Source: Trichormus sp. M33_DOE_039
GTDB lineage: Bacteria; Cyanobacteriota; Cyanobacteriia; Cyanobacteriales; Nostocaceae
Length of the DNA stretch: 59,630 bases
Direction: 5' to 3'
Assembly (NCBI GenBank): GCA_015296085.1
Contig: DVDT01000037.1
Location: 1 to 59,630, forward strand
The notes below the pieces were generated by a model, which worked only from the letters and a program-made list of their open reading frames with translations, was not told where the DNA came from and did no database searches. Of this stretch, positions 1 through 59,630 are shown in pieces; position 1 is the stretch's first letter; each line of letters starts with the position of its first letter. A program made the position numbers and the translations under genes.

Positions 1-865
1 AATTCCCATTTCTCCTGCTTATAGTAAACAAGACCCCGACTGTAGTAAGCATCAGCATACTGAGGATTAATTTTCAGAGCTTGGTTGAAATCAGCTAGGG
101 CTAATTCCCCTTTTTTCTGTTCATAGTAAACAAGACCCCGATTGTAGTAAGCATCAGCATACTGGGGATTAATTTTCAGAGCTTGGTTTAAATCAGCCAG
201 GGCTAATTCCCCTTTTTTCTGTTTATAGTAAAGAACACCCCGATTGTAGTAAGCATCAGCCAACTGGGGATTAATTTTCAGAGCTTGGTTAAAATCAGCC
301 AGGGCTAATTCCTGTTTTTTCTGTTCATAGTAAAGAACACCCCGACCTATGTAAGCATCAACATACTGAGGATTAATTTTCAGAGCTTGGTTTAAATCAG
401 CCAGGGCTAATTCCCATTTCTCCTGCTTATAGTAAACAAGACCCCGACTGTAGTAAGCATCAGCATACTGAGGATTAATTTTCAGAGCTTGGTTGAAATC
501 AGCTAGGGCTAATTCCCATTTCTCCTGCTTAGAGTAAACAAGACCCCGATTGTAGTAAGCATCAACATACTGGGGATTAATTTTCAGAGCTTGGTTGAAA
601 TTAGCTAGGGCTAATTCCCATTTTTTCTGTTCATAGTAAAAACTACCTCGATTGATGTAAGCATCGGCATACTGAGGATTAATTTTCAGAGCTTGGGTGT
701 AATCAGCTAGGGCTAATTCCCATTTCTCCTGCTTAGAGTAAACAAGACCCCGATTGTAGTAAGCATCAACATACTGGGGATTAATTTTCAGAGCTTGGGT
801 GTAATCAGCTAGGGCTAATTCCCATTTTTTCTGTTTATAGTAAAGAACACCTCGATTGTTGTAAA
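1..865 (-). repeat. 102-bp tandem repeats encoding identical TPR units
   Basis: The motif ggattaattttcagagc recurs at exact 102-bp steps (about 64, 166, 268, 370, 472, 574, 676, 778), so each unit encodes one 34-residue TPR. Units differ at only a few bases, far less than the older TPRs in the same protein. This indicates recent copy-number expansion at the DNA level. The array continues beyond the window edge. Confidence 0.9.
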
Positions 866-2945
866 ACGCAGCCCGAGGATTGATTTCAATTGCTTTATTG
901 ATTGCTGTTTCTGCTTCTATATACTGTTTTAAACTTTCTAAAAATCCAAATTTTTCGTTATACAAGTTTGGATTTTTTGGCTGGAGTTCAATTGCTTTTT
1001 CTATAGCTAATAACGCCTTTTCTGGTTGTTTTAAATCACGATAAATCAGTCCGAGCGATCGCCAAGCAGCAGTAAAGTCTGGTTTGAGTTTAGTTGCTGA
1101 CTCAAATGCAGCGATCGCTTCTTGATCTTTTCCGTTGTAACTTAATGCTAAACCCTTGCCATAATACGCTAAATAAACAAATGATGGTTTCAGTTTTATC
1201 GCTGCCTCAAATGCTTTAATTGCTTCTTCAAATCTCAATAAACGCCACAGTTGATTTCCTCTTTCTAACCATTGACTGGCTGTTGCATTTCCTTTAGAGA
1301 TATCTGTTGATAATATCGCTTCTTGAATCGACTTGATCTGTTGTGCGTTAAGTTGAGGTGGAGCAGTATTTTCTACTTTTTGCACTTGTACTCCCAATCT
1401 TGTTGCTAACCCTAAAAAGGTACTGGTTGGAATGCCTAAACTATAGCCTAGTTGTACTTGACCTCTACTACTACCACTATCTCCTGTTTTCTCATCAAAG
1501 GCTTGTTCTCCTTCTGCTCGTCCATGTATCCCAATCACTCTTCCTTGGGAATCTAATACAGCCCCGCCACTCATACCACCATAAGTTATGCTGGTGTAAA
1601 CTAACTCATATCCTCCGGTTAAGGAACTCACTGTTTGTAATGCACCAGAACTGTTAGTTTGAAAATCTGATTGCCTAGATTCTATTAGTCCCTGTTCTTT
1701 GTCAAAAATTATCCCCATTGTCAGCCGCCAAGGTGAATTATTCCCTAGTCTGGGATAGCCAGCAGTAAACATATAGTCAAAATTTTTGGGGTTATAGTTT
1801 GCTAGAGTTGCGACTTGATAGTTCTGATTAGGTGCAGTAAATTTAACAATCCCTAAGTCAACCCCTTCTTCTGTTTTAATCGTGTTTTTATCTACAGGAT
1901 ATTGTTTGCCATCTGGTGCAAGAATTTGGTAGCTAAAGTTACCGCATGGCTTAGTTGCATCTTCTCGTTCACAGACAACGTGCGCTGCTGTTAATACTGT
2001 GTATGTATCTCCATCTTTAGCAATAATTATTCCCGAACCATTAGCATTACTACTACTATCAATTCTGACAGTAATTTGTTTAGCTTTCTGTTCTATTTCT
2101 TCCAACCATCCGGTTAATTGTGTTGTGGGTATTGTGTAAGGTTGCTTTGGTAAAGGTAAGGAATAAGCAGTCAGAATCTCTGGTTTTACCTGCGCTAAGA
2201 AAGTAGAAATAGGTATTCCCCAACTGAGTTTCCGCATTTGTTGAATTTGTTCATCGCTGGGACGTGAACCATCGGGATAGACATAACCTGTATTTAAAAT
2301 CGGGTAAGCACTTCTACCATTTATTCCAATTATTTGTCCCTGGGAGTTAATAATTGCACCGCCACTCATTCCCTGTTCGATGTCGCTATTGTACCCGATT
2401 TGATAGCCTTCTTTGAGTGGTCTATCCCAAATTTTTTGCACTGTACCTATGCGAAATACTATCTCTCCTTTTGCAGCAGAATATCCCACTGCCATGACTT
2501 GTGTATCGGTATCAGGAAGGAAATTTGCTACTTCTTGTAAACAATAATTTTGATTGGTTTGGAATTGTAATAAGGCTAAATCAAATTTTTCAAAGTTGGT
2601 ATTGGTGACTATTTGTGCAGAATGTGTTTTACCATCAGATGTTTGCAAGCTAATACTTTTAACTCCACGGATTACATGAGAGTTTGTCAGCACTAGGTAG
2701 TTATTTCCCTGTTTACCTAGTAATGTTCCTGAACCCCCGTTGTTATCTCCTATTACCCTAACTGTAATGCGACTAGCTAGGGTTTTAAGTTGTTGGTTTG
2801 AATATTCTCCAGTCTCTCCGTTTTCTGCTTTAATTTCACAAGTAGAATTATCTGCTTTAGCAACAGTATAAGAAGAAGTTTTAATAGCAAAACTGGGTAA
2901 GGGTAGGAAAATTAAGGAGGTAATTAAGATAATGGTTTTTTTCAT
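1..2945 (-). CDS. Double trypsin-like protease with TPR array, paralog 2 (partial, runs off left edge)
   Basis: The frame opens with MKKTIILITSL at 2945 and stays open to the window edge, giving about 981 codons without a stop. A signal peptide (cleavage after PSFA) is followed by two trypsin-like domains. The first shows TNSHVI, FDLALL and GMSGG, the second TAAHVV, GVDLGIV and GGMSGG, so both His-Asp-Ser triads look intact. A TPR array follows, and its last part (about 1-860) is built from near-identical 34-residue repeats containing LALADFNQALKINPQYADAY. The protein is close to the gene at 3179-6028 over the protease part and clearly arose by duplication. Export and a protease role are inferred from the domains; the substrate is unknown. 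The C-terminus lies outside the window. Confidence 0.9.
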   Translation of the reverse strand, partial: MKKTIILITSLIFLPLPSFAIKTSSYTVAKADNSTCEIKAENGETGEYSNQQLKTLASRITVRVIGDNNGGSGTLLGKQGNNYLVLTNSHVIRGVKSISLQTSDGKTHSAQIVTNTNFEKFDLALLQFQTNQNYCLQEVANFLPDTDTQVMAVGYSAAKGEIVFRIGTVQKIWDRPLKEGYQIGYNSDIEQGMSGGAIINSQGQIIGINGRSAYPILNTGYVYPDGSRPSDEQIQQMRKLSWGIPISTFLAQVKPEILTAYSLPLPKQPYTIPTTQLTGWLEEIEQKAKQITVRIDSSSNANGSGIIIAKDGDTYTVLTAAHVVCEREDATKPCGNFSYQILAPDGKQYPVDKNTIKTEEGVDLGIVKFTAPNQNYQVATLANYNPKNFDYMFTAGYPRLGNNSPWRLTMGIIFDKEQGLIESRQSDFQTNSSGALQTVSSLTGGYELVYTSITYGGMSGGAVLDSQGRVIGIHGRAEGEQAFDEKTGDSGSSRGQVQLGYSLGIPTSTFLGLATRLGVQVQKVENTAPPQLNAQQIKSIQEAILSTDISKGNATASQWLERGNQLWRLLRFEEAIKAFEAAIKLKPSFVYLAYYGKGLALSYNGKDQEAIAAFESATKLKPDFTAAWRSLGLIYRDLKQPEKALLAIEKAIELQPKNPNLYNEKFGFLESLKQYIEAETAINKAIEINPRAAFYNNRGVLYYKQKKWELALADYTQALKINPQYVDAYYNRGLVYSKQEKWELALADYTQALKINPQYADAYINRGSFYYEQKKWELALANFNQALKINPQYVDAYYNRGLVYSKQEKWELALADFNQALKINPQYADAYYSRGLVYYKQEKWELALADLNQALKINPQYVDAYIGRGVLYYEQKKQELALADFNQALKINPQLADAYYNRGVLYYKQKKGELALADLNQALKINPQYADAYYNRGLVYYEQKKGELALADFNQALKINPQYADAYYSRGLVYYKQEKWE

Positions 2946-3007
2946 ATTATTTGTTGTGAAAAGAGAGTTGATGAATTTCACGCAGAGGCGCAGAGAGGAG
3001 GTTACTA

Positions 3008-3178
3008 TTACACTTCAAATATTCTGGTTTGTTGGGAATCGCCATGAGTCCGAAAGGAATCTGCTTGTAACCAATTAAGAAATTGCTGTTTGAGAATGTC
3101 TGCTTGAGTGTGACATTCGGTTTTCAGAGATTGAAATCCGATATTAGTAATTTGGTCTTTTTTAGGTTTGATGCGGTA
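3008..3178 (-). pseudogene. Coding remnant with a DUF1822-like tail between the two protease genes
   Basis: Directly after the stop of the 3179-6028 gene the same frame stays open for about 56 codons. It starts YRIKPKKDQ and ends DSQQTRIFEV before a TAA at 3008-3010. The last residues match the C-terminus of the neighbouring DUF1822 protein (DAQQTRVFEV). The flanking noncoding DNA (2946-3010) is nearly identical to that at 6029-6101. The piece looks like a leftover from the tandem duplication that made the second protease gene. The origin of its first 40 residues is not recognised. No convincing start codon was found. Confidence 0.5.
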
Positions 3179-6028
3179 TTATTTTTGTAACTGTTTTAAG
3201 AGATTTATAACAACTTCGTAACCAGCAGTATTACCTTGAGCTTGGAAAAGTTGGGCTGCTTGCTGTAAATCTTGAATAGCTTTTGGTTTATCACCTTTGA
3301 GAGTGTAAACTACTCCTCGCATTCCATAAGCTTGAGCAGACTGAGGATTAATTTTAATAGCATTACTAAAATCAGCCAGTGCTACATCCCATTTTTTCTG
3401 CTTATAGTAAATAACACCCCGACTGTTATAAGCTTCAGTAAAATCAGGATTAATCTTAATAGCTTGGTTAAAATCAGCGAGAGCTAATTCCCATTTATTC
3501 TGCTCATAGTAAAGAATGCCCCGACTGTAGTAAGCATTATCATAATCAGGATTAATCTTAATAGCTTGACTATACTCAGAAAGTGCTAAATCCCATTTTT
3601 TCTGATTAGCGTAAACAATACCACGATTGACATAAGCTATAGCAATTTTATGATCAATTTCGATAGCTTTGTTTGAATCACTAAGTGCCAAATCAAATTT
3701 TTGTTGAACAACGAAGACTGACGCTCTCAAAGCATAAGCATTAGCTAATTGAGGATCAATTTTAATAGCTTGGTTTAAATCAGTAAGTGCCAAATCAAAT
3801 TTTTGTTGAACAATATAAATAGACCCTCTCAGAAGGTAAGCAAGAACTGACTGAGGATGTATAGTAATAGATTGCTTTAAATCAGCTAATGCTAAATTGA
3901 ATTTTTTCTGCTCAATATAAATAGCTGCTCTTACAGAGTAACCTATACCCAGAGGAGTAAGTTTAATTGCTTCATTTATAGCTATTTCTGCTTCTGCATA
4001 TTTTTTCAATTGAACTAATAATATAGATTTTATACCATACATAACTGAATTTTTTGGCTGGAGTCGAATAGCTTTATTAATCGCTCCTAATGCTTTATCC
4101 AGTTGTTTAATTTCTTGGTAATACCAACTTAAATATCGCCAAGCTGAAGCAAAATTAGGTTGAGACTTCACGGATTGTTCCATCGCCAACACTGCCTCTG
4201 GATATTTTTTCAGCGTATATAAACTTAAACCTTTGCCATAGTAAGCTAAATGAATAAATACTGGCTGCAATTTTATAGCTTCATCAAAAGCTTGTACTGC
4301 TTCTTGATAACGGCGTAACCGTCTCAATTGATTTCCTCTTTCTATCCATTGACTTGCCGTAGCATTTCCTTTAGAAACAACTACTGATAATATTGTTGAT
4401 TGAATAATGTCAACTTTTTGTTGATTTAATTCTTGCGGTCTGGTAGTTTCTACTTTTTGTGGTTGCGTATTTAGTCGAGTTGCCATTGCTAAAAATGTAC
4501 TCACAGGAATACCTAAACTATTACCTAGCTGTACCATACCTCCACTACTACCAAAATCTCCTTTTTTTTCATCAATAGCAACTTCTCCCTCAGCACGTCC
4601 ATGAATACCAATTACTCTTCCTTGGGTATCTAAAACTGGCCCTCCACTCATTCCACCAAAGGTGATACTACTATAGACTAATTCATATCCTCCTGTTAAA
4701 GAAAATGGAAGTTTTAATTGGCTTAACCCACTACTTTGAAGATTTTGATAATCGGCTGATCTAACCGATATTAATCCTGATTCCTTATCATAAATCCGAC
4801 CCATTGTTAACCGCCAAGGTGATTTTCCTCTTAATCTGGGATAACCGGCAGTTAATACATAATCATCCTGGTTATAATTATACTTTGCCAAAGTAGCGAC
4901 TTCATATTCTACTGTACTTGTAAATTTCACTACTGCTAAATCTACACCTGTTTCTAGTTTAATGTTGCTCTTATCTACAGGATATCGTTTACCATCAGGC
5001 GCAGTGATTGTATAAGTACATTCTTCACATAATTTCTGGTCATCTTCATTTTTAGAAAACACATGAGCTGCAGTTAAAACAGTATAAATATCTCCTTCTT
5101 TAGCAATAATTACCCCTGAACCATTACCATTATTACTACTATCAATTCTGACGGTAATTTGTTTAGCTTTTTGTTCTAATTCACCTAACCATCCTGTTAA
5201 ATTTGGTTGAGATAAATCATCAGAAATAATTGGTACAGGTAGAGAATAAGCTGTCAGAATATCTGGTTTCACCTGTGCTAAGAAGGTAGAAATAGGTATT
5301 CCCCAACTGAGTTGACGCATTTGCTGAATTTCTTCATCACTGGGACGCGAACCGTCAGGATAGACATAACCTGTATTTAATATTGGGTACGCGCTTTTAC
5401 CATTTACTCCGATTATTTGTCCTACAGAATTGAGAATTACACCGCCACTCATTCCCTGTTCGATGTCGCTGGTGTAACCGATTTGATAACCTTCTTTGAG
5501 TGGTCTATCCCAGATTTGTTGCACTGTACCTGTGCGGAATACTATTTCGCCTTTAGCAGCAGAATATCCCGCCGCCATGACTTGTGTATCTGTATTGGGA
5601 AGGAAATTTGCTACTTCTTGTAGACAATAGTTTTGATTTGTTTGGAATTGTAATAAGGCTAAATCAAATTTTTCAAAGTTGGTGTTGGTGACTATTTGTG
5701 CGGGATGTGTTTTACCATCAGATGTTTGTAGACTAACGTTCTTAACTCCGCGAATTACATGAGAGTTTGTCAGAACTAGATAGTTATTTCCCTGTTTACC
5801 TAGTAATGTTCCTGAACCGCCGTTGTTATCTCCTCTCACCCTAACTGTAATGCGACTAGCGAGGGTTTTTAGTTGTTGTTCTGAATATTCTCCAGTTTCT
5901 CCATTTTCTGCTGTGATTTCACAAGTAGAGTTATCTGCTTTAGCAACGGTATAAGAGGAGGTTTTAATAGCAAAACTGGGGAAGGGGAGGAAAAGTAAGG
6001 AGGTAATTAGAATAATGGTTTTTTTCAT
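3179..6028 (-). CDS. Secreted double trypsin-like protease with C-terminal TPR array, paralog 1
   Basis: A 949-residue product when started at MKKTIILITSLL. The frame reaches back to 6130, but that extension overlaps the DUF1822 gene and would bury the signal peptide. The signal peptide ends near PSFA. Protease domain 1 has His at about 88 (TNSHVI), Asp at about 122 (FDLALL) and Ser at about 193 (GMSGG). Domain 2 has His at about 321 (TAAHVF), Asp at about 359 (GVDLAVV) and Ser at about 460 (GGMSGG). About ten TPRs fill residues 585-930. The TPRs here are diverged, unlike those of paralog 2. It is third in a minus-strand operon after the sigma factor and DUF1822 genes, with a 70-bp gap. It is probably a periplasmic or exported protease that docks protein partners by TPR; the substrate is unknown. 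Confidence 0.9.
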   Translation of the reverse strand: MKKTIILITSLLFLPFPSFAIKTSSYTVAKADNSTCEITAENGETGEYSEQQLKTLASRITVRVRGDNNGGSGTLLGKQGNNYLVLTNSHVIRGVKNVSLQTSDGKTHPAQIVTNTNFEKFDLALLQFQTNQNYCLQEVANFLPNTDTQVMAAGYSAAKGEIVFRTGTVQQIWDRPLKEGYQIGYTSDIEQGMSGGVILNSVGQIIGVNGKSAYPILNTGYVYPDGSRPSDEEIQQMRQLSWGIPISTFLAQVKPDILTAYSLPVPIISDDLSQPNLTGWLGELEQKAKQITVRIDSSNNGNGSGVIIAKEGDIYTVLTAAHVFSKNEDDQKLCEECTYTITAPDGKRYPVDKSNIKLETGVDLAVVKFTSTVEYEVATLAKYNYNQDDYVLTAGYPRLRGKSPWRLTMGRIYDKESGLISVRSADYQNLQSSGLSQLKLPFSLTGGYELVYSSITFGGMSGGPVLDTQGRVIGIHGRAEGEVAIDEKKGDFGSSGGMVQLGNSLGIPVSTFLAMATRLNTQPQKVETTRPQELNQQKVDIIQSTILSVVVSKGNATASQWIERGNQLRRLRRYQEAVQAFDEAIKLQPVFIHLAYYGKGLSLYTLKKYPEAVLAMEQSVKSQPNFASAWRYLSWYYQEIKQLDKALGAINKAIRLQPKNSVMYGIKSILLVQLKKYAEAEIAINEAIKLTPLGIGYSVRAAIYIEQKKFNLALADLKQSITIHPQSVLAYLLRGSIYIVQQKFDLALTDLNQAIKIDPQLANAYALRASVFVVQQKFDLALSDSNKAIEIDHKIAIAYVNRGIVYANQKKWDLALSEYSQAIKINPDYDNAYYSRGILYYEQNKWELALADFNQAIKINPDFTEAYNSRGVIYYKQKKWDVALADFSNAIKINPQSAQAYGMRGVVYTLKGDKPKAIQDLQQAAQLFQAQGNTAGYEVVINLLKQLQK

Positions 6029-6098
6029 ATTATTTGTTGTGACAAGAGAGTTGATAAATTTCACGCAGAGAAACAGAGGCGCAGAGAGGAGGTTAATA

Positions 6099-7028
6099 TT
6101 AAACTTCAAATACTCTGGTTTGTTGGGCATCGTAATGAGTTACGATAATTTGAAATTTTTCTCCTAATTCGGCACTAAACTCTAATTGAATCCAGTTATC
6201 TTCTTCTCTCGATATCACTTCTAAAACGTTTTCTCCTGATTCATCATGAATATTTAATTTCACTCCTTGAGGTAAAACATGATTTCCTACGGGATAGACT
6301 TGAGTTAAAATATCAACTTCTCCTTCAGAAGCCGCCGCAATTTTGACTACTAATGCTAAAGAAATCTGCTCTAGTTGCATTCCTAAATCAATTTTCTGTC
6401 CCCGCGTTATACTGACAGCACTCTTAAAAGATAATCCCAATTGTTGCGAGTTTAATATATGCTCAATAGTTTGCCAACTTGCATCGACAAATCCATCTAA
6501 CCATTGCCCAATTTTTACGAGATTTGATGATTCTTGATGCTGGGGAAATTTAGTTATTTCTAGTTCACTCAAATAAAGTAGAAAATCTTCTAATGTTTGC
6601 AACTGATTCAGAGGGATTTCGGCTTGAGCTTGGGTTGTAAAACCTAAAATTGTAGCCTCTTTTAATTCAGCATTGAATTGTACAGCAACATAACCGATTC
6701 TATCCTCCCAAACTTCCGGCGGTATTTCACAAATTTCTGCTTTTTGTAAAACTGGACGGCATTCTAATTTACCGAGATTCTTTACTTCTAAATCAGCCAC
6801 ATTCATCAATTGAATTGTCAGGCGATCGCGGCTATCACTAGAGAGCCAATCAGTCTCAAATCCCATACACTGGAGATAATAATCTACAGCATACACAGCT
6901 AAGGTATTGAGATAAATCTGTTGTCGCTTTTCAGGGTTAGCAATCCCTTGGCTATATTCCTGTGCGATCGCATGAGCTTTAGTTGATAGAGTCACGCTAA
7001 AAGTTAGTTGCTCAGTTATGCTATTCAT
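6099..7028 (-). CDS. DUF1822 family protein
   Basis: About 309 residues starting MNSITEQLTF. This start has GGGAGA nine bases upstream, while an earlier in-frame start at 7043 would put that ribosome site inside the gene. The sequence matches what I know of the cyanobacterial DUF1822 family: an N-terminal helical part with AVYAVDYYLQCMGFETDW, a middle with YVAVQFN, and a C-terminal beta-rich part ending QQTRVFEV. No catalytic motif or membrane segment is visible, and no biochemical function is known to me. It lies 41 bp after the sigma-like gene and 70 bp before the protease-TPR gene, so co-transcription is likely. A regulatory or adaptor role between the sigma factor and the protease is inference. 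Confidence 0.85.
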   Translation of the reverse strand: MNSITEQLTFSVTLSTKAHAIAQEYSQGIANPEKRQQIYLNTLAVYAVDYYLQCMGFETDWLSSDSRDRLTIQLMNVADLEVKNLGKLECRPVLQKAEICEIPPEVWEDRIGYVAVQFNAELKEATILGFTTQAQAEIPLNQLQTLEDFLLYLSELEITKFPQHQESSNLVKIGQWLDGFVDASWQTIEHILNSQQLGLSFKSAVSITRGQKIDLGMQLEQISLALVVKIAAASEGEVDILTQVYPVGNHVLPQGVKLNIHDESGENVLEVISREEDNWIQLEFSAELGEKFQIIVTHYDAQQTRVFEV

Positions 7029-7069
7029 AAGTAATTCTCCCAAAGTTTCATTATTAGTTAATTCAATTT

Positions 7070-7750
7070 CTATATATATTTCTTTAAGTAAGTAATAATT
7101 TTACGCATCCGTCGCTGGTAAAAGCTAGAAGCTGTCGAAATTGGTACACCCAATTCTTCAGAAATATCTTTCCACCGCTTTCCTTCCAAAACTAAAAGCA
7201 AAATAACTTGTAAATTTGCTTGCGGATAATCCTGAATATAGTCATTTTTTAAGATTTTTTCGGGATCATTCTCAATGATTTCTTTTAACTGTTGTTGCTC
7301 AGAAGATATCTCATTTTCTATGGGCAAATCTTTGTTGATTTCATCTAATGCCAGTACGGGAGCAACTTTTTGATGCTTAGGAAGCTGAGTTATTCCCCTT
7401 TTTTGGTCTTTTTTTGCTACATCAGAAATTCGCCGGGAAAAAATGATATTTACCCATGCCATCACAGGATGTTCAGGATTATATTGTTCAATTTTTTGAC
7501 AAATTTCTACGAATGTAATTTGTAATGCTTCATGATAATAATCTTCATAGTTGGGTGATTCCATCCACTGAGCTTGCTTACTCAATTTTCCAGAACCCCG
7601 AATTGCATTGATCAACTTATTTAAAGCTATGCGTCGCTTTGCTCTATCTGTGGGGTTTTGACTATCAGCCGGATATCGGTTGGCTTCATTTACTAGCTGT
7701 TGTAATTCTTGGTTGAGAGCGTCGTCTCTTAGGGGGAAATCATTCGTCAT
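7070..7750 (-). CDS. Sigma-70 family (ECF-like) RNA polymerase sigma factor
   Basis: About 226 residues from MTNDFPLRDD; an upstream in-frame start at 7768 is possible. A region-2-like segment (YYHEALQITFVEICQKIEQ then MAWVNIIFSRRISDVAKK) is followed by an acidic linker. The C-terminal region-4-like helix-turn-helix reads GKRWKDISEELGVPISTASS with RRMRKIITYLKKYI. This two-region plan is typical of extracytoplasmic-function sigma factors. It is first in the operon with DUF1822 and the protease-TPR genes, so it probably directs or responds to their expression. No anti-sigma gene is seen nearby unless DUF1822 fills that role, which is speculation. Confidence 0.85.
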   Translation of the reverse strand: MTNDFPLRDDALNQELQQLVNEANRYPADSQNPTDRAKRRIALNKLINAIRGSGKLSKQAQWMESPNYEDYYHEALQITFVEICQKIEQYNPEHPVMAWVNIIFSRRISDVAKKDQKRGITQLPKHQKVAPVLALDEINKDLPIENEISSEQQQLKEIIENDPEKILKNDYIQDYPQANLQVILLLVLEGKRWKDISEELGVPISTASSFYQRRMRKIITYLKKYI

Positions 7751-7813
7751 CTCACACTCCGATCGCACCAGTAGTTCATCCTCTATCTGGTTATCTTCCC
7801 GTAGCTTTGAGTT

Positions 7814-7984
7814 TTACGCAAAAGGAGTAATTTTTTGATCACGATGCCACCTATAGAATTTGGCGATCGCCCACTTGATTCCAGCGTAATCTTTTGTCTG
7901 CCAGTCAATCTTTGTGATTAGCCATCTCAGTACAGTCCTTGAAACTGCACAGATAGACTCATTCAAACTGAACTGCTGAAGTTT
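7814..7984 (-). pseudogene. In-frame coding tail after the stop of the 7985-8572 gene
   Basis: The frame of the upstream gene continues open after its TAG for about 56 codons (KLQQFSLNESICAVSRTV to KITPFA) and ends at TAA 7814-7816. A TTG could start a shorter piece. Tryptophan-rich stretches (RWLITKIDW, FYRWHRDQ) look protein-like, but no family is recognised. It may be a remnant or a small real ORF. Confidence 0.3.
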
Positions 7985-8572
7985 CTATTTAACTAGCTCA
8001 ACTGTTTTATAACCAGACGAACCCATAGAATCCTGATTTTGCCGTTGCTGGCGGATTGTTGCTAGATGCTCTAATGCTTGGTTTAGCCCTTTTAAAATGT
8101 GCCGCTCATATCGGGCCAATTTATCTGTATCTGGAGGCAAAGCCAGTGATTTTTGTTCTTCTTGCCTGATTTTCGCCTGCAAACTTTTCATTTCTGCTCC
8201 ACCGCTTCTTTCGCTTCCTGAATCAATAAGCGATTGCAGAGCATCGGGAAACTTAAAATTCATTTCTGCCCGTAAGATGGCGAGATTAGCGATCGCCGCT
8301 TCCGCTTGCCAAAGACGATTCAGCTTGAGCCAACCCATTGCGACTTGTTGCACTAGTAATTTTTCAGTAGCAGTCGTCGGTTGGTATTCCTCAACCAAAG
8401 ATGCCACAAAGCTTTGAAATACCTCTAAATCTTCACCCTGAACTAGCGGTGGATTAACAGAAAGTAAACCATGCTGTGTAGAATTTTGAGAAGCAATATA
8501 CTTGCCCTTTTGTGTAACTGGCCCACGAGATTTTTTTCCATTGGCTCGGCAAATTTCTGGATTAGCAACCAT
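7985..8572 (-). CDS. Conserved unknown protein with N-terminal SRGPVTQKGK / HGL motif
   Basis: 195 residues. The N-terminus has the pattern ANGKKSRGPVTQKGK then N...HGLLS. I recall this arrangement from many short bacterial proteins of unknown function. The rest is predicted mostly helical (VQQVAMGWLKLNRLWQAEA, LERHILKGLNQALEHLATI-like segments), with no enzyme motif or membrane segment. It lies at the distal end of the putative tRNA-Gly element, 132 bp after the primase-helicase gene on the same strand, so it may be element cargo. Function unknown. Confidence 0.7.
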   Translation of the reverse strand: MVANPEICRANGKKSRGPVTQKGKYIASQNSTQHGLLSVNPPLVQGEDLEVFQSFVASLVEEYQPTTATEKLLVQQVAMGWLKLNRLWQAEAAIANLAILRAEMNFKFPDALQSLIDSGSERSGGAEMKSLQAKIRQEEQKSLALPPDTDKLARYERHILKGLNQALEHLATIRQQRQNQDSMGSSGYKTVELVK

Positions 8573-8704
8573 AGCTTTGTTTCACGATAACTATTGAAAT
8601 GATTTTGCTAACTGGAATGGCACACAATAATTACTGTTGCGATCGCTCATACGAAGATACAGTATATGAAATCATCGAATGGCGATCACCTTACCAAGTT
8701 ATTA

Positions 8705-11608
8705 TTAGCTATCGTCGTTAGTCTTGGCTTCTAATGGCTCAAGAAAAGATTCAAGACACTCATGATCACGTAAATGTTGAGGTAAAGTCGTATCTTCAAA
8801 AGTAATACTAGCTTCACCATTAGCTGTGAGGGAATTAACCACAGCAACCTTGCCGTCCCTTTTTGAACCGAGACATCTGAATACTACCCGCATCCCTTGA
8901 GCAATTTTTGGGGCTGAACTGTTATAACTCTCATCGCTCCCCTGGGGTGAGTTAAGAGTGGTAGTTAAAACTGGTGAAATGACCACAGCTTCTTGATTTT
9001 GGACTTTTAACTCCTCTCCTTCAGATTTCTTAATTAAAACTGAGTTAAAAGTAGAGTTAAAAGTCTGTAATTCTTGTTCTGGAATAATTTCAGAGTTTTG
9101 ATTAGCAAGTGGAACAGAAACATTAGGGAGGGGGGACTGTGTGGTGTTTCTAAGGTAGACTTTGCGCCGGGGATTATTTGGGGATTTACGTTTACTGACC
9201 ATTCCTCGTTGATACATTTTGCATAATTCAACACCTATATTGTTTCCACCCACTGCATTCTGAATTTCTTCTGGTTCGTATCCTACCCCTGGATGCTGAT
9301 CTAAAAATTCTAAGATGCGTTGTCTTAAGGATTGGCTTTGTTGGGCATTATCTAGAGATTCACCAATATGTCCTAAGTTTTGAAAAACACCTGTAGTAGC
9401 GTCATACATAAGTTTCAAAGTTACAGGCTCATAACCTCTAGTTTTCGCCATTGAAAAAATTCGGTGAGGGTCAGATTGGTCTTTACTTGCCTTTTCTATT
9501 CGGTAGTGGAAACTCACACTACCAGCGATCGCAGTTGATCCAGATGCTCTGCTGACTCCTGTATCATCCTTATTTTTATTATCGTGGTGAACCCAGAGTA
9601 GAGTAGCTCCATAGCGAATAACCAGTCGTTCAACCTCTTTTAACCAGTGACCAATATACTCAGACTTCTCCTCAATTCCTAAAGGATTGATAATAGTTGC
9701 TCGAATGCTATCGATAATAACTAAATCAGGTTGAAATTCTTCTAACCATAACTCCAAGCTTTCTAAATCTTTAATAGTCCAAGCTGCCATATTACGAGTT
9801 TCACCAATGACCCGAATATTCGGCTCATTATCAAAACCTCGGTTTGAGAGGTAATTAGCAGTGATGTTGAGAGGCTGATCACTATTTATCATTAACACTT
9901 TACCCTTTCTAGTGTTTTCTCCTAGAAATGGATTACCAGTAACAATTGAATAAGCTAGGTCAGTAGTCAATAGGGTTTTTGCGGCTCCTGGCAAGCCAGA
10001 AAGAATACCACTGACACCCTTTGGTATAATTCCTTCTGCTAGCCAACTTAAACCTTCATTCTCAAGAGCGAATACTTCCTTGAGTGTTAGAGGTTGCGGT
10101 TTTTGTTGGTTTTGCTTTTCGGCAAAACGAATAGCTTGACACTGCTGCTCAAATTCCTTAATTGTTATGTGATATCGGCTAAGAATTCTATTACGTTCTG
10201 TGATCTGTCTCTGGGGATCTGTCTCACGCAAGTAAGCTATAATTTCAAGCTTTAATCTGCTTGAAAGAGAATTTCGGCGCAGAGGAGCTACAATTTTTCG
10301 CTCCCAAAAATAATCACTAAATCCTGCTTGTTGGCGGATTTTTTCAAGTTGGAGGTTTTCTTCTAGTTCATCTAAACCTTTATTAATAACGGTTTTTGCT
10401 CTTTCGATAGCTTCATTTTGAGTTAACTTAACTTCGGTAGTTTTATTATTATTTGTGCTTTTAATATTAGAGTAATTAGGGTTACTTGAATGTTGGTTAT
10501 TGATATCAGATAGAATTAACTTAATGTGTGATGGGCATTGAATATCATAGATTCCTTTGTCTAATTGACGAATTTTTAACCAGCATTTCTCCTCTCCTAC
10601 TTGAAACTGTGCAGATGGTTGGCTAGATTCTAAATCAATACTATTTATGATACGGTGTACTCGATCATCATCAATGTTTAAAATATTACCCCCCTGTAAA
10701 ACAATATCTTGTGCATTACCATTTAGTAATATTTTGTTTCTATTACACCAGTTCTGCCAACCAAAAGCTTCGTGAGCTAGTGCAGTTAATGCTTCACTGC
10801 GATCGCCTGTTGGATTATCTCCATCCAAAATATTTTTAGCTTTGTTTGCAAGCAACTTCTCTAGAGGAATACCAGCTTGTACAAAGTCAGTTTGCAGTGG
10901 TAATACAGGAGCTAAATAGTTTCTTTTGCTGGATGGATAAATACCGATAGATTCTAAATTTTCCACTTCTATTAATTCACCTCGTCTTATAGATTTATAA
11001 GCATTTCCAGATGGGCCAATAGTTGGGCTGAGAACTGTAAATCTGCCACCACTTAAAACTTCTCCTACGTGCTTTCCTCCAGGAGATAATGCAAAGTTTG
11101 TGAAATCAGGCTGATTTGTAACTTTTATGCCTAATCTGAACCCTCCTGAATGAGTTAGTTCAAAAAATGTCTTCTGCAAAGGTGGGTTATGTTCTAACCA
11201 CTGTAAAATTGTATGTTTGCAATCTTGTGGTGAGTTAAAATGCTTAACATCAAAATCAAGCCATACAGTTTTATTCCATCCGCCTAATGTTCCAACTCCA
11301 TTATCAGGATGAGCAAACCAAGTTTTTATTTCTTGTGATGTTGGTAATTTATCCTGATATTTTCGGTGTTGAATTAAGTGTGGAATTCCCTTTTTATCTA
11401 GGTAACTCGGATTTTTTCCTGTGTATAGTGGCTTAGGTGTTTTACAATCAGATTCACACTCAATCTTTCCGTTTTTATCTTTTCTAGGATACTTATATGG
11501 GTCTTGCTGGGGAGCAACTGGTAGTGAAGGGAATCCATTTTTATTCAGCCACTGAATTGTTTTGTTCCGCTCTAATAAGAAATTATTGTTGGTAGTGTTC
11601 AAAAGCAT
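8705..11608 (-). CDS. Primase-polymerase / RecA-like helicase replication protein of an integrated element
   Basis: 967 residues. The N-terminal third looks like a bifunctional primase-polymerase domain: VWLDFDVKH (DxD metal site) at about 115, SGGFRLGIKV and GGRFTVLSPTIGPSG further on. A RecA-like ATPase lies in the middle: Walker A GLPGAAKT near 536, Walker B LVIIDS near 630, and a WVHHDNK sensor region. A winged-helix-like part (HPGVGYEPEEIQNAV) and an SH3-like tail (GMRVVFRCLGSKRDGKV) follow. This plan is typical of plasmid and phage-satellite replication initiators, which prime and unwind DNA at their own origin. GAGGTG stands a few bases before the ATG. It sits between the HTH gene and the unknown protein at 7985 in the tRNA-Gly element. 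Confidence 0.85.
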   Translation of the reverse strand: MLLNTTNNNFLLERNKTIQWLNKNGFPSLPVAPQQDPYKYPRKDKNGKIECESDCKTPKPLYTGKNPSYLDKKGIPHLIQHRKYQDKLPTSQEIKTWFAHPDNGVGTLGGWNKTVWLDFDVKHFNSPQDCKHTILQWLEHNPPLQKTFFELTHSGGFRLGIKVTNQPDFTNFALSPGGKHVGEVLSGGRFTVLSPTIGPSGNAYKSIRRGELIEVENLESIGIYPSSKRNYLAPVLPLQTDFVQAGIPLEKLLANKAKNILDGDNPTGDRSEALTALAHEAFGWQNWCNRNKILLNGNAQDIVLQGGNILNIDDDRVHRIINSIDLESSQPSAQFQVGEEKCWLKIRQLDKGIYDIQCPSHIKLILSDINNQHSSNPNYSNIKSTNNNKTTEVKLTQNEAIERAKTVINKGLDELEENLQLEKIRQQAGFSDYFWERKIVAPLRRNSLSSRLKLEIIAYLRETDPQRQITERNRILSRYHITIKEFEQQCQAIRFAEKQNQQKPQPLTLKEVFALENEGLSWLAEGIIPKGVSGILSGLPGAAKTLLTTDLAYSIVTGNPFLGENTRKGKVLMINSDQPLNITANYLSNRGFDNEPNIRVIGETRNMAAWTIKDLESLELWLEEFQPDLVIIDSIRATIINPLGIEEKSEYIGHWLKEVERLVIRYGATLLWVHHDNKNKDDTGVSRASGSTAIAGSVSFHYRIEKASKDQSDPHRIFSMAKTRGYEPVTLKLMYDATTGVFQNLGHIGESLDNAQQSQSLRQRILEFLDQHPGVGYEPEEIQNAVGGNNIGVELCKMYQRGMVSKRKSPNNPRRKVYLRNTTQSPLPNVSVPLANQNSEIIPEQELQTFNSTFNSVLIKKSEGEELKVQNQEAVVISPVLTTTLNSPQGSDESYNSSAPKIAQGMRVVFRCLGSKRDGKVAVVNSLTANGEASITFEDTTLPQHLRDHECLESFLEPLEAKTNDDS

Positions 11609-11664
11609 TTGCTTACTTCACCTCTTTTTCCAAACCCATGTCATATATTTGGTTTGAATGCCGC

Positions 11665-11961
11665 TTATATCTTGTTGTTGGTAATCTTCTGGCATAAGTT
11701 ATTCTTCCTTCCTCTTTTCTGAGGTTGATTAGATGGAAGGGAGTAAAGATAGTTCTCAATCGCTCTTTGATGGGCTTGTGGATTATCCCTATTAGCAATC
11801 CAGTCGAGGATAAGAGAAAGGTTGTAAAGCGTCACTCTACAATTTACTTTTTGCCAATGGATTCCTTCTTGCCAGATACCTTGCAGTCGATATCGCTTGA
11901 AGGTTTCAGGTGATAACCCTATTTGTTCTGACAGTTGCCTTTTATTAACAAAATTGTTCAT
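11665..11961 (-). CDS. Small helix-turn-helix protein (AlpA/excisionase-like)
   Basis: 98 residues. The N-terminal winged-helix/MerR-like part reads VNKRQLSEQIGLSPETFKRY RLQGIWQEGIHW, a common layout in AlpA or excisionase proteins. A basic tail (PQKRGRKNN) ends the protein. It lies 56 bp upstream of the primase-helicase gene in the same direction. It is probably a DNA-binding regulator or recombination directionality factor for the element; which one cannot be told from sequence. Confidence 0.65.
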   Translation of the reverse strand: MNNFVNKRQLSEQIGLSPETFKRYRLQGIWQEGIHWQKVNCRVTLYNLSLILDWIANRDNPQAHQRAIENYLYSLPSNQPQKRGRKNNLCQKITNNKI

Positions 11962-12416
11962 CTTGGAAGAACTTTTAACGTAACTACTCCAATATGAATG
12001 AAATTTTCCTCTGTAACGCGAAAGCGACTTTTCTTTTGTAACCCTTGCCAGATAAGCATCTCAGCAAATAATATAAATTTTTCAATTAGATTACAGATGG
12101 CATCAAGCTTTTATTGACATTGCCTAGCAGACAACCCTTCTCTGCTTGTTGGAGAAGAAATAAATTCCGTTGAGCTTGTTTTTGTTACATTTCTACTTGA
12201 GCAGAAGCTGCATAAAAAACCCTTGCCGTTTCTGCAAGGGTTTGATGTCTATCAAGTTATTTGTGATTGATATTAGATACTAAGTGGAACATCAAAAAAT
12301 GTGTAATATCTATTACTCAAATGCTGCAACTCTGTAGTATCACTGAAATCTTTCTGTTCTGTGAGGGATAGGTGTTATATAAACAGATGGAAGCATTCTA
12401 AAAATTAAATAATTAA
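11962..12416. other. 455-bp intergenic stretch inside the putative element
   Basis: No convincing gene on either strand. It contains a strong terminator-like hairpin at 12217-12243 (listed separately). The HTH/primase operon promoter should lie near 11962-12100, but no clear -10/-35 pair was identified. Confidence 0.5.
12217..12243 (-). terminator. Rho-independent terminator
   Basis: The stem AAACCCTTGC / GCAAGGGTTT (10 bp, 7-base loop) is followed on the minus strand by a run of T. It sits downstream of the genes at 12417-14353, which read leftward. It resembles the hairpin behind tRNA-Gly at 14501-14534 (AACCCTTG/CAAGGGTT core). Confidence 0.75.
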
Positions 12417-13019
12417 TCACAATTCTTTTCTTCTACCTTGCCTCCGTATTTTTCCTTCCAAGAAAGCTCTAAATTTTTCACTTTTTATAAAAGCAGTAAA
12501 TTTCTGTCTATCACGAATAACAGGCATATAAAAATTCTTCCTAAATTCGTCATCATGCTCTGCTATTCTGATTGCAGAATTCATAATTCCCCAAGTATAA
12601 GGACTTTTTTCTCGTTCAAAAGGATTCTCACATCCTTGTAGTTCTCTATTTTGGTGTTGTCTAATAGCTAGATAATCCTTAACTCTCAGTTTCCCTCCAA
12701 TATAACTAGCAATAAAAACCATAAGTTCTCTTTCTCTTATCAAACCATATAGAGAAAATTCAGGAATATCAATAAAAGAAGTGCGGTAAAACATATTTTC
12801 GAGCATTTTAAACACAGATTGCCATAAATTCACCTCTAATTGGATAATAGGCATTAATTTTGTATTAGGCTTCCAATAGGAAAAATTAGAATCAATAGTT
12901 TGTCTACAGAATTCTCCCACCACTAACTTGTGATACCTGATTAATACCTTTCCTGTCACTATTTGTATGAGGTCTTGGTTTTTTTCTTCAGATGTAAGCT
13001 CATTTAAAACAAAAGCCAT
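12417..13019 (-). CDS. Unknown protein of the integrated element
   Basis: 200 residues from MAFVLNELTSEEK. The frame extends to 13106, but the extra residues are a Pro/Leu-rich stretch that looks untranslated. Neither start has a good ribosome site, so the N-terminus is uncertain. The protein is soluble, helical and basic, with a very basic end (KIRRQGRRKEL) that could contact nucleic acid. No known domain is recognised. It lies 146 bp downstream of the integrase gene on the same strand, probably as element cargo or regulation. Confidence 0.6.
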   Translation of the reverse strand: MAFVLNELTSEEKNQDLIQIVTGKVLIRYHKLVVGEFCRQTIDSNFSYWKPNTKLMPIIQLEVNLWQSVFKMLENMFYRTSFIDIPEFSLYGLIRERELMVFIASYIGGKLRVKDYLAIRQHQNRELQGCENPFEREKSPYTWGIMNSAIRIAEHDDEFRKNFYMPVIRDRQKFTAFIKSEKFRAFLEGKIRRQGRRKEL

Positions 13020-13165
13020 AACTAGCTTTGAATTACAGTTAACTAATGAAGGAAATGAAGGAAGAATTAGATACGGGCTGGGTAATATTAAGGTGTTTGT
13101 AATCATAACTTGAGTTCTTGTAATTTAATTAATTACTGTCTGTGAATCAAAGACAATCACGGCAA

Positions 13166-14353
13166 TTAGTCAATAGGGCGTAAATTAAGCATTTTTAGAT
13201 GATCGGCATAATGCTTTTCAATCATTGAAACACTGGTATCACACCACTTGGCTATGACTGATTCGGAAACGCCTTTCATAATCTGAAGAGTGATGAAGGT
13301 ATCTCTACAGCTATAAGGTGTAGTGTCGGGCTTAATGGGGTCAACAATTCGATCCCAGGCATTATTACAAAAATTGTTGTAGTTGATTACTTTACCCTTG
13401 GGACTAGGAAAAACCAACGCATCGAAATCGAGATTTTCAGGTTTTATAGATATCAGCAACTTTCTCAATCTTTCAGAGCAAGGAAATTGCCGTTTTCTGT
13501 TATTTTTAGAACCCTGGACTCTTGTAGGAATACCATTTCCCGATGTTGTCACTGATTCTTCAAACCGGATACAACCACAATCTTCTCTTATGTGCTTCCA
13601 TTGAAGCCCTATTGCTTCTGATGGACGGCAACCAGTCAAGAATAAGAATTCAACGAATGAAGCATAATGTCTGTAATTTATACCCGTATAGCCCCTACCG
13701 TTCCAATTTCCCCGGTGTTGTTCAAATGCTGCGATAATTTTTTCTCTCTCTTCTTCTGTAAAAGCATTGGGTTTAGGTTCTAATTGATAACGGTACTTTG
13801 GCATCTCGTTAGCCATACCCATATAAGGATTAGAGTCAATCAACTTATGTTTGACAGCCCAGTTGCAAGCTGCATTCAGTTGAGTCAATGCCCGTTTGGT
13901 TTGGCTTACTGTAGTTAGCTTCTCTAATTCTGCTTTCACTTTCAGGGCATCCAGTAATGGTATATCTCCCAAACGTTGAAAAAGTTTAGTAAAGCTATTG
14001 TGGTATGCCTTGGTTGTTTCCTTAAGACTTGATGATTTGTAATTTCTGTAACTTTCCCAAAGTTCTGTAATTTTGGGTATAACCTTGGGTGTAATGTCAG
14101 GTTTGGCGATTCTAAGTGCTGATTGGGGTTTGTACTTGGCCAGAGTTGAATCAAAATTTCCTGAAACAATATCCAATTCAATCTGATTTTTCTGTACTTC
14201 TGCTGCTTTACGGCTTATTTTGTTATCGGGTAAACCCAGCGATAGATAAAGCCTTTCCCCTCCATAGCGCAACCGTAGTTGTAAACGTCCATTGGAACTA
14301 AGAATGGAAACGTTTCCCTTGGGTACTTTACCTTTAGGTGTCTTACTGTACAT
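13166..14353 (-). CDS. Tyrosine recombinase / integrase
   Basis: About 395 residues starting at the ATG of MYSKTPKGKVP; a TTG at 14401 would extend it by 16 residues across the direct repeats. The N-terminus is an arm-binding-like domain (QLRLRYGGERLYLSLGLPD) and the middle a SAM-like core-binding domain. The catalytic domain has box-I Arg in FLTGCRPSEAIGLQW (about 238), box-II Arg in PYSCRDTF (about 347) and the nucleophile Tyr in IEKHYADH (about 380). The usual histidines of HxxR and LGH are replaced (YSCR, WCD). It starts 190 bp from the 3' end of tRNA-Gly, the classic place for an element's integrase. It likely catalyses integration and excision at that tRNA. Confidence 0.9.
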   Translation of the reverse strand: MYSKTPKGKVPKGNVSILSSNGRLQLRLRYGGERLYLSLGLPDNKISRKAAEVQKNQIELDIVSGNFDSTLAKYKPQSALRIAKPDITPKVIPKITELWESYRNYKSSSLKETTKAYHNSFTKLFQRLGDIPLLDALKVKAELEKLTTVSQTKRALTQLNAACNWAVKHKLIDSNPYMGMANEMPKYRYQLEPKPNAFTEEEREKIIAAFEQHRGNWNGRGYTGINYRHYASFVEFLFLTGCRPSEAIGLQWKHIREDCGCIRFEESVTTSGNGIPTRVQGSKNNRKRQFPCSERLRKLLISIKPENLDFDALVFPSPKGKVINYNNFCNNAWDRIVDPIKPDTTPYSCRDTFITLQIMKGVSESVIAKWCDTSVSMIEKHYADHLKMLNLRPID

Positions 14354-14376
14354 ATTTAATTGTTTTTCGTCTATTT

Positions 14377-14474
14377 TAGTACATATGTTCGTTACACCCA
14401 ATTTACACCCAATTTACACCCAAAATAACCTAAACTACCCCAAATCATTATCGATTTATGGTGCATATGTACTA
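14377..14474. promoter_or_regulatory. Integrase upstream region: 11-bp direct repeats inside an 11-bp inverted repeat
   Basis: Three head-to-tail copies of TTACACCCAAT (last ends AAA) lie at 14392-14424 with exact 11-bp phasing. They are flanked by perfect inverted arms TAGTACATATG (14377-14387) and CATATGTACTA (14464-14474). The set lies between the integrase ATG and tRNA-Gly. Candidate roles are integrase arm sites, excisionase or repressor sites. Confidence 0.6.
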
Positions 14475-14500
14475 TTAAAATAACTATTCAATAAAAACAA

Positions 14501-14534
14501 AAAACCCTTGTAAGTCTTGACTCACAAGGGTTTT
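14501..14534 (-). terminator. Rho-independent terminator of tRNA-Gly
   Basis: A perfect 11-bp stem AAAACCCTTGT / ACAAGGGTTTT with a 12-base loop; the minus strand continues into a T-rich run. It lies 9 bases beyond the tRNA 3' end. Confidence 0.85.
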
Positions 14535-14542
14535 AGTGTTTA

Positions 14543-14613
14543 AGCGGGCGGCGGGAATCGAACCCGCATTAATAGCTTGGAAGGCTATAGTTTTACCACT
14601 AAACTACGCCCGC
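14543..14613 (-). tRNA. tRNA-Gly (anticodon UCC)
   Basis: On the minus strand the acceptor GCGGGCG pairs with CGCCCGC. The anticodon stem ATAGC/GCTAT encloses loop CTTCCAA, giving anticodon TCC. The T arm is GCGGG TTCGATT CCCGC. The discriminator is T and the CCA end is not encoded. Length is 71 nt. It is the probable attachment site of the element to its left, whose integrase lies next to its 3' end. Confidence 0.95.
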
Positions 14614-14663
14614 GAAATTGCAACTCTGTTACTTTAGCACACTTTTATAAATGATTCAAGTAT

Positions 14664-15959
14664 TCAATTAGCAGTTTGAGGCTTGATATCAATCCATATA
14701 TAACAATTGCTTAAATCGATAGGCGTACCATCCTGGTTTTTCGCTGGGGTGCAGCTGTCGTTTTTGAACAGGTCGTTGATAAGTTGTTCGTATAAACTTT
14801 TTTCAGCTTGTAAGTCAGATGGAAGTTCTAACACTTGAGCTTGTTGGAACTTGCCATTTTGATCAATTATTAGACTAACTAATAGTTTTGCAGGCTGGAG
14901 TGTAGAGTTACTTGGAAGATAGCTGGAGCTATCGTCTAGAGTTTTTTTAGTGCTTCCTTGGTATGAAGCAAAAACACCAGGAATATCTCTATTTCTAATT
15001 GTACCTTGCTGTACAAGTTGGCGCGCTTCATTGTCTCCTATGGCAAACACATTGGCTATAAATCCGCCAGCATTAGCAGTAGGTGAATTTTCCGCAGATG
15101 GACTATTGGTAGTTTCAGGATTAGATAAACTATTATCACTAGAACTACCGGCGGTTTCTCCATTCAAAGTGGATGGAGCGTCTACATTAGAATTACTGGC
15201 GGGGTCTTCAGTAGTACTAGAATTTTGACTACTAGAATTACTAACAATTTCTCCATTGGAAGTGGACGAAGGTTCTTGATTGGAAGTATTTGCAGGTTCT
15301 TCGTCTTGAGTGCGTGGCGTTTTATCTTCTACCGCTTCTGACTCAGCAATTTGTTCTGGTGTAACAGGTGGAGCATCTGATGGTAATGGCGTTCCCTTAC
15401 CCAATTCGATATCTTGACGACGTTCCCAAGGGCGATCGCTCAATGGAACTGTAGGTGTTGGCTGTGTAGCTGTTGGAGTTGGAGTCGGAGTTGGCTGTGT
15501 AGCTGTTGGAGTTGGAGTCGGAGTTGGCTGTGTGGCTTCTGGGGTTGGTGTCGGAGTTGGTTTTGGTTGGGGAGGAGTTCTTTCCACCAATACTTGTGTA
15601 TCAGTTTGGGACGCATCCCTGCTGTTATCTGGCTGAACATCATCACCAAAACTTACACTCTGCTCATCTTGATTTGTAGACGTTGCTGGTGCTGCTTCTG
15701 TTGTGGTTTTTGGTGCTTGTGGTTGGGTTTCTGCTACTGATGTCTGAGGCGAAATTTCTATCAACTCAATGGGAGTGATCGCTTGGCTTTGTTGGGGAAA
15801 CCAAGGTCGAAATGCACCAGACGATCGCATCAACCAAAAAGCCAACAAATGCAGGGACAATGAACCTATAACTACAGCTATCCACAAACCTGGCGGATCT
15901 TGATGTCGCCGCCAGACTTTGTCTGAAAGTGGGGTTTTATCTGCAACTGATGGTGTCAT
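14664..15959 (-). CDS. TonB-like proline/threonine-rich envelope protein
   Basis: 431 residues. A cytoplasmic N-terminus is followed by one membrane helix (LWIAVVIGSLSLHLLAFWLM, about 25-44). A long low-complexity part follows, with repeats of PTPTPTATQ and Ser/Asn-rich stretches. A small C-terminal domain has LLVSLIIDQNGKFQQAQVLE and NCYIWIDIKP, resembling a TonB C-terminal fold. The plan (anchor, periplasm-spanning linker, end domain) is that of energy-transducing TonB-like proteins, but no ExbB/ExbD genes lie nearby. It is 71 bp downstream of cyaC on the same strand. The TonB-like assignment is moderate. Confidence 0.7.
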   Translation of the reverse strand: MTPSVADKTPLSDKVWRRHQDPPGLWIAVVIGSLSLHLLAFWLMRSSGAFRPWFPQQSQAITPIELIEISPQTSVAETQPQAPKTTTEAAPATSTNQDEQSVSFGDDVQPDNSRDASQTDTQVLVERTPPQPKPTPTPTPEATQPTPTPTPTATQPTPTPTPTATQPTPTVPLSDRPWERRQDIELGKGTPLPSDAPPVTPEQIAESEAVEDKTPRTQDEEPANTSNQEPSSTSNGEIVSNSSSQNSSTTEDPASNSNVDAPSTLNGETAGSSSDNSLSNPETTNSPSAENSPTANAGGFIANVFAIGDNEARQLVQQGTIRNRDIPGVFASYQGSTKKTLDDSSSYLPSNSTLQPAKLLVSLIIDQNGKFQQAQVLELPSDLQAEKSLYEQLINDLFKNDSCTPAKNQDGTPIDLSNCYIWIDIKPQTAN

Positions 15960-16030
15960 GTTGCATCTGAAACTAAATAGGACTCCGCGCTGTGATTCAC
16001 ACTCATACTGTCAAGTCGAATTGTTATATT

Positions 16031-19000
16031 CTAACGATTGACTGTTACTTCTGGTGTCACCATAAAAGTCAAAACTGTTTCATCAACTCCTTTGAGTTTT
16101 AACGGACTACCTTTAGTGATTTCTTCGTCCTGTAAATAATCAGCAACAGCCGCAGAAACCAGAATAGTACCAGGGACTGCTGCTGCTTGTAATCTAGCGG
16201 CAATATTCACACTCGGCCCGATCGCTGTGTAATCAGCTCTTTCCGCACTGCCAAACATGCCCACAACCGCCGTACCTTGGTGAATACCGCAGCGAAACTG
16301 CACCCCATTCTGGCTATCAGCATCAAATATGCCTTGGCTTTGCCATTTTTTGTTTAACTGCACCAATGATTTTTGCATTGCTCTGGCTGTATTTACAGCT
16401 CGACGCACCTGTTCATTGGGTGTCAGTTCTTCTGGCGCACCATATAAAGCTAAAATCGCGTCTCCCATAAATTTATCAACTGTGCCACCGTTATCAAACA
16501 CCCCCTTCGTCATTGCTTCTAAATATTCATTCAGCAATTCTGCGACGCGTCGGGATCTGAGGGTATTGGCTAACTGCGTAAAACCTACAATGTCACTAAA
16601 TAAAACTGTAATTAAGCGTGGTTCTGGTCGCAAATCTAGGCTTAAAGAACCCGCAGCAGCTTTGGACACCAAAGTAGGCGGTAAAAAACGTTTCAAAACC
16701 GATTCTGTCAGATAAGTATTTAGCTCCAAAACCCGACGCTCGTTTGCTTTCAAAGCTAGAAGATTGCGAACCTCGGCTAGAAGTTCCCGGTCATTAAATG
16801 GTTTTGCTAGGTAAGCATCTGCTCCATGTTCTGTACCTTCGATGCGGGTTTCTTCGTCCACTTTGGCTGTCAGTAATATAATTGGTGTCCCTTTGAGTTT
16901 TTCCTCAGTCCGAATCATCCGAATCATCTCCAGTCCTGTCACCATTGGCATCATCAAGTCGGTGACAATTAAGTTAGGAGCAATTGCTTGGGCTTTGCCA
17001 AAGCCTTCATAACCGTTACGCGCCGTTTGAACTTGATAGCCACTCCGTCGTAGGATATCAGACACGTAGGTTCGCAGATCCGCATTGTCATCTACTACTA
17101 AGATAGAGTGTACAGAGCGATCGCTGGAAGTTGCTTGCGTGTTTTCCCGTTGGTTATTTTGCGACTCAATGTATAGTGATAAATCTATACCTTCAGTGTT
17201 ATCACTAGTTGTTTCTACCAGTTCTAAGTCTGCTAACTCCACGCTAGCACGACTGGTATTAACTTCTACACGCATTTCCGATATCTGCTGTGTAGGCAAG
17301 TGAGCATTGCCAGCGACAAGCCAAAGGTTAAATGTAGTACCTTGACCATAAACTGATTCAACTGTGACTTGACCACCATGCAGTTCTACTAATTCTTTCA
17401 CTAAAGCTAAACCGAGTCCACTGCCTTCATAGGAGCGATTTTCTGAACCCTCAGCTTGCCGGAAACGCTCAAATAAATGAGGAATTTGTTCCTGAACAAT
17501 ACCAATACCTGTATCTTGTACCTGTAGTAAACAGTGATTTTCTACAGTTTTGAGCTTGACAGTAATAGTACCACCTTCTGGAGTAAACTTCATGGCATTT
17601 GACAGCAGGTTATAAACTACCTTGTCAAATTTTTCCATATCTAAATAAACGGTAGGACATTCACTTAAGTTAGTAACAAGCTGTAGTGACTTTTTCTCAC
17701 AGTAGGGACGAAATGATTCAACGATTTGGCTGACAAACTCCACTAAGTCGCTAGGACGAAAACTCGGCTGCATCCTCCCAGCGTCTAAGCGTTGTAAATC
17801 TAGTAGTTGATTAACTAGTCTGAGTAATCGGCGAGAGTTACGCAAAGCGATCGCACTTTGATCATAGGATAATCCCTCTCCCGTACTCACAGCAGACTCC
17901 AATGGCCCTTGAATCAAGGTAATCGGTGTGCGAAATTCGTGGGAAATATTCTGGAAAAACTCAGTTTTTTGTTTATCTAGCTCTATGAGCCGTTCAGCTT
18001 GCTCACGGGTTTTTTGGTAAAGGCGTGACTGCTGCACAGCGATCGCAGCTTGCGCGGCTACGGTTTTCGCTAACTCAATATCTGATGATAGCCAGCGTCT
18101 AGCTTTGCTACCTTCTCGCAGTGTGATACTACCAATACATTTACCATCAGCGACCAAAGGCACTACCATCAGTGATCGGGCTGGCTGTTTTCCTGGTAAA
18201 TCAAACCCTTGAACCGCTAAAGCATAATTATTCAAGTCATCAATAACTACAGGTTCATGTGTCCGAATTATTTCTTGCAGAATCGGGTTTTCCCGAATTG
18301 GTGCTTGAGATTCAGGTAATCCAGGGATAGTTAATTCATAATTGCCACTATATTCTTTGCCTGGGACATCTGAAAAATAATTCTCTAAAGGTTGAGAACT
18401 ATCATAAAGTCCCACATACTGCACATACTCATCTTCTTCTGCCCACAAGGACAAAACGCAGCCATCTACTTGTAAAGCTTGTCCTAGTTGTTGAGTGATC
18501 GCTGCAAAAATATCTTGAGGATTTAAACTAGAACGAATTGCTGTAGTAATAGTATTAATTAAAGCTTCCCGTTTAGCTAAAGCTCGTACTTGCTCATAGG
18601 CGTAAGATTGTGATAAGGCAAGAGCTGCTTGATCCGCTACCATCAACACCAGCTGCACCTCCTCTTCTCCCCAAATCCGCCCTTGGTGACACTGGTGCAG
18701 TGCTAGTACTGCCATCAATTGCTGTTGCCACAGGAGAGGTACAACTAAGCTAGAGGAGATCTTCGCAGTTTCAAAAGCCTTAGCTCTGTTTTGCAGTTCA
18801 GGGGTATCCCCATAAATCCGCTCATCACCTACTACATCATGAATTACCTGCACCTCACGGGTTTCCCAAAGCGTCTGGGCTAAAAGTGGGGTGGGGGTGA
18901 GATGATTCGTTTGCGTAGTGGTGTTCTCTTGATTAACCTGCTCTAAAGCCGCTTTTTGATAAATGAATCCTTCATCTACTAATTGTTCATCTTGAAACGG

Positions 19001-19552
19001 ACGCAATAGACATACATCCACTTCCAACATCTGGCCAACTGTATCGACAATGGCTTGTAAAATCTGTCGGTAATCTAAGGCACTGCGAATAGTGTTGGTA
19101 ATGGTATTAAGCAGCGATTCTTGACGCAGTGTGCGAGTCAATTCACGGGTGCGTGCTTTGAGAACGTTATGAGTATCCAGGGCTTGACGAACTACTGCCT
19201 TGAGTTCTTCTGCTTCCCAGGGTTTAGTAACATATTTGAATACTTTACCAGCATTAATTGCTTCCACTAAGTCTTCGACATCAGTGTAGCCAGTTAAAAT
19301 AATCCTAATAATATCTGGATATTGAGTTGCCGTGAGGCTTAAAAATTCTGTTCCACTCATGATCGGCATACGCTGATCCGAGATAATTACTGCAACCTCT
19401 CCTTCTTGTGCCAGCAGATCCAGTGCCGCAGGGCCAGATGTTGCCCTTAGCACCTTGTACTCGCGATAGAAGGTGCGGTAAAGCAAGTCAAGGTTGTCTG
19501 GTTCATCATCAACAACCAAAATTTTAGGCTTACTGTTTACTTGGGATTTCAT
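16031..19552 (-). CDS. cyaC: CyaC-type hybrid sensor kinase / adenylate cyclase
   Basis: 1173 residues. Order: receiver (ILVVDDEPDN, acceptor in IISDQRMP), two GAF domains (about 150-515), HisKA with ISHEFRTPITL near 535, HATPase with GIGIV and GSGLGLALVKELVE, second receiver (ILVVDDNADL, VTDLMMP) and a class III cyclase from about 975. The cyclase has metal-binding Asp in FSDIVGFT and in DKFMGDAIL. Lys in VDKFMGD and Asp in RADYTAIG point to ATP rather than GTP. This matches the plan of CyaC in Anabaena and Spirulina, where phospho-signalling controls cAMP synthesis. cAMP could act on Crp-family proteins such as the one at 46909, which is inference. Confidence 0.93.
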   Translation of the reverse strand: MKSQVNSKPKILVVDDEPDNLDLLYRTFYREYKVLRATSGPAALDLLAQEGEVAVIISDQRMPIMSGTEFLSLTATQYPDIIRIILTGYTDVEDLVEAINAGKVFKYVTKPWEAEELKAVVRQALDTHNVLKARTRELTRTLRQESLLNTITNTIRSALDYRQILQAIVDTVGQMLEVDVCLLRPFQDEQLVDEGFIYQKAALEQVNQENTTTQTNHLTPTPLLAQTLWETREVQVIHDVVGDERIYGDTPELQNRAKAFETAKISSSLVVPLLWQQQLMAVLALHQCHQGRIWGEEEVQLVLMVADQAALALSQSYAYEQVRALAKREALINTITTAIRSSLNPQDIFAAITQQLGQALQVDGCVLSLWAEEDEYVQYVGLYDSSQPLENYFSDVPGKEYSGNYELTIPGLPESQAPIRENPILQEIIRTHEPVVIDDLNNYALAVQGFDLPGKQPARSLMVVPLVADGKCIGSITLREGSKARRWLSSDIELAKTVAAQAAIAVQQSRLYQKTREQAERLIELDKQKTEFFQNISHEFRTPITLIQGPLESAVSTGEGLSYDQSAIALRNSRRLLRLVNQLLDLQRLDAGRMQPSFRPSDLVEFVSQIVESFRPYCEKKSLQLVTNLSECPTVYLDMEKFDKVVYNLLSNAMKFTPEGGTITVKLKTVENHCLLQVQDTGIGIVQEQIPHLFERFRQAEGSENRSYEGSGLGLALVKELVELHGGQVTVESVYGQGTTFNLWLVAGNAHLPTQQISEMRVEVNTSRASVELADLELVETTSDNTEGIDLSLYIESQNNQRENTQATSSDRSVHSILVVDDNADLRTYVSDILRRSGYQVQTARNGYEGFGKAQAIAPNLIVTDLMMPMVTGLEMIRMIRTEEKLKGTPIILLTAKVDEETRIEGTEHGADAYLAKPFNDRELLAEVRNLLALKANERRVLELNTYLTESVLKRFLPPTLVSKAAAGSLSLDLRPEPRLITVLFSDIVGFTQLANTLRSRRVAELLNEYLEAMTKGVFDNGGTVDKFMGDAILALYGAPEELTPNEQVRRAVNTARAMQKSLVQLNKKWQSQGIFDADSQNGVQFRCGIHQGTAVVGMFGSAERADYTAIGPSVNIAARLQAAAVPGTILVSAAVADYLQDEEITKGSPLKLKGVDETVLTFMVTPEVTVNR

Positions 19553-20456
19553 GCACCGCTTTCCTGCTGTAACGGCAGTCGGATAAAGGATAATCTGATC
19601 AGGTGATAATGTTTCTGAGTCAGTTGGGAACAGAACATTGTAACCAATAAAGCTATGTGGCTAAATGACTGGTGGAGATGGAACTATTCACATTCATCAA
19701 CTTCAATGGCTGCTAAAGACTACCATTGAAGCTAGCGCAGTGCAGTTAGTCTCATTATTAGTGATTTTGTTACAGATTTTATACTGACTAGTCAAATATT
19801 GCCTCACCTCCAGTAATCACCATCAGAATAGTATATGTAGCAATCTAGCTTGGTTTTATGATCTCGATTAAACTACATCTTAAGTTTTCCCGTTGTTGCA
19901 GTTGCACTAACACTTTTAAGTAAATTTTATTTATACCAATCATGTTACAACCAGTAATATTACTAGTGTTATTAGTCGAAATAAGTATACCGTTAGACTA
20001 ATATATCGCGTCTCTTATAGCTTTGAGAAAAATGAGGCTGAGAGTGCGGTTAGTGAAGGGAGGTGTTGAGCAGTGTGCTAAGTAAAAATACCAGTCTCCA
20101 GTCCCTAGAAGGTTTATGTGTTAGTTATAATGTTTGCTGCCATGTCAATATGCTAGGCTACTATATTCTTACCGTAGTAAGTGTTACTCATCCTATCTTG
20201 TTTGCATAGCGGCGTGAGCCTGCTCTACAATTTTTCCATTCGAGCAGCCTTAACCCCACAACGAAGTTATACCAGTTCAAAAAACTTTGCAACACATCAA
20301 GTATCGTTAGGGGACAAAGTCTTGCGCCCCCAGCCAATCCATGCTACAGCATTCTTTTTTCTAATTGATATAAGATCTATGGCTGGCTCATTTGTAAAGT
20401 TTACACTACTCTTCTGAGATTATTTCAGCCGACTTACTTACAGTGTTCTAGGATAT
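19553..20456. other. 904-bp intergenic region upstream of cyaC
   Basis: AT-rich DNA between divergently read genes; it must hold the cyaC promoter. Around 20061-20110 lies a copy of a dispersed repeat (GTTGAGCAGTGTGCTAAGT type) that recurs near 45165. Short frames (for example 20181-20417) have no protein-like character. No RNA gene was recognised. Confidence 0.5.
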
Positions 20457-21110
20457 TTGAGAAGATTTTCGTTGAAAAACATTCATACTAAACTAGCCTT
20501 GGCATACTGGTTTTTTGATCCATACCACCAAAAACAAGTCACATCTCCTGCAGAAAACAGTTCTCAGCACTTCCAGATTCGTGCTGCTATCTCTGCTGAT
20601 TTAAAGGGTGTTGCTCAAATTATTGCAGAAAGCTTTCACTCCCAAAATGGTTTATGGGGATGGGCTTTTCCACTGCTACGTTTGGGTATTTACGAGGATC
20701 TCAAGCATCGTCTACTCTCATCTTCACCTCATCATATCTGTTTAGTCGCTGTTAATACACTTGTTGATGGCACTCATCAATTATTGGGTACCGTAGAAAT
20801 GGGTGTGCGTGTTAGTGACATTTGGACACAGACTGATAGAAGGTTTCTGTATCTGTCTAACTTAGCTGTTCACCCAGAATACCGCAGGCATGGCGTAGCC
20901 TCCAAATTACTCATTAGCTGCGAACAAGTGTCACGAGAGTGGGGATTCCAGGATCTATATCTCCATGTTTTGGAAAATAATTATCAAGCACGGCAGCTTT
21001 ATTTCAAACAGGGATATCAGGTACATAGGGTAGAATCTGACTTCAATGTATTCTTATTTAGGCAATCACGCCAGATTTTATTACATAAACATCTGCACCT
21101 AAATCCTTAA
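20457..21110 (+). CDS. GNAT family N-acetyltransferase
   Basis: 217 residues with a TTG start; a second TTG at 20472 is equally possible. The acetyl-CoA-binding motif A is clear: LSNLAVHPEYRRHGVASKLL. A following helix and the C-terminal LYLHVLENNYQARQLYFKQG YQV is typical of motif B. The N-terminal FQIRAAISADLKGVAQIIAE is the usual first strand and helix. The protein transfers acetyl from acetyl-CoA to an amine; the substrate is unknown. It stands alone. Confidence 0.85.
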   Translation: MRRFSLKNIHTKLALAYWFFDPYHQKQVTSPAENSSQHFQIRAAISADLKGVAQIIAESFHSQNGLWGWAFPLLRLGIYEDLKHRLLSSSPHHICLVAVNTLVDGTHQLLGTVEMGVRVSDIWTQTDRRFLYLSNLAVHPEYRRHGVASKLLISCEQVSREWGFQDLYLHVLENNYQARQLYFKQGYQVHRVESDFNVFLFRQSRQILLHKHLHLNP

Positions 21111-21897
21111 GCTAAGTATTCTTTGATGGTATGTAAATTGGTTGGGGAGAACATGTTTGATCAAAAAAGTTGATAAGATTCGATTAGCAAAAAGCCAGAT
21201 TCTAGTAATTCAAAATTTGTGGTAGCTTGTAAAAATTAATTTATATTTCCAATAACTAAGACTGTATTTTGAGTTTTTTATAGAAAATTTCGATAATGCC
21301 TTAAAGTTTTGGCTAAAACATATGGGTGTAAAATAGCTGCACAACATCTTGCTAAATTCAATCCGAGCTCAATGCTGAGTGAGCCTAGAATTTTGAGTCA
21401 TAGACTGAATATTGGGCAGATTTCCTATTTATTTTGCGATGCAGCAAAATTTATCTAAAATATTTAATAAAGTTATTTTTATGCAGTCTTAAGAAAGATT
21501 CATAGAAAAAATATGTCTATTTAATCATGATATGTTAAATCTATTGCATATCAACTTTCAAATTTAAATTATGTCAAAACATAACACTTTAACTATAATT
21601 GTAATGTCAGTAAAATTACGCTTGATTTTAATTAATTTCCTTACAATAACTTAGCAATAAAGATATTTAACTTCATGGAAACTTTAAACTTTTTGAGTTT
21701 AATTGGCAGACAAATCTAATTAGATCACATAAAATGTGATCACTCAATGGCGCAATCATCTCTATTTCTTGAAATCTTGATTAAAAGTAAACCAAAAATT
21801 CTTTTAATAAAGAAATATCAAAAACAAGGTTTTGAATATCATCAAAAAATCCCACGCTGAATTCCCAAATTTACACCATACAAAAGTTTGAGCAAGC
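21111..21897. other. 787-bp AT-rich intergenic region
   Basis: No gene-like frame, tRNA or clear hairpin found. A short inverted sequence TAGATCACATAAAATGTGATCA near 21722 (gatcaca/tgtgatc) resembles a Crp-type palindrome (GTGA..TCAC is absent, so weak). It presumably contains the promoter of the gene at 21898. Confidence 0.4.
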
Positions 21898-22434
21898 ATG
21901 GATAGCGAAAAAAACCGCCGCTATCAGGTTACTATGGTATCAACTTACTACTCCGACACAAGTTGCCTTGACAGTCTTGTCATGCCAGATGGAACTGAGC
22001 AAATCTACAGTTCGGATATTCTGACGTTTTTGCACAGTGGGCAAGTTTTTATCGTCAACAGTCGTAGGCGGAATGGGTTAATCCTGATTAAACGCTATCA
22101 TGCGGAATTTGCCGGCCCAGGGGCAGCAGTTGGGGGTGAATATGATGCTGATTGCCAAATGGTTATTCCTATAGGAAATCTCTCTTTGCTGACACCAGAG
22201 TCTTATGAAGATCGCCAAAAAGCTTACTTAATCCGGCGACAGTGGATTAGACTAATCAAACAAATTACAGAAAATCCACTACCTCAGCAGCGAGTGCAAA
22301 AAATTCTTGATCAGTTTGAACAATATTTTCCCCAGGAAATGGTTGCTAATTTACCAGATGGGGCTTTTGCTTTGTTAGTGGGAGTGCTACCCCAAACGGT
22401 GGGAATGGTACGTCGTTGGGGGAATAGGGAATAG
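21898..22434 (+). CDS. Conserved cyanobacterial unknown protein
   Basis: 178 residues, soluble, no signal peptide. A beta-rich N-terminal half (YQVTMVSTYYSD, VFIVNSRRRNGLILIKRYHA, PGAAVGGEYDADCQMVIP) is followed by a helical half (YLIRRQWIRLIKQITENPL). No catalytic motif is recognised. It stands alone, convergent with hisC across a perfect palindrome. Function unknown. Confidence 0.7.
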   Translation: MDSEKNRRYQVTMVSTYYSDTSCLDSLVMPDGTEQIYSSDILTFLHSGQVFIVNSRRRNGLILIKRYHAEFAGPGAAVGGEYDADCQMVIPIGNLSLLTPESYEDRQKAYLIRRQWIRLIKQITENPLPQQRVQKILDQFEQYFPQEMVANLPDGAFALLVGVLPQTVGMVRRWGNRE

Positions 22435-22521
22435 GAAATGGGGAAGAAAAATTCAATACCCAATGCTCCGTTCCCTAATAAATAATAATTAGTGATACCG
22501 TTTTTTAATGAAGATGCACTT

Positions 22522-22547
22522 TAGAGACGTTGCATGCAACGTCTCTA
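22522..22547. repeat. Perfect 26-bp palindrome between convergent genes
   Basis: TAGAGACGTTGCA and its exact reverse complement are joined without spacer. Elements built on AGAGACGTTGCA are, as I recall, dispersed in Nostoc intergenic regions. Between two convergent genes it could act as a bidirectional terminator, though it lacks flanking T runs. Confidence 0.8.
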
Positions 22548-22568
22548 CATCATTTATTTGGTGAAACT

Positions 22569-23726
22569 TCATAGAGAATTGGTGTGACTATTGACCAAAT
22601 ACGCTTGAATCCGGTTTAGCGTACGTAAGTTCTCTTCAGGTGTACCGATAGTAATTCTCAATCCGCCGCTAATTTCACGTATTAGAGTACCTTGATTTTT
22701 CAGATGTTGATGAAGATGTTTTAAAGATATATTTTGTGAGTCAGCAATCTCTGGTTTTAGACGCACGAAAATGAAGTTAGCAGCACTGTCTATAACTTGT
22801 AATGCTGGTTGTTGAGATAAAGCTGCAATCAGTTTGGTGCGTTCATTAAGAGTTTGGGGAATAGAATCTAGCAAGATTTGGCGATTTTGCAAGGCTATGA
22901 GGGCGGCCGCAATGGAAAAACTAGGTAGATTGTAAGGTAAGCGGACTTTTTCTAGAATAGCGATCGCTTCTGGATGAGCTATGCAATAACCAACACGCAT
23001 AGCCGCTAGCCGAAAAGCCTTAGAAAAGGTACGTAAAATTATCCAGTTGGGACGCTGCGCTAATTCATTCACCAAAGTTGTTTGACTAAATTCAAAATAC
23101 GCTTCATCAATTACCACCAAAACCTGTTCACTTAGACTTTTTATCCAAGCCAATTCACTAGAAGTTAAAGGGTTAGCGGTGGGGGAATTGGGATGGACAA
23201 CAAAAACTACGCGAATGGGAGGGTGTTGAGTGTTTTCTATAGCTGATTGGGCGGCGTTTAAATCAATTTCAAAATTACTAGGATTTCGAGAAACCGTTAC
23301 TACGGGTATACCTAAAGTTTTGGCTAAAATCCCATACATGGAAAAGGTGGGATTAGCCACCAGAATTGACCCTTCTCCCTGTAGACAGGTAGCAATTAAT
23401 AAGGAACGGATCAGTTCATCTGAACCATTACCGACAGAAATATTATCAGCAGTGCATAGCGACGTGGAAAGGCCAGCTGATTCATTAACATATTGAGCGA
23501 TCGCATTTTTGAGAGCCTCATGTCCACCATCAGGGTATCGGTTGGTTTCGATCACCTCTTGATAAGTCCAAGCTAGCTTTTGTTTTAACTCAGATGGTAA
23601 ATCATAGGGACTTTCATTTGTATCTAAGCGATCTAACTGAGTTGGGACTGCTGCGGTTGTATCACTACCAGGGTGTGGTTTGTAAGCGTTGAGTTGAGCT
23701 AAATCTGAACGAATAAAAGGAAGCAT
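22569..23726 (-). CDS. hisC: Histidinol-phosphate aminotransferase
   Basis: 385 residues from the ATG of [11 protein letters not shown]; a TTG four codons earlier is possible. It is a class I/II PLP aminotransferase. The N-terminal [11 protein letters not shown], the GNGSDELI loop, [19 protein letters not shown] and the PLP lysine in [17 protein letters not shown] (about 232) are the hallmarks of HisC. It converts imidazole-acetol phosphate and glutamate to histidinol phosphate and 2-oxoglutarate in histidine biosynthesis. No other his genes are adjacent, as is usual in cyanobacteria. A second HisC-like gene elsewhere cannot be excluded. Confidence 0.92.
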
Positions 23727-23738
23727 GGTTTTAGTCAA

Positions 23739-23871
23739 TAGTCATTAGTTGTTAGTCATTAGGGAATTGGGTATGGGGCATTGAGAATTTGGCATTGGAT
23801 TTTTCTTCCACTGCTTTCCCAGTCCCCCCTCCTCTTTCAGAGAGGCTAACGCGAACGGGGTTTGTCAGTCC
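23739..23871. repeat. Short tandemly repeated repetitive sequence
   Basis: Degenerate heptamer runs (AGTCATTAG, GTTAGTCATTAG) are followed by GGAATTGGGTATGGGGCATTG-like sequence, typical of filamentous cyanobacterial STRRs. Similar runs occur at 24510-24526, 42284-42296 and 47860-47930. Confidence 0.6.
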
Positions 23872-24519
23872 CTAACCCCTAGATAACTGGCAGAATTGTT
23901 GAATTGCTTGCCAAATTTCGTCTTTAACATTATTTAGGGCGTGATCGCTGTCGAGTTCTATTAACTCTACCCAAGGACGTAATTGCAGAAAATCGCGACT
24001 GGCTTGAATAGGAATGACTTCATCTTGTTTGCCGTGCAGAATTAATGTGGGAATGGGGCGTTGCAATTGGTTTTCGGAGTATTTGGTTGCATCAGTTACA
24101 AAATTGTAACTTAAAGGGAGCGATCGCCCTTCACCGTAATGGTGAACCATGAGGTACTTTTCTTGTTGCCAACGCTGTATTGTTTCTTCTCCTAACTTGG
24201 GCAACCAATGAGATAAGAAACCGAAAGCTGGTGCTAACAGCACTAGGCGTTCTACCTGTAAATATTGCTGTGCTATGTGAGCAGCAGTCAAACCCCCTAA
24301 ACTAGAACCAATCAAAGTAACAGGTGCGGAGTCATCGACAAATGCGACTGCGGCTTGTTTGATTTGACGTGAGATTGTTAACTCTGAGAAGTCATCACCA
24401 TTGAGATCGGGAATACTCAGGGGGATTTGCAATTGAGCAAAGCGATCGCGGATATCTTGGGCTTTAGCAGATTTCGGACTGGAAGCAAAACCGTGTAAGT
24501 AGATGTATTGGTTAGTCAT
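23872..24519 (-). CDS. YqiA/YcfP-like alpha/beta-hydrolase (putative esterase)
   Basis: 215 residues. The N-terminal YIYLHGFASSPKSAKA and the nucleophile elbow GSSLGG (about 92) are typical of the YqiA/YcfP esterase group. LILHGKQDEVIP supplies the acid and DSDHAL the histidine. No signal peptide. It probably hydrolyses small acyl or thioesters in the cytoplasm; the natural substrate is unknown. It is on the same strand as hisC but separated from it by repeats. Confidence 0.85.
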   Translation of the reverse strand: MTNQYIYLHGFASSPKSAKAQDIRDRFAQLQIPLSIPDLNGDDFSELTISRQIKQAAVAFVDDSAPVTLIGSSLGGLTAAHIAQQYLQVERLVLLAPAFGFLSHWLPKLGEETIQRWQQEKYLMVHHYGEGRSLPLSYNFVTDATKYSENQLQRPIPTLILHGKQDEVIPIQASRDFLQLRPWVELIELDSDHALNNVKDEIWQAIQQFCQLSRG

Positions 24520-24525
24520 TAGTCA

Positions 24526-24600
24526 ACCCCTTCCCTTTGCTACACAACGCTACCACGTGGCTTGCTTCCTCGTTCGCGGAGCATTTCGGAGGGAAGGGGT
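24526..24600. repeat. Inverted-repeat element (11-bp arms)
   Basis: Perfect arms ACCCCTTCCCT (24526-24536) and AGGGAAGGGGT (24590-24600) enclose 53 bp with CGTTCGCGGAGCATTTCGG. It lies between the histidine kinase and the esterase genes. It could be a small dispersed repeat or a terminator of the kinase gene. Confidence 0.6.
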
Positions 24601-24624
24601 ACAAGACATTACGTGAATAGGGGT

Positions 24625-26931
24625 TCAAGTTCTACCTGCCAGATTAGCAACTACAGATGCTAACTCAGTAGCATTGACTGGTTTGGGAAGATGTAGCTGA
24701 AAGCCTGCTAACAGGGCTTTATTGCGGTCTTCTGCTCTAGCGTATGCTGTCAGTGCTACGGCTGGGATTGTACCGCCTTGTTCTTGGGAGAGCGATCGCA
24801 GTTGGCGAATGAGTGTGTAACCATCAGTTTGAGGCATGCCGATATCACTAATGAGTATTTCCGGGTGAAATTGTGGCAGTGCATCTAGAGCTTCGGGAGC
24901 GGATGAGACTGTCATTACTTGCGCGCCATACTGACCTAAAATTGTGCTGATTAATTTTTGAGCGTCTGGCTCATCATCGACGACTAACACACGCAAACCA
25001 TTCAGTATGGAGGAGTTATTTAAATGTTCTACCCTGGTAAGGGTGGACAATGGTTGGTAGCTGCTCACTGGTTCAGTAATAGCTTTCATGGGCAGGTTTA
25101 CCACAAAAGTTGTCCCTTGCTCAAGTCCTGGGCTGATGGCGTAGACTTTACCACCATGCAGTTCTACAAGATGGCGGACAATGGCTAATCCTAATCCTAA
25201 CCCTCCATGCGATCGCGTTGTGGAGCTATCGGCTTGTCGGAAACGTTCAAATATGTAAGGTAAAAATTCGGGGGCTATTCCTGAGCCTGTGTCACTCACT
25301 TGAATTTCTACGGAAGAATCTACACGCCTAACTTTGACCGTGACTCTACCACCTTTGGGTGTAAATTTGACGGCATTGGTCAATAAATTCCAGATAATCT
25401 GCTGTAAGCGGTTAGCATCGCCCATAACTACCCCAATACTGGGTTCTGATTCGTATTTGAGAGTAATTTCTTTAGCGTCGGCGGCTGGCTGGATCGTATC
25501 AATGGCGTTGTTGACAATAGATGTCAGATCTAGAGGCTGGATGTTGAGCCGGAGTTGACCGCGAATAATCTGAGAGACATCTAAAATATCTTGAATTAGT
25601 TGGGCTAAGGCTCTAGTGTTGCGCTCAATTGTCTCTAAGGCGCGCTCAGTTGTAGTTTTGTCAAATTGACGAGTTCTGAGGAGTTGTGTCCAACCCAACA
25701 CGGCATTCAGAGGGGTACGCAATTCATGGGAGAGGGTGGCGAGAAATTCGTCTTTAATGCGGTTGGCAACTTCGGCGGCGGTACGTGCAGCTTTTTCTCG
25801 TTCTAAAAGCTGTTGGCGTTCTTGTTCTGCTTGTTTGCGTTCGCTAATGTCAATCATAAACCCGTGCAGTAGTCGTGGCTCTGTACCGGAACGCACGACA
25901 TTCACGATGTCATAAAGCCAAACAACTCTGCCATCAGCTGCCAACATTCTATATTCAAATTCGTAGTTATCTAGGGACAGCGATGATTGATGACAATGTT
26001 TGATTACCCACTCTCGATCCTCTGGGTGAATGTGTTTATCCCAAAAATCGTCTGAGTACCACTCCGTTGCGGGATAGCCTAAAATTTCTACGCTTTGTGG
26101 CCCTACATAAGTAAACTTACCTTGGGTAACATCTACTTCCCAAGGAATTATCCTGACTTTTTCGGTGATAGTTCTTAATCTTGCTTCGCTTTCTTGGAGT
26201 GCTTGTTTGGCTAAGACGCGTTCGCTGATATCTAATACAAATCCAACTAGTTGGTTATGATTGCTTTCTAACAAGGCAAAACCTATCACAACAGAAACGC
26301 AACTACCATCTTTACGGATGTATTCTTTCTCTAAATTTTGACACACACCGGTCGTTTTGAGTTCTTCTACAGCGCGATCGCTTGCTGTCAAATATTCTGG
26401 TGGTGTCATCTGTTGCCAATTAACTTGCCCCCTCAGTAGATCCTCTTGTGTATAGCCTACTATGCTTAAAAAAGCATCATTAGCCTCCAGAATTACCCCG
26501 TTTATATCAGCAACAATCACCCCAATGATATTAGAGTCTGCTAACCTTCTAAACTTTGCTTCACTTTTCCGTAGCTGTTGATTAGTGATTTCTAGTTTCT
26601 GTTTAGAAGTAGCTAGTTCTGAATTCAACCAGCTAATTAGTGCTGAAACTGATATAAATACGATTAAACGTAATTGGCTATCGAACTGAACAACATACAG
26701 CGAAAATTTTGGTTTGAGGAAAAAGAAGCTGATTGCAAACGTAGACAAGAACGTTGCCAGCAGTCCTGGTTTAAAGCCACCATACCAGGAACTAATAGCC
26801 ACGGCAGCAAAAAAGAGTAGGAAAATAGTTGGTGTTAATAGTTGTTTGAATAATAGCGTCAGTAGTAAAGCACTACCGACAGCAAAAAATGCTACCGCGT
26901 AGGATGAAAACCTAGAACGTATTCCTTTCAA
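24625..26931 (-). CDS. Membrane hybrid histidine kinase (PAS-PAS-HisKA-HATPase-REC)
   Basis: 768 residues with a TTG start. The N-terminus has about four membrane helices resembling the KdpD-type DUF4118 domain (LFFAAVAISSWYGGFKPGLL). Two PAS domains with PAC segments follow (about 120-370). HisKA has LSHELRTPLNAV near 403. HATPase has DTGSGIAPEF and GLGLGLAIVRHLVELHGGK. The C-terminal receiver has VLVVDDEPDA and the acceptor in LISDIGMPQ near 697. It senses an unknown signal and passes phosphate internally. No partner regulator lies adjacent. Confidence 0.92.
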   Translation of the reverse strand: MKGIRSRFSSYAVAFFAVGSALLLTLLFKQLLTPTIFLLFFAAVAISSWYGGFKPGLLATFLSTFAISFFFLKPKFSLYVVQFDSQLRLIVFISVSALISWLNSELATSKQKLEITNQQLRKSEAKFRRLADSNIIGVIVADINGVILEANDAFLSIVGYTQEDLLRGQVNWQQMTPPEYLTASDRAVEELKTTGVCQNLEKEYIRKDGSCVSVVIGFALLESNHNQLVGFVLDISERVLAKQALQESEARLRTITEKVRIIPWEVDVTQGKFTYVGPQSVEILGYPATEWYSDDFWDKHIHPEDREWVIKHCHQSSLSLDNYEFEYRMLAADGRVVWLYDIVNVVRSGTEPRLLHGFMIDISERKQAEQERQQLLEREKAARTAAEVANRIKDEFLATLSHELRTPLNAVLGWTQLLRTRQFDKTTTERALETIERNTRALAQLIQDILDVSQIIRGQLRLNIQPLDLTSIVNNAIDTIQPAADAKEITLKYESEPSIGVVMGDANRLQQIIWNLLTNAVKFTPKGGRVTVKVRRVDSSVEIQVSDTGSGIAPEFLPYIFERFRQADSSTTRSHGGLGLGLAIVRHLVELHGGKVYAISPGLEQGTTFVVNLPMKAITEPVSSYQPLSTLTRVEHLNNSSILNGLRVLVVDDEPDAQKLISTILGQYGAQVMTVSSAPEALDALPQFHPEILISDIGMPQTDGYTLIRQLRSLSQEQGGTIPAVALTAYARAEDRNKALLAGFQLHLPKPVNATELASVVANLAGRT

Positions 26932-27661
26932 GGTGGCTTCTCCTTTATGCCTCTAGCTAGAGCATTATTCCCAAAATTAGTGAGAAAATGCGATCGCTCC
27001 ATAAATATTTTGCATGGGTTAAATCTGAACTTAACAATCTATATTTGTAAATCTATCTACAGGCTGAATAATTAAATTATTCTGATAATTTTGTGAACAA
27101 TTATCAACTATTCCCATGTTATTAATAAATTAAATCTTACTATTTTATTGGTGTAAGATTAATAATTTATTTTCTTCTTCCAGTTCAGTTGAAGCTCATG
27201 CAACTTTAAGTTTTTCTTGCATTGTCTGGGGAGTTAGCTACGCGCAAATCCCATAGGGAACCCAAGGCTAAATATTCATACCAACTTAATTTAAACTAAA
27301 TTCTGAGCAGAATGCAGTATTATTATCTACAAAATTTTTAGATTAATTTAGTAGTATTGCCTAATTTAGTAATTTAATAAACATTTTGTCGGCATGGTTT
27401 AGCATAGCTGATAAAAGCTGATAAGCATGTAAATTGCCAGCTAATTTCATAATATATTCATTAACTATATTTAATTTTTAGAAGCTAATGAAATTTATTT
27501 TATACAAGCTTCCTCAGTGACTCAATAGGGGGACACAAATAAACTTAACTATATGAATTTAGGTCAAGATAGCTGAAAAGCCCTTCCCTCTGCTTTCTGC
27601 CTTCTGCCTATTTATTAATGTAAAATTTTTCCAGTCCTCAGTTTCTCATCCCCAATTTGTA
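26932..27661. other. 730-bp intergenic region between divergent genes
   Basis: AT-rich with no gene-like frame. A dispersed repeat fragment (GTTAGCTACGCGCAAATCCC) lies near 27230. It should contain the promoters of both the kinase gene and the XPB operon. Confidence 0.45.
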
Positions 27662-29218
27662 ATGGCTCGTATTCCCACCTTAACGTTTGATCGCGGCACA
27701 TTAATTTTACATCCACCACCACGCGGTAAAGCTTGGATGGACTATGCAACTTGGGATGATAGAGTGGAAAAATTCCGTATTCCAGGGATGAAATATCGTG
27801 CTGTGGTAGAAGCACTGCAAGCGGAAGACGTTGATTTCGCCGACGAAGCGAAAGAATTTTATCCAGTGGATTTGGTGGCGAGTTTAGAAATGCAACCATA
27901 TCCGCATCAAAGTGAAGCCTTAGCTGCTTGGAAGCTAGCGGGGAGACAGGGAGTAGTCGTCTTACCTACGGCAGCTGGTAAGACTTATTTAGCGCAGATG
28001 GCGATGCAAGCAACGCCACGCACCACTTTAATTGTTGTGCCGACCTTAGATTTAATGCACCAGTGGTATGCTCATTTGGTATCGGCGTTTCCAGATGCGG
28101 AGGTGGGTTTATTGGGGGGTGGTTCGCGAGATAAAACCCCAATTCTGGTAGCCACCTACGACAGTGCCGCCATTCACGCCGAAGCCTTGGGAAATAAGTA
28201 TGCTTTGCTAGTGTTTGATGAGTGTCATCACTTACCCACCGATTTTAACCGCGTCATTGCTGAATATGCGATCGCCCCCTACCGTTTAGGACTATCGGCG
28301 ACACCGGAACGCACTGATGGGAAGCACGCAGATTTAAACATTTTGATTGGATCAGAAGTCTATCGCAAACGTGCAGAAGATTTGGCGGGAAAGGCCTTAG
28401 CTGAACATGAAATAGTTCAAATTAAGGTGAAATTATCACAACATGAGCGGGAAAGATACAACAATTTAATTCAAATTCGTAATGATTTTTTACGCCAATC
28501 AAAGATTTCCTTGGGGAGTATTCAAGGGTGGCAAATGTTCGTGCAGATGAGTGCGCGATCGCAATCTGGACGTAGAGCTATGTTAGCACACCGTGAAGCT
28601 AAAGAAATCGCTCTCGGAACTGATGGCAAGTTACGCATCTTAGCTAATTTACTTGCCAAACATTATCCAGAACGAATCTTAATTTTTACTGCTGACAATG
28701 CCACAGTTTACAAAATTTCCCAAGACTTATTAATTCCCGCCATTACCCATCAAACGGCAGTCAAAGAACGCCATGAGATCTTAACTAAATTTCGGGAAGG
28801 TGAATATAATACTTTGGTGGCTTCTCATGTATTGAACGAAGGTGTGGATGTGCCGGCTGCTTCTGTAGCAATTATTTTATCTGGGACTGGTTCAACTAGA
28901 GAATATATTCAACGTTTAGGGAGAGTTTTACGGAAGGGAAATATTCAAGATAAACAAGCAATTCTCTACGAAGTCATAGCAGAAGATACCAGCGAGGAAA
29001 ATACTTCCGCGCGGCGACGCGGGGAAGATAAAAAAGCGAATTTACAAGTAGTTTATGGTAGTGGTAAAGGAGAAGTTGCTAAAGCTGCCGAACAATTAGA
29101 AATTAATTATGTAGTCGATAAATCACCAGATCATCATAACCAGGGAAATGTTACCTACAGAACTACTAAGCCATCGTCTAAACGGCGAAGAAATAATTCC
29201 CAAGAGACTGAAAATTGA
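27662..29218 (+). CDS. XPB-like DNA repair helicase (superfamily 2)
   Basis: 518 residues. An N-terminal damage-recognition-like domain (YATWDDRVEKFRIPGMKYRA) comes first. RecA domain 1 has Walker A VLPTAAGKTYLA (about 100), the DECH box VFDECHHLPTDF (about 186) and motif III GLSATPERTDG. RecA domain 2 has ILIFTADN, ATLVASHVLNEGVDVPAAS-type motif V and QRLGRVLRKG motif VI. This is the XPB/Rad25 family, which opens DNA with 3'-5' polarity. The next gene overlaps it by 71 bp and encodes a Bax1-like partner, as in archaea. Confidence 0.9.
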   Translation: MARIPTLTFDRGTLILHPPPRGKAWMDYATWDDRVEKFRIPGMKYRAVVEALQAEDVDFADEAKEFYPVDLVASLEMQPYPHQSEALAAWKLAGRQGVVVLPTAAGKTYLAQMAMQATPRTTLIVVPTLDLMHQWYAHLVSAFPDAEVGLLGGGSRDKTPILVATYDSAAIHAEALGNKYALLVFDECHHLPTDFNRVIAEYAIAPYRLGLSATPERTDGKHADLNILIGSEVYRKRAEDLAGKALAEHEIVQIKVKLSQHERERYNNLIQIRNDFLRQSKISLGSIQGWQMFVQMSARSQSGRRAMLAHREAKEIALGTDGKLRILANLLAKHYPERILIFTADNATVYKISQDLLIPAITHQTAVKERHEILTKFREGEYNTLVASHVLNEGVDVPAASVAIILSGTGSTREYIQRLGRVLRKGNIQDKQAILYEVIAEDTSEENTSARRRGEDKKANLQVVYGSGKGEVAKAAEQLEINYVVDKSPDHHNQGNVTYRTTKPSSKRRRNNSQETEN

Positions 29219-30362
29219 TACTAAGAACTTAGAGTTAGCCAACGAGTTAATTAATTGTTTTCAGTCAGCAATGGGTAAAACACAGGGTGAACTTGAACGT
29301 CAACTTTTAGATTTAGAAGGTGATGCTACAGATTATCGAGTCAAGCGAGGTTTAGCCTACATTATTAAAAGCAATTTTTGTACTTTTGAAGTAGTGAGTC
29401 CTCTAGAACCACCAATGTTAAGGGAAAGGGTGTTTGCTTTAGCAGCCAAATCTGCACCGAGTCGAGAATCAACCCAACTGACATTGGCGAAACTTGCAGA
29501 TGAATTAACTCAGGAATTAGAACGAGAAATTTTGCCGCAACAAGTGCATGATGGTATCTATGCTGACTTATCTGAGAATAAAATCCTCACTAACTTTGAT
29601 GCGCCTACAGGGGTAGATTTAATCAATAGATATAACTTATCTCAGGTGCAGGGCATATTTTATAAAGCTAGTAAATTAGTATTAAATGCCCATCGCAATG
29701 TTCCTGGTGAATATAAGCTGTTATTTCGCTATCTCAAATTGTTTCAATTAATGGCTTATATTGAAGGTGATGCTGACCACGGATTCACAATTACCGTCGA
29801 TGGGCCGACGAGTTTATTCACTCCTAGCACACGTTATGGATTAGCGATCGCTAAGCTAATTCCTGCTTTACTTCATGTTACCAAATGGAGTCTTGCTGCC
29901 ACATTACAAACCCGTGATGTTTATACAGATACTTGGAAAACTGGCAGATTTACTCTCAATTCCGAATGTGGTTTAGTTTCTCATTACTCTAAAGGTAAAC
30001 CCTACGATAGTATGCTAGAAGCATCCTTTGCTGATAAATGGGATGCGATGAAAACTGATTGGGTATTAGAACGAGAAGTAGATTTAATTCCCATTCCTGG
30101 GAGTGTGATGATTCCCGATTTTCGCTTAGTACATCCCGATGGACGGGAATTTTTATTAGAAATTGTCGGTTATTGGCGACCAGAATATTTACAGAAGAAG
30201 TTTTCTCAGGTGCGGCGTTCGGGTTGCGATAATTTAATTTTGGCTATTTCGGAAAGATTGAATTTGGAAAAAGCCGGCATTAAATTAGATAATGTACCAG
30301 CGAGAATTGTTTGGTTTAAAGATAAATTATTGCCGAAGTCTGTATTAGCAGTAATTGATTAA
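29148..30362 (+). CDS. Bax1-like (DUF790) nuclease partner of XPB
   Basis: 404 residues. The start at MLPTELLSHRLNGEEIIPKRL matches the typical DUF790 N-terminus, so the 71-bp overlap with the XPB gene is probably real and suggests translational coupling. The C-terminal half has a nuclease-like core: SMLEASFADKWD, then IPDFRLVHPDGREFLLEIVG YW with Asp and the ExK-like pair region. In archaea Bax1 binds XPB and cuts DNA beside the bubble; the same role is inferred here. Confidence 0.85.
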   Translation: MLPTELLSHRLNGEEIIPKRLKIDTKNLELANELINCFQSAMGKTQGELERQLLDLEGDATDYRVKRGLAYIIKSNFCTFEVVSPLEPPMLRERVFALAAKSAPSRESTQLTLAKLADELTQELEREILPQQVHDGIYADLSENKILTNFDAPTGVDLINRYNLSQVQGIFYKASKLVLNAHRNVPGEYKLLFRYLKLFQLMAYIEGDADHGFTITVDGPTSLFTPSTRYGLAIAKLIPALLHVTKWSLAATLQTRDVYTDTWKTGRFTLNSECGLVSHYSKGKPYDSMLEASFADKWDAMKTDWVLEREVDLIPIPGSVMIPDFRLVHPDGREFLLEIVGYWRPEYLQKKFSQVRRSGCDNLILAISERLNLEKAGIKLDNVPARIVWFKDKLLPKSVLAVID

Positions 30363-30434
30363 AATTACCAAGCGATTTATCCTCCCATCCTTACGCGAGA
30401 ATATGTTGTAGGTAGTTTACAAGCAATACACGAA

Positions 30435-31592
30435 ATGAAAACCTACGACTGGATTGTTGTTGGTGGTGGAATTACGGGTGCTACACTCGCTTACGAATTA
30501 GTCAAACTAGGCTTGAGTGTACTGCTATTAGAAAAAGACGCAATCCCACAAAACGCTACCCGTTATAGTTATGGTGGATTGGCTTATTGGTCTGGGAGTA
30601 CACCGCTAACTCGTCAATTATGCCAAGAAGCGATCGCACGTTATCAAATTTTGTCTTCAGAGTTAGACGCTGATATTGAGTTGAGAGAATTAGATTTACT
30701 ACTAACTATTGATACCGATAGTGACCCCCAAGCAACAACTGCTTCTTATGCTAATTGTGCTACACCACCGCGTTTAATTAGCGTCCAAGCCGCTTGTGAA
30801 TTAGAACCTTTGCTTAACCAAGATGCAGTTTCCGGTGCTTTAACTGTCAAACATGGACACATCCACCCCCAAAAAACAGCGCAAGCCTATATTCAAGCTT
30901 TTTTACGCTGTGGTGGCAAAATGCAAATCACTGAAGTATTGCAAATCCTCCCAGGTGGTGTCAAAACAACTACAGAAAATTACTCCTGTGCAAATGTAGT
31001 TGTCTGTGCGGGAGGGATTAGCCGTCATCTATTAAAAGCAGTCAAAATTCCTCTTAAACTGTATTTTACCCATGCAGAAATTATCGAAACTCCACCCGTT
31101 GATTTACAGCTAAAAACTTTAGTAATGCCAGCTAATCTGCAAAGATTTAAATTAGAAGCTACAGCTACAAAAAATCATCAATTATGGGATGAATCAGGCA
31201 ATCAATCAATAGCCCCAATATTAGATACAGGTGCGGTTCAGCTTTGCGATGGTAGTTTACGTCTGGGTCAAATTAGTCGAATTTTGAAAGATCCTTACGC
31301 CAATATCAACTCCCAGGACAGCGAAAATTGGTTAAGACAAGGTATTACTAAAGTGCTACCTAAATTGGGTAATCTACCAGGAACTTGGCATCATTGTTTA
31401 GTAGCATTTAGCAGTAATAGTCTTCCTCTCATTGGTGCGATTCCAGGATACGAAGGTATCCATATTTTCTCAGGTTTTAGTAATCCTTTAGTTCTTGTAC
31501 CTCCTTTAGCACAGCGATTTGCTAAGTTTGTGAATGGTCAAGAAGATGAGATGATTACACAGTTAAATCAAGCATTAGAGATGCTGAATTGA
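30435..31592 (+). CDS. DadA/glycine-oxidase-like FAD-dependent oxidoreductase
   Basis: 385 residues. The N-terminal Rossmann motif DWIVVGGGITGATLAYEL and the following LLLEKD bind FAD. YSYGGLAYWSG, VSGALTVKHGHIHPQKTAQA and the C-terminal SNSLPLIGAIPGYEGIHIFS GFS are typical of DAO-type amine oxidases. It likely oxidises an amino acid or amine with release of the imine and reduced FAD. The substrate is unknown. It lies 72 bp after the Bax1 gene on the same strand, without obvious functional link. Confidence 0.85.
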   Translation: MKTYDWIVVGGGITGATLAYELVKLGLSVLLLEKDAIPQNATRYSYGGLAYWSGSTPLTRQLCQEAIARYQILSSELDADIELRELDLLLTIDTDSDPQATTASYANCATPPRLISVQAACELEPLLNQDAVSGALTVKHGHIHPQKTAQAYIQAFLRCGGKMQITEVLQILPGGVKTTTENYSCANVVVCAGGISRHLLKAVKIPLKLYFTHAEIIETPPVDLQLKTLVMPANLQRFKLEATATKNHQLWDESGNQSIAPILDTGAVQLCDGSLRLGQISRILKDPYANINSQDSENWLRQGITKVLPKLGNLPGTWHHCLVAFSSNSLPLIGAIPGYEGIHIFSGFSNPLVLVPPLAQRFAKFVNGQEDEMITQLNQALEMLN

Positions 31593-31604
31593 CACACATC
31601 TAAA

Positions 31605-32354
31605 TCATAAATTACGAATTACGTCTGGGATTTTAATATCAATATTACCTTTGGCGATTAAGCTTAAAGCCTCTTGTAAAAGCTCTTTTTGTTCTTGTTG
31701 AATAGCTTCCAATCTCAATGCAATTTCTGCCAATCGTTGCTGTTTTCCTGAATAAATACTTTGATAATTGTGAGGAGGTGATGCTGAATCATCTGCTACG
31801 ACTTGATGATTATGTGATTTATTAAAAGCTAAATTAAAAGTTTTAACCAAAGAGAAAAAGCCAAATTTAAATACAGTCTCAATTAATTTTATAGGAACTT
31901 GAAGAATTGACCAACTCGCTTGCTCAATCAAGCGCATGACGGCTTTGACTGCACTCCAAATGAGACTTATAACCAAGAGTAATAGTACTACACTAATGAT
32001 GGGATGATTGACCGACCAATCTAGTATTTGCACTAAACGCCATAATATTGGATGCTGTATCAACCAATCATTAAAAGCAGAATTAATACCAGCTGTAGGA
32101 TTTAATAGTACTGTTTGAACAGCTTTTGAGGTCGTACTCTGAAACTGTTCAGCAGTTTGCCAACTTTGATTGAAGGTTTGTTTCACTGCATCAAGAGTAT
32201 GATCAGTTGTTTGTGTGGCAGTTTCTTGTAAAGATTGCCCAAAACTCTGTGCTGAATTAGTCAAAGATAACATCTTTTGATTTGCAAAATCTTTTGCTGT
32301 TTGCCAGTGTTGCCAAACGCTATCAGATAATTTGGTATGGATTGCAAATGTCAT
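31605..32354 (-). CDS. Membrane-associated unknown protein
   Basis: About 249 residues from MTFAIHTKLSDSVWQHW; an in-frame ATG at 32372 would add six. The N-terminal half is amphipathic helical and Gln/Thr-rich (SFGQSLQETATQTTDHTLDA). A hydrophobic stretch (PIISVVLLLLVISLIWSAV, about 125-145) is followed by amphipathic helices and a coiled-coil-like C-terminus (RLEAIQQEQKELLQEALSLI). No family recognised. It converges with the oxidoreductase gene with a 12-bp gap. Confidence 0.65.
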   Translation of the reverse strand: MTFAIHTKLSDSVWQHWQTAKDFANQKMLSLTNSAQSFGQSLQETATQTTDHTLDAVKQTFNQSWQTAEQFQSTTSKAVQTVLLNPTAGINSAFNDWLIQHPILWRLVQILDWSVNHPIISVVLLLLVISLIWSAVKAVMRLIEQASWSILQVPIKLIETVFKFGFFSLVKTFNLAFNKSHNHQVVADDSASPPHNYQSIYSGKQQRLAEIALRLEAIQQEQKELLQEALSLIAKGNIDIKIPDVIRNL

Positions 32355-32490
32355 AAGCAATTGAAGTTTCAAACTGCAAAATTACCCAGTCCCTAATCCC
32401 TAATCCTCAATCCTCAATACCTAAGATTTGCTGAGGCTGAAGAATATCGCTGTAGGCTACTATGTGGCATAACTATTTATCGGATAAGTT

Positions 32491-32916
32491 ATGTTTAAAA
32501 AATTGCCAGTTGTATTAGCCGCAGCTACTCTGTTAGTAACATCAATAAGTGATTCTCACACCAGTTTAGCCGGAACTTGTGCCTCCAATTGTGGCCCACG
32601 TCCCCTTCAGTTTACACCTGGTCAACGTATTCGTTTAGAAGTAGTTAATAACACTTCTAATTTAATAGAACTAGAAAAAATCCAAGGTACTAGGGCTATT
32701 CCTCTGCAACCAGGACAGAAATTACAATTTATGCAGGAAGACGGTAAGCAACCCAATCTTTCCCTTGTGTTTTGGGATAAAACAGGTTCACCCCTACAAG
32801 CAGTTGTTTCTAAACCAAATTTTGCCACATTACGCGTAGAGATTCGTCCCACTTGGCGTTATCCAGGCGATCGCTCTCTCTATATACTGAATGATGGCCG
32901 CGTAAATGTGTTTTAA
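32491..32916 (+). CDS. Small secreted unknown protein
   Basis: 141 residues. A signal peptide (MFKKLPVVLAAATLLVTSIS, cleavage near SLAG) is followed by CASNCGP and a beta-rich domain (RIRLEVVNNTSNLIELEKIQ, SLVFWDKTGSP). GGATAAG lies before the ATG. Function unknown; probably periplasmic. Confidence 0.75.
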   Translation: MFKKLPVVLAAATLLVTSISDSHTSLAGTCASNCGPRPLQFTPGQRIRLEVVNNTSNLIELEKIQGTRAIPLQPGQKLQFMQEDGKQPNLSLVFWDKTGSPLQAVVSKPNFATLRVEIRPTWRYPGDRSLYILNDGRVNVF

Positions 32917-32926
32917 ACTTGAGATT

Positions 32927-33223
32927 ATGATTTTGGAAGCAGTAATGCTCTATGTTAAACATGGCATGGAGCAGGATTTTGAAAGTGCTTTCCAGGAAGC
33001 ATCAAACATTATTGCATTAATGAATGGGTACATTTCCCATGAACTGCATAAATGTTTGGAAGTAAAAGGTAAGTATTTATTACTGGTAAAATGGGTCAAT
33101 TTAGAAGCACATACCATCGGATTTAGAAATTCTCCTGAATATCAGGAATGGAAACAACTCCTGCACCATTTTTATGATCCCTTTCCCACGGTAGAACATT
33201 TTGAACCGATTTTAATAAAGTAA
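32927..33223 (+). CDS. Antibiotic-biosynthesis-monooxygenase-fold (ABM) protein
   Basis: 98 residues from MILEAVMLYVKHGMEQDFES; the longer frame start at 32906 overlaps the gene before. The sequence has the dimeric alpha/beta-barrel pattern: first strand, FESAFQEAS helix, KYLLLVKWVNLEAHTIGFRN and PTVEHFEPI end. Proteins of this fold include small monooxygenases and heme- or quinone-related enzymes; the activity here is unknown. Confidence 0.75.
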   Translation: MILEAVMLYVKHGMEQDFESAFQEASNIIALMNGYISHELHKCLEVKGKYLLLVKWVNLEAHTIGFRNSPEYQEWKQLLHHFYDPFPTVEHFEPILIK

Positions 33224-33325
33224 AGGTTTGGTAAGATTTTTTGAGTAAGCAGGGGGGTCAAGCTACTATAAGCTTCACCCTTCTACTTATGTGTTGATAC
33301 TTAATGGCTGCTAGCCAATAGCTAA

Positions 33326-35455
33326 ATGCTAGATCGACCTTTACCAAAACTATCCCAAAATCCTAGACGTTTACTTAATCAGCGTTGGCAAATTTACCCT
33401 CAAAAGCCAGAATTTGCTAAAGAATTGGCCTTGGTGACGAATCTATCGCCAATTGTCAGTCAATTGTTAATTAATCGTGGTATCAAAACTCTAGAACAAG
33501 CACAAGCTTTTTTAAATCCCGAATCTATAGATTTACCGTCTCCGTTAACAGAATTCCCAGACTTGGCGTTGAGTGTGGAATTATTGCAAACAGCGATCGC
33601 CAGCCAAAGTAAAATTGCTATCTGTGGCGATTATGATGCTGATGGTATGACTAGCACCGCCCTACTGTGGCGTAGTCTCCGCAGTTTAGGCGCGCAGGTA
33701 GATTACGCCATCCCCAGTCGGATGCACGAAGGTTATGGGATTAATCAAAGAATTGTTGAAGAATTCAAGAGTGAAGGTGTAGAGTTAATCCTGACTGTAG
33801 ATAATGGAATTTCAGCTTTTGAACCCATAGCCAGAGCCAGAGAATTGGGTCTGAAAGTCATTATCACCGATCACCACGACATCCCCCAAAAACTACCTCC
33901 AGCTAACGCCATCCTCAATCCCAAACTAATCGCTGAATCTTCACCTTATCGGGGAATTGCTGGTGTAGGTGTCGCTTACATTTTGGCGGTGTCTCTAGCA
34001 CAGCAACTAGGCAATACTAAAGGCTTAATTCAGCCGATGCTAGCACTATTCACCCTCGGAACGATCGCAGATTTAGCACCCTTAACCGGTGTTAATCGTC
34101 GCTGGGTGAAGCGGGGGTTAAAGCTGTTACCCAAATCCCAACTACCAGGAATTCAGGCTTTGATTCAGGTAGGGGGAGTACAAGCCAAGGAAGCAGGGGA
34201 AATATTTTCTTCCCCAATCCCTAGTCCCCAATCCCCAATCCCCAATCCCCAATCCCCAGTCCCCAATCCCAAAACCCTCAAACCAGAAGACATTGGCTTT
34301 CGTCTCGGCCCCAGAATTAACGCTATTGGACGCATTGGTGATCCGCAGACGGTGATTGAATTACTCACTACAGATGATATGTCATTAGCATTGGCGCGAG
34401 CTATCCAATGCGAACAGGTAAATACTACCCGTCAACAATTATGTGAGCAAATCGAACAAGAAGCGATCGCTTTTGTAGAAACAGAATTTCTCCCATCTCT
34501 ACAACAAGACCGAGTTTTAGTTGTTGTTCAACCAAATTGGCATCATGGTGTAATTGGCATTGTCGCTTCCCGTTTAGTAGAACGTTACGGTGTACCCGTG
34601 TTCATCGGTACTTATGAAAACGAGACACATATTCGCGGTTCAGCTAGAGGAATTCCTGAATTTCATGTATTCACAGCGTTGGAATATTGCCAAGATTTGC
34701 TAGGAAAATTTGGTGGACACAAAGCAGCTGGCGGATTTTCTCTACCAGCCGAGAACTTACAAAAATTGCGATCGCGCTTATGTGAGTTCGCCAACCAATG
34801 TCTCGAACCACAACACCTCAAACCGTTACTGCAAATCGATGCTCAGGCTAATTTTAATCAAATCAATCAAGAACTTTACCAACAGTTAGATACTCTTCAT
34901 CCCTGCGGTATTGATAACCCCGACCCAGTATTTTGGACAGCTAACGTGAAAGTTGTCGAACAACAAATTGTTGGTAAGGGTCACATTAAACTTACCCTCA
35001 GCCAAAATATTGATCAGCGAGAGTATAGAATCAAAGCGATCGCTTGGCGGTGGCGTGATTATTATCCCCTCCCGCCTCGATTAGATATAGCTTACAAATT
35101 GCGAGAAAATAATTTTAATGGCAAAACTAGCATTGAGATAGAGTTAATAGGAGTCAGGCTTCCCAAAGATACCCAATTCGACCTATTCTATCAACCTTCT
35201 CCTCATCCTTTAAGAACCAGCTTCCATTACAATCAGCGTCAATATAGTTGTGGGATATATCAAAATACTTCACCCCCAGAGTTAAGAATCAAAAACTCTG
35301 AGGGTAAAGTGTTAATGATGCAGCCAGGGAGTAAAATCGGTTTACTAGGTACTAGTCGTGAAGATGCCCTAGAAATTGACCTATCATTACCCCAGTATGA
35401 CTGTATTATTCAAGCGGCGATTAAAGCCTTATCAACATTGAGTCCTGAGTCCTGA
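33326..35455 (+). CDS. recJ: Single-strand-specific DNA exonuclease RecJ
   Basis: 709 residues. DHH phosphoesterase motifs are ICGDYDADGMTSTA, LTVDNGIS and TDHHDIPQ (about 181). The DHHA1 part has HHGVIGIVASRLVERY and GKFGGHKAAGGFS. An OB-like C-terminal domain follows. RecJ degrades single-stranded DNA 5' to 3' in recombination and mismatch repair. At about residues 291-312 a Pro/Ser/Gln/Asn repeat (SPIPSPQSPIPNPQ type) interrupts the domain. It is encoded by an intergenic-type heptamer repeat that keeps the frame. The last codons also run into a repeat (GAGTCCTGAGTCCTGAGTC). Confidence 0.93.
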   Translation: MLDRPLPKLSQNPRRLLNQRWQIYPQKPEFAKELALVTNLSPIVSQLLINRGIKTLEQAQAFLNPESIDLPSPLTEFPDLALSVELLQTAIASQSKIAICGDYDADGMTSTALLWRSLRSLGAQVDYAIPSRMHEGYGINQRIVEEFKSEGVELILTVDNGISAFEPIARARELGLKVIITDHHDIPQKLPPANAILNPKLIAESSPYRGIAGVGVAYILAVSLAQQLGNTKGLIQPMLALFTLGTIADLAPLTGVNRRWVKRGLKLLPKSQLPGIQALIQVGGVQAKEAGEIFSSPIPSPQSPIPNPQSPVPNPKTLKPEDIGFRLGPRINAIGRIGDPQTVIELLTTDDMSLALARAIQCEQVNTTRQQLCEQIEQEAIAFVETEFLPSLQQDRVLVVVQPNWHHGVIGIVASRLVERYGVPVFIGTYENETHIRGSARGIPEFHVFTALEYCQDLLGKFGGHKAAGGFSLPAENLQKLRSRLCEFANQCLEPQHLKPLLQIDAQANFNQINQELYQQLDTLHPCGIDNPDPVFWTANVKVVEQQIVGKGHIKLTLSQNIDQREYRIKAIAWRWRDYYPLPPRLDIAYKLRENNFNGKTSIEIELIGVRLPKDTQFDLFYQPSPHPLRTSFHYNQRQYSCGIYQNTSPPELRIKNSEGKVLMMQPGSKIGLLGTSREDALEIDLSLPQYDCIIQAAIKALSTLSPES
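34198..34272. repeat. In-frame heptamer repeat (CCCCAAT/CCCCAGT) inside recJ
   Basis: About nine copies of CCCCAAT or CCCCAGT with small changes. The number of bases keeps the reading frame and translates to a Pro-rich linker just before KPEDIGFRLGPRINA. This is the STRR type normally found between genes in filamentous cyanobacteria. Confidence 0.85.
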
Positions 35456-35485
35456 GTCTGGAATTTCACAATTACTCAGAACTCT

Positions 35486-35533
35486 TGTGTGGACGCGTAG
35501 ACGCTCATAAGAGATGAATCGCGTCTTTACACA
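35486..35533. repeat. Imperfect inverted repeat between recJ and psb30
   Basis: TGTGGACGCG on the left faces CGCGTCTTTACACA on the right across a spacer, related to dispersed GAGACGCGAT-type repeats. It lies between two convergent genes and may end transcription from both. Weak call. Confidence 0.35.
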
Positions 35534-35539
35534 GCACCC

Positions 35540-35662
35540 CTACAGGTTGCCGTTGCGGAATGCGAGTACAAAAATCACAGCAGGCCCAGCCAGGACAATT
35601 AATGCAACAGAGGTTAGCTGGAAAATCACTTCCCAATTAATGTTAGCTATAGCGTCAAACAT
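35540..35662 (-). CDS. psb30: Photosystem II protein Psb30 (Ycf12)
   Basis: A 40-residue protein: [15 protein letters not shown] at the N-terminus, one membrane helix ([20 protein letters not shown]) and the end RNGNL. This is the signature of Psb30/Ycf12, a single-helix thylakoid subunit at the edge of photosystem II that helps stabilise the complex. GGAGG lies nine bases before the ATG. It is a monocistronic gene convergent with recJ and short enough to be missed by gene callers. Confidence 0.93.
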
Positions 35663-35786
35663 TTTTTCATTCCTCCCAATGGTCTTAAAAATTTAATTAC
35701 TCAGTTGCAATACCCGCAATTAATGATATCTGGGAATCGCCAGTGATATTTAATTTACTTAATAAAAGTATAGGAAAAGACATAAA

Positions 35787-36137
35787 ATGGCAACATGGCA
35801 ATGTGTTAAACAATGTGGAGCGTGCTGCAACCTAAACCCAGCAGATCGTCCCGAAATCGAAGACTATCTCACCCCGGAAGAACTAGAACTATACCTCAGT
35901 ATGGTAGGCGAAGGCGGTTGGTGCATTAACTTTGACCATGACACCAGAGAATGCCGCATTTACTCCACTCGCCCGCGTTTTTGTCGTGTAGAACCAGCTA
36001 TATTTGGGGATATGTATGGGATAGAACCAGAAGATTTGAATGATTTTGCTGTAGAGTGTTGTCGCCAACAAATTGAAGGGGTTTATGGCGATCGCTCTTT
36101 GGAAATGCTGCGTTTCGATCAAGCTGTGGGAATTTAA
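35787..36137 (+). CDS. YkgJ family cysteine-cluster protein
   Basis: 116 residues. Cysteines are arranged CVKQCGACCNLNP near the N-terminus, then CRIYSTRPRFCRVEP and a CC near the end. This is the zinc/iron-chelating CxxCxxCC pattern of the YkgJ (UPF0153) family. Probably a small metal-binding cytoplasmic protein; the role is unknown. It is divergent from psb30. Confidence 0.85.
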   Translation: MATWQCVKQCGACCNLNPADRPEIEDYLTPEELELYLSMVGEGGWCINFDHDTRECRIYSTRPRFCRVEPAIFGDMYGIEPEDLNDFAVECCRQQIEGVYGDRSLEMLRFDQAVGI

Positions 36138-36168
36138 AGTTATGTGAAGCTGGTTTTAATCTAAGACA

Positions 36169-36284
36169 TTATTTTAAAGCTGCTTCCCACCAGCTTCGTA
36201 GAGGATGAGTTTTAGCAGGTAAATAGCGAGTAACAACTTTATAAGATATTTGCTTAACTGAACCGTATTGGGTGAAAAACAGCA
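36169..36284 (-). pseudogene. Orphan C-terminal coding fragment
   Basis: On the minus strand an open frame of about 38 codons (FFTQYGSVKQISYKVV to HPLRSWWEAALK) ends with TAA at 36169-36171. It has no start codon with a ribosome site and begins just after a stop at 36285-36287. It reads like the C-terminus of a real protein. The family is not recognised. Confidence 0.35.
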
Positions 36285-36292
36285 AAAGCTAA

Positions 36293-36835
36293 TTAACTAC
36301 AACCTTCAACATATTCAACTTCTGGTAGTTTACCTGCACGATATCCAGTAACTCGTTGACCGTCGGTTTCAAATACTACTCTATAATTGCGGTCAGCGCG
36401 GTCTTGAGGAACAAATGTCAGATAGTGTCCGCCTGGGACGTAATTATGAGGTGTGACTTGGATTTGTCCTGAGTAAAGAGATTTGATTCTGGCTTCGGTG
36501 TCACCGATTTTTGCACCGCTGACAGTCGTAATCTGGCTATTTTTATATATATCTACCCTAGCAATTCGATGTTCTGTAACCATGAAGGCTATATTGTTAT
36601 ATCCTTTGGGATTGACATAATAACAACTGTTATTTGGTTTATCCCCCACTAAGCGAGTACCCGCAGCTTTGGCTGCTTGCGAAACAGTCATCCCCACACG
36701 TACCGGCCCAATACCGTTGATAAATACTTTTGACTGCTGTGTGAGTTTTGTTTGTGCTATCACTCCACCCACTGTCAGGGATGAGAAGGTCAGGGTAAAA
36801 ATAGCTAGAGTCAAGAATTTAGCTTTGCTATTCAT
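36293..36835 (-). CDS. Small secreted unknown protein
   Basis: 180 residues from MNSKAKFLTLAIF. A signal peptide ends near GVIAQ. The mature part begins VFINGIGPVRVGMTVSQAAK AAG, which resembles the N-terminal repeat of SmpA/OmlA or PepSY-like envelope domains (the RVGMTVSQA pattern). Two Cys (NNSCYYV and the final EGCS) may form a disulphide. Probably periplasmic. Function unknown. Confidence 0.7.
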   Translation of the reverse strand: MNSKAKFLTLAIFTLTFSSLTVGGVIAQTKLTQQSKVFINGIGPVRVGMTVSQAAKAAGTRLVGDKPNNSCYYVNPKGYNNIAFMVTEHRIARVDIYKNSQITTVSGAKIGDTEARIKSLYSGQIQVTPHNYVPGGHYLTFVPQDRADRNYRVVFETDGQRVTGYRAGKLPEVEYVEGCS

Positions 36836-36937
36836 AGTCTGCAAAAAGATGGTAGATGTTGATCTACAGTCTGCTGAATTCTGGTTTCGGCATTTTTGAG
36901 GTCATCAACCCTAAAAATTTAAAATCCAAAATTGCTA

Positions 36938-39235
36938 TTAGCTAGGATCTTCTTCCTCCATCATATTAAATAGCTGATCTGCTAGTTTTTGATCTGCGAT
37001 CGCTCCTTGCGTATCTCCCAAATTTCGCCGGACTTCACTGCGTAGCTTATAAGCTCCAGCATAGTCTGGATATTGCTTGATTACATACTCTACATCAACT
37101 AACGCGCCTTTGTAGTCTTTGAGTTTTTGCTTTGCTTCTCCGCGCAAAACATACATCCAAGGATTTTTGGGGTCTAATTTGATAATTTGATTGTAATCTG
37201 CGATCGCACCTTTATAGTCTTGTATGCGGTTGCGTAGTTGAGCGCGTTGTTGATAAGCCATGAAGTTTTTTGGCTCTAAGCTTAAAATTTCGTTATAGTC
37301 TTGAATTGCACCTTGATAATCTAGCAATCTTCTAAGTATCGCAGCGCGAGCTAGGCGAGCTGAAATATCATTAGGTGTTAAGCGAATCACTTGGTTATAA
37401 TCTGCCAATGCTTCATCATCATTACGTGACAACATCAGTAACTTAGCGCGATCTAGATAAGCATTCACATCATTAGGATTTTTACTCAAAGTAGCAGTGA
37501 GATTAGCAATTTCTGTTTTTCTTTTCTGCACAAAACGCTCATGTCGTTGCTGCGGACTTTGAAAAAAGTAAGGTATGACATTCAACCAACCGGGAACAGT
37601 AGCTTGTAAACTACCGGCCATTCCCCCAAACAAACTCACACAGTAAAAAATAACCAGTGAAACTCTAGTAGTCCACTTACCACTAGATTCGTAATGTCTT
37701 TGCATTAAATCTTTGACTAAGGTGTATTTAGCTTGAAAAGGTAATTTATCGTATCCCCATTGCTGTAAATATTGGAAAATGGTGTAGAGAAGATGGTCTT
37801 GATTAGTAGGTTGATTTTGTTTGAGTTCTTTCTGCAATTTGCTACTCACTTGAGCATTACGAAAATCGCCAGGAATACTCAAAGCTACCAACATTAAAAA
37901 CACTAACAATCCTGGTTCTTGTTTCCCTAAAAGAAAAAACATTACCAAGCCAATAGACTTAAATCCCACATCAGCAAAAGGTATTCGAGAAAATAAAAGT
38001 AAATTAGCAATCTTTCCCCCATCTAATGGATAAATTGGGAGTAAATTGAATACATTTACGAAAATCATGATCCAACTTGTTTCTCGTAACCAAGCCAAAT
38101 CACTACCAGTCCGGGATGTTAACATTGCTAAAGCCACTCCTACAATTACCCCTGGTAATGGGCCTGCTAAAGATATCCAAAACTTTTGACTTAAGGTAGC
38201 TTCGTGTTTGTGACCTGTAGCTAAAGCTCCTAAAAATGGTACAAATAAAACCGAAGTATCCTGATAACCAAACAATTTCATTGCCAGGATGTGTCCACCT
38301 TCATGGAACAACAACACAACAATAAATATCAGCACACTTTGCAATGTCAAAAACTTGGTAGAACTAGCTGCAAACACTATAATACTTCCCAAAAATAGCC
38401 AAGTGCGGAGTTTCTTATTGAGCAAACCCTGTTGCATTTGCTGCATATGTTTAAAACCCGCAACTTCCAGTTCTATAGGAATCTTTATTTGCAAACTGGG
38501 ATTTGTTTTGGCTTGTTGTCTGCGTTGCTGGATTATATTTGCTGTTTTGTTATTACCTTGAACAATTGGATGAACCATCTTCAGAGCAGTTAACCAACGT
38601 ATTTGAAATAATTGAGTCTCTTTGATCGGCGATATTTTACTTGTTTGACTAAGAGATTTTACATAATTACCCAAAAATATCTGTAGTGCTTGAGCAAAAG
38701 CTTCTGGAGTTAAAGCACATGGTAATTTTTCAGTAGTTAATTGATTGAGTTTATTTTGGTGATGCACCCATTGCATTGAAACTTCATGAGCATAAATATC
38801 TTGAATAATAGTGTGGGGACTTTCTTCAATAAACCCATGTTTCTTAGAATTTACAGTCAACAATAAGGTTTTATCTTTAAAAAATGTGTAAAACTCAATA
38901 TCAAATAAATTTACAGGTTCAACTAAACGATTAGTAACGATTGTGGCGTAGGTTTTGCAAGATTTATTGTATAGCAGGATTTCCCAATTGGGTTGCTGAT
39001 TAGCTTGCACCATTGGTTGGTATTCTATATAGCTAAATGGCTTAAAACCAAGTTTTTCTAATTCTTGAATAGGCGTTTGCAATAAATCTTGGAAGTAAGC
39101 CGGAACTTGCTCTGTTTTGATAACTAGGTACTTAGGGTATTGAAATCTGGTTTTGCAAAGCTGTAAGAAGGTAATGAAATATTGGATAAACACCAGCAAA
39201 AAGCTGATCAGGATTGGGTAAAGCAGGTATTGCAT
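36938..39235 (-). CDS. Site-2-protease-like M50 membrane metallopeptidase with TPR tail
   Basis: 765 residues. An N-terminal membrane helix and a soluble domain of about 270 residues are followed by a multi-helix core. The zinc motif is LLFHEGGHILAMK (HExxH as HEGGH, about 310), and the second motif is LPIYPLDGGKIANL (about 406), as in M50 proteases. A further membrane helix lies near 530. The C-terminus carries five TPRs, for example AIQDYNEILSLEPKNFMAYQ. S2P proteases cut membrane-bound proteins to release signals. The substrate here is unknown; the TPRs probably recruit it. Confidence 0.88.
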   Translation of the reverse strand: MQYLLYPILISFLLVFIQYFITFLQLCKTRFQYPKYLVIKTEQVPAYFQDLLQTPIQELEKLGFKPFSYIEYQPMVQANQQPNWEILLYNKSCKTYATIVTNRLVEPVNLFDIEFYTFFKDKTLLLTVNSKKHGFIEESPHTIIQDIYAHEVSMQWVHHQNKLNQLTTEKLPCALTPEAFAQALQIFLGNYVKSLSQTSKISPIKETQLFQIRWLTALKMVHPIVQGNNKTANIIQQRRQQAKTNPSLQIKIPIELEVAGFKHMQQMQQGLLNKKLRTWLFLGSIIVFAASSTKFLTLQSVLIFIVVLLFHEGGHILAMKLFGYQDTSVLFVPFLGALATGHKHEATLSQKFWISLAGPLPGVIVGVALAMLTSRTGSDLAWLRETSWIMIFVNVFNLLPIYPLDGGKIANLLLFSRIPFADVGFKSIGLVMFFLLGKQEPGLLVFLMLVALSIPGDFRNAQVSSKLQKELKQNQPTNQDHLLYTIFQYLQQWGYDKLPFQAKYTLVKDLMQRHYESSGKWTTRVSLVIFYCVSLFGGMAGSLQATVPGWLNVIPYFFQSPQQRHERFVQKRKTEIANLTATLSKNPNDVNAYLDRAKLLMLSRNDDEALADYNQVIRLTPNDISARLARAAILRRLLDYQGAIQDYNEILSLEPKNFMAYQQRAQLRNRIQDYKGAIADYNQIIKLDPKNPWMYVLRGEAKQKLKDYKGALVDVEYVIKQYPDYAGAYKLRSEVRRNLGDTQGAIADQKLADQLFNMMEEEDPS

Positions 39236-39457
39236 AGTAGGTTCGCAAACTTCACTATGCTTAGTGTTCCCTGATACGAGTCAAATCTATTACCACAGCA
39301 TAATCCAGTGTTAAATCTACTCCCGTCCTTCATCTTTAGCCTTGCAAGAAGAGGAGAGATAAGGCTTGGGTTAGGAAAATATATTCATTTCAAGATGAGT
39401 AATATAAAACACATAACTCCAAACCCGTCTTTACTCATCTAGACGTTGTGCGATTGG

Positions 39458-40951
39458 CTACGCCACGCCTTTGGCGATCGCCTGCAATAAGTCCTCAAAA
39501 TCTGACTCGCTGTGAATATCAGGAGTGAGCGTATTCATGTCTTGGATAATATCTACTAATCCATCAATAGTAGCTCTGATTTCTGCATATTCATCGATTG
39601 AACGTCGTAGACTAGGTACGTTAGCAGAAGAAGATAGTGTTTTTATTTTAGTTTCTAGTTCCTGGATTTTTATTTCCCAATGAATAACATAATCTGCACG
39701 CTCACTAGGATCAAATATCTTTGCATCTGGTAACACAATTGGAAAAATCCGGTTATAAAAATTACCATTCTTAGCAATTTGTACCAATTCAAACATGCAA
39801 TTAGGAGACTTTAAATACTTATCACTAATCACAGCAATTACACATTTACCACGTCCAATCTTTTCCATGAAAGTTTTAATCAGTCCTTTGTAACCCAAGT
39901 TGCGCTTATCTCGAACGATAGTGATACCTTGGGACTGCAATAATTGATCTAGACTATTAACATAGGTTTCACTGTCTCCACCCCAAGCATAGGAAATGAA
40001 GATTTCTGTCTCATATGCTAATGGAAATATAATATTATTCGTCTTAAATCGATTAGATAAATAATAATTAATAATTTTGGAAGGATGACTTAATTTTTCC
40101 CATGTATCACCTGAAATTTCAAGAGGAATATGCAACTCGTCATTAGAACGAACGTCTAATTTTTCGAGTTTAGATAGTAGCTGCATTCTCAGTGGCAGCT
40201 TTATCAGCCTATTTTTTTCAATATCAATGGTTTCCAGGTTTATCAGTTTGCCAATCTCTGCTGGCAATTGTGTTAATTGATTATTGCTGAGAAAAAGTTG
40301 AGTGAGATTAATAAGTTGACCAATCTCTAATGGCAGTGTTCTTATTTTATTGCCACTAAGACTTAGAACACTAAGATTGATAAGTTTGCCAATCTCTTTG
40401 GGTAGTGTCAAGAGTTGGTTTTCACTCAGTCCAAGCAAGTTCAAGTTAGTAATTTTACCAATCTCTTTCGGTAACGTCCTAAGTTGATTGGAATAGAGAT
40501 ACAATTCAATAAGATTAATAAGTTCACCAATTTCTGATGGTAATCTTATTAACTGGTTTGCACTTAAGCCAAGCACACTAAGATTGAAAAGGTTGCCAAT
40601 TTCTGAGGGTAGTGTTCGCAGTTGGTTAGAATTTAGACGTAATTCATTAAGATTGAAGAGGTTGCCAATTTCTGATGGTAGTATTCGTAGTTGGTTAGAG
40701 TTTAGATGTAATTCATTGAGATGGACGAGTGCGCCAATCTCTGGTGGTAGTATTTGCAGTTGGTTGGAGTTTAGATTTAATTCATTGAGATTGATGAGTT
40801 CACCAATTTCAGATGGTAGTGTTGTGATTTGATTATTGTTTATATCTAGTATACTGAGGTGAGTAAGTTTATTAATTTCTATTGGTAAAGTTCGTAGTTT
40901 ATTGTAACTCAAATTTAATTTATTGAGGTTGATGAGTTCACCAATTTCCAC
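39458..40951 (-). CDS. LRR-TIR protein, downstream part of an interrupted gene
   Basis: 497 residues if translation restarts at a GTG. About twelve leucine-rich repeats of 23 residues (pattern INLNELNLNSNQLQILPPEI) are followed by a TIR domain starting ETEIFISYAWGGDSETY. The TIR part includes VIAVISDKYLKSPNCMFELV, whose Glu matches the catalytic residue of NADase TIRs. The frame continues upstream through LRR sequence to a TAA at 41006-41008 and beyond to 41254, so the gene is split by one stop. Bacterial TIR proteins often cleave NAD or make signalling nucleotides in anti-phage defence. That role and continued function are inference. Confidence 0.85.
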   Translation of the reverse strand: MEIGELINLNKLNLSYNKLRTLPIEINKLTHLSILDINNNQITTLPSEIGELINLNELNLNSNQLQILPPEIGALVHLNELHLNSNQLRILPSEIGNLFNLNELRLNSNQLRTLPSEIGNLFNLSVLGLSANQLIRLPSEIGELINLIELYLYSNQLRTLPKEIGKITNLNLLGLSENQLLTLPKEIGKLINLSVLSLSGNKIRTLPLEIGQLINLTQLFLSNNQLTQLPAEIGKLINLETIDIEKNRLIKLPLRMQLLSKLEKLDVRSNDELHIPLEISGDTWEKLSHPSKIINYYLSNRFKTNNIIFPLAYETEIFISYAWGGDSETYVNSLDQLLQSQGITIVRDKRNLGYKGLIKTFMEKIGRGKCVIAVISDKYLKSPNCMFELVQIAKNGNFYNRIFPIVLPDAKIFDPSERADYVIHWEIKIQELETKIKTLSSSANVPSLRRSIDEYAEIRATIDGLVDIIQDMNTLTPDIHSESDFEDLLQAIAKGVA

Positions 40952-41005
40952 TGGTAGTGTTTGCAGTTGGTTGAAGTTCAGATAAAGCTCATTAATGTTG
41001 GTGAG

Positions 41006-41254
41006 TTAGCAAACCTCTAATGGTAATGTTTTAAACTGATTTTTTGCAATATTCAGTACTCTTAGATAAGTGATTTGTACAATTTCTGGAGGCAGACTTC
41101 TCAATTCATTACCGCTAATATCGAGCGATCGCAGGCTAGTAAGTTGACCAATTTCTGGTGGTAGTGTCTTTAAGCCTTTTCCAGAAAGGTCTAATGCTGT
41201 CAAGTTGTCTTGAGCAGCTTTTTCAATAAGATGCAGCAGTTCTTCGTTAGTCAT
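41006..41254 (-). CDS. LRR N-terminal part of the interrupted LRR-TIR gene
   Basis: 82 residues: the start MTNEELLHLIEKAAQDNLTA, then three LRRs ending TLPLEVC and a TAA. The next codons in the same frame (LTNINELYLNFNQLQ) are LRR sequence that fits perfectly. A Gln codon (CAA to TAA) is the simplest explanation, since EIGQL/EIVQI have Gln there. It is therefore the 5' part of one gene spanning 39458-41254. Confidence 0.8.
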   Translation of the reverse strand: MTNEELLHLIEKAAQDNLTALDLSGKGLKTLPPEIGQLTSLRSLDISGNELRSLPPEIVQITYLRVLNIAKNQFKTLPLEVC

Positions 41255-41320
41255 TTAAATCTTTGAAATTGATTTATCTCATCTATTTCTTCAGTTCTCA
41301 TTCCCAGATGTTTCAAACAT

Positions 41321-42283
41321 TCACACAATACCGCCATTGTCAGCAATAGAAACACGATCGCCAGAACCGCTGAAATGAGTATGATTTTCTTCCCTGCCAA
41401 ATTTCAGGATATGTTGAGCAGTAGCTTGAGGCTGTTCTAAATGAGGAACATGACCACAATCAGCAATCCAAATTAATTGACTGTGAGAAATAGCGCGTTT
41501 AAATCTTTTCGCGTCTTCAGTCCCTAAAATTTTGTCATGATCTCCCCATAAAATTAAGGTTTGTTGTTGAATTTCTGCCAGTTTCTTAAATCTAAAAGCA
41601 CTATAACCACCACTTTTAGTAAAACCAATTAAAGCCTGTGACCAATTGCTCATTTCTAGATGCAATGCTGCACAATATAGAGCATCAACAGAAGCTAAAG
41701 CCACATTTTTATAAGCAGCACGAGCAACGCGATCGCGCACTTTCAAACTCCGCAAAAATCCGGTAGCCCAAGCATCCAAAGGCGGAAACATCAATTTAAC
41801 TAAAGGTGAGCCACCCCTCAACCCAGCACTGTCAATTAAGACCAATTTTTTCACAGCTTCTGGATAAGTGATAGTAAAATCAATTGCGGCTGCACCTCCC
41901 ATTGATGCCCCAACTAAAATCACTGGTTCTTTAATCAAATTTTTCCAGAAATAATATAGATGGGTTTTAATCGCCAGTGGACTAAACTGAATTTCTGCGA
42001 GTCTATCTGTAAATCCAAATCCTAATAAATCCACTGCCCAGGTTTCATTTTCTTGCGCTAATAATGGCAAAAGTCGCCGGAATTCTAAGACGGAACTATC
42101 AAAGCCATGAATTAATAAAATCGGTGTTCCACCACTTCCTTGATGTACATAAGAAGTAGTAATTAGCTGATTAATTAAAGGCGTAGCGATCGCCTGAGTT
42201 TGAATACTTTGAGCTAAAGCGATCGAGCTAGGTTCTGTAAGTTGGGCAACTGTGGTAGGTAAGAAGTTGGGAAACATGGTCAA
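41321..42283 (-). CDS. Alpha/beta hydrolase
   Basis: 320 residues. The oxyanion region is PILLIHGFDSSVLEF, the nucleophile elbow VGASMGGAAAIDF (Ser about 134), the acid LILWGDHDKILG and the histidine GHVPHLEQP. This is the full catalytic set of the haloalkane-dehalogenase/esterase-like group. No signal peptide is evident. The substrate is unknown. It reads toward the LRR-TIR gene. Confidence 0.87.
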   Translation of the reverse strand: MTMFPNFLPTTVAQLTEPSSIALAQSIQTQAIATPLINQLITTSYVHQGSGGTPILLIHGFDSSVLEFRRLLPLLAQENETWAVDLLGFGFTDRLAEIQFSPLAIKTHLYYFWKNLIKEPVILVGASMGGAAAIDFTITYPEAVKKLVLIDSAGLRGGSPLVKLMFPPLDAWATGFLRSLKVRDRVARAAYKNVALASVDALYCAALHLEMSNWSQALIGFTKSGGYSAFRFKKLAEIQQQTLILWGDHDKILGTEDAKRFKRAISHSQLIWIADCGHVPHLEQPQATAQHILKFGREENHTHFSGSGDRVSIADNGGIV

Positions 42284-42361
42284 TAGTCAATAGTCCTTAG
42301 AAATATAATCTACCGTGTTTCCTCTGCTCCCCTGCTTCCTAACGCGTATTTACCCTCACCT

Positions 42362-42562
42362 TGGAGAGCGATCGCCCAAGTGACTCTATCAGGTACGCTC
42401 ATGGGATTATTTCAATGGTTGATTTTGCGTCCAACTCTGCGACAATCATTTTGGTGGACACCAGCCAATGCCGTCATCATGCTAGTAGCACCTTTAAGGG
42501 TGTTGAACCTGGGTTATATTAGCGTGGCTGAGACGACAAAGCAGCAATCAAGCTGCATCTGA
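42362..42562 (+). pseudogene. Fragment of a cyanobacterial membrane-protein gene
   Basis: The frame reads WRAIAQVTLSGTLMGLFQWL then LRPTLRQSFWWTPANAV. I recall this pattern (FQWLxLRP...WW) from multi-helix cyanobacterial membrane proteins. Only a single helix-length piece remains, the downstream residues do not look like the family, and no ribosome site precedes it. A decayed fragment is likely. Confidence 0.4.
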
Positions 42563-42668
42563 TACTTGAACTTTGATTTCTGCAACCACAGAAAAATCTT
42601 TCCCTTGTCAAAATAGGGACAAAGCCTCGTAAAATTAGTATTACTTATCATTTATAGGAGCTGATGCC

Positions 42669-42980
42669 ATGCCGATGGCGGTTGGCGTAATTGAAACTTT
42701 GGGTTTTCCGGCTGTACTGGCCGCAGCAGATGCAATGGTAAAATCTGCCGCAGTGACTCTGGTGTATTATGGTCAAGCGGAAAGCGCACGCTTGTTAGTT
42801 GCTGTGAGGGGACAAGTTGCAGAAGTTAAAACAGCGGTGGCGGCTGGGATTGAAGCTGGTGAACAAGCTTATGGTGGTGAAGTCATCACCCATTACATAG
42901 TTCCCAATCCCCCGGAAAACGTGGAAACAATATTACCAATCCACTTCACTCAGACCTCAGAACCTTTCCGGATCTTCTAA
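42669..42980 (+). CDS. ccmK3: Carboxysome shell protein CcmK3
   Basis: 103 residues, a single BMC domain: [20 protein letters not shown] at the start, the pore loop YYGQAESARLLV, then EVKTAVAAGIEAGEQAYGG. The pore differs from the KIGSGR type of the main shell proteins, as known for CcmK3. CcmK3 and CcmK4 form minor shell hexamers, likely mixed, that tune metabolite passage into the carboxysome. GGAG lies 9 bases before the ATG. It is followed by ccmK4 after 91 bp. Confidence 0.92.
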   Translation: MPMAVGVIETLGFPAVLAAADAMVKSAAVTLVYYGQAESARLLVAVRGQVAEVKTAVAAGIEAGEQAYGGEVITHYIVPNPPENVETILPIHFTQTSEPFRIF

Positions 42981-43071
42981 GCAATTTCACCATCAAAATT
43001 TGTAACGAAGCTACGTAAAATTAACTTTCATCCCCTCTACCTCATACTTTTATTCATACAGGAGATTACTA

Positions 43072-43422
43072 ATGTCACTACAGGCAGTTGGAGCTTTAGA
43101 AACAAAGGGTTTTCCTGCTGTATTAGCCGCAGCAGACGCAATGGTCAAAGCTGGCCGAGTTACCCTTGTAGGCTATATCCGTGTGGGTAGCGCACGCTTT
43201 ACAGTTAATATTCGGGGAGATGTTTCAGAAGTTAAAACGGCAATGGCGGCTGGAGTAGAAGCAGCGCAAAATGTTCATGGTGGTACTCTAGAATCCTGGG
43301 TGATTATTCCCCGTCCCCATGAAAACGTGGAAGCAGTTCTGCCAATTGGCTACACCGAAGCAGTACAACAATATCGGGATTCTGTAGAAAACCCCATCAT
43401 CCGTTCATCTAACGGCCGTTAG
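43072..43422 (+). CDS. ccmK4: Carboxysome shell protein CcmK4
   Basis: 116 residues, a BMC domain: [20 protein letters not shown], the pore loop [12 protein letters not shown], and [20 protein letters not shown] short C-terminal extension ends SSNGR. AGGAG precedes the ATG. It pairs with ccmK3 in a two-gene operon apart from the main ccm cluster, which is the usual arrangement in beta-cyanobacteria. A terminator follows at 43468. Confidence 0.92.
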
Positions 43423-43467
43423 ATGAAAAGGTAAAAGCCAAAACACTGGCGATCGCCAAGTTATTCT

Positions 43468-43496
43468 AGTACCCTTATGGGTACTTTTAAGTTTTT
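43468..43496 (+). terminator. Rho-independent terminator of ccmK3-ccmK4
   Basis: Stem AGTACCC/GGGTACT with loop TTAT (43468-43485), then TTTAAGTTTTT. It lies 46 bp after the ccmK4 stop. Confidence 0.8.
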
Positions 43497-43958
43497 ATGT
43501 CAAATTTTTCAGCCACATTAATTGTCCTAGGTACTAACCAGTGAACTAAAAAGAAAAATTACAAACTTCCTTAATTTATAACGGCCAGTCCGTAAGCTGA
43601 AACTTAAACGACAAAAACAGCGTCTTACGGAGGTAAATCCCAATTTATCCTCCACATCAGTGCATAATGTCATTTTTGAACAACTCCCTTTCCGATCCGT
43701 CCTCTACTTTTTTTGTGTTTCTCCCAGGAAAGTATACAAAACTTTAACTTCATTTCAATAAAGTCAAATGCTTGATACACCGTGATTTCCGGTAGTTCGG
43801 CTAGAGAAATTAATATATTTTCGAGTAAATTCTTGCATAAAGTTAGCCAGTAAAGACGTAATAACAATGTAATCGCTGAGAAGTCTTCATTACAGATGAT
43901 GGACTTACGGGCAACTAACTGCTAGCTAATCATTTGAGGGCGACTAAAGGGGGTTGTG
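43497..43958 (+). promoter_or_regulatory. Long leader/promoter region of hetZ
   Basis: About 460 bp without a gene. It contains an inverted repeat at 43629-43653 (GGAGG-TAAAT, CCC spacer, AATTTAT-CCTCC) that could bind a regulator. In Anabaena hetZ is directly activated by HetR, but the published palindrome type (AGGGGT...ACCCCT) was not seen here by eye. The mRNA probably has a long 5' leader. Confidence 0.4.
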
Positions 43959-45134
43959 ATGCAAACTTTAAAACAGGGTTTCGAGGAGCGCAATCTCGCT
44001 ATGGTAACGGAAGCAGAAAAACTAGCGCAATCTTGGCGCAAGCGGCTAGCTGCGGAGTGTCCAGAACAAAGTGTAGCTGCTAGGGAAAGTATTGTTCTCT
44101 GGCTTTTAGGTCGTGACCTACAACGGTTTGATCTGCTCAATCCCAAGGAACTCGATATTGCTAAACAAGCGATGGAATATCGCTGGAAAATTTTAATTCA
44201 ACGCTACTTAGGCCTAGGAAGAGAACGCGCTTATCGCAACTTGATCACTCGCTTAGGAAGTTTAGTGACATTACGGAATAAAATTCAAACCTGGATTTCC
44301 CTAAGCCGCGATCGCCAGCGCAGTGTCATGGATGTTTTGCAAGAGGTATTGCAAGAACTGCTGCAAAGCGATAACTATATGCAGCAACAAATGGCTTACA
44401 TTGCTGAAATTACTCTAGATAAACGCCTCAAAGATACTTTACTCTTTGCTACCACAGAAGAGTATTGCTTAAGACCAGTACGTAACCAACCATTGTTAGT
44501 GTATCGGTTCGTCAACTATCTGCGACGTTCTCAACGTGGTGGTTTAACCCAAGTACCCGGAAGTGACTTAGTCAGGCTTGTCTCGGACGAGATGCTTGCC
44601 GAGGACAGCGATAATCGCGTTAACTTGGTAGATAACCAGGCGATCTCAGAATATCAAGAAGCACAGCAATTAGAGGAACAACAAGCACTGCGACAAACAG
44701 TCCAACAAGAATTTGCCAATTATTTACAAGAAAATTTGGGTAGTGAAGCCGTAGAGTGGCTAAAACTCTACCTACAAGGCAAATCTCAAGATGAAATCGC
44801 CAAGAAAATTAACAAACCCATCAAAGAAATCTATCGGTTGCGGGAAAAAATTAGCTATCACGCCATCCGCGTCTTTGCTCTCAAAGGTAAACCAGAACTT
44901 GTAGATAGCTGGTTATCAATTTCCTTACAAGAGCATAATTTAGGTTTAACCCCCAACCAATGGCAACAACTTTATGAAAAATTAACTCCCATCGGTAAAC
45001 AAATATTAGATTTACGGAAAGCGGGTAACACAAACGAATTTGTAGCCGAACAATTACAACTCAAACCCCATCAAGTGATGGGGGAATGGACAAAAATCTA
45101 TCTCGCAGCACAAGCTATCAGGACTCAAGAGTAG
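43959..45134 (+). CDS. hetZ: Heterocyst differentiation protein HetZ
   Basis: 391 residues from the ATG; a GTG stands one codon before. AAGGGGG lies 5 bases before the ATG. The sequence (MQTLKQGFEERNLAMVTEAE to KTIYLAAQAI-like end) is recognised as HetZ: helical throughout, an HTH-like part DEIAKKINKPIKEIYRLREK near 280, and a sigma-region-like C-terminus. HetZ acts in early heterocyst differentiation and pattern formation and is activated by HetR. PatU follows, as in other heterocystous strains. Confidence 0.9.
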   Translation: MQTLKQGFEERNLAMVTEAEKLAQSWRKRLAAECPEQSVAARESIVLWLLGRDLQRFDLLNPKELDIAKQAMEYRWKILIQRYLGLGRERAYRNLITRLGSLVTLRNKIQTWISLSRDRQRSVMDVLQEVLQELLQSDNYMQQQMAYIAEITLDKRLKDTLLFATTEEYCLRPVRNQPLLVYRFVNYLRRSQRGGLTQVPGSDLVRLVSDEMLAEDSDNRVNLVDNQAISEYQEAQQLEEQQALRQTVQQEFANYLQENLGSEAVEWLKLYLQGKSQDEIAKKINKPIKEIYRLREKISYHAIRVFALKGKPELVDSWLSISLQEHNLGLTPNQWQQLYEKLTPIGKQILDLRKAGNTNEFVAEQLQLKPHQVMGEWTKIYLAAQAIRTQE

Positions 45135-45350
45135 CTAGTGAGTGCTGTTAGCGATCGCGGGGGGTTGAACCAGTGCTGAGTAGAAACACTAGCCTCTAGC
45201 CCCTTACCCATAAGCTGTAACCTATAACCTGTAAACTATACCCTTCTTAGTAGTTAATTTGAGGTTAAAGAATTTAAGAAGTATATTTATTTACTGCCAA
45301 GTAGCTGAGAGCAACATAGAATATGAAAGAAACAACAAGTAAGCAAAACT

Positions 45351-46553
45351 ATGTGGTCTTCAGAGGGTCAACCAGCTGATACCGGATCAAGTAAAAATAA
45401 AGCACTGCATACAACTCCCAGCGATTGGGAGCAGGAATCAGAACGCGAAGCAATATTTACACTAATTGATAACCTATTGTCCTTTGAAGCCTGTCTGTAC
45501 CATCAAATTCTGCCTTTAAGATTAGAAGATAGCCAACTGTTATTGGGTATGGTTCACTCACAGGATAGGGGGGCTTTAGATTACGTCAGCCGCATCGTCT
45601 CCTATCTCAACTACACAATTACAACCCAAGAGATTGCCACTGAAACCCACCGTGCTATCCTCTCAATCTATCTCAGTTATAAAAATACGTCTCCTCCAGA
45701 CAATCAACCGCCAGAAGCTCCACAGACCAACAATTATCTAGTAGAGGAGCAAAACACTGAGAAAATTGACTTTACGCCATCCATCTCAGAAGATTCATTC
45801 TCATCCAAAATTCATCAATCAGCAGTACAAAATACAGATGCTCCAGGAATTACCTATTCCCATAGCTCTACTCAAACTCCAGGAGTTGTCCCTCCTGTCA
45901 ACAACCAGCTAGAAGAAAATTTGGCCTTTAGCGATGTGACTGTTTTGCAGTTACACCCCCCAGAAGTATTTACTTCCCTAGAAGCACTGACAAATTTACC
46001 ACCTAAGCAATTACTAGAAGAGTTACTCGCACGAGTTTTAAGTGGTGGTATTGGCCGTCTTTATTTAGAAAGACAACCCTACGAAGGAAGAATTATCTGG
46101 AGTGATAACGGTGTCTTACAATCTGTCTTAGAAAATATACCCTTATCTGGATTTCAAGGAGTATTAAACGAATTGAAGCGTTTTGTCGCTCTCCCGGTAA
46201 CGAGACACGCTGAACCAAGACAAGTGGAGAAAGAATGTTTGTATCAGCAAACTCGTGTACTATTACGCATTCGGGTAATGCCAGGAAGTTATGGGGAAGA
46301 GGCCACATTACAAGTGCTGAGGGGAGCTGCGTTAAAATTCTATCAACAGCAACAATTAATTCATCTAAGCCGAGATATTATCGGCATTTCTCAACAACTC
46401 AGCCATAAATTACACGAATTAAACCAAAGACTGCTGCTTAATCCCACCCTCAAAGCTGAACAATCAGAAGCTGTAGTAGCTTTGAACCAATTAGTAGAAG
46501 ACTTGGATAAACAAATCAAAATACTGACAGCAAATAATCAGTTGCCAATATAA
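45351..46553 (+). CDS. patU: Heterocyst patterning protein PatU (single ORF)
   Basis: 400 residues. The N-terminal domain (IFTLIDNLLSFEACLYHQIL to VSRIVSYLNYTITTQ) is followed by a low-complexity linker. The C-terminal domain (LLEELLARVLSGGIGRLYLE, IIWSDNGVLQSVLENIPLSG) ends in a helical part. Both parts resemble PatU5 and PatU3 of Anabaena PCC 7120, which are two genes there but one gene here, the state reported for other strains. It lies 216 bp after hetZ on the same strand. PatU3 is known to oppose heterocyst formation and act with HetZ. Confidence 0.8.
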   Translation: MWSSEGQPADTGSSKNKALHTTPSDWEQESEREAIFTLIDNLLSFEACLYHQILPLRLEDSQLLLGMVHSQDRGALDYVSRIVSYLNYTITTQEIATETHRAILSIYLSYKNTSPPDNQPPEAPQTNNYLVEEQNTEKIDFTPSISEDSFSSKIHQSAVQNTDAPGITYSHSSTQTPGVVPPVNNQLEENLAFSDVTVLQLHPPEVFTSLEALTNLPPKQLLEELLARVLSGGIGRLYLERQPYEGRIIWSDNGVLQSVLENIPLSGFQGVLNELKRFVALPVTRHAEPRQVEKECLYQQTRVLLRIRVMPGSYGEEATLQVLRGAALKFYQQQQLIHLSRDIIGISQQLSHKLHELNQRLLLNPTLKAEQSEAVVALNQLVEDLDKQIKILTANNQLPI

Positions 46554-46908
46554 ATTCCATGAATCCTGTCAGTAAAACCTCTGATTGCGATTTTCTACAT
46601 AATTGTTATGTTGTTATGGCAACCTAGACTTCTCTTGTTCAGAAGTTTAAGTTGAAAATATCATAAAGTTTCTGTCTTATTTTATAGTCAGATTTTGGTT
46701 TTAGAATTTTAAAATAGCGATCACGTCAAAATTCAGAATCCAGGTTTTGCTTGCAAGATTAAGAATCATAAAAATCTTGTTTAATGTAAATTTTGAATTT
46801 GAATATTAAATTCTTCTTGATTTTAATTCGTAAACTTTGGATTCTCAATTCTTACAAAATAGCTAGCTTTATTTTCCATTCCCAAATTTATTAGTTAGTA
46901 GATATTTC
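46554..46908. other. 355-bp AT-rich intergenic region
   Basis: No gene, tRNA or clear hairpin seen. Presumably the promoter region of the Crp-family gene. Confidence 0.45.
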
Positions 46909-47592
46909 ATGCAGACTGAGGTTTTTAGTGAAATTTTCCCTTTGTTGAGTACAGCTAGTCCACAAACCCTAGAGTGGCTGCTCAACGTTGCTACTGAACA
47001 CGAATACCCCGTAGGAAGAGCAGTGTTAATGGAAGATGCTTGGGGGAATGCAGTTTACTTTATAGTTTCTGGATGGGTGAAAGTTCGACGCACCTCTGGA
47101 GATGATTCCGTAGCCTTAGCCATTTTGGGTAAGGGCGATTTTTTTGGGGAGATGGCTATCTTAGATGAGTCTCCCCGGTCTACAGATGTGATTGCCCTTT
47201 CTACAGTGAAATTGCTCAGTATTTCTAGAGAAAGATTTATACAAATCCTCTTTAAAGACCCCCAATTACATCACCGTATGCTGCAATTAATGGTGCGGAG
47301 ATTGCGACAAAATAACCAACGTTTACAAATTAGATCTTCACCACCTGCGGTCAAACTAGCTCATACCTTAGTGAGTTTAGGGGAAAGCTATGGTCAGGAA
47401 TTAGAAATCGGTAAGGAAATTTTAAATATACCTTTTAAAGATCTAGCCGAAGTTACAGAAATTGGTGTCGAAGAAACAACTAAAATCATGGAAAAACTCA
47501 ATGAAAAAGGTTGGATAAAAATTGATCATGCTAATAACATTGTTTATCTGATCAACTTCAAACAGTTAACCAACTTAGCTGGTAAAGTCTGA
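46909..47592 (+). CDS. Crp/Fnr family transcriptional regulator
   Basis: 227 residues. A cyclic-nucleotide-binding-fold domain (VYFIVSGWVKVRRTSG, GKGDFFGEMAILDESPRSTD) is followed by the dimer helix and an HTH (FKDLAEVTEIGVEETTKIME KLNEKGWIKI). The phosphate-binding cassette FFGEMAILDESPRST has the Gly-Glu and Arg-Ser pair that bind cyclic nucleotides, so cAMP sensing is possible. The HTH lacks the usual RETVSR motif, so DNA targets may differ from NtcA or SyCRP1. It follows patU on the same strand after 355 bp. Confidence 0.88.
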   Translation: MQTEVFSEIFPLLSTASPQTLEWLLNVATEHEYPVGRAVLMEDAWGNAVYFIVSGWVKVRRTSGDDSVALAILGKGDFFGEMAILDESPRSTDVIALSTVKLLSISRERFIQILFKDPQLHHRMLQLMVRRLRQNNQRLQIRSSPPAVKLAHTLVSLGESYGQELEIGKEILNIPFKDLAEVTEIGVEETTKIMEKLNEKGWIKIDHANNIVYLINFKQLTNLAGKV

Positions 47593-47939
47593 ATCGTAAC
47601 CGACCCTACAGCATTGATTCATTCAGTAAATCTTAATTCTTTATTAATTATTTAAGATTTTCAGGAGAGTAAATTTAATATTTAATTTATAAATGACCTC
47701 TGAGGCAGCAGCATTTTGTTGAAGCGAAGTCAGATGAGTGAGTCGTTAGTTTCGACGTAGGTAGCATAATTGAGCTAACTTGGTTAATTTTTACCAGGTT
47801 GGTTCTATTGTAGTAATTAGTATTACTACATAAATAAATGCTGACTATAAAGCCGATAACTATTGACTATTGACCATGAACTATTAACTATTAACTATGG
47901 ACTGACTTTTGACTCAGAACTTATCACTTTTAACTACAG
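47593..47939. other. 347-bp intergenic region with short repeats
   Basis: Repetitive runs (GACTATTGAC, AACTATTAACTATTAACTA) at about 47860-47930 lie directly before the M61 peptidase start. No gene recognised. Confidence 0.5.
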
Positions 47940-49727
47940 ATGACTGAAGCAACAGCACCTCGTATCGATATTAGCGTCCAGGAAACCGTGCCGACGATTC
48001 ATTATCAGGTGGCAATGCCCCAACCAGAAACGCATCTATTTGAGGTTAGGTTACAAATTGTAAACCATAAATCATCAATTCTTGACTTAAAAATGCCGGT
48101 ATGGACACCAGGATCATACTTGGTGCGGGAATATGCCAAAAATTTACAAGATTTTACTGCTTTTGCCGGTGACAAGCCTTTGAGTTGGCGTAAGGTCAGT
48201 AAGAATCACTGGCAAATCAATAAAGATGATGTGTCGTCAGAAGTAACTGTAAGTTATCGTATTTTTGCCAATGAGTTATCGGTAAGAACCAATCATTTAG
48301 ATGCTACTCACGGCTATTTTAATGGCGCAGCATTGTTTTTAAGACTGCTGGGAACCGATAATCTACCTATCAGTGTTACTGTCTTACCTCCGTATCCGCA
48401 ATGGCAAGTAACTACTGCCTTACCTAAAATTAAGGAACAGTTTAATACTTTCTACGCCAGTGATTTTGACACTCTGGTAGATAGCCCTTTTGAAATTGGG
48501 GATCATCAGTTGTATAACTTTGAGGTGTTAGGCAAACCTCACGAACTGGCGATTTGGGGACAAGGAAATTTTCAAGTACAGCCACTGATTAGCGACATTC
48601 AAAAAATTGTCCAAGTGGAAGCCCAGATGTTTGGCGGTCTACCTTACGATCGCTATCTGTTTTTGGTACATTTATTTGCTCAAGCCTATGGCGGATTGGA
48701 GCATAAAAACTGTTGTTCGTTAATTTATCAACGGTTTGGATTCCGCACCCAGGATAAATATGAACGCTTTATCCAATTAGTAGCGCACGAATTCTTTCAT
48801 TTATGGAACGTCAAACGCATTCGCCCTAAAGCCTTAGAGGTGTTTAATTACGACCAAGAAAGCTATACACCCTCTCTATGGTTCTGTGAAGGGACTACGA
48901 GTTATTATGACTTGATTATTCCTTTGCGGGCAGGTATATATGAGGTCAAAACCTATTTAAACTACTGGAGTAAAGAAATTAGTAGGTTTTTGACGACACC
49001 AGGACGGAAAGTACAATCACTGAGTGAGTCCAGTTTTGATGCCTGGATTAAACTGTATCGCCCGGATGCTAATAGTGGCAATTCTCAAATCTCCTACTAC
49101 TTAAAGGGAGAAATGGTATCTTTGTTACTAGATTTACTGATTAGAGCGCGGCATCACAATCGGCGTTCTCTAGATGATGTGATGCGGCAAATGTGGCATG
49201 AGTTTGGTGAACCAGAAATTGGCTACACTCCTCAACAGTTGCAAGCAGTAATTGAGTCTGTAGCAGAATTAGACTTGACGGACTTCTTTAAACGCTACAT
49301 TGATGGCACTGATGAATTACCATTCGATCAGTATTTAGAGCCGTTTGGTTTACATTTGGTGACAGAGAAGGAAGACGAACCTTATCTGGGAATGAAAGTC
49401 AATACTGAAAACGGTAGAGAAATTATTAAGTTTGTGGAAACTGCTTCCCCAGCGCAACTAGCAGGAATTGATGCAGGTGATGAGTTGCTAGCGATCGCAG
49501 GTATTAAGGTGACAGCCCATCAACTGAGCGATCGCCTGAAAGATTATCAGCCACATGATACCATTCAGGTAACGATTTTCCATCAAGATGAACTGCGTAC
49601 CGTATCTCTCACTCTTGGTCAACCTCGCCCAGTAAAGTATCAAGTAGTACCTATAAAGAACCCCAACCCCATACAACAAGAGAATTTTGCTGGTTGGTTA
49701 GGTACACAGCTATCTACAATTTGTTAG
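47940..49727 (+). CDS. M61 family (glycyl-aminopeptidase-like) metallopeptidase with PDZ domain
   Basis: 595 residues. The N-terminal beta-rich domain (VWTPGSYLVREYAKNLQDF) is that of M61 peptidases. The zinc site LVAHEFFHLWNVKRIRP (HExxH, about 283) is followed by a downstream Glu in LWFCEGTTSYY. A PDZ domain lies at about 480-560 (ETASPAQLAGIDAGDELLAI). No signal peptide. It trims peptides from the N-terminus, probably in the cytoplasm. Confidence 0.9.
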   Translation: MTEATAPRIDISVQETVPTIHYQVAMPQPETHLFEVRLQIVNHKSSILDLKMPVWTPGSYLVREYAKNLQDFTAFAGDKPLSWRKVSKNHWQINKDDVSSEVTVSYRIFANELSVRTNHLDATHGYFNGAALFLRLLGTDNLPISVTVLPPYPQWQVTTALPKIKEQFNTFYASDFDTLVDSPFEIGDHQLYNFEVLGKPHELAIWGQGNFQVQPLISDIQKIVQVEAQMFGGLPYDRYLFLVHLFAQAYGGLEHKNCCSLIYQRFGFRTQDKYERFIQLVAHEFFHLWNVKRIRPKALEVFNYDQESYTPSLWFCEGTTSYYDLIIPLRAGIYEVKTYLNYWSKEISRFLTTPGRKVQSLSESSFDAWIKLYRPDANSGNSQISYYLKGEMVSLLLDLLIRARHHNRRSLDDVMRQMWHEFGEPEIGYTPQQLQAVIESVAELDLTDFFKRYIDGTDELPFDQYLEPFGLHLVTEKEDEPYLGMKVNTENGREIIKFVETASPAQLAGIDAGDELLAIAGIKVTAHQLSDRLKDYQPHDTIQVTIFHQDELRTVSLTLGQPRPVKYQVVPIKNPNPIQQENFAGWLGTQLSTIC

Positions 49728-49761
49728 TTAAAATAACTATTTGGTGGATACTTACTGATTC

Positions 49762-49791
49762 AGTCAGTCTCTCGGAGGAGGGAGGCTGACT
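49762..49791. terminator. Hairpin between convergent M61 and pstB2 genes
   Basis: AGTCAGTCTC faces GAGGCTGACT (one G-U pair) with a 10-base loop. No long T run on either side, so terminator activity is moderate. Confidence 0.5.
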
Positions 49792-49848
49792 AAGCAATTC
49801 AAGATTAAAAATACCTAACAAAAAGCAAACTACAAAATTCAAAATTTT

Positions 49849-50634
49849 TTAATTGATACGAGTAATCACGTATTCACGGGTACGAGAATGAAGCGGGTTG
49901 GTAAATATCTTTTTAGTGATACCAAACTCTACCAATTCACCAATCCGATTTTCATTCAAATGAAAAAAGGCTGTAAAGTCAGAGATACGGGCAACTTGTG
50001 CTAAATTATGGCTTACCACCACTATGGTCAATTCTGAGCGCAAACGTAAACTTTGAATCAAGCTCTCCACTTTCATACTAGCGATGGGATCAAGCCCGAA
50101 ACAAGGCTCATCCATTAATATAACTTTCGGCTTCACAGCTAATGCACGAGCAATACAAAGTCTCTGTTGTTGACCACCAGACAAATCTAAAGCAGACTTA
50201 TGTAATTTATTTTTTAACTCATCCCACAAATCAGCATCTTTCAGCGCAGATTCTACAATCCCATCGATCTCTACTTTCGGTCGCCATCCGATAATTTTCA
50301 CTCCGTAAGCCACGTTATCGTAAACACTCATAGGGAAGAGGTTTGGCTTAGAAAGCACTATACTAACTTGACGACGTAAGCGATTCAAATTTACTCGCCG
50401 CTCGTAAATATTTTGATTAAAAAATTCCACTCTACCTTCAACTCTAATTTCTGTATCTACTTCGTTCATCCGATTGAGAGATTTTAAAAAGGTAGATTTA
50501 CCACAACCACTAGGGCCAATAATCGCAGTTACTTTACTTTGGTAAATATCCATAGACACACCTTCTATGATTTTTTGGGTGTCGTAATAAAAACTGAAAT
50601 TTTTAACTCTGATGGCGGGAACTAGCTTATTCAT
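49849..50634 (-). CDS. Divergent second PstB-like phosphate ABC ATPase
   Basis: 261 residues from MNKLVPAIRVKNFS. Walker A is GPSGCGKST, the signature [15 protein letters not shown], Walker B VILMDEPCFGLDP, and the H-loop VVSHN. It is close to the pstB at 51896 but differs at functional points: the Q-loop reads VLSKPN where PstB normally has VFQRPN, the D-loop region is CFGLDP instead of CSALDP, and two residues are inserted before the last strand. It lies at the end of the pst cluster, 1261 bp after the first pstB. It may be an alternative or weakened ATPase for the same permease. Confidence 0.85.
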   Translation of the reverse strand: MNKLVPAIRVKNFSFYYDTQKIIEGVSMDIYQSKVTAIIGPSGCGKSTFLKSLNRMNEVDTEIRVEGRVEFFNQNIYERRVNLNRLRRQVSIVLSKPNLFPMSVYDNVAYGVKIIGWRPKVEIDGIVESALKDADLWDELKNKLHKSALDLSGGQQQRLCIARALAVKPKVILMDEPCFGLDPIASMKVESLIQSLRLRSELTIVVVSHNLAQVARISDFTAFFHLNENRIGELVEFGITKKIFTNPLHSRTREYVITRIN

Positions 50635-51556
50635 GCGGATCAACTTGTTTGATAAATAATAATTCAACACAGCAAAAGTAGTTAAAGTGATGCTGTTTCA
50701 CGTTTTGTATAGCCGATAGGGATTTTTTATAGCTTTGGAACACAGGAATTAGAATTGATAGACAGATAAATTCAGTTTTAAGTATAGTCATTTTCTTCCA
50801 TCTAGAAAGTGAGACACGATTTCATGATGTTAAAATCAAGCAGATAACAAAGTTTTTGAATCTCTGATTATCCTTGATGAGTTAAATTGCTAATAACACT
50901 ACACCTACGCTTATCAGTGATTATCTAAATTATCTTATCTCTGTAGGCAGGCATGAGAAAATATACTAATGTTATCACCCATAGACAATTTACCTAAGTA
51001 ATATCACCGTATAAATTTATATTTTTTTTGGAAAAATATGAAAATAACTCAATCTTGCCAATAATCTCATATTGATTGAGTTGAGAACATACAGCAGCAT
51101 TCACAGCTAATAACCCATGATTAAAGCAGATTTTTTACTTGGCTTGGAAATTAAGAATCTATGGTTCATCTAGTTTCAATCTGCCATCTATCTAATTAAA
51201 TAGATATGAGTTTCATTACTAATATTACAAAAAATATGAGTACTATAGGAGTATATCAATTAAAAACATTAGTAAAGTATCATCTAATTATCTGCAAAAG
51301 TTCATCAAAACTTTTTAATTGAGGTTACATGAACTTTCTATTTAAATTACAGGTTGAAAATTTCAGTTTTTAATATAAAAATCTGATTCTATTTCTAAAA
51401 TGATTTGCGTAGCTAGAAAATAGTAAAAATAATAGGGTAAAAAGTCTTGCACCCCTATATATATTCTTGAAGTCTGGCAAATATTTTTGAGATTGTATAA
51501 CTCTCAGAGATGATTTATAAAGTAAAGCTTAAATTGTAGGGTGGGTTAAAGTAACG

Positions 51557-51588
51557 CGTAACGCACCGCATACTCATGGTGCGTTACG
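51557..51588. repeat. GGTGCGTTACG inverted repeat
   Basis: Arms CGTAACGCACC and GGTGCGTTACG are perfect (11 bp) with a 10-base loop. The type is dispersed between genes in cyanobacteria, to my knowledge. Confidence 0.7.
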
Positions 51589-51837
51589 GCAATTTATACT
51601 GTCACTCATACTCAAATCTTGAAAATGCCGTAACACAACGGCAATAAAGCGAGAACTCAGAGCGGCGGCTTCCGCCGATCTGAAGTTCGGTGGGGAGGAA
51701 AATCCACGCCGCTTTTTGCCTCCCCTACTTAATATTTACTTTATAAATAGGCTCTCAAACTCTGACTTTTATACAAATTTGTATTACTCTATTCGCTCTC
51801 AAGCAGATGCAATAAAAAACGTCTTTATGAGATAGTC

Positions 51838-51866
51838 AAGCCTGTCTCATTAGCCCAGGCTTGTCG
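51838..51866 (-). terminator. Hairpin after pstB1
   Basis: CAAGCCTG and CAGGCTTG (8 bp) with an 11-base loop, about 30 bp beyond the pstB stop in the direction of transcription. No T run, so moderate only. Confidence 0.4.
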
Positions 51867-51895
51867 ATTTGCGTCTTATCTAATGAAATAGAGTG

Positions 51896-52675
51896 TTAGC
51901 CAAAGCGTCCTGAAACATAGTCACGGGTGCGGGGGTCGAGGGGATTGCTAAAAATTTGGGTTGTTGTGCCGAATTCCACCATTTGACCAATACGACTTTC
52001 GTCGGTACTAAAGAAAGCAGTAAAATCAGAGACGCGGGTTGCTTGCTGCATATTGTGGGTAACAATTGCGATCGTCAGTTCAGAACGCAAACTGTGAATT
52101 AGTTCTTCAACTTTCATCGTTGCGATGGGGTCAAGTGCCGAACAAGGCTCATCCATCAACAACACTTTTGGTTTAATAGCTAAAGCACGAGCAATACAAA
52201 GTCGTTGCTGTTGACCACCAGAAAGACCTAGAGCTGATTGATTCAGTTTATCTTTGACTTCACTCCACAGAGCTGCCCCTTTGAGAGCAGATTCAACAAT
52301 GTCATCTAATTCTGCTTGTGGTAGTCTACCTGATATTCTCACACCGTAGGCAACATTTTCGTAGATGCTCATGGGAAAGGGATTTGGTCTTTGAAATACC
52401 ATGCCAATTTGACGGCGGAGTCTATTGATATTGATGCGAGGGTCATAAATGTTTTGACCAAAAAATTCTACTTTGCCTTCTACCTTGACAGGCCCTTCTA
52501 ATTCGCTAATGCGATTGAGGGTTTTGATAAATGTGGACTTACCACAACCACTAGGGCCGATAATTGCTGTTACGTGGTTCTGGCAAATATCCATAGACAC
52601 CCCTTCAATTGCCTTGGAGGTGTTGTAGTAAAAGCTGAGACTTTTAACTTTAATCGCTGGATTTAACTGATTCAT
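51896..52675 (-). CDS. pstB: Phosphate ABC transporter ATP-binding protein PstB
   Basis: 259 residues from [14 protein letters not shown]. Walker [14 protein letters not shown]-loop [21 protein letters not shown]-type (Gln present), signature [15 protein letters not shown], Walker [14 protein letters not shown] and H-loop IVTHN are all canonical. It powers phosphate import through PstA and PstC. It is the fourth gene of pstS-pstC-pstA-pstB with a 51-bp gap from pstA. Confidence 0.95.
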
Positions 52676-52726
52676 GATGTCAGGGGTGTCAAACAATTTG
52701 AGATTTGAACTTAGGGATTGATTTTT

Positions 52727-53608
52727 TTACTTCACCTTTTTCTGACGAGTAGCTAACCGAGAAATGAGGCTAACACACAAAACTAAGCCGAGTAAGACGA
52801 TGGAAGTTGTCCAGACAAGTTGGTTGCGTTCGGGGTCGGGATCGTTGTAGAGATTAAAGATTAATACTGGCAGAGAAGCAGTGGGACTGAGTAATCCCGC
52901 AGACCAATCAAGGCTGAATAAAGCGGTAAAAATTAGCGGTGCTGTTTCACCAGCTGCGCGGGCTACAGCTAGTAAAATACCTGTAGTGATTGCAGGTATG
53001 GCGGCTCTGACTACGATACGGAAGGTAGTTTGAAAGTGAGTACCTCCCAAAGCAGCGGAGGCCAGACGTTGATCTATGGGGATAAGTTTTAAAGCTTCTT
53101 CTGTGGTCAGAACGATGATAGGTAGCATGATTGTTGCTAAAGCAAAACCACCTGCGATCGCACTAAAGCTTTTGGTTAATAAAACTATCACACCATAGGC
53201 AAATATACCAACCACGATGGAGGGAACGCCAGTGAGAATACTAGCGATAAAGCGAACAAAACGAGTAATGGTATTGGTTTGAGCAAATTCTGCTAAAAAT
53301 ATACCTGTGAATAATCCTATGGGAATACTTAATAAAGAAGCAATGAAGACAATTGTGATTGTGCCTAAAATGGCATTGCCAAATCCATTATCAATGACTG
53401 ATTTGACAAACATTTCTGTGTTTAATCCCCCAACACCTCGTTTGATAATTTCCCACAAAATCGAGATGAGGGGGATTAGTGCTAAACCTGCAAATGCAAA
53501 AGCAATAAAATTCATTAAATAGGTAAATAATAGCCGTCTAGATGGTAGAGGGCTATATAGTTCTGCTGCTAAAACTTTATCTAGTTCTGAAGGTTGGTAA
53601 TTTTCCAT
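52727..53608 (-). CDS. pstA: Phosphate ABC transporter permease PstA
   Basis: 293 residues from MENYQPSELDKVL; an upstream in-frame start at 53626 is less likely. Six membrane helices. The binding-protein-dependent permease loop is ASAALGGTHFQTTFRIVVRA AIP (EAA-like). GIFLAEFAQ and VPSIVVGIFAYG are typical of PstA. Inner-membrane half of the phosphate channel, paired with PstC. Confidence 0.95.
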   Translation of the reverse strand: MENYQPSELDKVLAAELYSPLPSRRLLFTYLMNFIAFAFAGLALIPLISILWEIIKRGVGGLNTEMFVKSVIDNGFGNAILGTITIVFIASLLSIPIGLFTGIFLAEFAQTNTITRFVRFIASILTGVPSIVVGIFAYGVIVLLTKSFSAIAGGFALATIMLPIIVLTTEEALKLIPIDQRLASAALGGTHFQTTFRIVVRAAIPAITTGILLAVARAAGETAPLIFTALFSLDWSAGLLSPTASLPVLIFNLYNDPDPERNQLVWTTSIVLLGLVLCVSLISRLATRQKKVK

Positions 53609-53649
53609 ATTTTCTAATAAATACAAGAACTTATTTGCCTTTTAAATAT

Positions 53650-54648
53650 CTATTTATTTTTATTGCCAAACCACTGTACTAATAATCTAGCAATCATATT
53701 AATTATTAAGGTCAAAGCAAATAAGATTAAACCCAAATAACTTAACGCACCAATATGTAATCCTGGTTCGGCTTCAGCAAATTCATTAGCTAATACAGAA
53801 GGGATTGTATAAGCTGGATCAAGCAAAGATAAACTAATTTGAGCAGAATTACCAATTACCATAGTTACGGCCATTGTTTCACCTAAGGCGCGTCCTAAAG
53901 CTAGCATTGCCGCACTGACAATTCCAGAAAATCCCGCAGGTAGTAACACGCGAAAAATAGTTTCCCAACGAGTGCTACCTAAAGCCATAGATGCTGTACG
54001 TAGTTCTTTAGGTACGGCTATTAATACATCACGGGTAATTGCTGCCATTGTGGGTAAAATCATAATGGCTAAAATTATGCCTGCGGTTAACATATTTGTA
54101 CCTATAGGAAAGTCTGATTTAAATATTGGTACCCAAGCCAAGTTAACTGATAACCATTTTTGTAAAGGTTCGATTACAGGAATAAAAGTAAAAATTCCCC
54201 ACAAGCCAATAATCACACTAGGGATAGCAGCGATTAATTCCACCACAAATGCTAATGTGGTTTTAACTGATACGGGTAAGAAGTTCTCGCTAGTGACTAA
54301 GGCCACGGCTATGCCCACAGGAAAGGCAATAAAAATTGCGATCGCACTACTAATCAGTGTTCCATAAATGTAAGGTAATGCTCCGAAAATTTGATTACCT
54401 ACATCCCAATCTTGACCCCATAAAAACCCCATCCCAAATTCACTAATAGCAGGTCTAGCTTCTTGAAAAATGATCCAACTCATCACAAACAATACAGCAA
54501 CCGTTATTGTAGAAAATATGTATATCAGCCAAGTGAAACTTTGGTTTAATAAAAAACTTGTGCCGTCGGTAGCTGTTAATGCCAAACTTTCATTATTAGT
54601 TGATATTTGCTTTGACGAATTATTATCAGGATCAGATAAATTTGCCAT
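53650..54648 (-). CDS. pstC: Phosphate ABC transporter permease PstC
   Basis: 332 residues from MANLSDPDNNSSKQ; the longer frame start at 54711 adds residues without support. Six membrane helices. GVAVALVTSE-like and IPSVIIGLWGIFTFIPVI are typical. The EAA-like loop is TASMALGSTRWETIFRVLLP AG, and ALGRALGETMAVTMVIGN matches PstC. A 41-bp gap to pstA and 98 bp after pstS support one operon. Confidence 0.95.
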   Translation of the reverse strand: MANLSDPDNNSSKQISTNNESLALTATDGTSFLLNQSFTWLIYIFSTITVAVLFVMSWIIFQEARPAISEFGMGFLWGQDWDVGNQIFGALPYIYGTLISSAIAIFIAFPVGIAVALVTSENFLPVSVKTTLAFVVELIAAIPSVIIGLWGIFTFIPVIEPLQKWLSVNLAWVPIFKSDFPIGTNMLTAGIILAIMILPTMAAITRDVLIAVPKELRTASMALGSTRWETIFRVLLPAGFSGIVSAAMLALGRALGETMAVTMVIGNSAQISLSLLDPAYTIPSVLANEFAEAEPGLHIGALSYLGLILFALTLIINMIARLLVQWFGNKNK

Positions 54649-54746
54649 ACCAATTACAAGTTCATAAATATGATTAATATGAGAGTGGACAAATAGACCA
54701 CTCTCATCCACGACAAACTGACAAAAGACTTCAAAAGACTTAGGAT

Positions 54747-55787
54747 TTATTTGACAGTGCTGTTAACTGTTTGTAGCACCCGGTTAGCTACACCAGCAGG
54801 AATTCTGGTGTAGTTGAGGTCATCATTGAATTGTTGACCATCTGTTAGCACCCAATTAATCCATTTTTTTATGGCATCAGCTTTAGCAGCATTAGGATAC
54901 TGTCTGTAAACCATCATCCAAGTAAGACCCACGATGGGATAACCTTGTCCTGGGTCTCCCACAAACACACGATAGTTGTCTGGGAAACTGACAGAAGATA
55001 AGGCGGCGTTTGCAGTTTGTAAGGAGGGAGCAACAAATTCTCCTCTTCTGTTTTGTACTTGTGCTGAACGGATGTTATTTTTGACAGCGTAGGAATACTC
55101 AACATACCCAATCGAGCCGGGAGTCCGAGCAACTAAAGCCGCCACACCAGGATTACCTTTACCTTTGAGAACATTAGGTAAAGTCCATTTAGGTGCAGTA
55201 TTTGCGCCAATTCTGCCTTTGAAATAAGAACTGATGCTGCTTAAGTGGTTGGTGAAAATGAAAGTTGTACCGCTACCGTCAGCACGGACGACAAATCTAA
55301 TTGGTTGATTTGGTAAGTTGACTCCAGGGTTGTCAGCTTTGATTTTTGCGTCGTTCCAATTAGTAATTTGACCGGAAAAAATTGCTGGTAATGTACTACG
55401 GGACAATCTCAAGTTGTTCACTCCGGGAACATTATAAACAACTGAAACTGCACCGCCTGCGGTGGGAACTAAGATGACACCATTTTTGACTTTAGCGATT
55501 TCATCATCTTTCATTGCAGCATCACTACCACCAAAGTCAACTGTTCCAGCAATGGTTTGACGAATACCGCCACCACTACCAATAGCTTGATAGTTAACAC
55601 TCAAACCTGGATGTTTCTTTTTCACTTCACGAGCATATCTTTCGTATAGTGGAGCGGGGAAAGTTGCACCTGCGCCGTTAAGAGTTTGAGCTTGAGCTGT
55701 GGCTGTCAAAATAGGAGTAACTGCAACAGCAGATGCTAATACTGCGGTGCTAAATACACGCTGAAAAACGGTGGTTAAAAAAACCAT
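54747..55787 (-). CDS. pstS: Periplasmic phosphate-binding protein PstS
   Basis: 346 residues. A signal peptide (VLASAVAVTPILTATAQA, cleavage near AQA). The mature start LNGAGATFPAPLYERY, the phosphate-site GSGGGIRQTIAGTVDFGGSD and RADGSGTTFIFTNHLS are hallmarks of PstS. It captures phosphate for PstCA. It is the first gene of the pst operon and is preceded by a Pho box at 55863-55903. Confidence 0.95.
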   Translation of the reverse strand: MVFLTTVFQRVFSTAVLASAVAVTPILTATAQAQTLNGAGATFPAPLYERYAREVKKKHPGLSVNYQAIGSGGGIRQTIAGTVDFGGSDAAMKDDEIAKVKNGVILVPTAGGAVSVVYNVPGVNNLRLSRSTLPAIFSGQITNWNDAKIKADNPGVNLPNQPIRFVVRADGSGTTFIFTNHLSSISSYFKGRIGANTAPKWTLPNVLKGKGNPGVAALVARTPGSIGYVEYSYAVKNNIRSAQVQNRRGEFVAPSLQTANAALSSVSFPDNYRVFVGDPGQGYPIVGLTWMMVYRQYPNAAKADAIKKWINWVLTDGQQFNDDLNYTRIPAGVANRVLQTVNSTVK

Positions 55788-55862
55788 ATTGCCTCGTAAC
55801 TTAAGGAATACTTGCTGCTTGAATCAAAGCCTTCATCAAACTACATTTTTTGTTTTTAAATT

Positions 55863-55903
55863 AGGTTAAGAAAGGGTAAATGCACATTTAAAATGTGTTT
55901 AAA
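55863..55903 (-). promoter_or_regulatory. Pho box upstream of pstS
   Basis: On the minus strand four 8-bp repeats at exact 11-bp steps read TTTAAACA, TTTAAATG, ATTTACCC and CTTAACCT. The last equals the cyanobacterial Pho-box consensus half, and the 11-bp spacing is the known arrangement bound by SphR (PhoB). The site ends 75 bp before the pstS ATG, so it should activate the operon under phosphate limitation. Confidence 0.8.
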
Positions 55904-56731
55904 ATAAATTTATATATAGCTGGCTTTATTGTATAGATAAAGTCAGCTTTAAGATGGTTTATGAATCATGGCTAATCAATAGAGTTTGTGATTAATCCTG
56001 ATGATAACCGCGTAATAAACATATGGTAATATTAGGGTTTAGGTTCATAGCCGCAGAAAGTCTGAATGGTTATCGCAGGGTTGAAATTGTTGACTAATAT
56101 GTTAAAAACAAAATGAATTTTTGATAATTTCGTGTAGATTATTATTAAAGTTTTGATGAATAAGAATAATTCAGCATCATTCAAAATTTAATTAGACTTT
56201 GAAATGGATATTGTGTAATTCAACAACTTTAGATTTGCTGGATATTCGAGAACATACAAAAATGCAAGGATATAACTAATGTTTCTAGAATAATTACTCG
56301 AATTATTATTACAAATATTCTCCAGCAAATTAGTCATATCTACAGGTGATAATAGCTGGAGAAGCTAGAAAAAATAAAACTGGCAGAGTCTACATCACCA
56401 GACTAGCTGCCAGGAATGGACGGTATATTCTCGCCATGTTTGATCGGAGTAGTGCTTATTTATAGGAAATAATGCCTATCCGTACTAAGGGTAACTGAAA
56501 TTAATGCTGTTAGGGGTTAAGGAAGGTCAACGAAAGGGTTAATTTCTAGTTAAAATTCGTAGAGAGACGGGAAGCGATCGCATGAGACATATGTATAGTT
56601 GCAATAGGAGCAAATGCAAAAATTAATCTAGTTTAGGGTGAATATTCAATATAGATGAATCAAAAGAAATTAATAACCCTGTTTTTTTGAAGAAGCCAGG
56701 GTTATTATCTGTCAAATGGAATTAAAGCTCA
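55904..56731. other. 828-bp intergenic region between glcF and pstS
   Basis: AT-rich, with no gene-like frame or RNA recognised. It holds the glcF terminator hairpin at 56672-56706 and the upstream flank of the pst Pho box. Confidence 0.45.
56672..56706 (-). terminator. Terminator hairpin after glcF
   Basis: AATAACCCTG/CAGGGTTATT (10-bp perfect stem, 15-base loop), 26 bp beyond the glcF stop. The following minus-strand bases are TAATTTCTTTTG, moderately T-rich. Confidence 0.7.
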
Positions 56732-58087
56732 CTATAATTTCAACTTCACACCTCGAATTGAATAATCTAATAACTCCATTGGGTGCATTAGAGAAATGTT
56801 CTTACCTTGCAATTGCAAATATTTAGTAATTTGCAATGAACAGCCAGGATTTGCAGAAGCAATTAATTCAGCACCAGTATTTAATAAATTCTGAACTTTT
56901 TGCTTACCTAATTCTTCGGCAACTTCTGGCTGCAGCATATTATAAACTCCAGCACTACCACAACACAAAGCTGCATCTAAAGGTTCTTTTAAGTTCACCC
57001 CTGGAATTTGTCTTAATAACTGTCGTGGTTGCACGCTAATCTTTTGTCCATGCAATAAATGACAAGCATCTTGATAAACTAAATTCACAGGTTTATCTGT
57101 TAAAGGTGAAAGTTTTGCTGTTAAGCCCACATTAGCTAAAAATTCTTGAGCATCTTTGACTTTAGCTGCAAAGTCTTGAGCTTTCCCCCGATATTCTGGG
57201 TCATCTGCTAGGATGTGACCATATTCTTTTAAGGTATGACCGCAACCAGCAGCATTGATAATAATATAATCTACTCCAGTATCAGCAAAGCTATCTATCA
57301 TCTGTCTAGCTAATGCTTTTGCTTGTTCTGTTTGTCCTTGGTGTTCGGGGAGTGCTGCACAACAACCTTGAGATTTGGGGATGACGACTTCACAACCATT
57401 TGCCGTTAGCACCCTCACTGTTGCTTCATTCACGGGTGAGAAAAACAAGCGTTGTACACAACCCAAAATTACCCCTACACGATAACGTTTCTTGCCCTGT
57501 GCAGGAATAATAGTAGATAAATTATCTTGAAATGATTTGATAGTGATTTCTGGCAGAATAGACTCCATTGCTGCCAAGCGAGGGGATATTTTTTTAAGTA
57601 ACCCTGTAGCACGCATAAGTTTAGGCAAACCTAACTTTTGATACACAAACAGAGGAATTAGTAAAATACGTAAAATATCCGGGTTAGGAAATAGAGAGAA
57701 GATAAGTTGACGAATTAGTTGATCTGAAAAACTGCGGGGATAATTGCGTTCGACTTGGTGGCGAGTAGCAGAAATTAACTTGTCATACTGTACGCCAGAA
57801 GGACAAGTGGAGACACAAGCAAGACACCCCAAACAAGAATCAAAATGTTGAACTGTAGCTGTATTTAAAGCAATTTCACCTTCGTTAATCGCATCCATTA
57901 AATAGATCCGTCCCCTGGGTGAATCCATCTCTTTCCCTATTACTCGATAGCTGGGACAAGTGGAAAGACAAAATCCACAATGCACACAACTATCGATTAA
58001 CTTCGGGTCGGGTGGATGATTGGTATCAAATCCTTTTAAATTTTTCAAACTGGCAATATTATTTGTAGAATCTTCTGAAACCTGCAT
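56732..58087 (-). CDS. glcF: Glycolate oxidase iron-sulfur subunit GlcF
   Basis: 451 residues. Two 4Fe-4S motifs near the N-terminus: CVHCGFCLSTCPSY and CLGCLACVSTCPSG. Two CCG-type domains follow (GCCAALPEHQGQ, INAAGCGHTLKEYG, DACHLLHGQ, ALCCGSAGVYNML). This is the GlcF plan: it passes electrons from glycolate oxidation by GlcD/GlcE to the membrane quinone pool in photorespiration. It is second in a two-gene operon after the FAD subunit at 58136, with a 48-bp gap. Confidence 0.93.
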   Translation of the reverse strand: MQVSEDSTNNIASLKNLKGFDTNHPPDPKLIDSCVHCGFCLSTCPSYRVIGKEMDSPRGRIYLMDAINEGEIALNTATVQHFDSCLGCLACVSTCPSGVQYDKLISATRHQVERNYPRSFSDQLIRQLIFSLFPNPDILRILLIPLFVYQKLGLPKLMRATGLLKKISPRLAAMESILPEITIKSFQDNLSTIIPAQGKKRYRVGVILGCVQRLFFSPVNEATVRVLTANGCEVVIPKSQGCCAALPEHQGQTEQAKALARQMIDSFADTGVDYIIINAAGCGHTLKEYGHILADDPEYRGKAQDFAAKVKDAQEFLANVGLTAKLSPLTDKPVNLVYQDACHLLHGQKISVQPRQLLRQIPGVNLKEPLDAALCCGSAGVYNMLQPEVAEELGKQKVQNLLNTGAELIASANPGCSLQITKYLQLQGKNISLMHPMELLDYSIRGVKLKL

Positions 58088-58135
58088 ATTTCTGCTTACC
58101 CTCTCTGTGCCTTTGTCTATTTGTGGTCAACTGCT

Positions 58136-59425
58136 TTAAATTCCACCGACAAATCGACCAGGACTTAAAATATTTTTGCTATCAAACTGTGCTTTAATCC
58201 GGCGCATTAACGGCAAAGCATTACCTGCGTATCCCCACACATCAAGTTGTTGTTTTACCGCCACAGGTGCTTTGATTATGGTTAAAAAACCATTACGAGA
58301 TTGACAAAGCGATCGCACTTTTGCAACCTGATTTTTGTCCTGAACCTGCACTACACCCAAACCACTGCTGAGATGAACCAATCCAATTCCCACTTTAGCC
58401 AAAACCTCCACAGCAGCAGTCGGTAATATTCCTATTTTGCAGGTAATTGTTGATTCTACAGCAGGAGTATGTATTTGTTCTTGTAATCTCTGCCATAGAC
58501 TGTCTTCATCTGCACCCGAATAAACTGCTCCTTCTAATCCTAACGTTTGTCCTACTTCTAACATACGATGGGATTGTTCTTTGACACTTTCATGAATACT
58601 TTGGAAGCGTGCAATTAATCCCACTCCTCCACCCAAACCCAAACTAGAGACTAATTGCATAGATAACAAATCAGCTTGGGTAGGTGTCAAAGCCGAACCA
58701 CGTAAAGTATTGGCCGCTTGGGAAATTGCTTCAGCCTTACCAGTCAACACCACTGTCCCCGATGCTTCTTGTAAGGGATAAACGCGAAAGGTAACTTGGC
58801 TAATAATTCCCAATGTCCCGTATGAACCAGTAAACAACTTCATCAAGTCATAGCCAGCTACATTTTTAACTACCCGTCCGCCAGCTTTGGCAATTTGACC
58901 ATCAGCACGGATAAAAGTAATCCCTAAAAGCTGGTCACGCACACTACCATAACGTTGTCGCAGGGAATTAGTATCAGCAGTAGCGACAATTCCGCCAACG
59001 GTTGCTAACTCTGGTGTGGAAGGATCAAGGGCGAGAAATTGCCGTGAATCTGCCAAAATCTGCTGAAGATGGTCAAATTTCATTCCAGCTTCGATGGTGA
59101 CAGTCAAATCACCCACAGCGTGTTCAATGAGTTGATTGAGGCGTTCCGTACTCACGACTACATCAATATCTTGAGCTAAACCACCCCAATTAAGCTTACT
59201 CCCACTACCGCAGGGAAGGACACGCCAGTTATGGCTGTAAGCAGCGGCGATAACTGCGGCTAATTGTGCTTGGGTTTGGGGATAGACTATACAACTAGGA
59301 GGCTTGCCAGCTATAGCCTGTAAAATCTGAGGGCGATCTTCTGGGTATACGGTATTTTCTGCGCCAACAATAGATGCAAGAGTAGAAGCAATGGCTGTCA
59401 TCAGTTTATTTTTGAGTCCCGACAT
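58136..59425 (-). CDS. glcE: Glycolate oxidase FAD-binding subunit GlcE
   Basis: 429 residues. A FAD-binding type-4 (PCMH) domain: CIVYPQTQAQLAAVIAAA, VLPCGSGSKLNWGG, GMKFDHLQQIL, TVGGIVATADTNSLRQRYGS, then a C-terminal cap and the end FDSKNILSPGRFVGG. GlcE is the shorter FAD subunit of the GlcDEF complex; this protein is longer than E. coli GlcE, as is usual in cyanobacteria. glcD is not in the window. A GlcD-like reading is possible but the pairing with glcF and the length favour GlcE. Confidence 0.88.
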   Translation of the reverse strand: MSGLKNKLMTAIASTLASIVGAENTVYPEDRPQILQAIAGKPPSCIVYPQTQAQLAAVIAAAYSHNWRVLPCGSGSKLNWGGLAQDIDVVVSTERLNQLIEHAVGDLTVTIEAGMKFDHLQQILADSRQFLALDPSTPELATVGGIVATADTNSLRQRYGSVRDQLLGITFIRADGQIAKAGGRVVKNVAGYDLMKLFTGSYGTLGIISQVTFRVYPLQEASGTVVLTGKAEAISQAANTLRGSALTPTQADLLSMQLVSSLGLGGGVGLIARFQSIHESVKEQSHRMLEVGQTLGLEGAVYSGADEDSLWQRLQEQIHTPAVESTITCKIGILPTAAVEVLAKVGIGLVHLSSGLGVVQVQDKNQVAKVRSLCQSRNGFLTIIKAPVAVKQQLDVWGYAGNALPLMRRIKAQFDSKNILSPGRFVGGI

Positions 59426-59630
59426 CTCCTTCTTTGTGATGATGACACAAAATAGCTGCCCACAGAACTTGCTCCAGGATTTTAGTTAGCAACTGTCCGT
59501 TCGCTGATTTTGAGGTGGTAAGCGGAATTAAAAGCTTGAGGAGTAAAGAATCAGGCAATCAAAGAACTTTTGTGAGATGACAGGCTGATTACAAGTAATG
59601 TGAAGACAACCTAATGGACTGTTTCGGGGT

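Follow-up and report, generated by a model that had tools for sequence, protein, structure and literature searches.

The genes for an ECF-like sigma factor, a CHAT protease, detached trypsins and a small secreted protein in Trichormus sp. M33_DOE_039 and its relatives appear to form one regulon, an assignment well supported at the sequence level because the same promoter-like element precedes them. We see roughly even prospects that this regulon is autoregulated, with the CHAT protease relieving a restraint that DUF1822 would place on the sigma factor, which would then amplify its own synthesis and that of secreted trypsins.

The window, that is, the whole stretch of DNA analysed, is the complete contig C13 (59630 b), and all four genes lie on its minus strand (Table 1). 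The gap between the sigma factor and DUF1822 genes is exactly 41 bp, that between DUF1822 and trypsin-TPR 1 exactly 70 bp and the third 233 bp. Coordinates and profile scores bear out the preliminary description as to the four same-strand genes, the two short gaps and the gene identities. Its account of two large trypsin/TPR proteins needs one correction: gene 4 is incomplete, since the window is a whole contig that ends inside the array of 102-bp TPR repeats.

Table 1. Features of the module in the window
Feature	Position	Strand	Basis or remarks
ECF-like sigma factor gene, 226 aa	ATG 7750 to stop 7070	-	TIGR02937; longest ORF from 7768
DUF1822 gene, 309 aa	ATG 7028 to 6099	-	PF08852
Double-trypsin TPR protein 1, probably secreted	3179..6028	-	Trypsin_2 x2, TPR, hydrophobic N-terminus
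Signal-peptide-like start of trypsin-TPR 1, 20 aa	5969..6028	-	Hydrophobicity, alike in relatives
Trypsin domain 1 of protein 1	5357..5854	-	His TNSHV, Asp FDLAL, Ser GMSG
Trypsin domain 2 of protein 1	4571..5161	-	His TAAHV, Asp VDLAV (by eye), Ser GMSG
CHAT-nSTAND1-WD40 relic (N-terminal part), 130 bp, between trypsin genes	3050..3179	-	94.6% identity to C62
Duplication footprint: DUF1822 3' end copy, spacer and trypsin gene start	2941..3049	-	Matches window 6024-6140 at 86% over 117 bp
Double-trypsin TPR protein 2, probably secreted, cut by contig end	3..2945	-	ATG 2945; runs beyond position 1
Signal-peptide-like start of trypsin-TPR 2	2886..2945	-	Hydrophobicity
Trypsin domain 1 of protein 2	2274..2771	-	His TNSHV, Asp FDLAL, Ser GMSG
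Trypsin domain 2 of protein 2	1494..2078	-	His TAAHV, Asp VDLGI (by eye), Ser GMSG
Tandem array of 102-bp TPR units, off contig end	1..864	-	TRF: 8.5 copies, 88% matches
Promoter-like element TTTTGCGTAAAA-N11-GGGAAGATA...ATAGA	7778..7825	-	75 to 28 bp before sigma ATG; 14-locus alignment, matrix site

The window sigma factor scored barely above the cut-off of TIGR02937 (43.6 against 42.9 bits) and under that of Pfam Sigma70_r4_2 (23.2 against 25.7 bits), and 17 relatives were retrieved at 33-86% identity to it. The window DUF1822 matched PF08852 with 228 bits; in alignment A1, conserved N- and C-terminal halves of the family flank a segment whose length depends on the relative. The best 19-residue stretch of the window DUF1822 averages 1.37 on the hydrophobicity scale, and both it and the sigma factor look cytosolic, while in 17 of 147 DUF1822 proteins the hydrophobicity of some segment would suffice for a membrane helix. 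Phage records held no match to the window's DUF1822. Against the PADLOC models, DUF1822 had no match at E up to 1 and the sigma factor had one (E 0.011). The DUF1822 profile matched two PDB sequences, a circular tendon repeat protein (E 5e-4) and TM0487 (E 0.75), both taken as chance; neither is Csx30, which that library may lack.

DUF1822 neighbourhoods were surveyed across the phylum in 120 stretches hand-picked among the matches listed (the highest-scoring), a sample that leans to well-scoring DUF1822. ORFs shorter than 250 aa were left out, which removed L236 and L242 from the 19 named loci, together with a second, short copy each in L145 and L158. Among these matches, a sigma factor gene lay just upstream of 101 of the 121 DUF1822 genes, against none of 673 control ORFs, and the same held for 17 of the 17 named relatives long enough to count. 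A CHAT gene followed directly downstream in 75/121 (control 18/673) and was nearby in 8 more. The preliminary description had treated DUF1822 as part of one unit with a sigma factor gene on one side and a protease gene on the other, to be given up if most DUF1822 genes had neither neighbour; these counts uphold it. Again among the matches listed, 36 of the 121 genes were accompanied by a sigma factor alone, 17 by an adjacent effector alone, 58 by both adjacent and 2 by neither, and DUF1822 is thus the shared part. Only CHAT and trypsin models entered these counts; C14 caspases, seen afterwards, occur in at least two of the 36 sigma-DUF1822 loci with no CHAT or trypsin nearby. The 20/121 genes (among the matches listed) scored as having no sigma factor may be too many, because the upstream gene of 477-481 aa in L118, L130, L154 and the own-genome L011 is possibly a diverged sigma factor. 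In mirror-tree comparisons, 122 DUF1822-sigma pairs gave a correlation of r 0.880; none of 1000 within-genome swaps exceeded 0.674. Margins were narrow for DUF1822-CHAT (0.631, swapped maximum 0.619) and sigma-CHAT (0.371, swapped maximum 0.362), each with 65 cases and 11 genomes with swaps. The pairing of sigma factor and DUF1822 is far from chance, and the two are a cognate pair.

We infer that DUF1822 is a sigma inhibitor cleaved by the protease. It might instead be an activator or adaptor needed by the sigma factor, or an uncut scaffold coupling it to the CHAT protein, as would suit the 36/121 loci (among the matches listed) in which DUF1822 and the sigma factor have no CHAT or trypsin gene found nearby. 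PMC8195603, in its passages on DUF1822, terms it a TPR protein, that is, a binding scaffold. Against this, the nearest mechanistic parallels, Csx30 and CalpT, are in the sections describing them protease-cut inhibitors and, though they bear on DUF1822 by analogy only, lead us to consider an activator or scaffold rather unlikely.

In close relatives, the operon does not stop at the trypsin gene but includes, beyond it, a CHAT gene encoding about 1500 aa. Pfam confirmed nSTAND1 and WD40 in three CHAT proteins (L226, own-genome contig C62 and plasmid L253), a domain order suggestive of an apoptosome-like sensor. This caspase-like gene, absent from the preliminary description, is probably the trigger. 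We aligned 49 CHAT proteins hand-picked from loci of relatives (48 of the 73 listed with N-terminal CHAT, plus L226; 10 more carry CHAT C-terminally), and the His and Cys columns were invariant; a simple His/Cys pattern occurred in 75 of the 83 CHAT genes adjoining DUF1822. The C-terminal domains of the 49 vary, as described for the caspases of the eLife 2021 system, with CHASE2 in 31, Peripla_BP_6 in 12 and nSTAND1 in 3; CHASE2 and Peripla_BP_6 are receptor-type parts. The CHAT-nSTAND1-WD40 neighbour in relatives, together with the relevant passages of PMC8195603, backs the conflict-system context proposed earlier. Sigma factor, DUF1822, trypsin-TPR, CHAT-nSTAND1-WD40 and TPR genes also occur on a plasmid of Aulosira laxa NIES-50 typed as conjugative, so the module is probably mobile between strains.

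The promoter-like element before the sigma factor gene is conserved across 14 aligned loci (with GCATAAAA in L229 and L232) and intact in the window. Related elements precede the CHAT gene in most relatives, several trypsin genes that stand apart and a gene for a small secreted protein. Among the CHAT genes of 11 relatives, three have no element (L227, L228 and L229), and its second half differs in L231 and L233. In Iningainema (L228), the trypsin gene is detached by about 820 bp and is preceded by a separate copy of the element, beyond which homology does not extend. With a matrix derived from sigma sites alone, 1.42 million positions yielded 9 non-sigma matches of at least 8 bits, and 7 of these lay before trypsin or small secreted genes (binomial P 7.5e-10, the upstream regions of module genes making up 3.0% of positions; 2 matches in the reversed control). 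These matches are not fully independent, since some loci share a genome or come from close relatives (L209/L225, L222/L232 and L208/L209). Four of the seven sit 132-495 bp before the predicted start. Lower thresholds placed 8/15 (5 bits) and 9/31 (2 bits) matches at module genes, with 4 and 7 in the reversed control. At these two thresholds, 7/15 and 22/31 matches lay elsewhere.

The pattern GCGTAAAA-N11-GGGARGATANCAGA, with up to 2 mismatches, was found at 18 places in 17 of 145 family genomes, the window's own site being unmatched by it. In the sample, a looser pattern preceded 0/75 long-type and 1/29 short-type sigma factor genes and 0/60 CHAT genes; the element was therefore rejected as a general mark of DUF1822-linked sigma factor genes and is confined to the window's sigma clade. 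One exact match in viral contigs, near genes unrelated to the module, was taken as chance. The common element could be another regulator's site, the sigma factor being merely one member of the regulon, since it is long and many loci bearing it share an upstream TTTTGTAA block. We judge this unlikely in view of its restriction to one sigma clade and of the spacing of about 16 between its two parts, which suits an ECF promoter. Six new places, inspected among the 18 with the pattern, also tell against another regulator: four are followed by a sigma-model match (one truncated), and L249 and L252 by a sigma-like start recognized by eye.

The 233-bp third gap is no ordinary spacer: in it, a 130-bp CHAT gene relic is joined to a duplicate of the DUF1822 3' end. 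The relic is 94.6% identical to contig C62 of the same genome (L204:1057-1186). Rearrangement of the window copy duplicated the trypsin gene and left a fragment of the CHAT gene between the two copies. Contig C62 begins in the repeat where the window ends and then enters an intact CHAT gene; judging from this sequence, it probably adjoins the window end and continues the operon and trypsin-TPR 2 into that gene. The caspase protein is represented in the window by the relic alone, with an intact copy on C62, and is present in relatives. We sought a direct copy of the tRNA-Gly 3' end (attachment site) in the window and found none. A decaying, rearranged remnant of the module might be suspected from the CHAT relic and duplicated DUF1822 tail within the operon, and from broken sigma factor and DUF1822 frames in L236, a truncated sigma factor copy in L248 and the unrelated ORF that follows the sigma-like start in L249. 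It is improbable for the window copy, whose four reading frames are all open and show purifying selection (dN/dS 0.12-0.24, with 0.34 for one pair), whose promoter element is intact and whose genome has an intact CHAT gene.

Trypsin_2 (PF13365) matched two stretches in each large protein, with whole-protein scores of 147.9 and 141.9 bits (cut-off 27.6). A motif scan detected the His and Ser motifs in all four trypsin domains and, in the first domain of each protein, the Asp motif as well; the Asp motifs of the second domains, VDLAV and VDLGI, were read by eye, the scan pattern having excluded V. Both large proteins combine the profile with the His-Asp-Ser triad of trypsin-like serine peptidases and have N-termini that, by their hydrophobicity, resemble signal peptides (MKKTIILITSL...FA). 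Among the PADLOC models, LmuA (up to 94.7 bits) and RT-Protease (83.3 bits at most) were matched partially by the trypsin parts, which we ascribe to the peptidase fold. Trypsin-TPR 1 and copy 2 differ with dN/dS 0.20. TPR arrays differ in length, yet purifying selection acts on the trypsin halves (dN/dS mostly 0.16-0.24), and the suggested selection for new partners does not follow from TPR expansion. The trypsins are more likely outputs than a sensor, because they have signal-peptide-like starts whereas the sigma factor and the window DUF1822 look cytosolic.

In the Escherichia coli sigma-E pathway, DegS acts on RseA. An equivalent sensing arm, in which the secreted trypsins register envelope stress and signal inwards to release the sigma factor, could draw on their trypsin-like fold, signal-peptide-like starts and weak HtrA/DegS-type matches (TIGR02037, 62.9 bits; DegS, 42.2 bits; both far under cut-offs), but it is very doubtful: the operon in the window shows no membrane-spanning partner, the Pfam families displayed for the trypsins (25/26 and 25/27) include no PDZ domain, the window DUF1822 should occupy another compartment given its low hydrophobicity maximum, and the element at the detached trypsin gene is of sigma type, which makes that gene look like a target. 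A sensing role in which the trypsins act on DUF1822 is thus unlikely, as compartments appear to differ and the element puts the trypsins downstream of the sigma factor.

Under the protease-relieved regulon that we favour, DUF1822 would hold its cognate ECF-like sigma factor in check at rest. Once the presumably cytosolic CHAT-nSTAND1-WD40 sensor fires, CHAT would cleave or displace DUF1822. The freed sigma factor would then use the GCGTAAAA-N16-GA element observed before its own operon and the CHAT, trypsin and small secreted genes, amplifying itself and raising the predicted secreted twin trypsins on their TPR scaffolds.

EACC2-caspase neighbourhoods with an ECF sigma factor and DUF1822 are described in eLife 2021 (PMC8195603). 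An ECF-type sigma factor gene likewise adjoins DUF1822 in the window, its sigma region 4 being sub-threshold in Pfam. The window's relatives and many of the 75/121 CHAT-adjacent DUF1822 loci (among the matches listed) resemble these neighbourhoods, as judged by domain order alone, whereas in the window the caspase gene is a relic with its intact copy on another contig. The passages on EACC2-caspase mention no separate signal-peptide double-trypsin TPR genes, small secreted companion, shared promoter element or co-divergence. The core gene set is already published there; set against those passages, the trypsin version and the shared control signal appear new.

Craspase of type III-E CRISPR (PMC10028731), which comprises TPR-CHAT (Csx29), Csx30 and CASP-sigma, is similar, as far as the sections on these components go, in its CHAT protease, in a protein between CHAT and an ECF-type sigma factor, and in CASP-sigma motifs within its own locus (positive autoregulation). 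However, the window's sigma family falls far under the CAS_III-E_sigma (NF041236) cut-off, and assignment to type III-E sigma was rejected (the L010 sigma factor, with the best score seen, reached 19.9 of the 100 bits required). In alignment A2, 5 of 18 sigma factors matched that model at E up to 0.01 (best 6.2e-05), and the window sigma factor was not listed at E up to 0.1. CalpL-CalpT-CalpS (PMC11417357) is described as a three-part defence cascade of protease, anti-sigma factor and ECF sigma factor, and can be likened to the window by that description only; it differs in that its SAVED-Lon protease is switched on by cyclic tetra-adenylate. Multicellular bacteria are also described as having STAND/caspase and STAND/trypsin conflict systems (PMC7159879 and PMC10907252), which have in common with this module nSTAND1, CHAT and trypsin parts together with beta-propellers or repeats. 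The window trypsins differ in that they look secreted, on TPR scaffolds; 'sigma factor' does not occur in the main text of PMC7159879, nor 'sigma' in PMC10907252.

A broader, more tentative possibility is that the DUF1822 family comprises widespread protease-relieved sigma inhibitors. Filamentous cyanobacteria would then run several parallel caspase-to-sigma cascades, similar to Craspase/Csx30 and independent of CRISPR, in which each receptor-CHAT protein, sensing through CHASE2, a periplasmic-binding part or STAND-WD40, releases the sigma factor that belongs to it. Within the subfamily of the window, the sigma factor would amplify the module and release the secreted twin trypsins, so that an apoptosome-like alarm in a single cell would reach the surroundings or neighbours in the filament. 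The evidence gives DUF1822 a concrete, testable candidate role as a caspase-like-protease target inhibiting a sigma factor, with the promoter element as read-out. If true, this would connect caspase and STAND sensors of bacteria with a transcriptional response and extend the logic of Craspase outside CRISPR.

The window is identical with contig C13 from a cyanobacterial genome (7.0 Mb). Its left end carries four minus-strand genes, an ECF-like sigma factor, a DUF1822 protein (PF08852) and two double-trypsin TPR proteins, with the 41 and 70 bp between the first three that the preliminary description gave. The fourth gene is truncated by the contig end, inside an array of 102-bp TPR repeats. The same account gave every trypsin domain an intact His-Asp-Ser triad. 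The His and Ser motifs were retrieved by scan in all four domains, the Asp motif by scan only in both first domains; in both second domains it was recognised by eye. Both large proteins, like the other listed double-trypsin proteins above 450 aa, have a hydrophobic, signal-peptide-like N-terminus, as judged from hydrophobicity and not by a trained predictor. The trypsin halves show dN/dS values of 0.16-0.24 (0.34 for one pair), indicating purifying selection, which alone does not prove function in this strain. Of the 233 bp that separate the trypsin genes, 130 bp match the beginning of a CHAT (caspase-like protease) gene on contig C62 of the same genome at 94.6% identity and are joined to a copied DUF1822 3' end, which indicates that the trypsin gene was duplicated and that part of a CHAT gene was left behind. 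The sequence CCTCTCTGCGCCTCTG, found at window positions 2983-2998 and 6074-6089 (two exact copies and one with two mismatches in the window; 0.03 expected), is probably an intergenic repeat copied along with the DUF1822 tail.

The operon is adjoined by what is likely an integrated element (window 8705-14613); no direct copy of the tRNA-Gly end was found within the window. Two further genes lie elsewhere in the window.

Features in the surroundings of the operon
Feature	Window position	Remark
AAA/Prim-Pol protein	8705-11608	
Excisionase-like gene	11665-11961	
Phage-type integrase	13166-14401	beside the tRNA-Gly gene
tRNA-Gly gene	14543-14613	
M50-type membrane protease fused to TPR repeats	36938-39235	
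Protein with leucine-rich repeats and a TIR domain	39458-40951	immune-receptor-like combination

The preliminary description missed that the operon runs further in close relatives. In L230 and L231 (L-numbers denote stretches around DUF1822 or sigma loci), sigma and DUF1822 are followed by a double-trypsin TPR gene, a small gene (142 aa), a large CHAT gene (~1570 aa) and finally a ~283-aa gene, which encodes a TPR protein by Pfam in L231. L226 has the same order up to the CHAT gene, near the end of the stretch, and the small gene is absent in L224 and broken in L233. Pfam detected nSTAND1 and WD40 in the large CHAT protein of L226, C62 and L253, the others being assigned by CHAT match and length. 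L253 lies on an Aulosira laxa NIES-50 plasmid that was typed as conjugative; its genes are, in order, sigma, DUF1822, trypsin-TPR, CHAT-nSTAND1-WD40 and TPR. In the source genome, contig C62 (stretch L204) starts within the TPR repeat that the window ends in, in register by eye, followed by an intact CHAT-nSTAND1-WD40 gene. From their sequences the two contigs very probably adjoin, although more than one offset of the repeat gives a match and similar arrays occur elsewhere in the genome. At L204:10147-10812 and 10813-11967, C62 also shows a COP23 (circadian oscillating protein) gene between a small trypsin gene and a double-trypsin TPR gene; several relatives have a gene of ~190-220 aa at the corresponding position. 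Some module copies look decayed: the sigma gene is truncated in L248, a sigma-like start precedes an unrelated transposase-like ORF in L249 (by eye), and the sigma and DUF1822 frames are broken in L236.

Six DUF1822 genes were found in the source genome; a sigma gene immediately precedes four of them, and a CHAT or trypsin gene immediately follows four. Across a phylum draw of 386 genomes, DUF1822 was matched in 240, in 226 of them above the cut-off. The neighbourhood was surveyed in 120 stretches around the listed, best-scoring matches, a sample biased to well-scoring DUF1822, counting DUF1822 genes no shorter than 250 aa (n=121), with the remaining ORFs of these stretches, subject to the same length limit, as a control (n=673). 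The association of DUF1822 with a sigma factor, proposed from the window, holds in this sample: 101/121 DUF1822 genes vs 0/673 control ORFs are preceded, in the same orientation, by a sigma gene whose end lies no more than 600 bp away. A CHAT gene lay directly downstream of 75/121 and 18/673, respectively. Among the 121 loci, DUF1822 and sigma were accompanied by an adjacent effector in 58, by a nearby effector in 7 and by neither in 36; DUF1822 genes lacking sigma had an adjacent effector in 17, a nearby one in 1 and neither in 2. In two sigma-only loci (L053 and L084), the neighbour is a C14 caspase with nSTAND1. A third, L073, has an nSTAND1-WD40 protein with an N-terminus that looks caspase-like, with no caspase among the matches listed. 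Of the 19 named relatives of the window DUF1822, 17 were long enough to count, and all 17 have a sigma gene; trypsin is directly downstream in 7 and nearby in 4 more, and CHAT directly downstream in 5 and nearby in 1. Many of L094-L113, and L009 from the source genome, encode DUF1822 proteins of ~320 aa with an adjoining CHAT gene instead of a sigma neighbour; in many cases a further CHAT gene lies upstream. In four loci (L011:11217-12641, L118, L130 and L154), a gene of 474-481 aa occupies the usual place of sigma before DUF1822; its C-terminus is HTH-like by eye, and it may be a diverged sigma factor.

The distance matrices of sigma and DUF1822 correlate strongly (122 pairs, r 0.880), far above within-genome sigma swaps in 31 genomes with more than one module (mean 0.460, maximum 0.674 in 1000 tries). 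The CHAT domain gave lower values, barely above the swapped maximum, both with DUF1822 (0.631 vs 0.619) and with sigma (0.371 vs 0.362; 65 cases, 11 genomes with swaps in each comparison). Sigma and DUF1822 are thus tightly paired, and CHAT is more loosely associated.

The aligned sigma upstream regions of 14 loci have in common a promoter-like block, TTTTGCGTAAAA-N11-GGGAAGATACCAGAATAGA, with GCATAAAA in L229 and L232. In the source genome, the core of this element occurs once without mismatch and in two places with three mismatches (reversed-pattern control, 0). Searching 145 family genomes with GCGTAAAA-N11-GGGARGATANCAGA at up to two mismatches retrieved 18 places in 17 genomes, the window's own site not being matched; the reversed control had one match among the matches listed. 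Of six new places inspected, four are followed by a sigma-model match, one of them truncated, and two (L249 and L252) only by a sigma-like start recognised by eye. With a looser pattern the element was found in 14/18 window-type, 1/29 short-type and 0/75 long-type sigma genes from the sample, 0/60 sampled CHAT genes and 2/1001 other ORFs; it is restricted to the window-type sigma clade.

Within this clade, the element also precedes other module genes. In Iningainema (L228), the trypsin gene is detached (~820 bp from DUF1822) and has its own copy; what it shares with the sequence before sigma is ~65 bp only (the element and a TGTAA block before it), so this is not the duplication of a wider flank. 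Before the CHAT gene, GCGTAAAA was present in 7 of 11 loci and a one-base variant in L230, with none in L227, L228 and L229. The spacing from GCGTAAAA to ATAGA is 24, as at sigma, in L204, L224, L225, L226 and L253 (by eye), and the second part of the element differs in L231 and L233. A matrix built from sigma sites only retrieved nine non-sigma matches of at least 8 bits over 1.42 million positions (reversed control, 2), seven of them within 600 bp upstream of module genes (five trypsin, two small secreted). These upstream regions make up 3.0% of the scanned positions (P 7.5e-10, with some loci from the same or close genomes), and the distance to the predicted start is 132-495 bp for four of the seven sites. 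At lower thresholds, 8/15 matches (at least 5 bits; reversed 4) and 9/31 (at least 2 bits; reversed 7) were at module genes. Conversely, with a matrix of five CHAT sites, the sigma upstream regions of the more distant loci L235 and L237-L239 outscored any non-module match. The common element suggests that the sigma, CHAT, trypsin and small secreted protein genes form one regulon, presumably read by this sigma factor.

The sigma-DUF1822-caspase kind of locus is already known: the part of PMC8195603 consulted describes EACC2-caspase genes that have ECF sigma and DUF1822 as neighbours and differ in their C-termini, trypsin-like peptidases being one kind, and suggests that sigma mediates the response. 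DUF1822 is also listed in a strain comparison (PMC9679502, in part). In the literature covered (PMC8195603, PMC10907252 and PMC7159879 in part, otherwise titles), no description was found of the locus form with trypsin-TPR genes, of its regulon element or of the co-divergence.

DUF1822, common to sigma-only and CHAT-only loci, is the natural link between the two. Parallels to such a role, taken from parts of the respective papers, are Csx30 of Craspase, an inhibitor that binds CASP-sigma and that a TPR-CHAT protease cleaves (PMC10028731), and CalpT of the Calp system, which is cut by CalpL (PMC11417357). On these parallels and the linking place of DUF1822, we propose that CHAT relieves a hold of DUF1822 on sigma. 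The observed basis of this model is gene order, co-divergence, the common element and the signal-peptide-like starts. The His and Cys of the CHAT proteins adjoining DUF1822 are kept in 49/49 aligned (a simple pattern matched 75/83); CHASE2 is present in 31 of these 49 and Peripla_BP_6 in 12, and such proteins look like receptors with the protease on the inside. DUF1822 would bind and inhibit sigma, and CHAT, once triggered, would relieve this by cleavage. Through the element, the freed sigma would then switch on its own operon together with the genes for CHAT, the trypsins and the small secreted protein. Since the trypsins probably act beyond the cytosol, and stand under a sigma-type element where detached, they would be outputs of the system.
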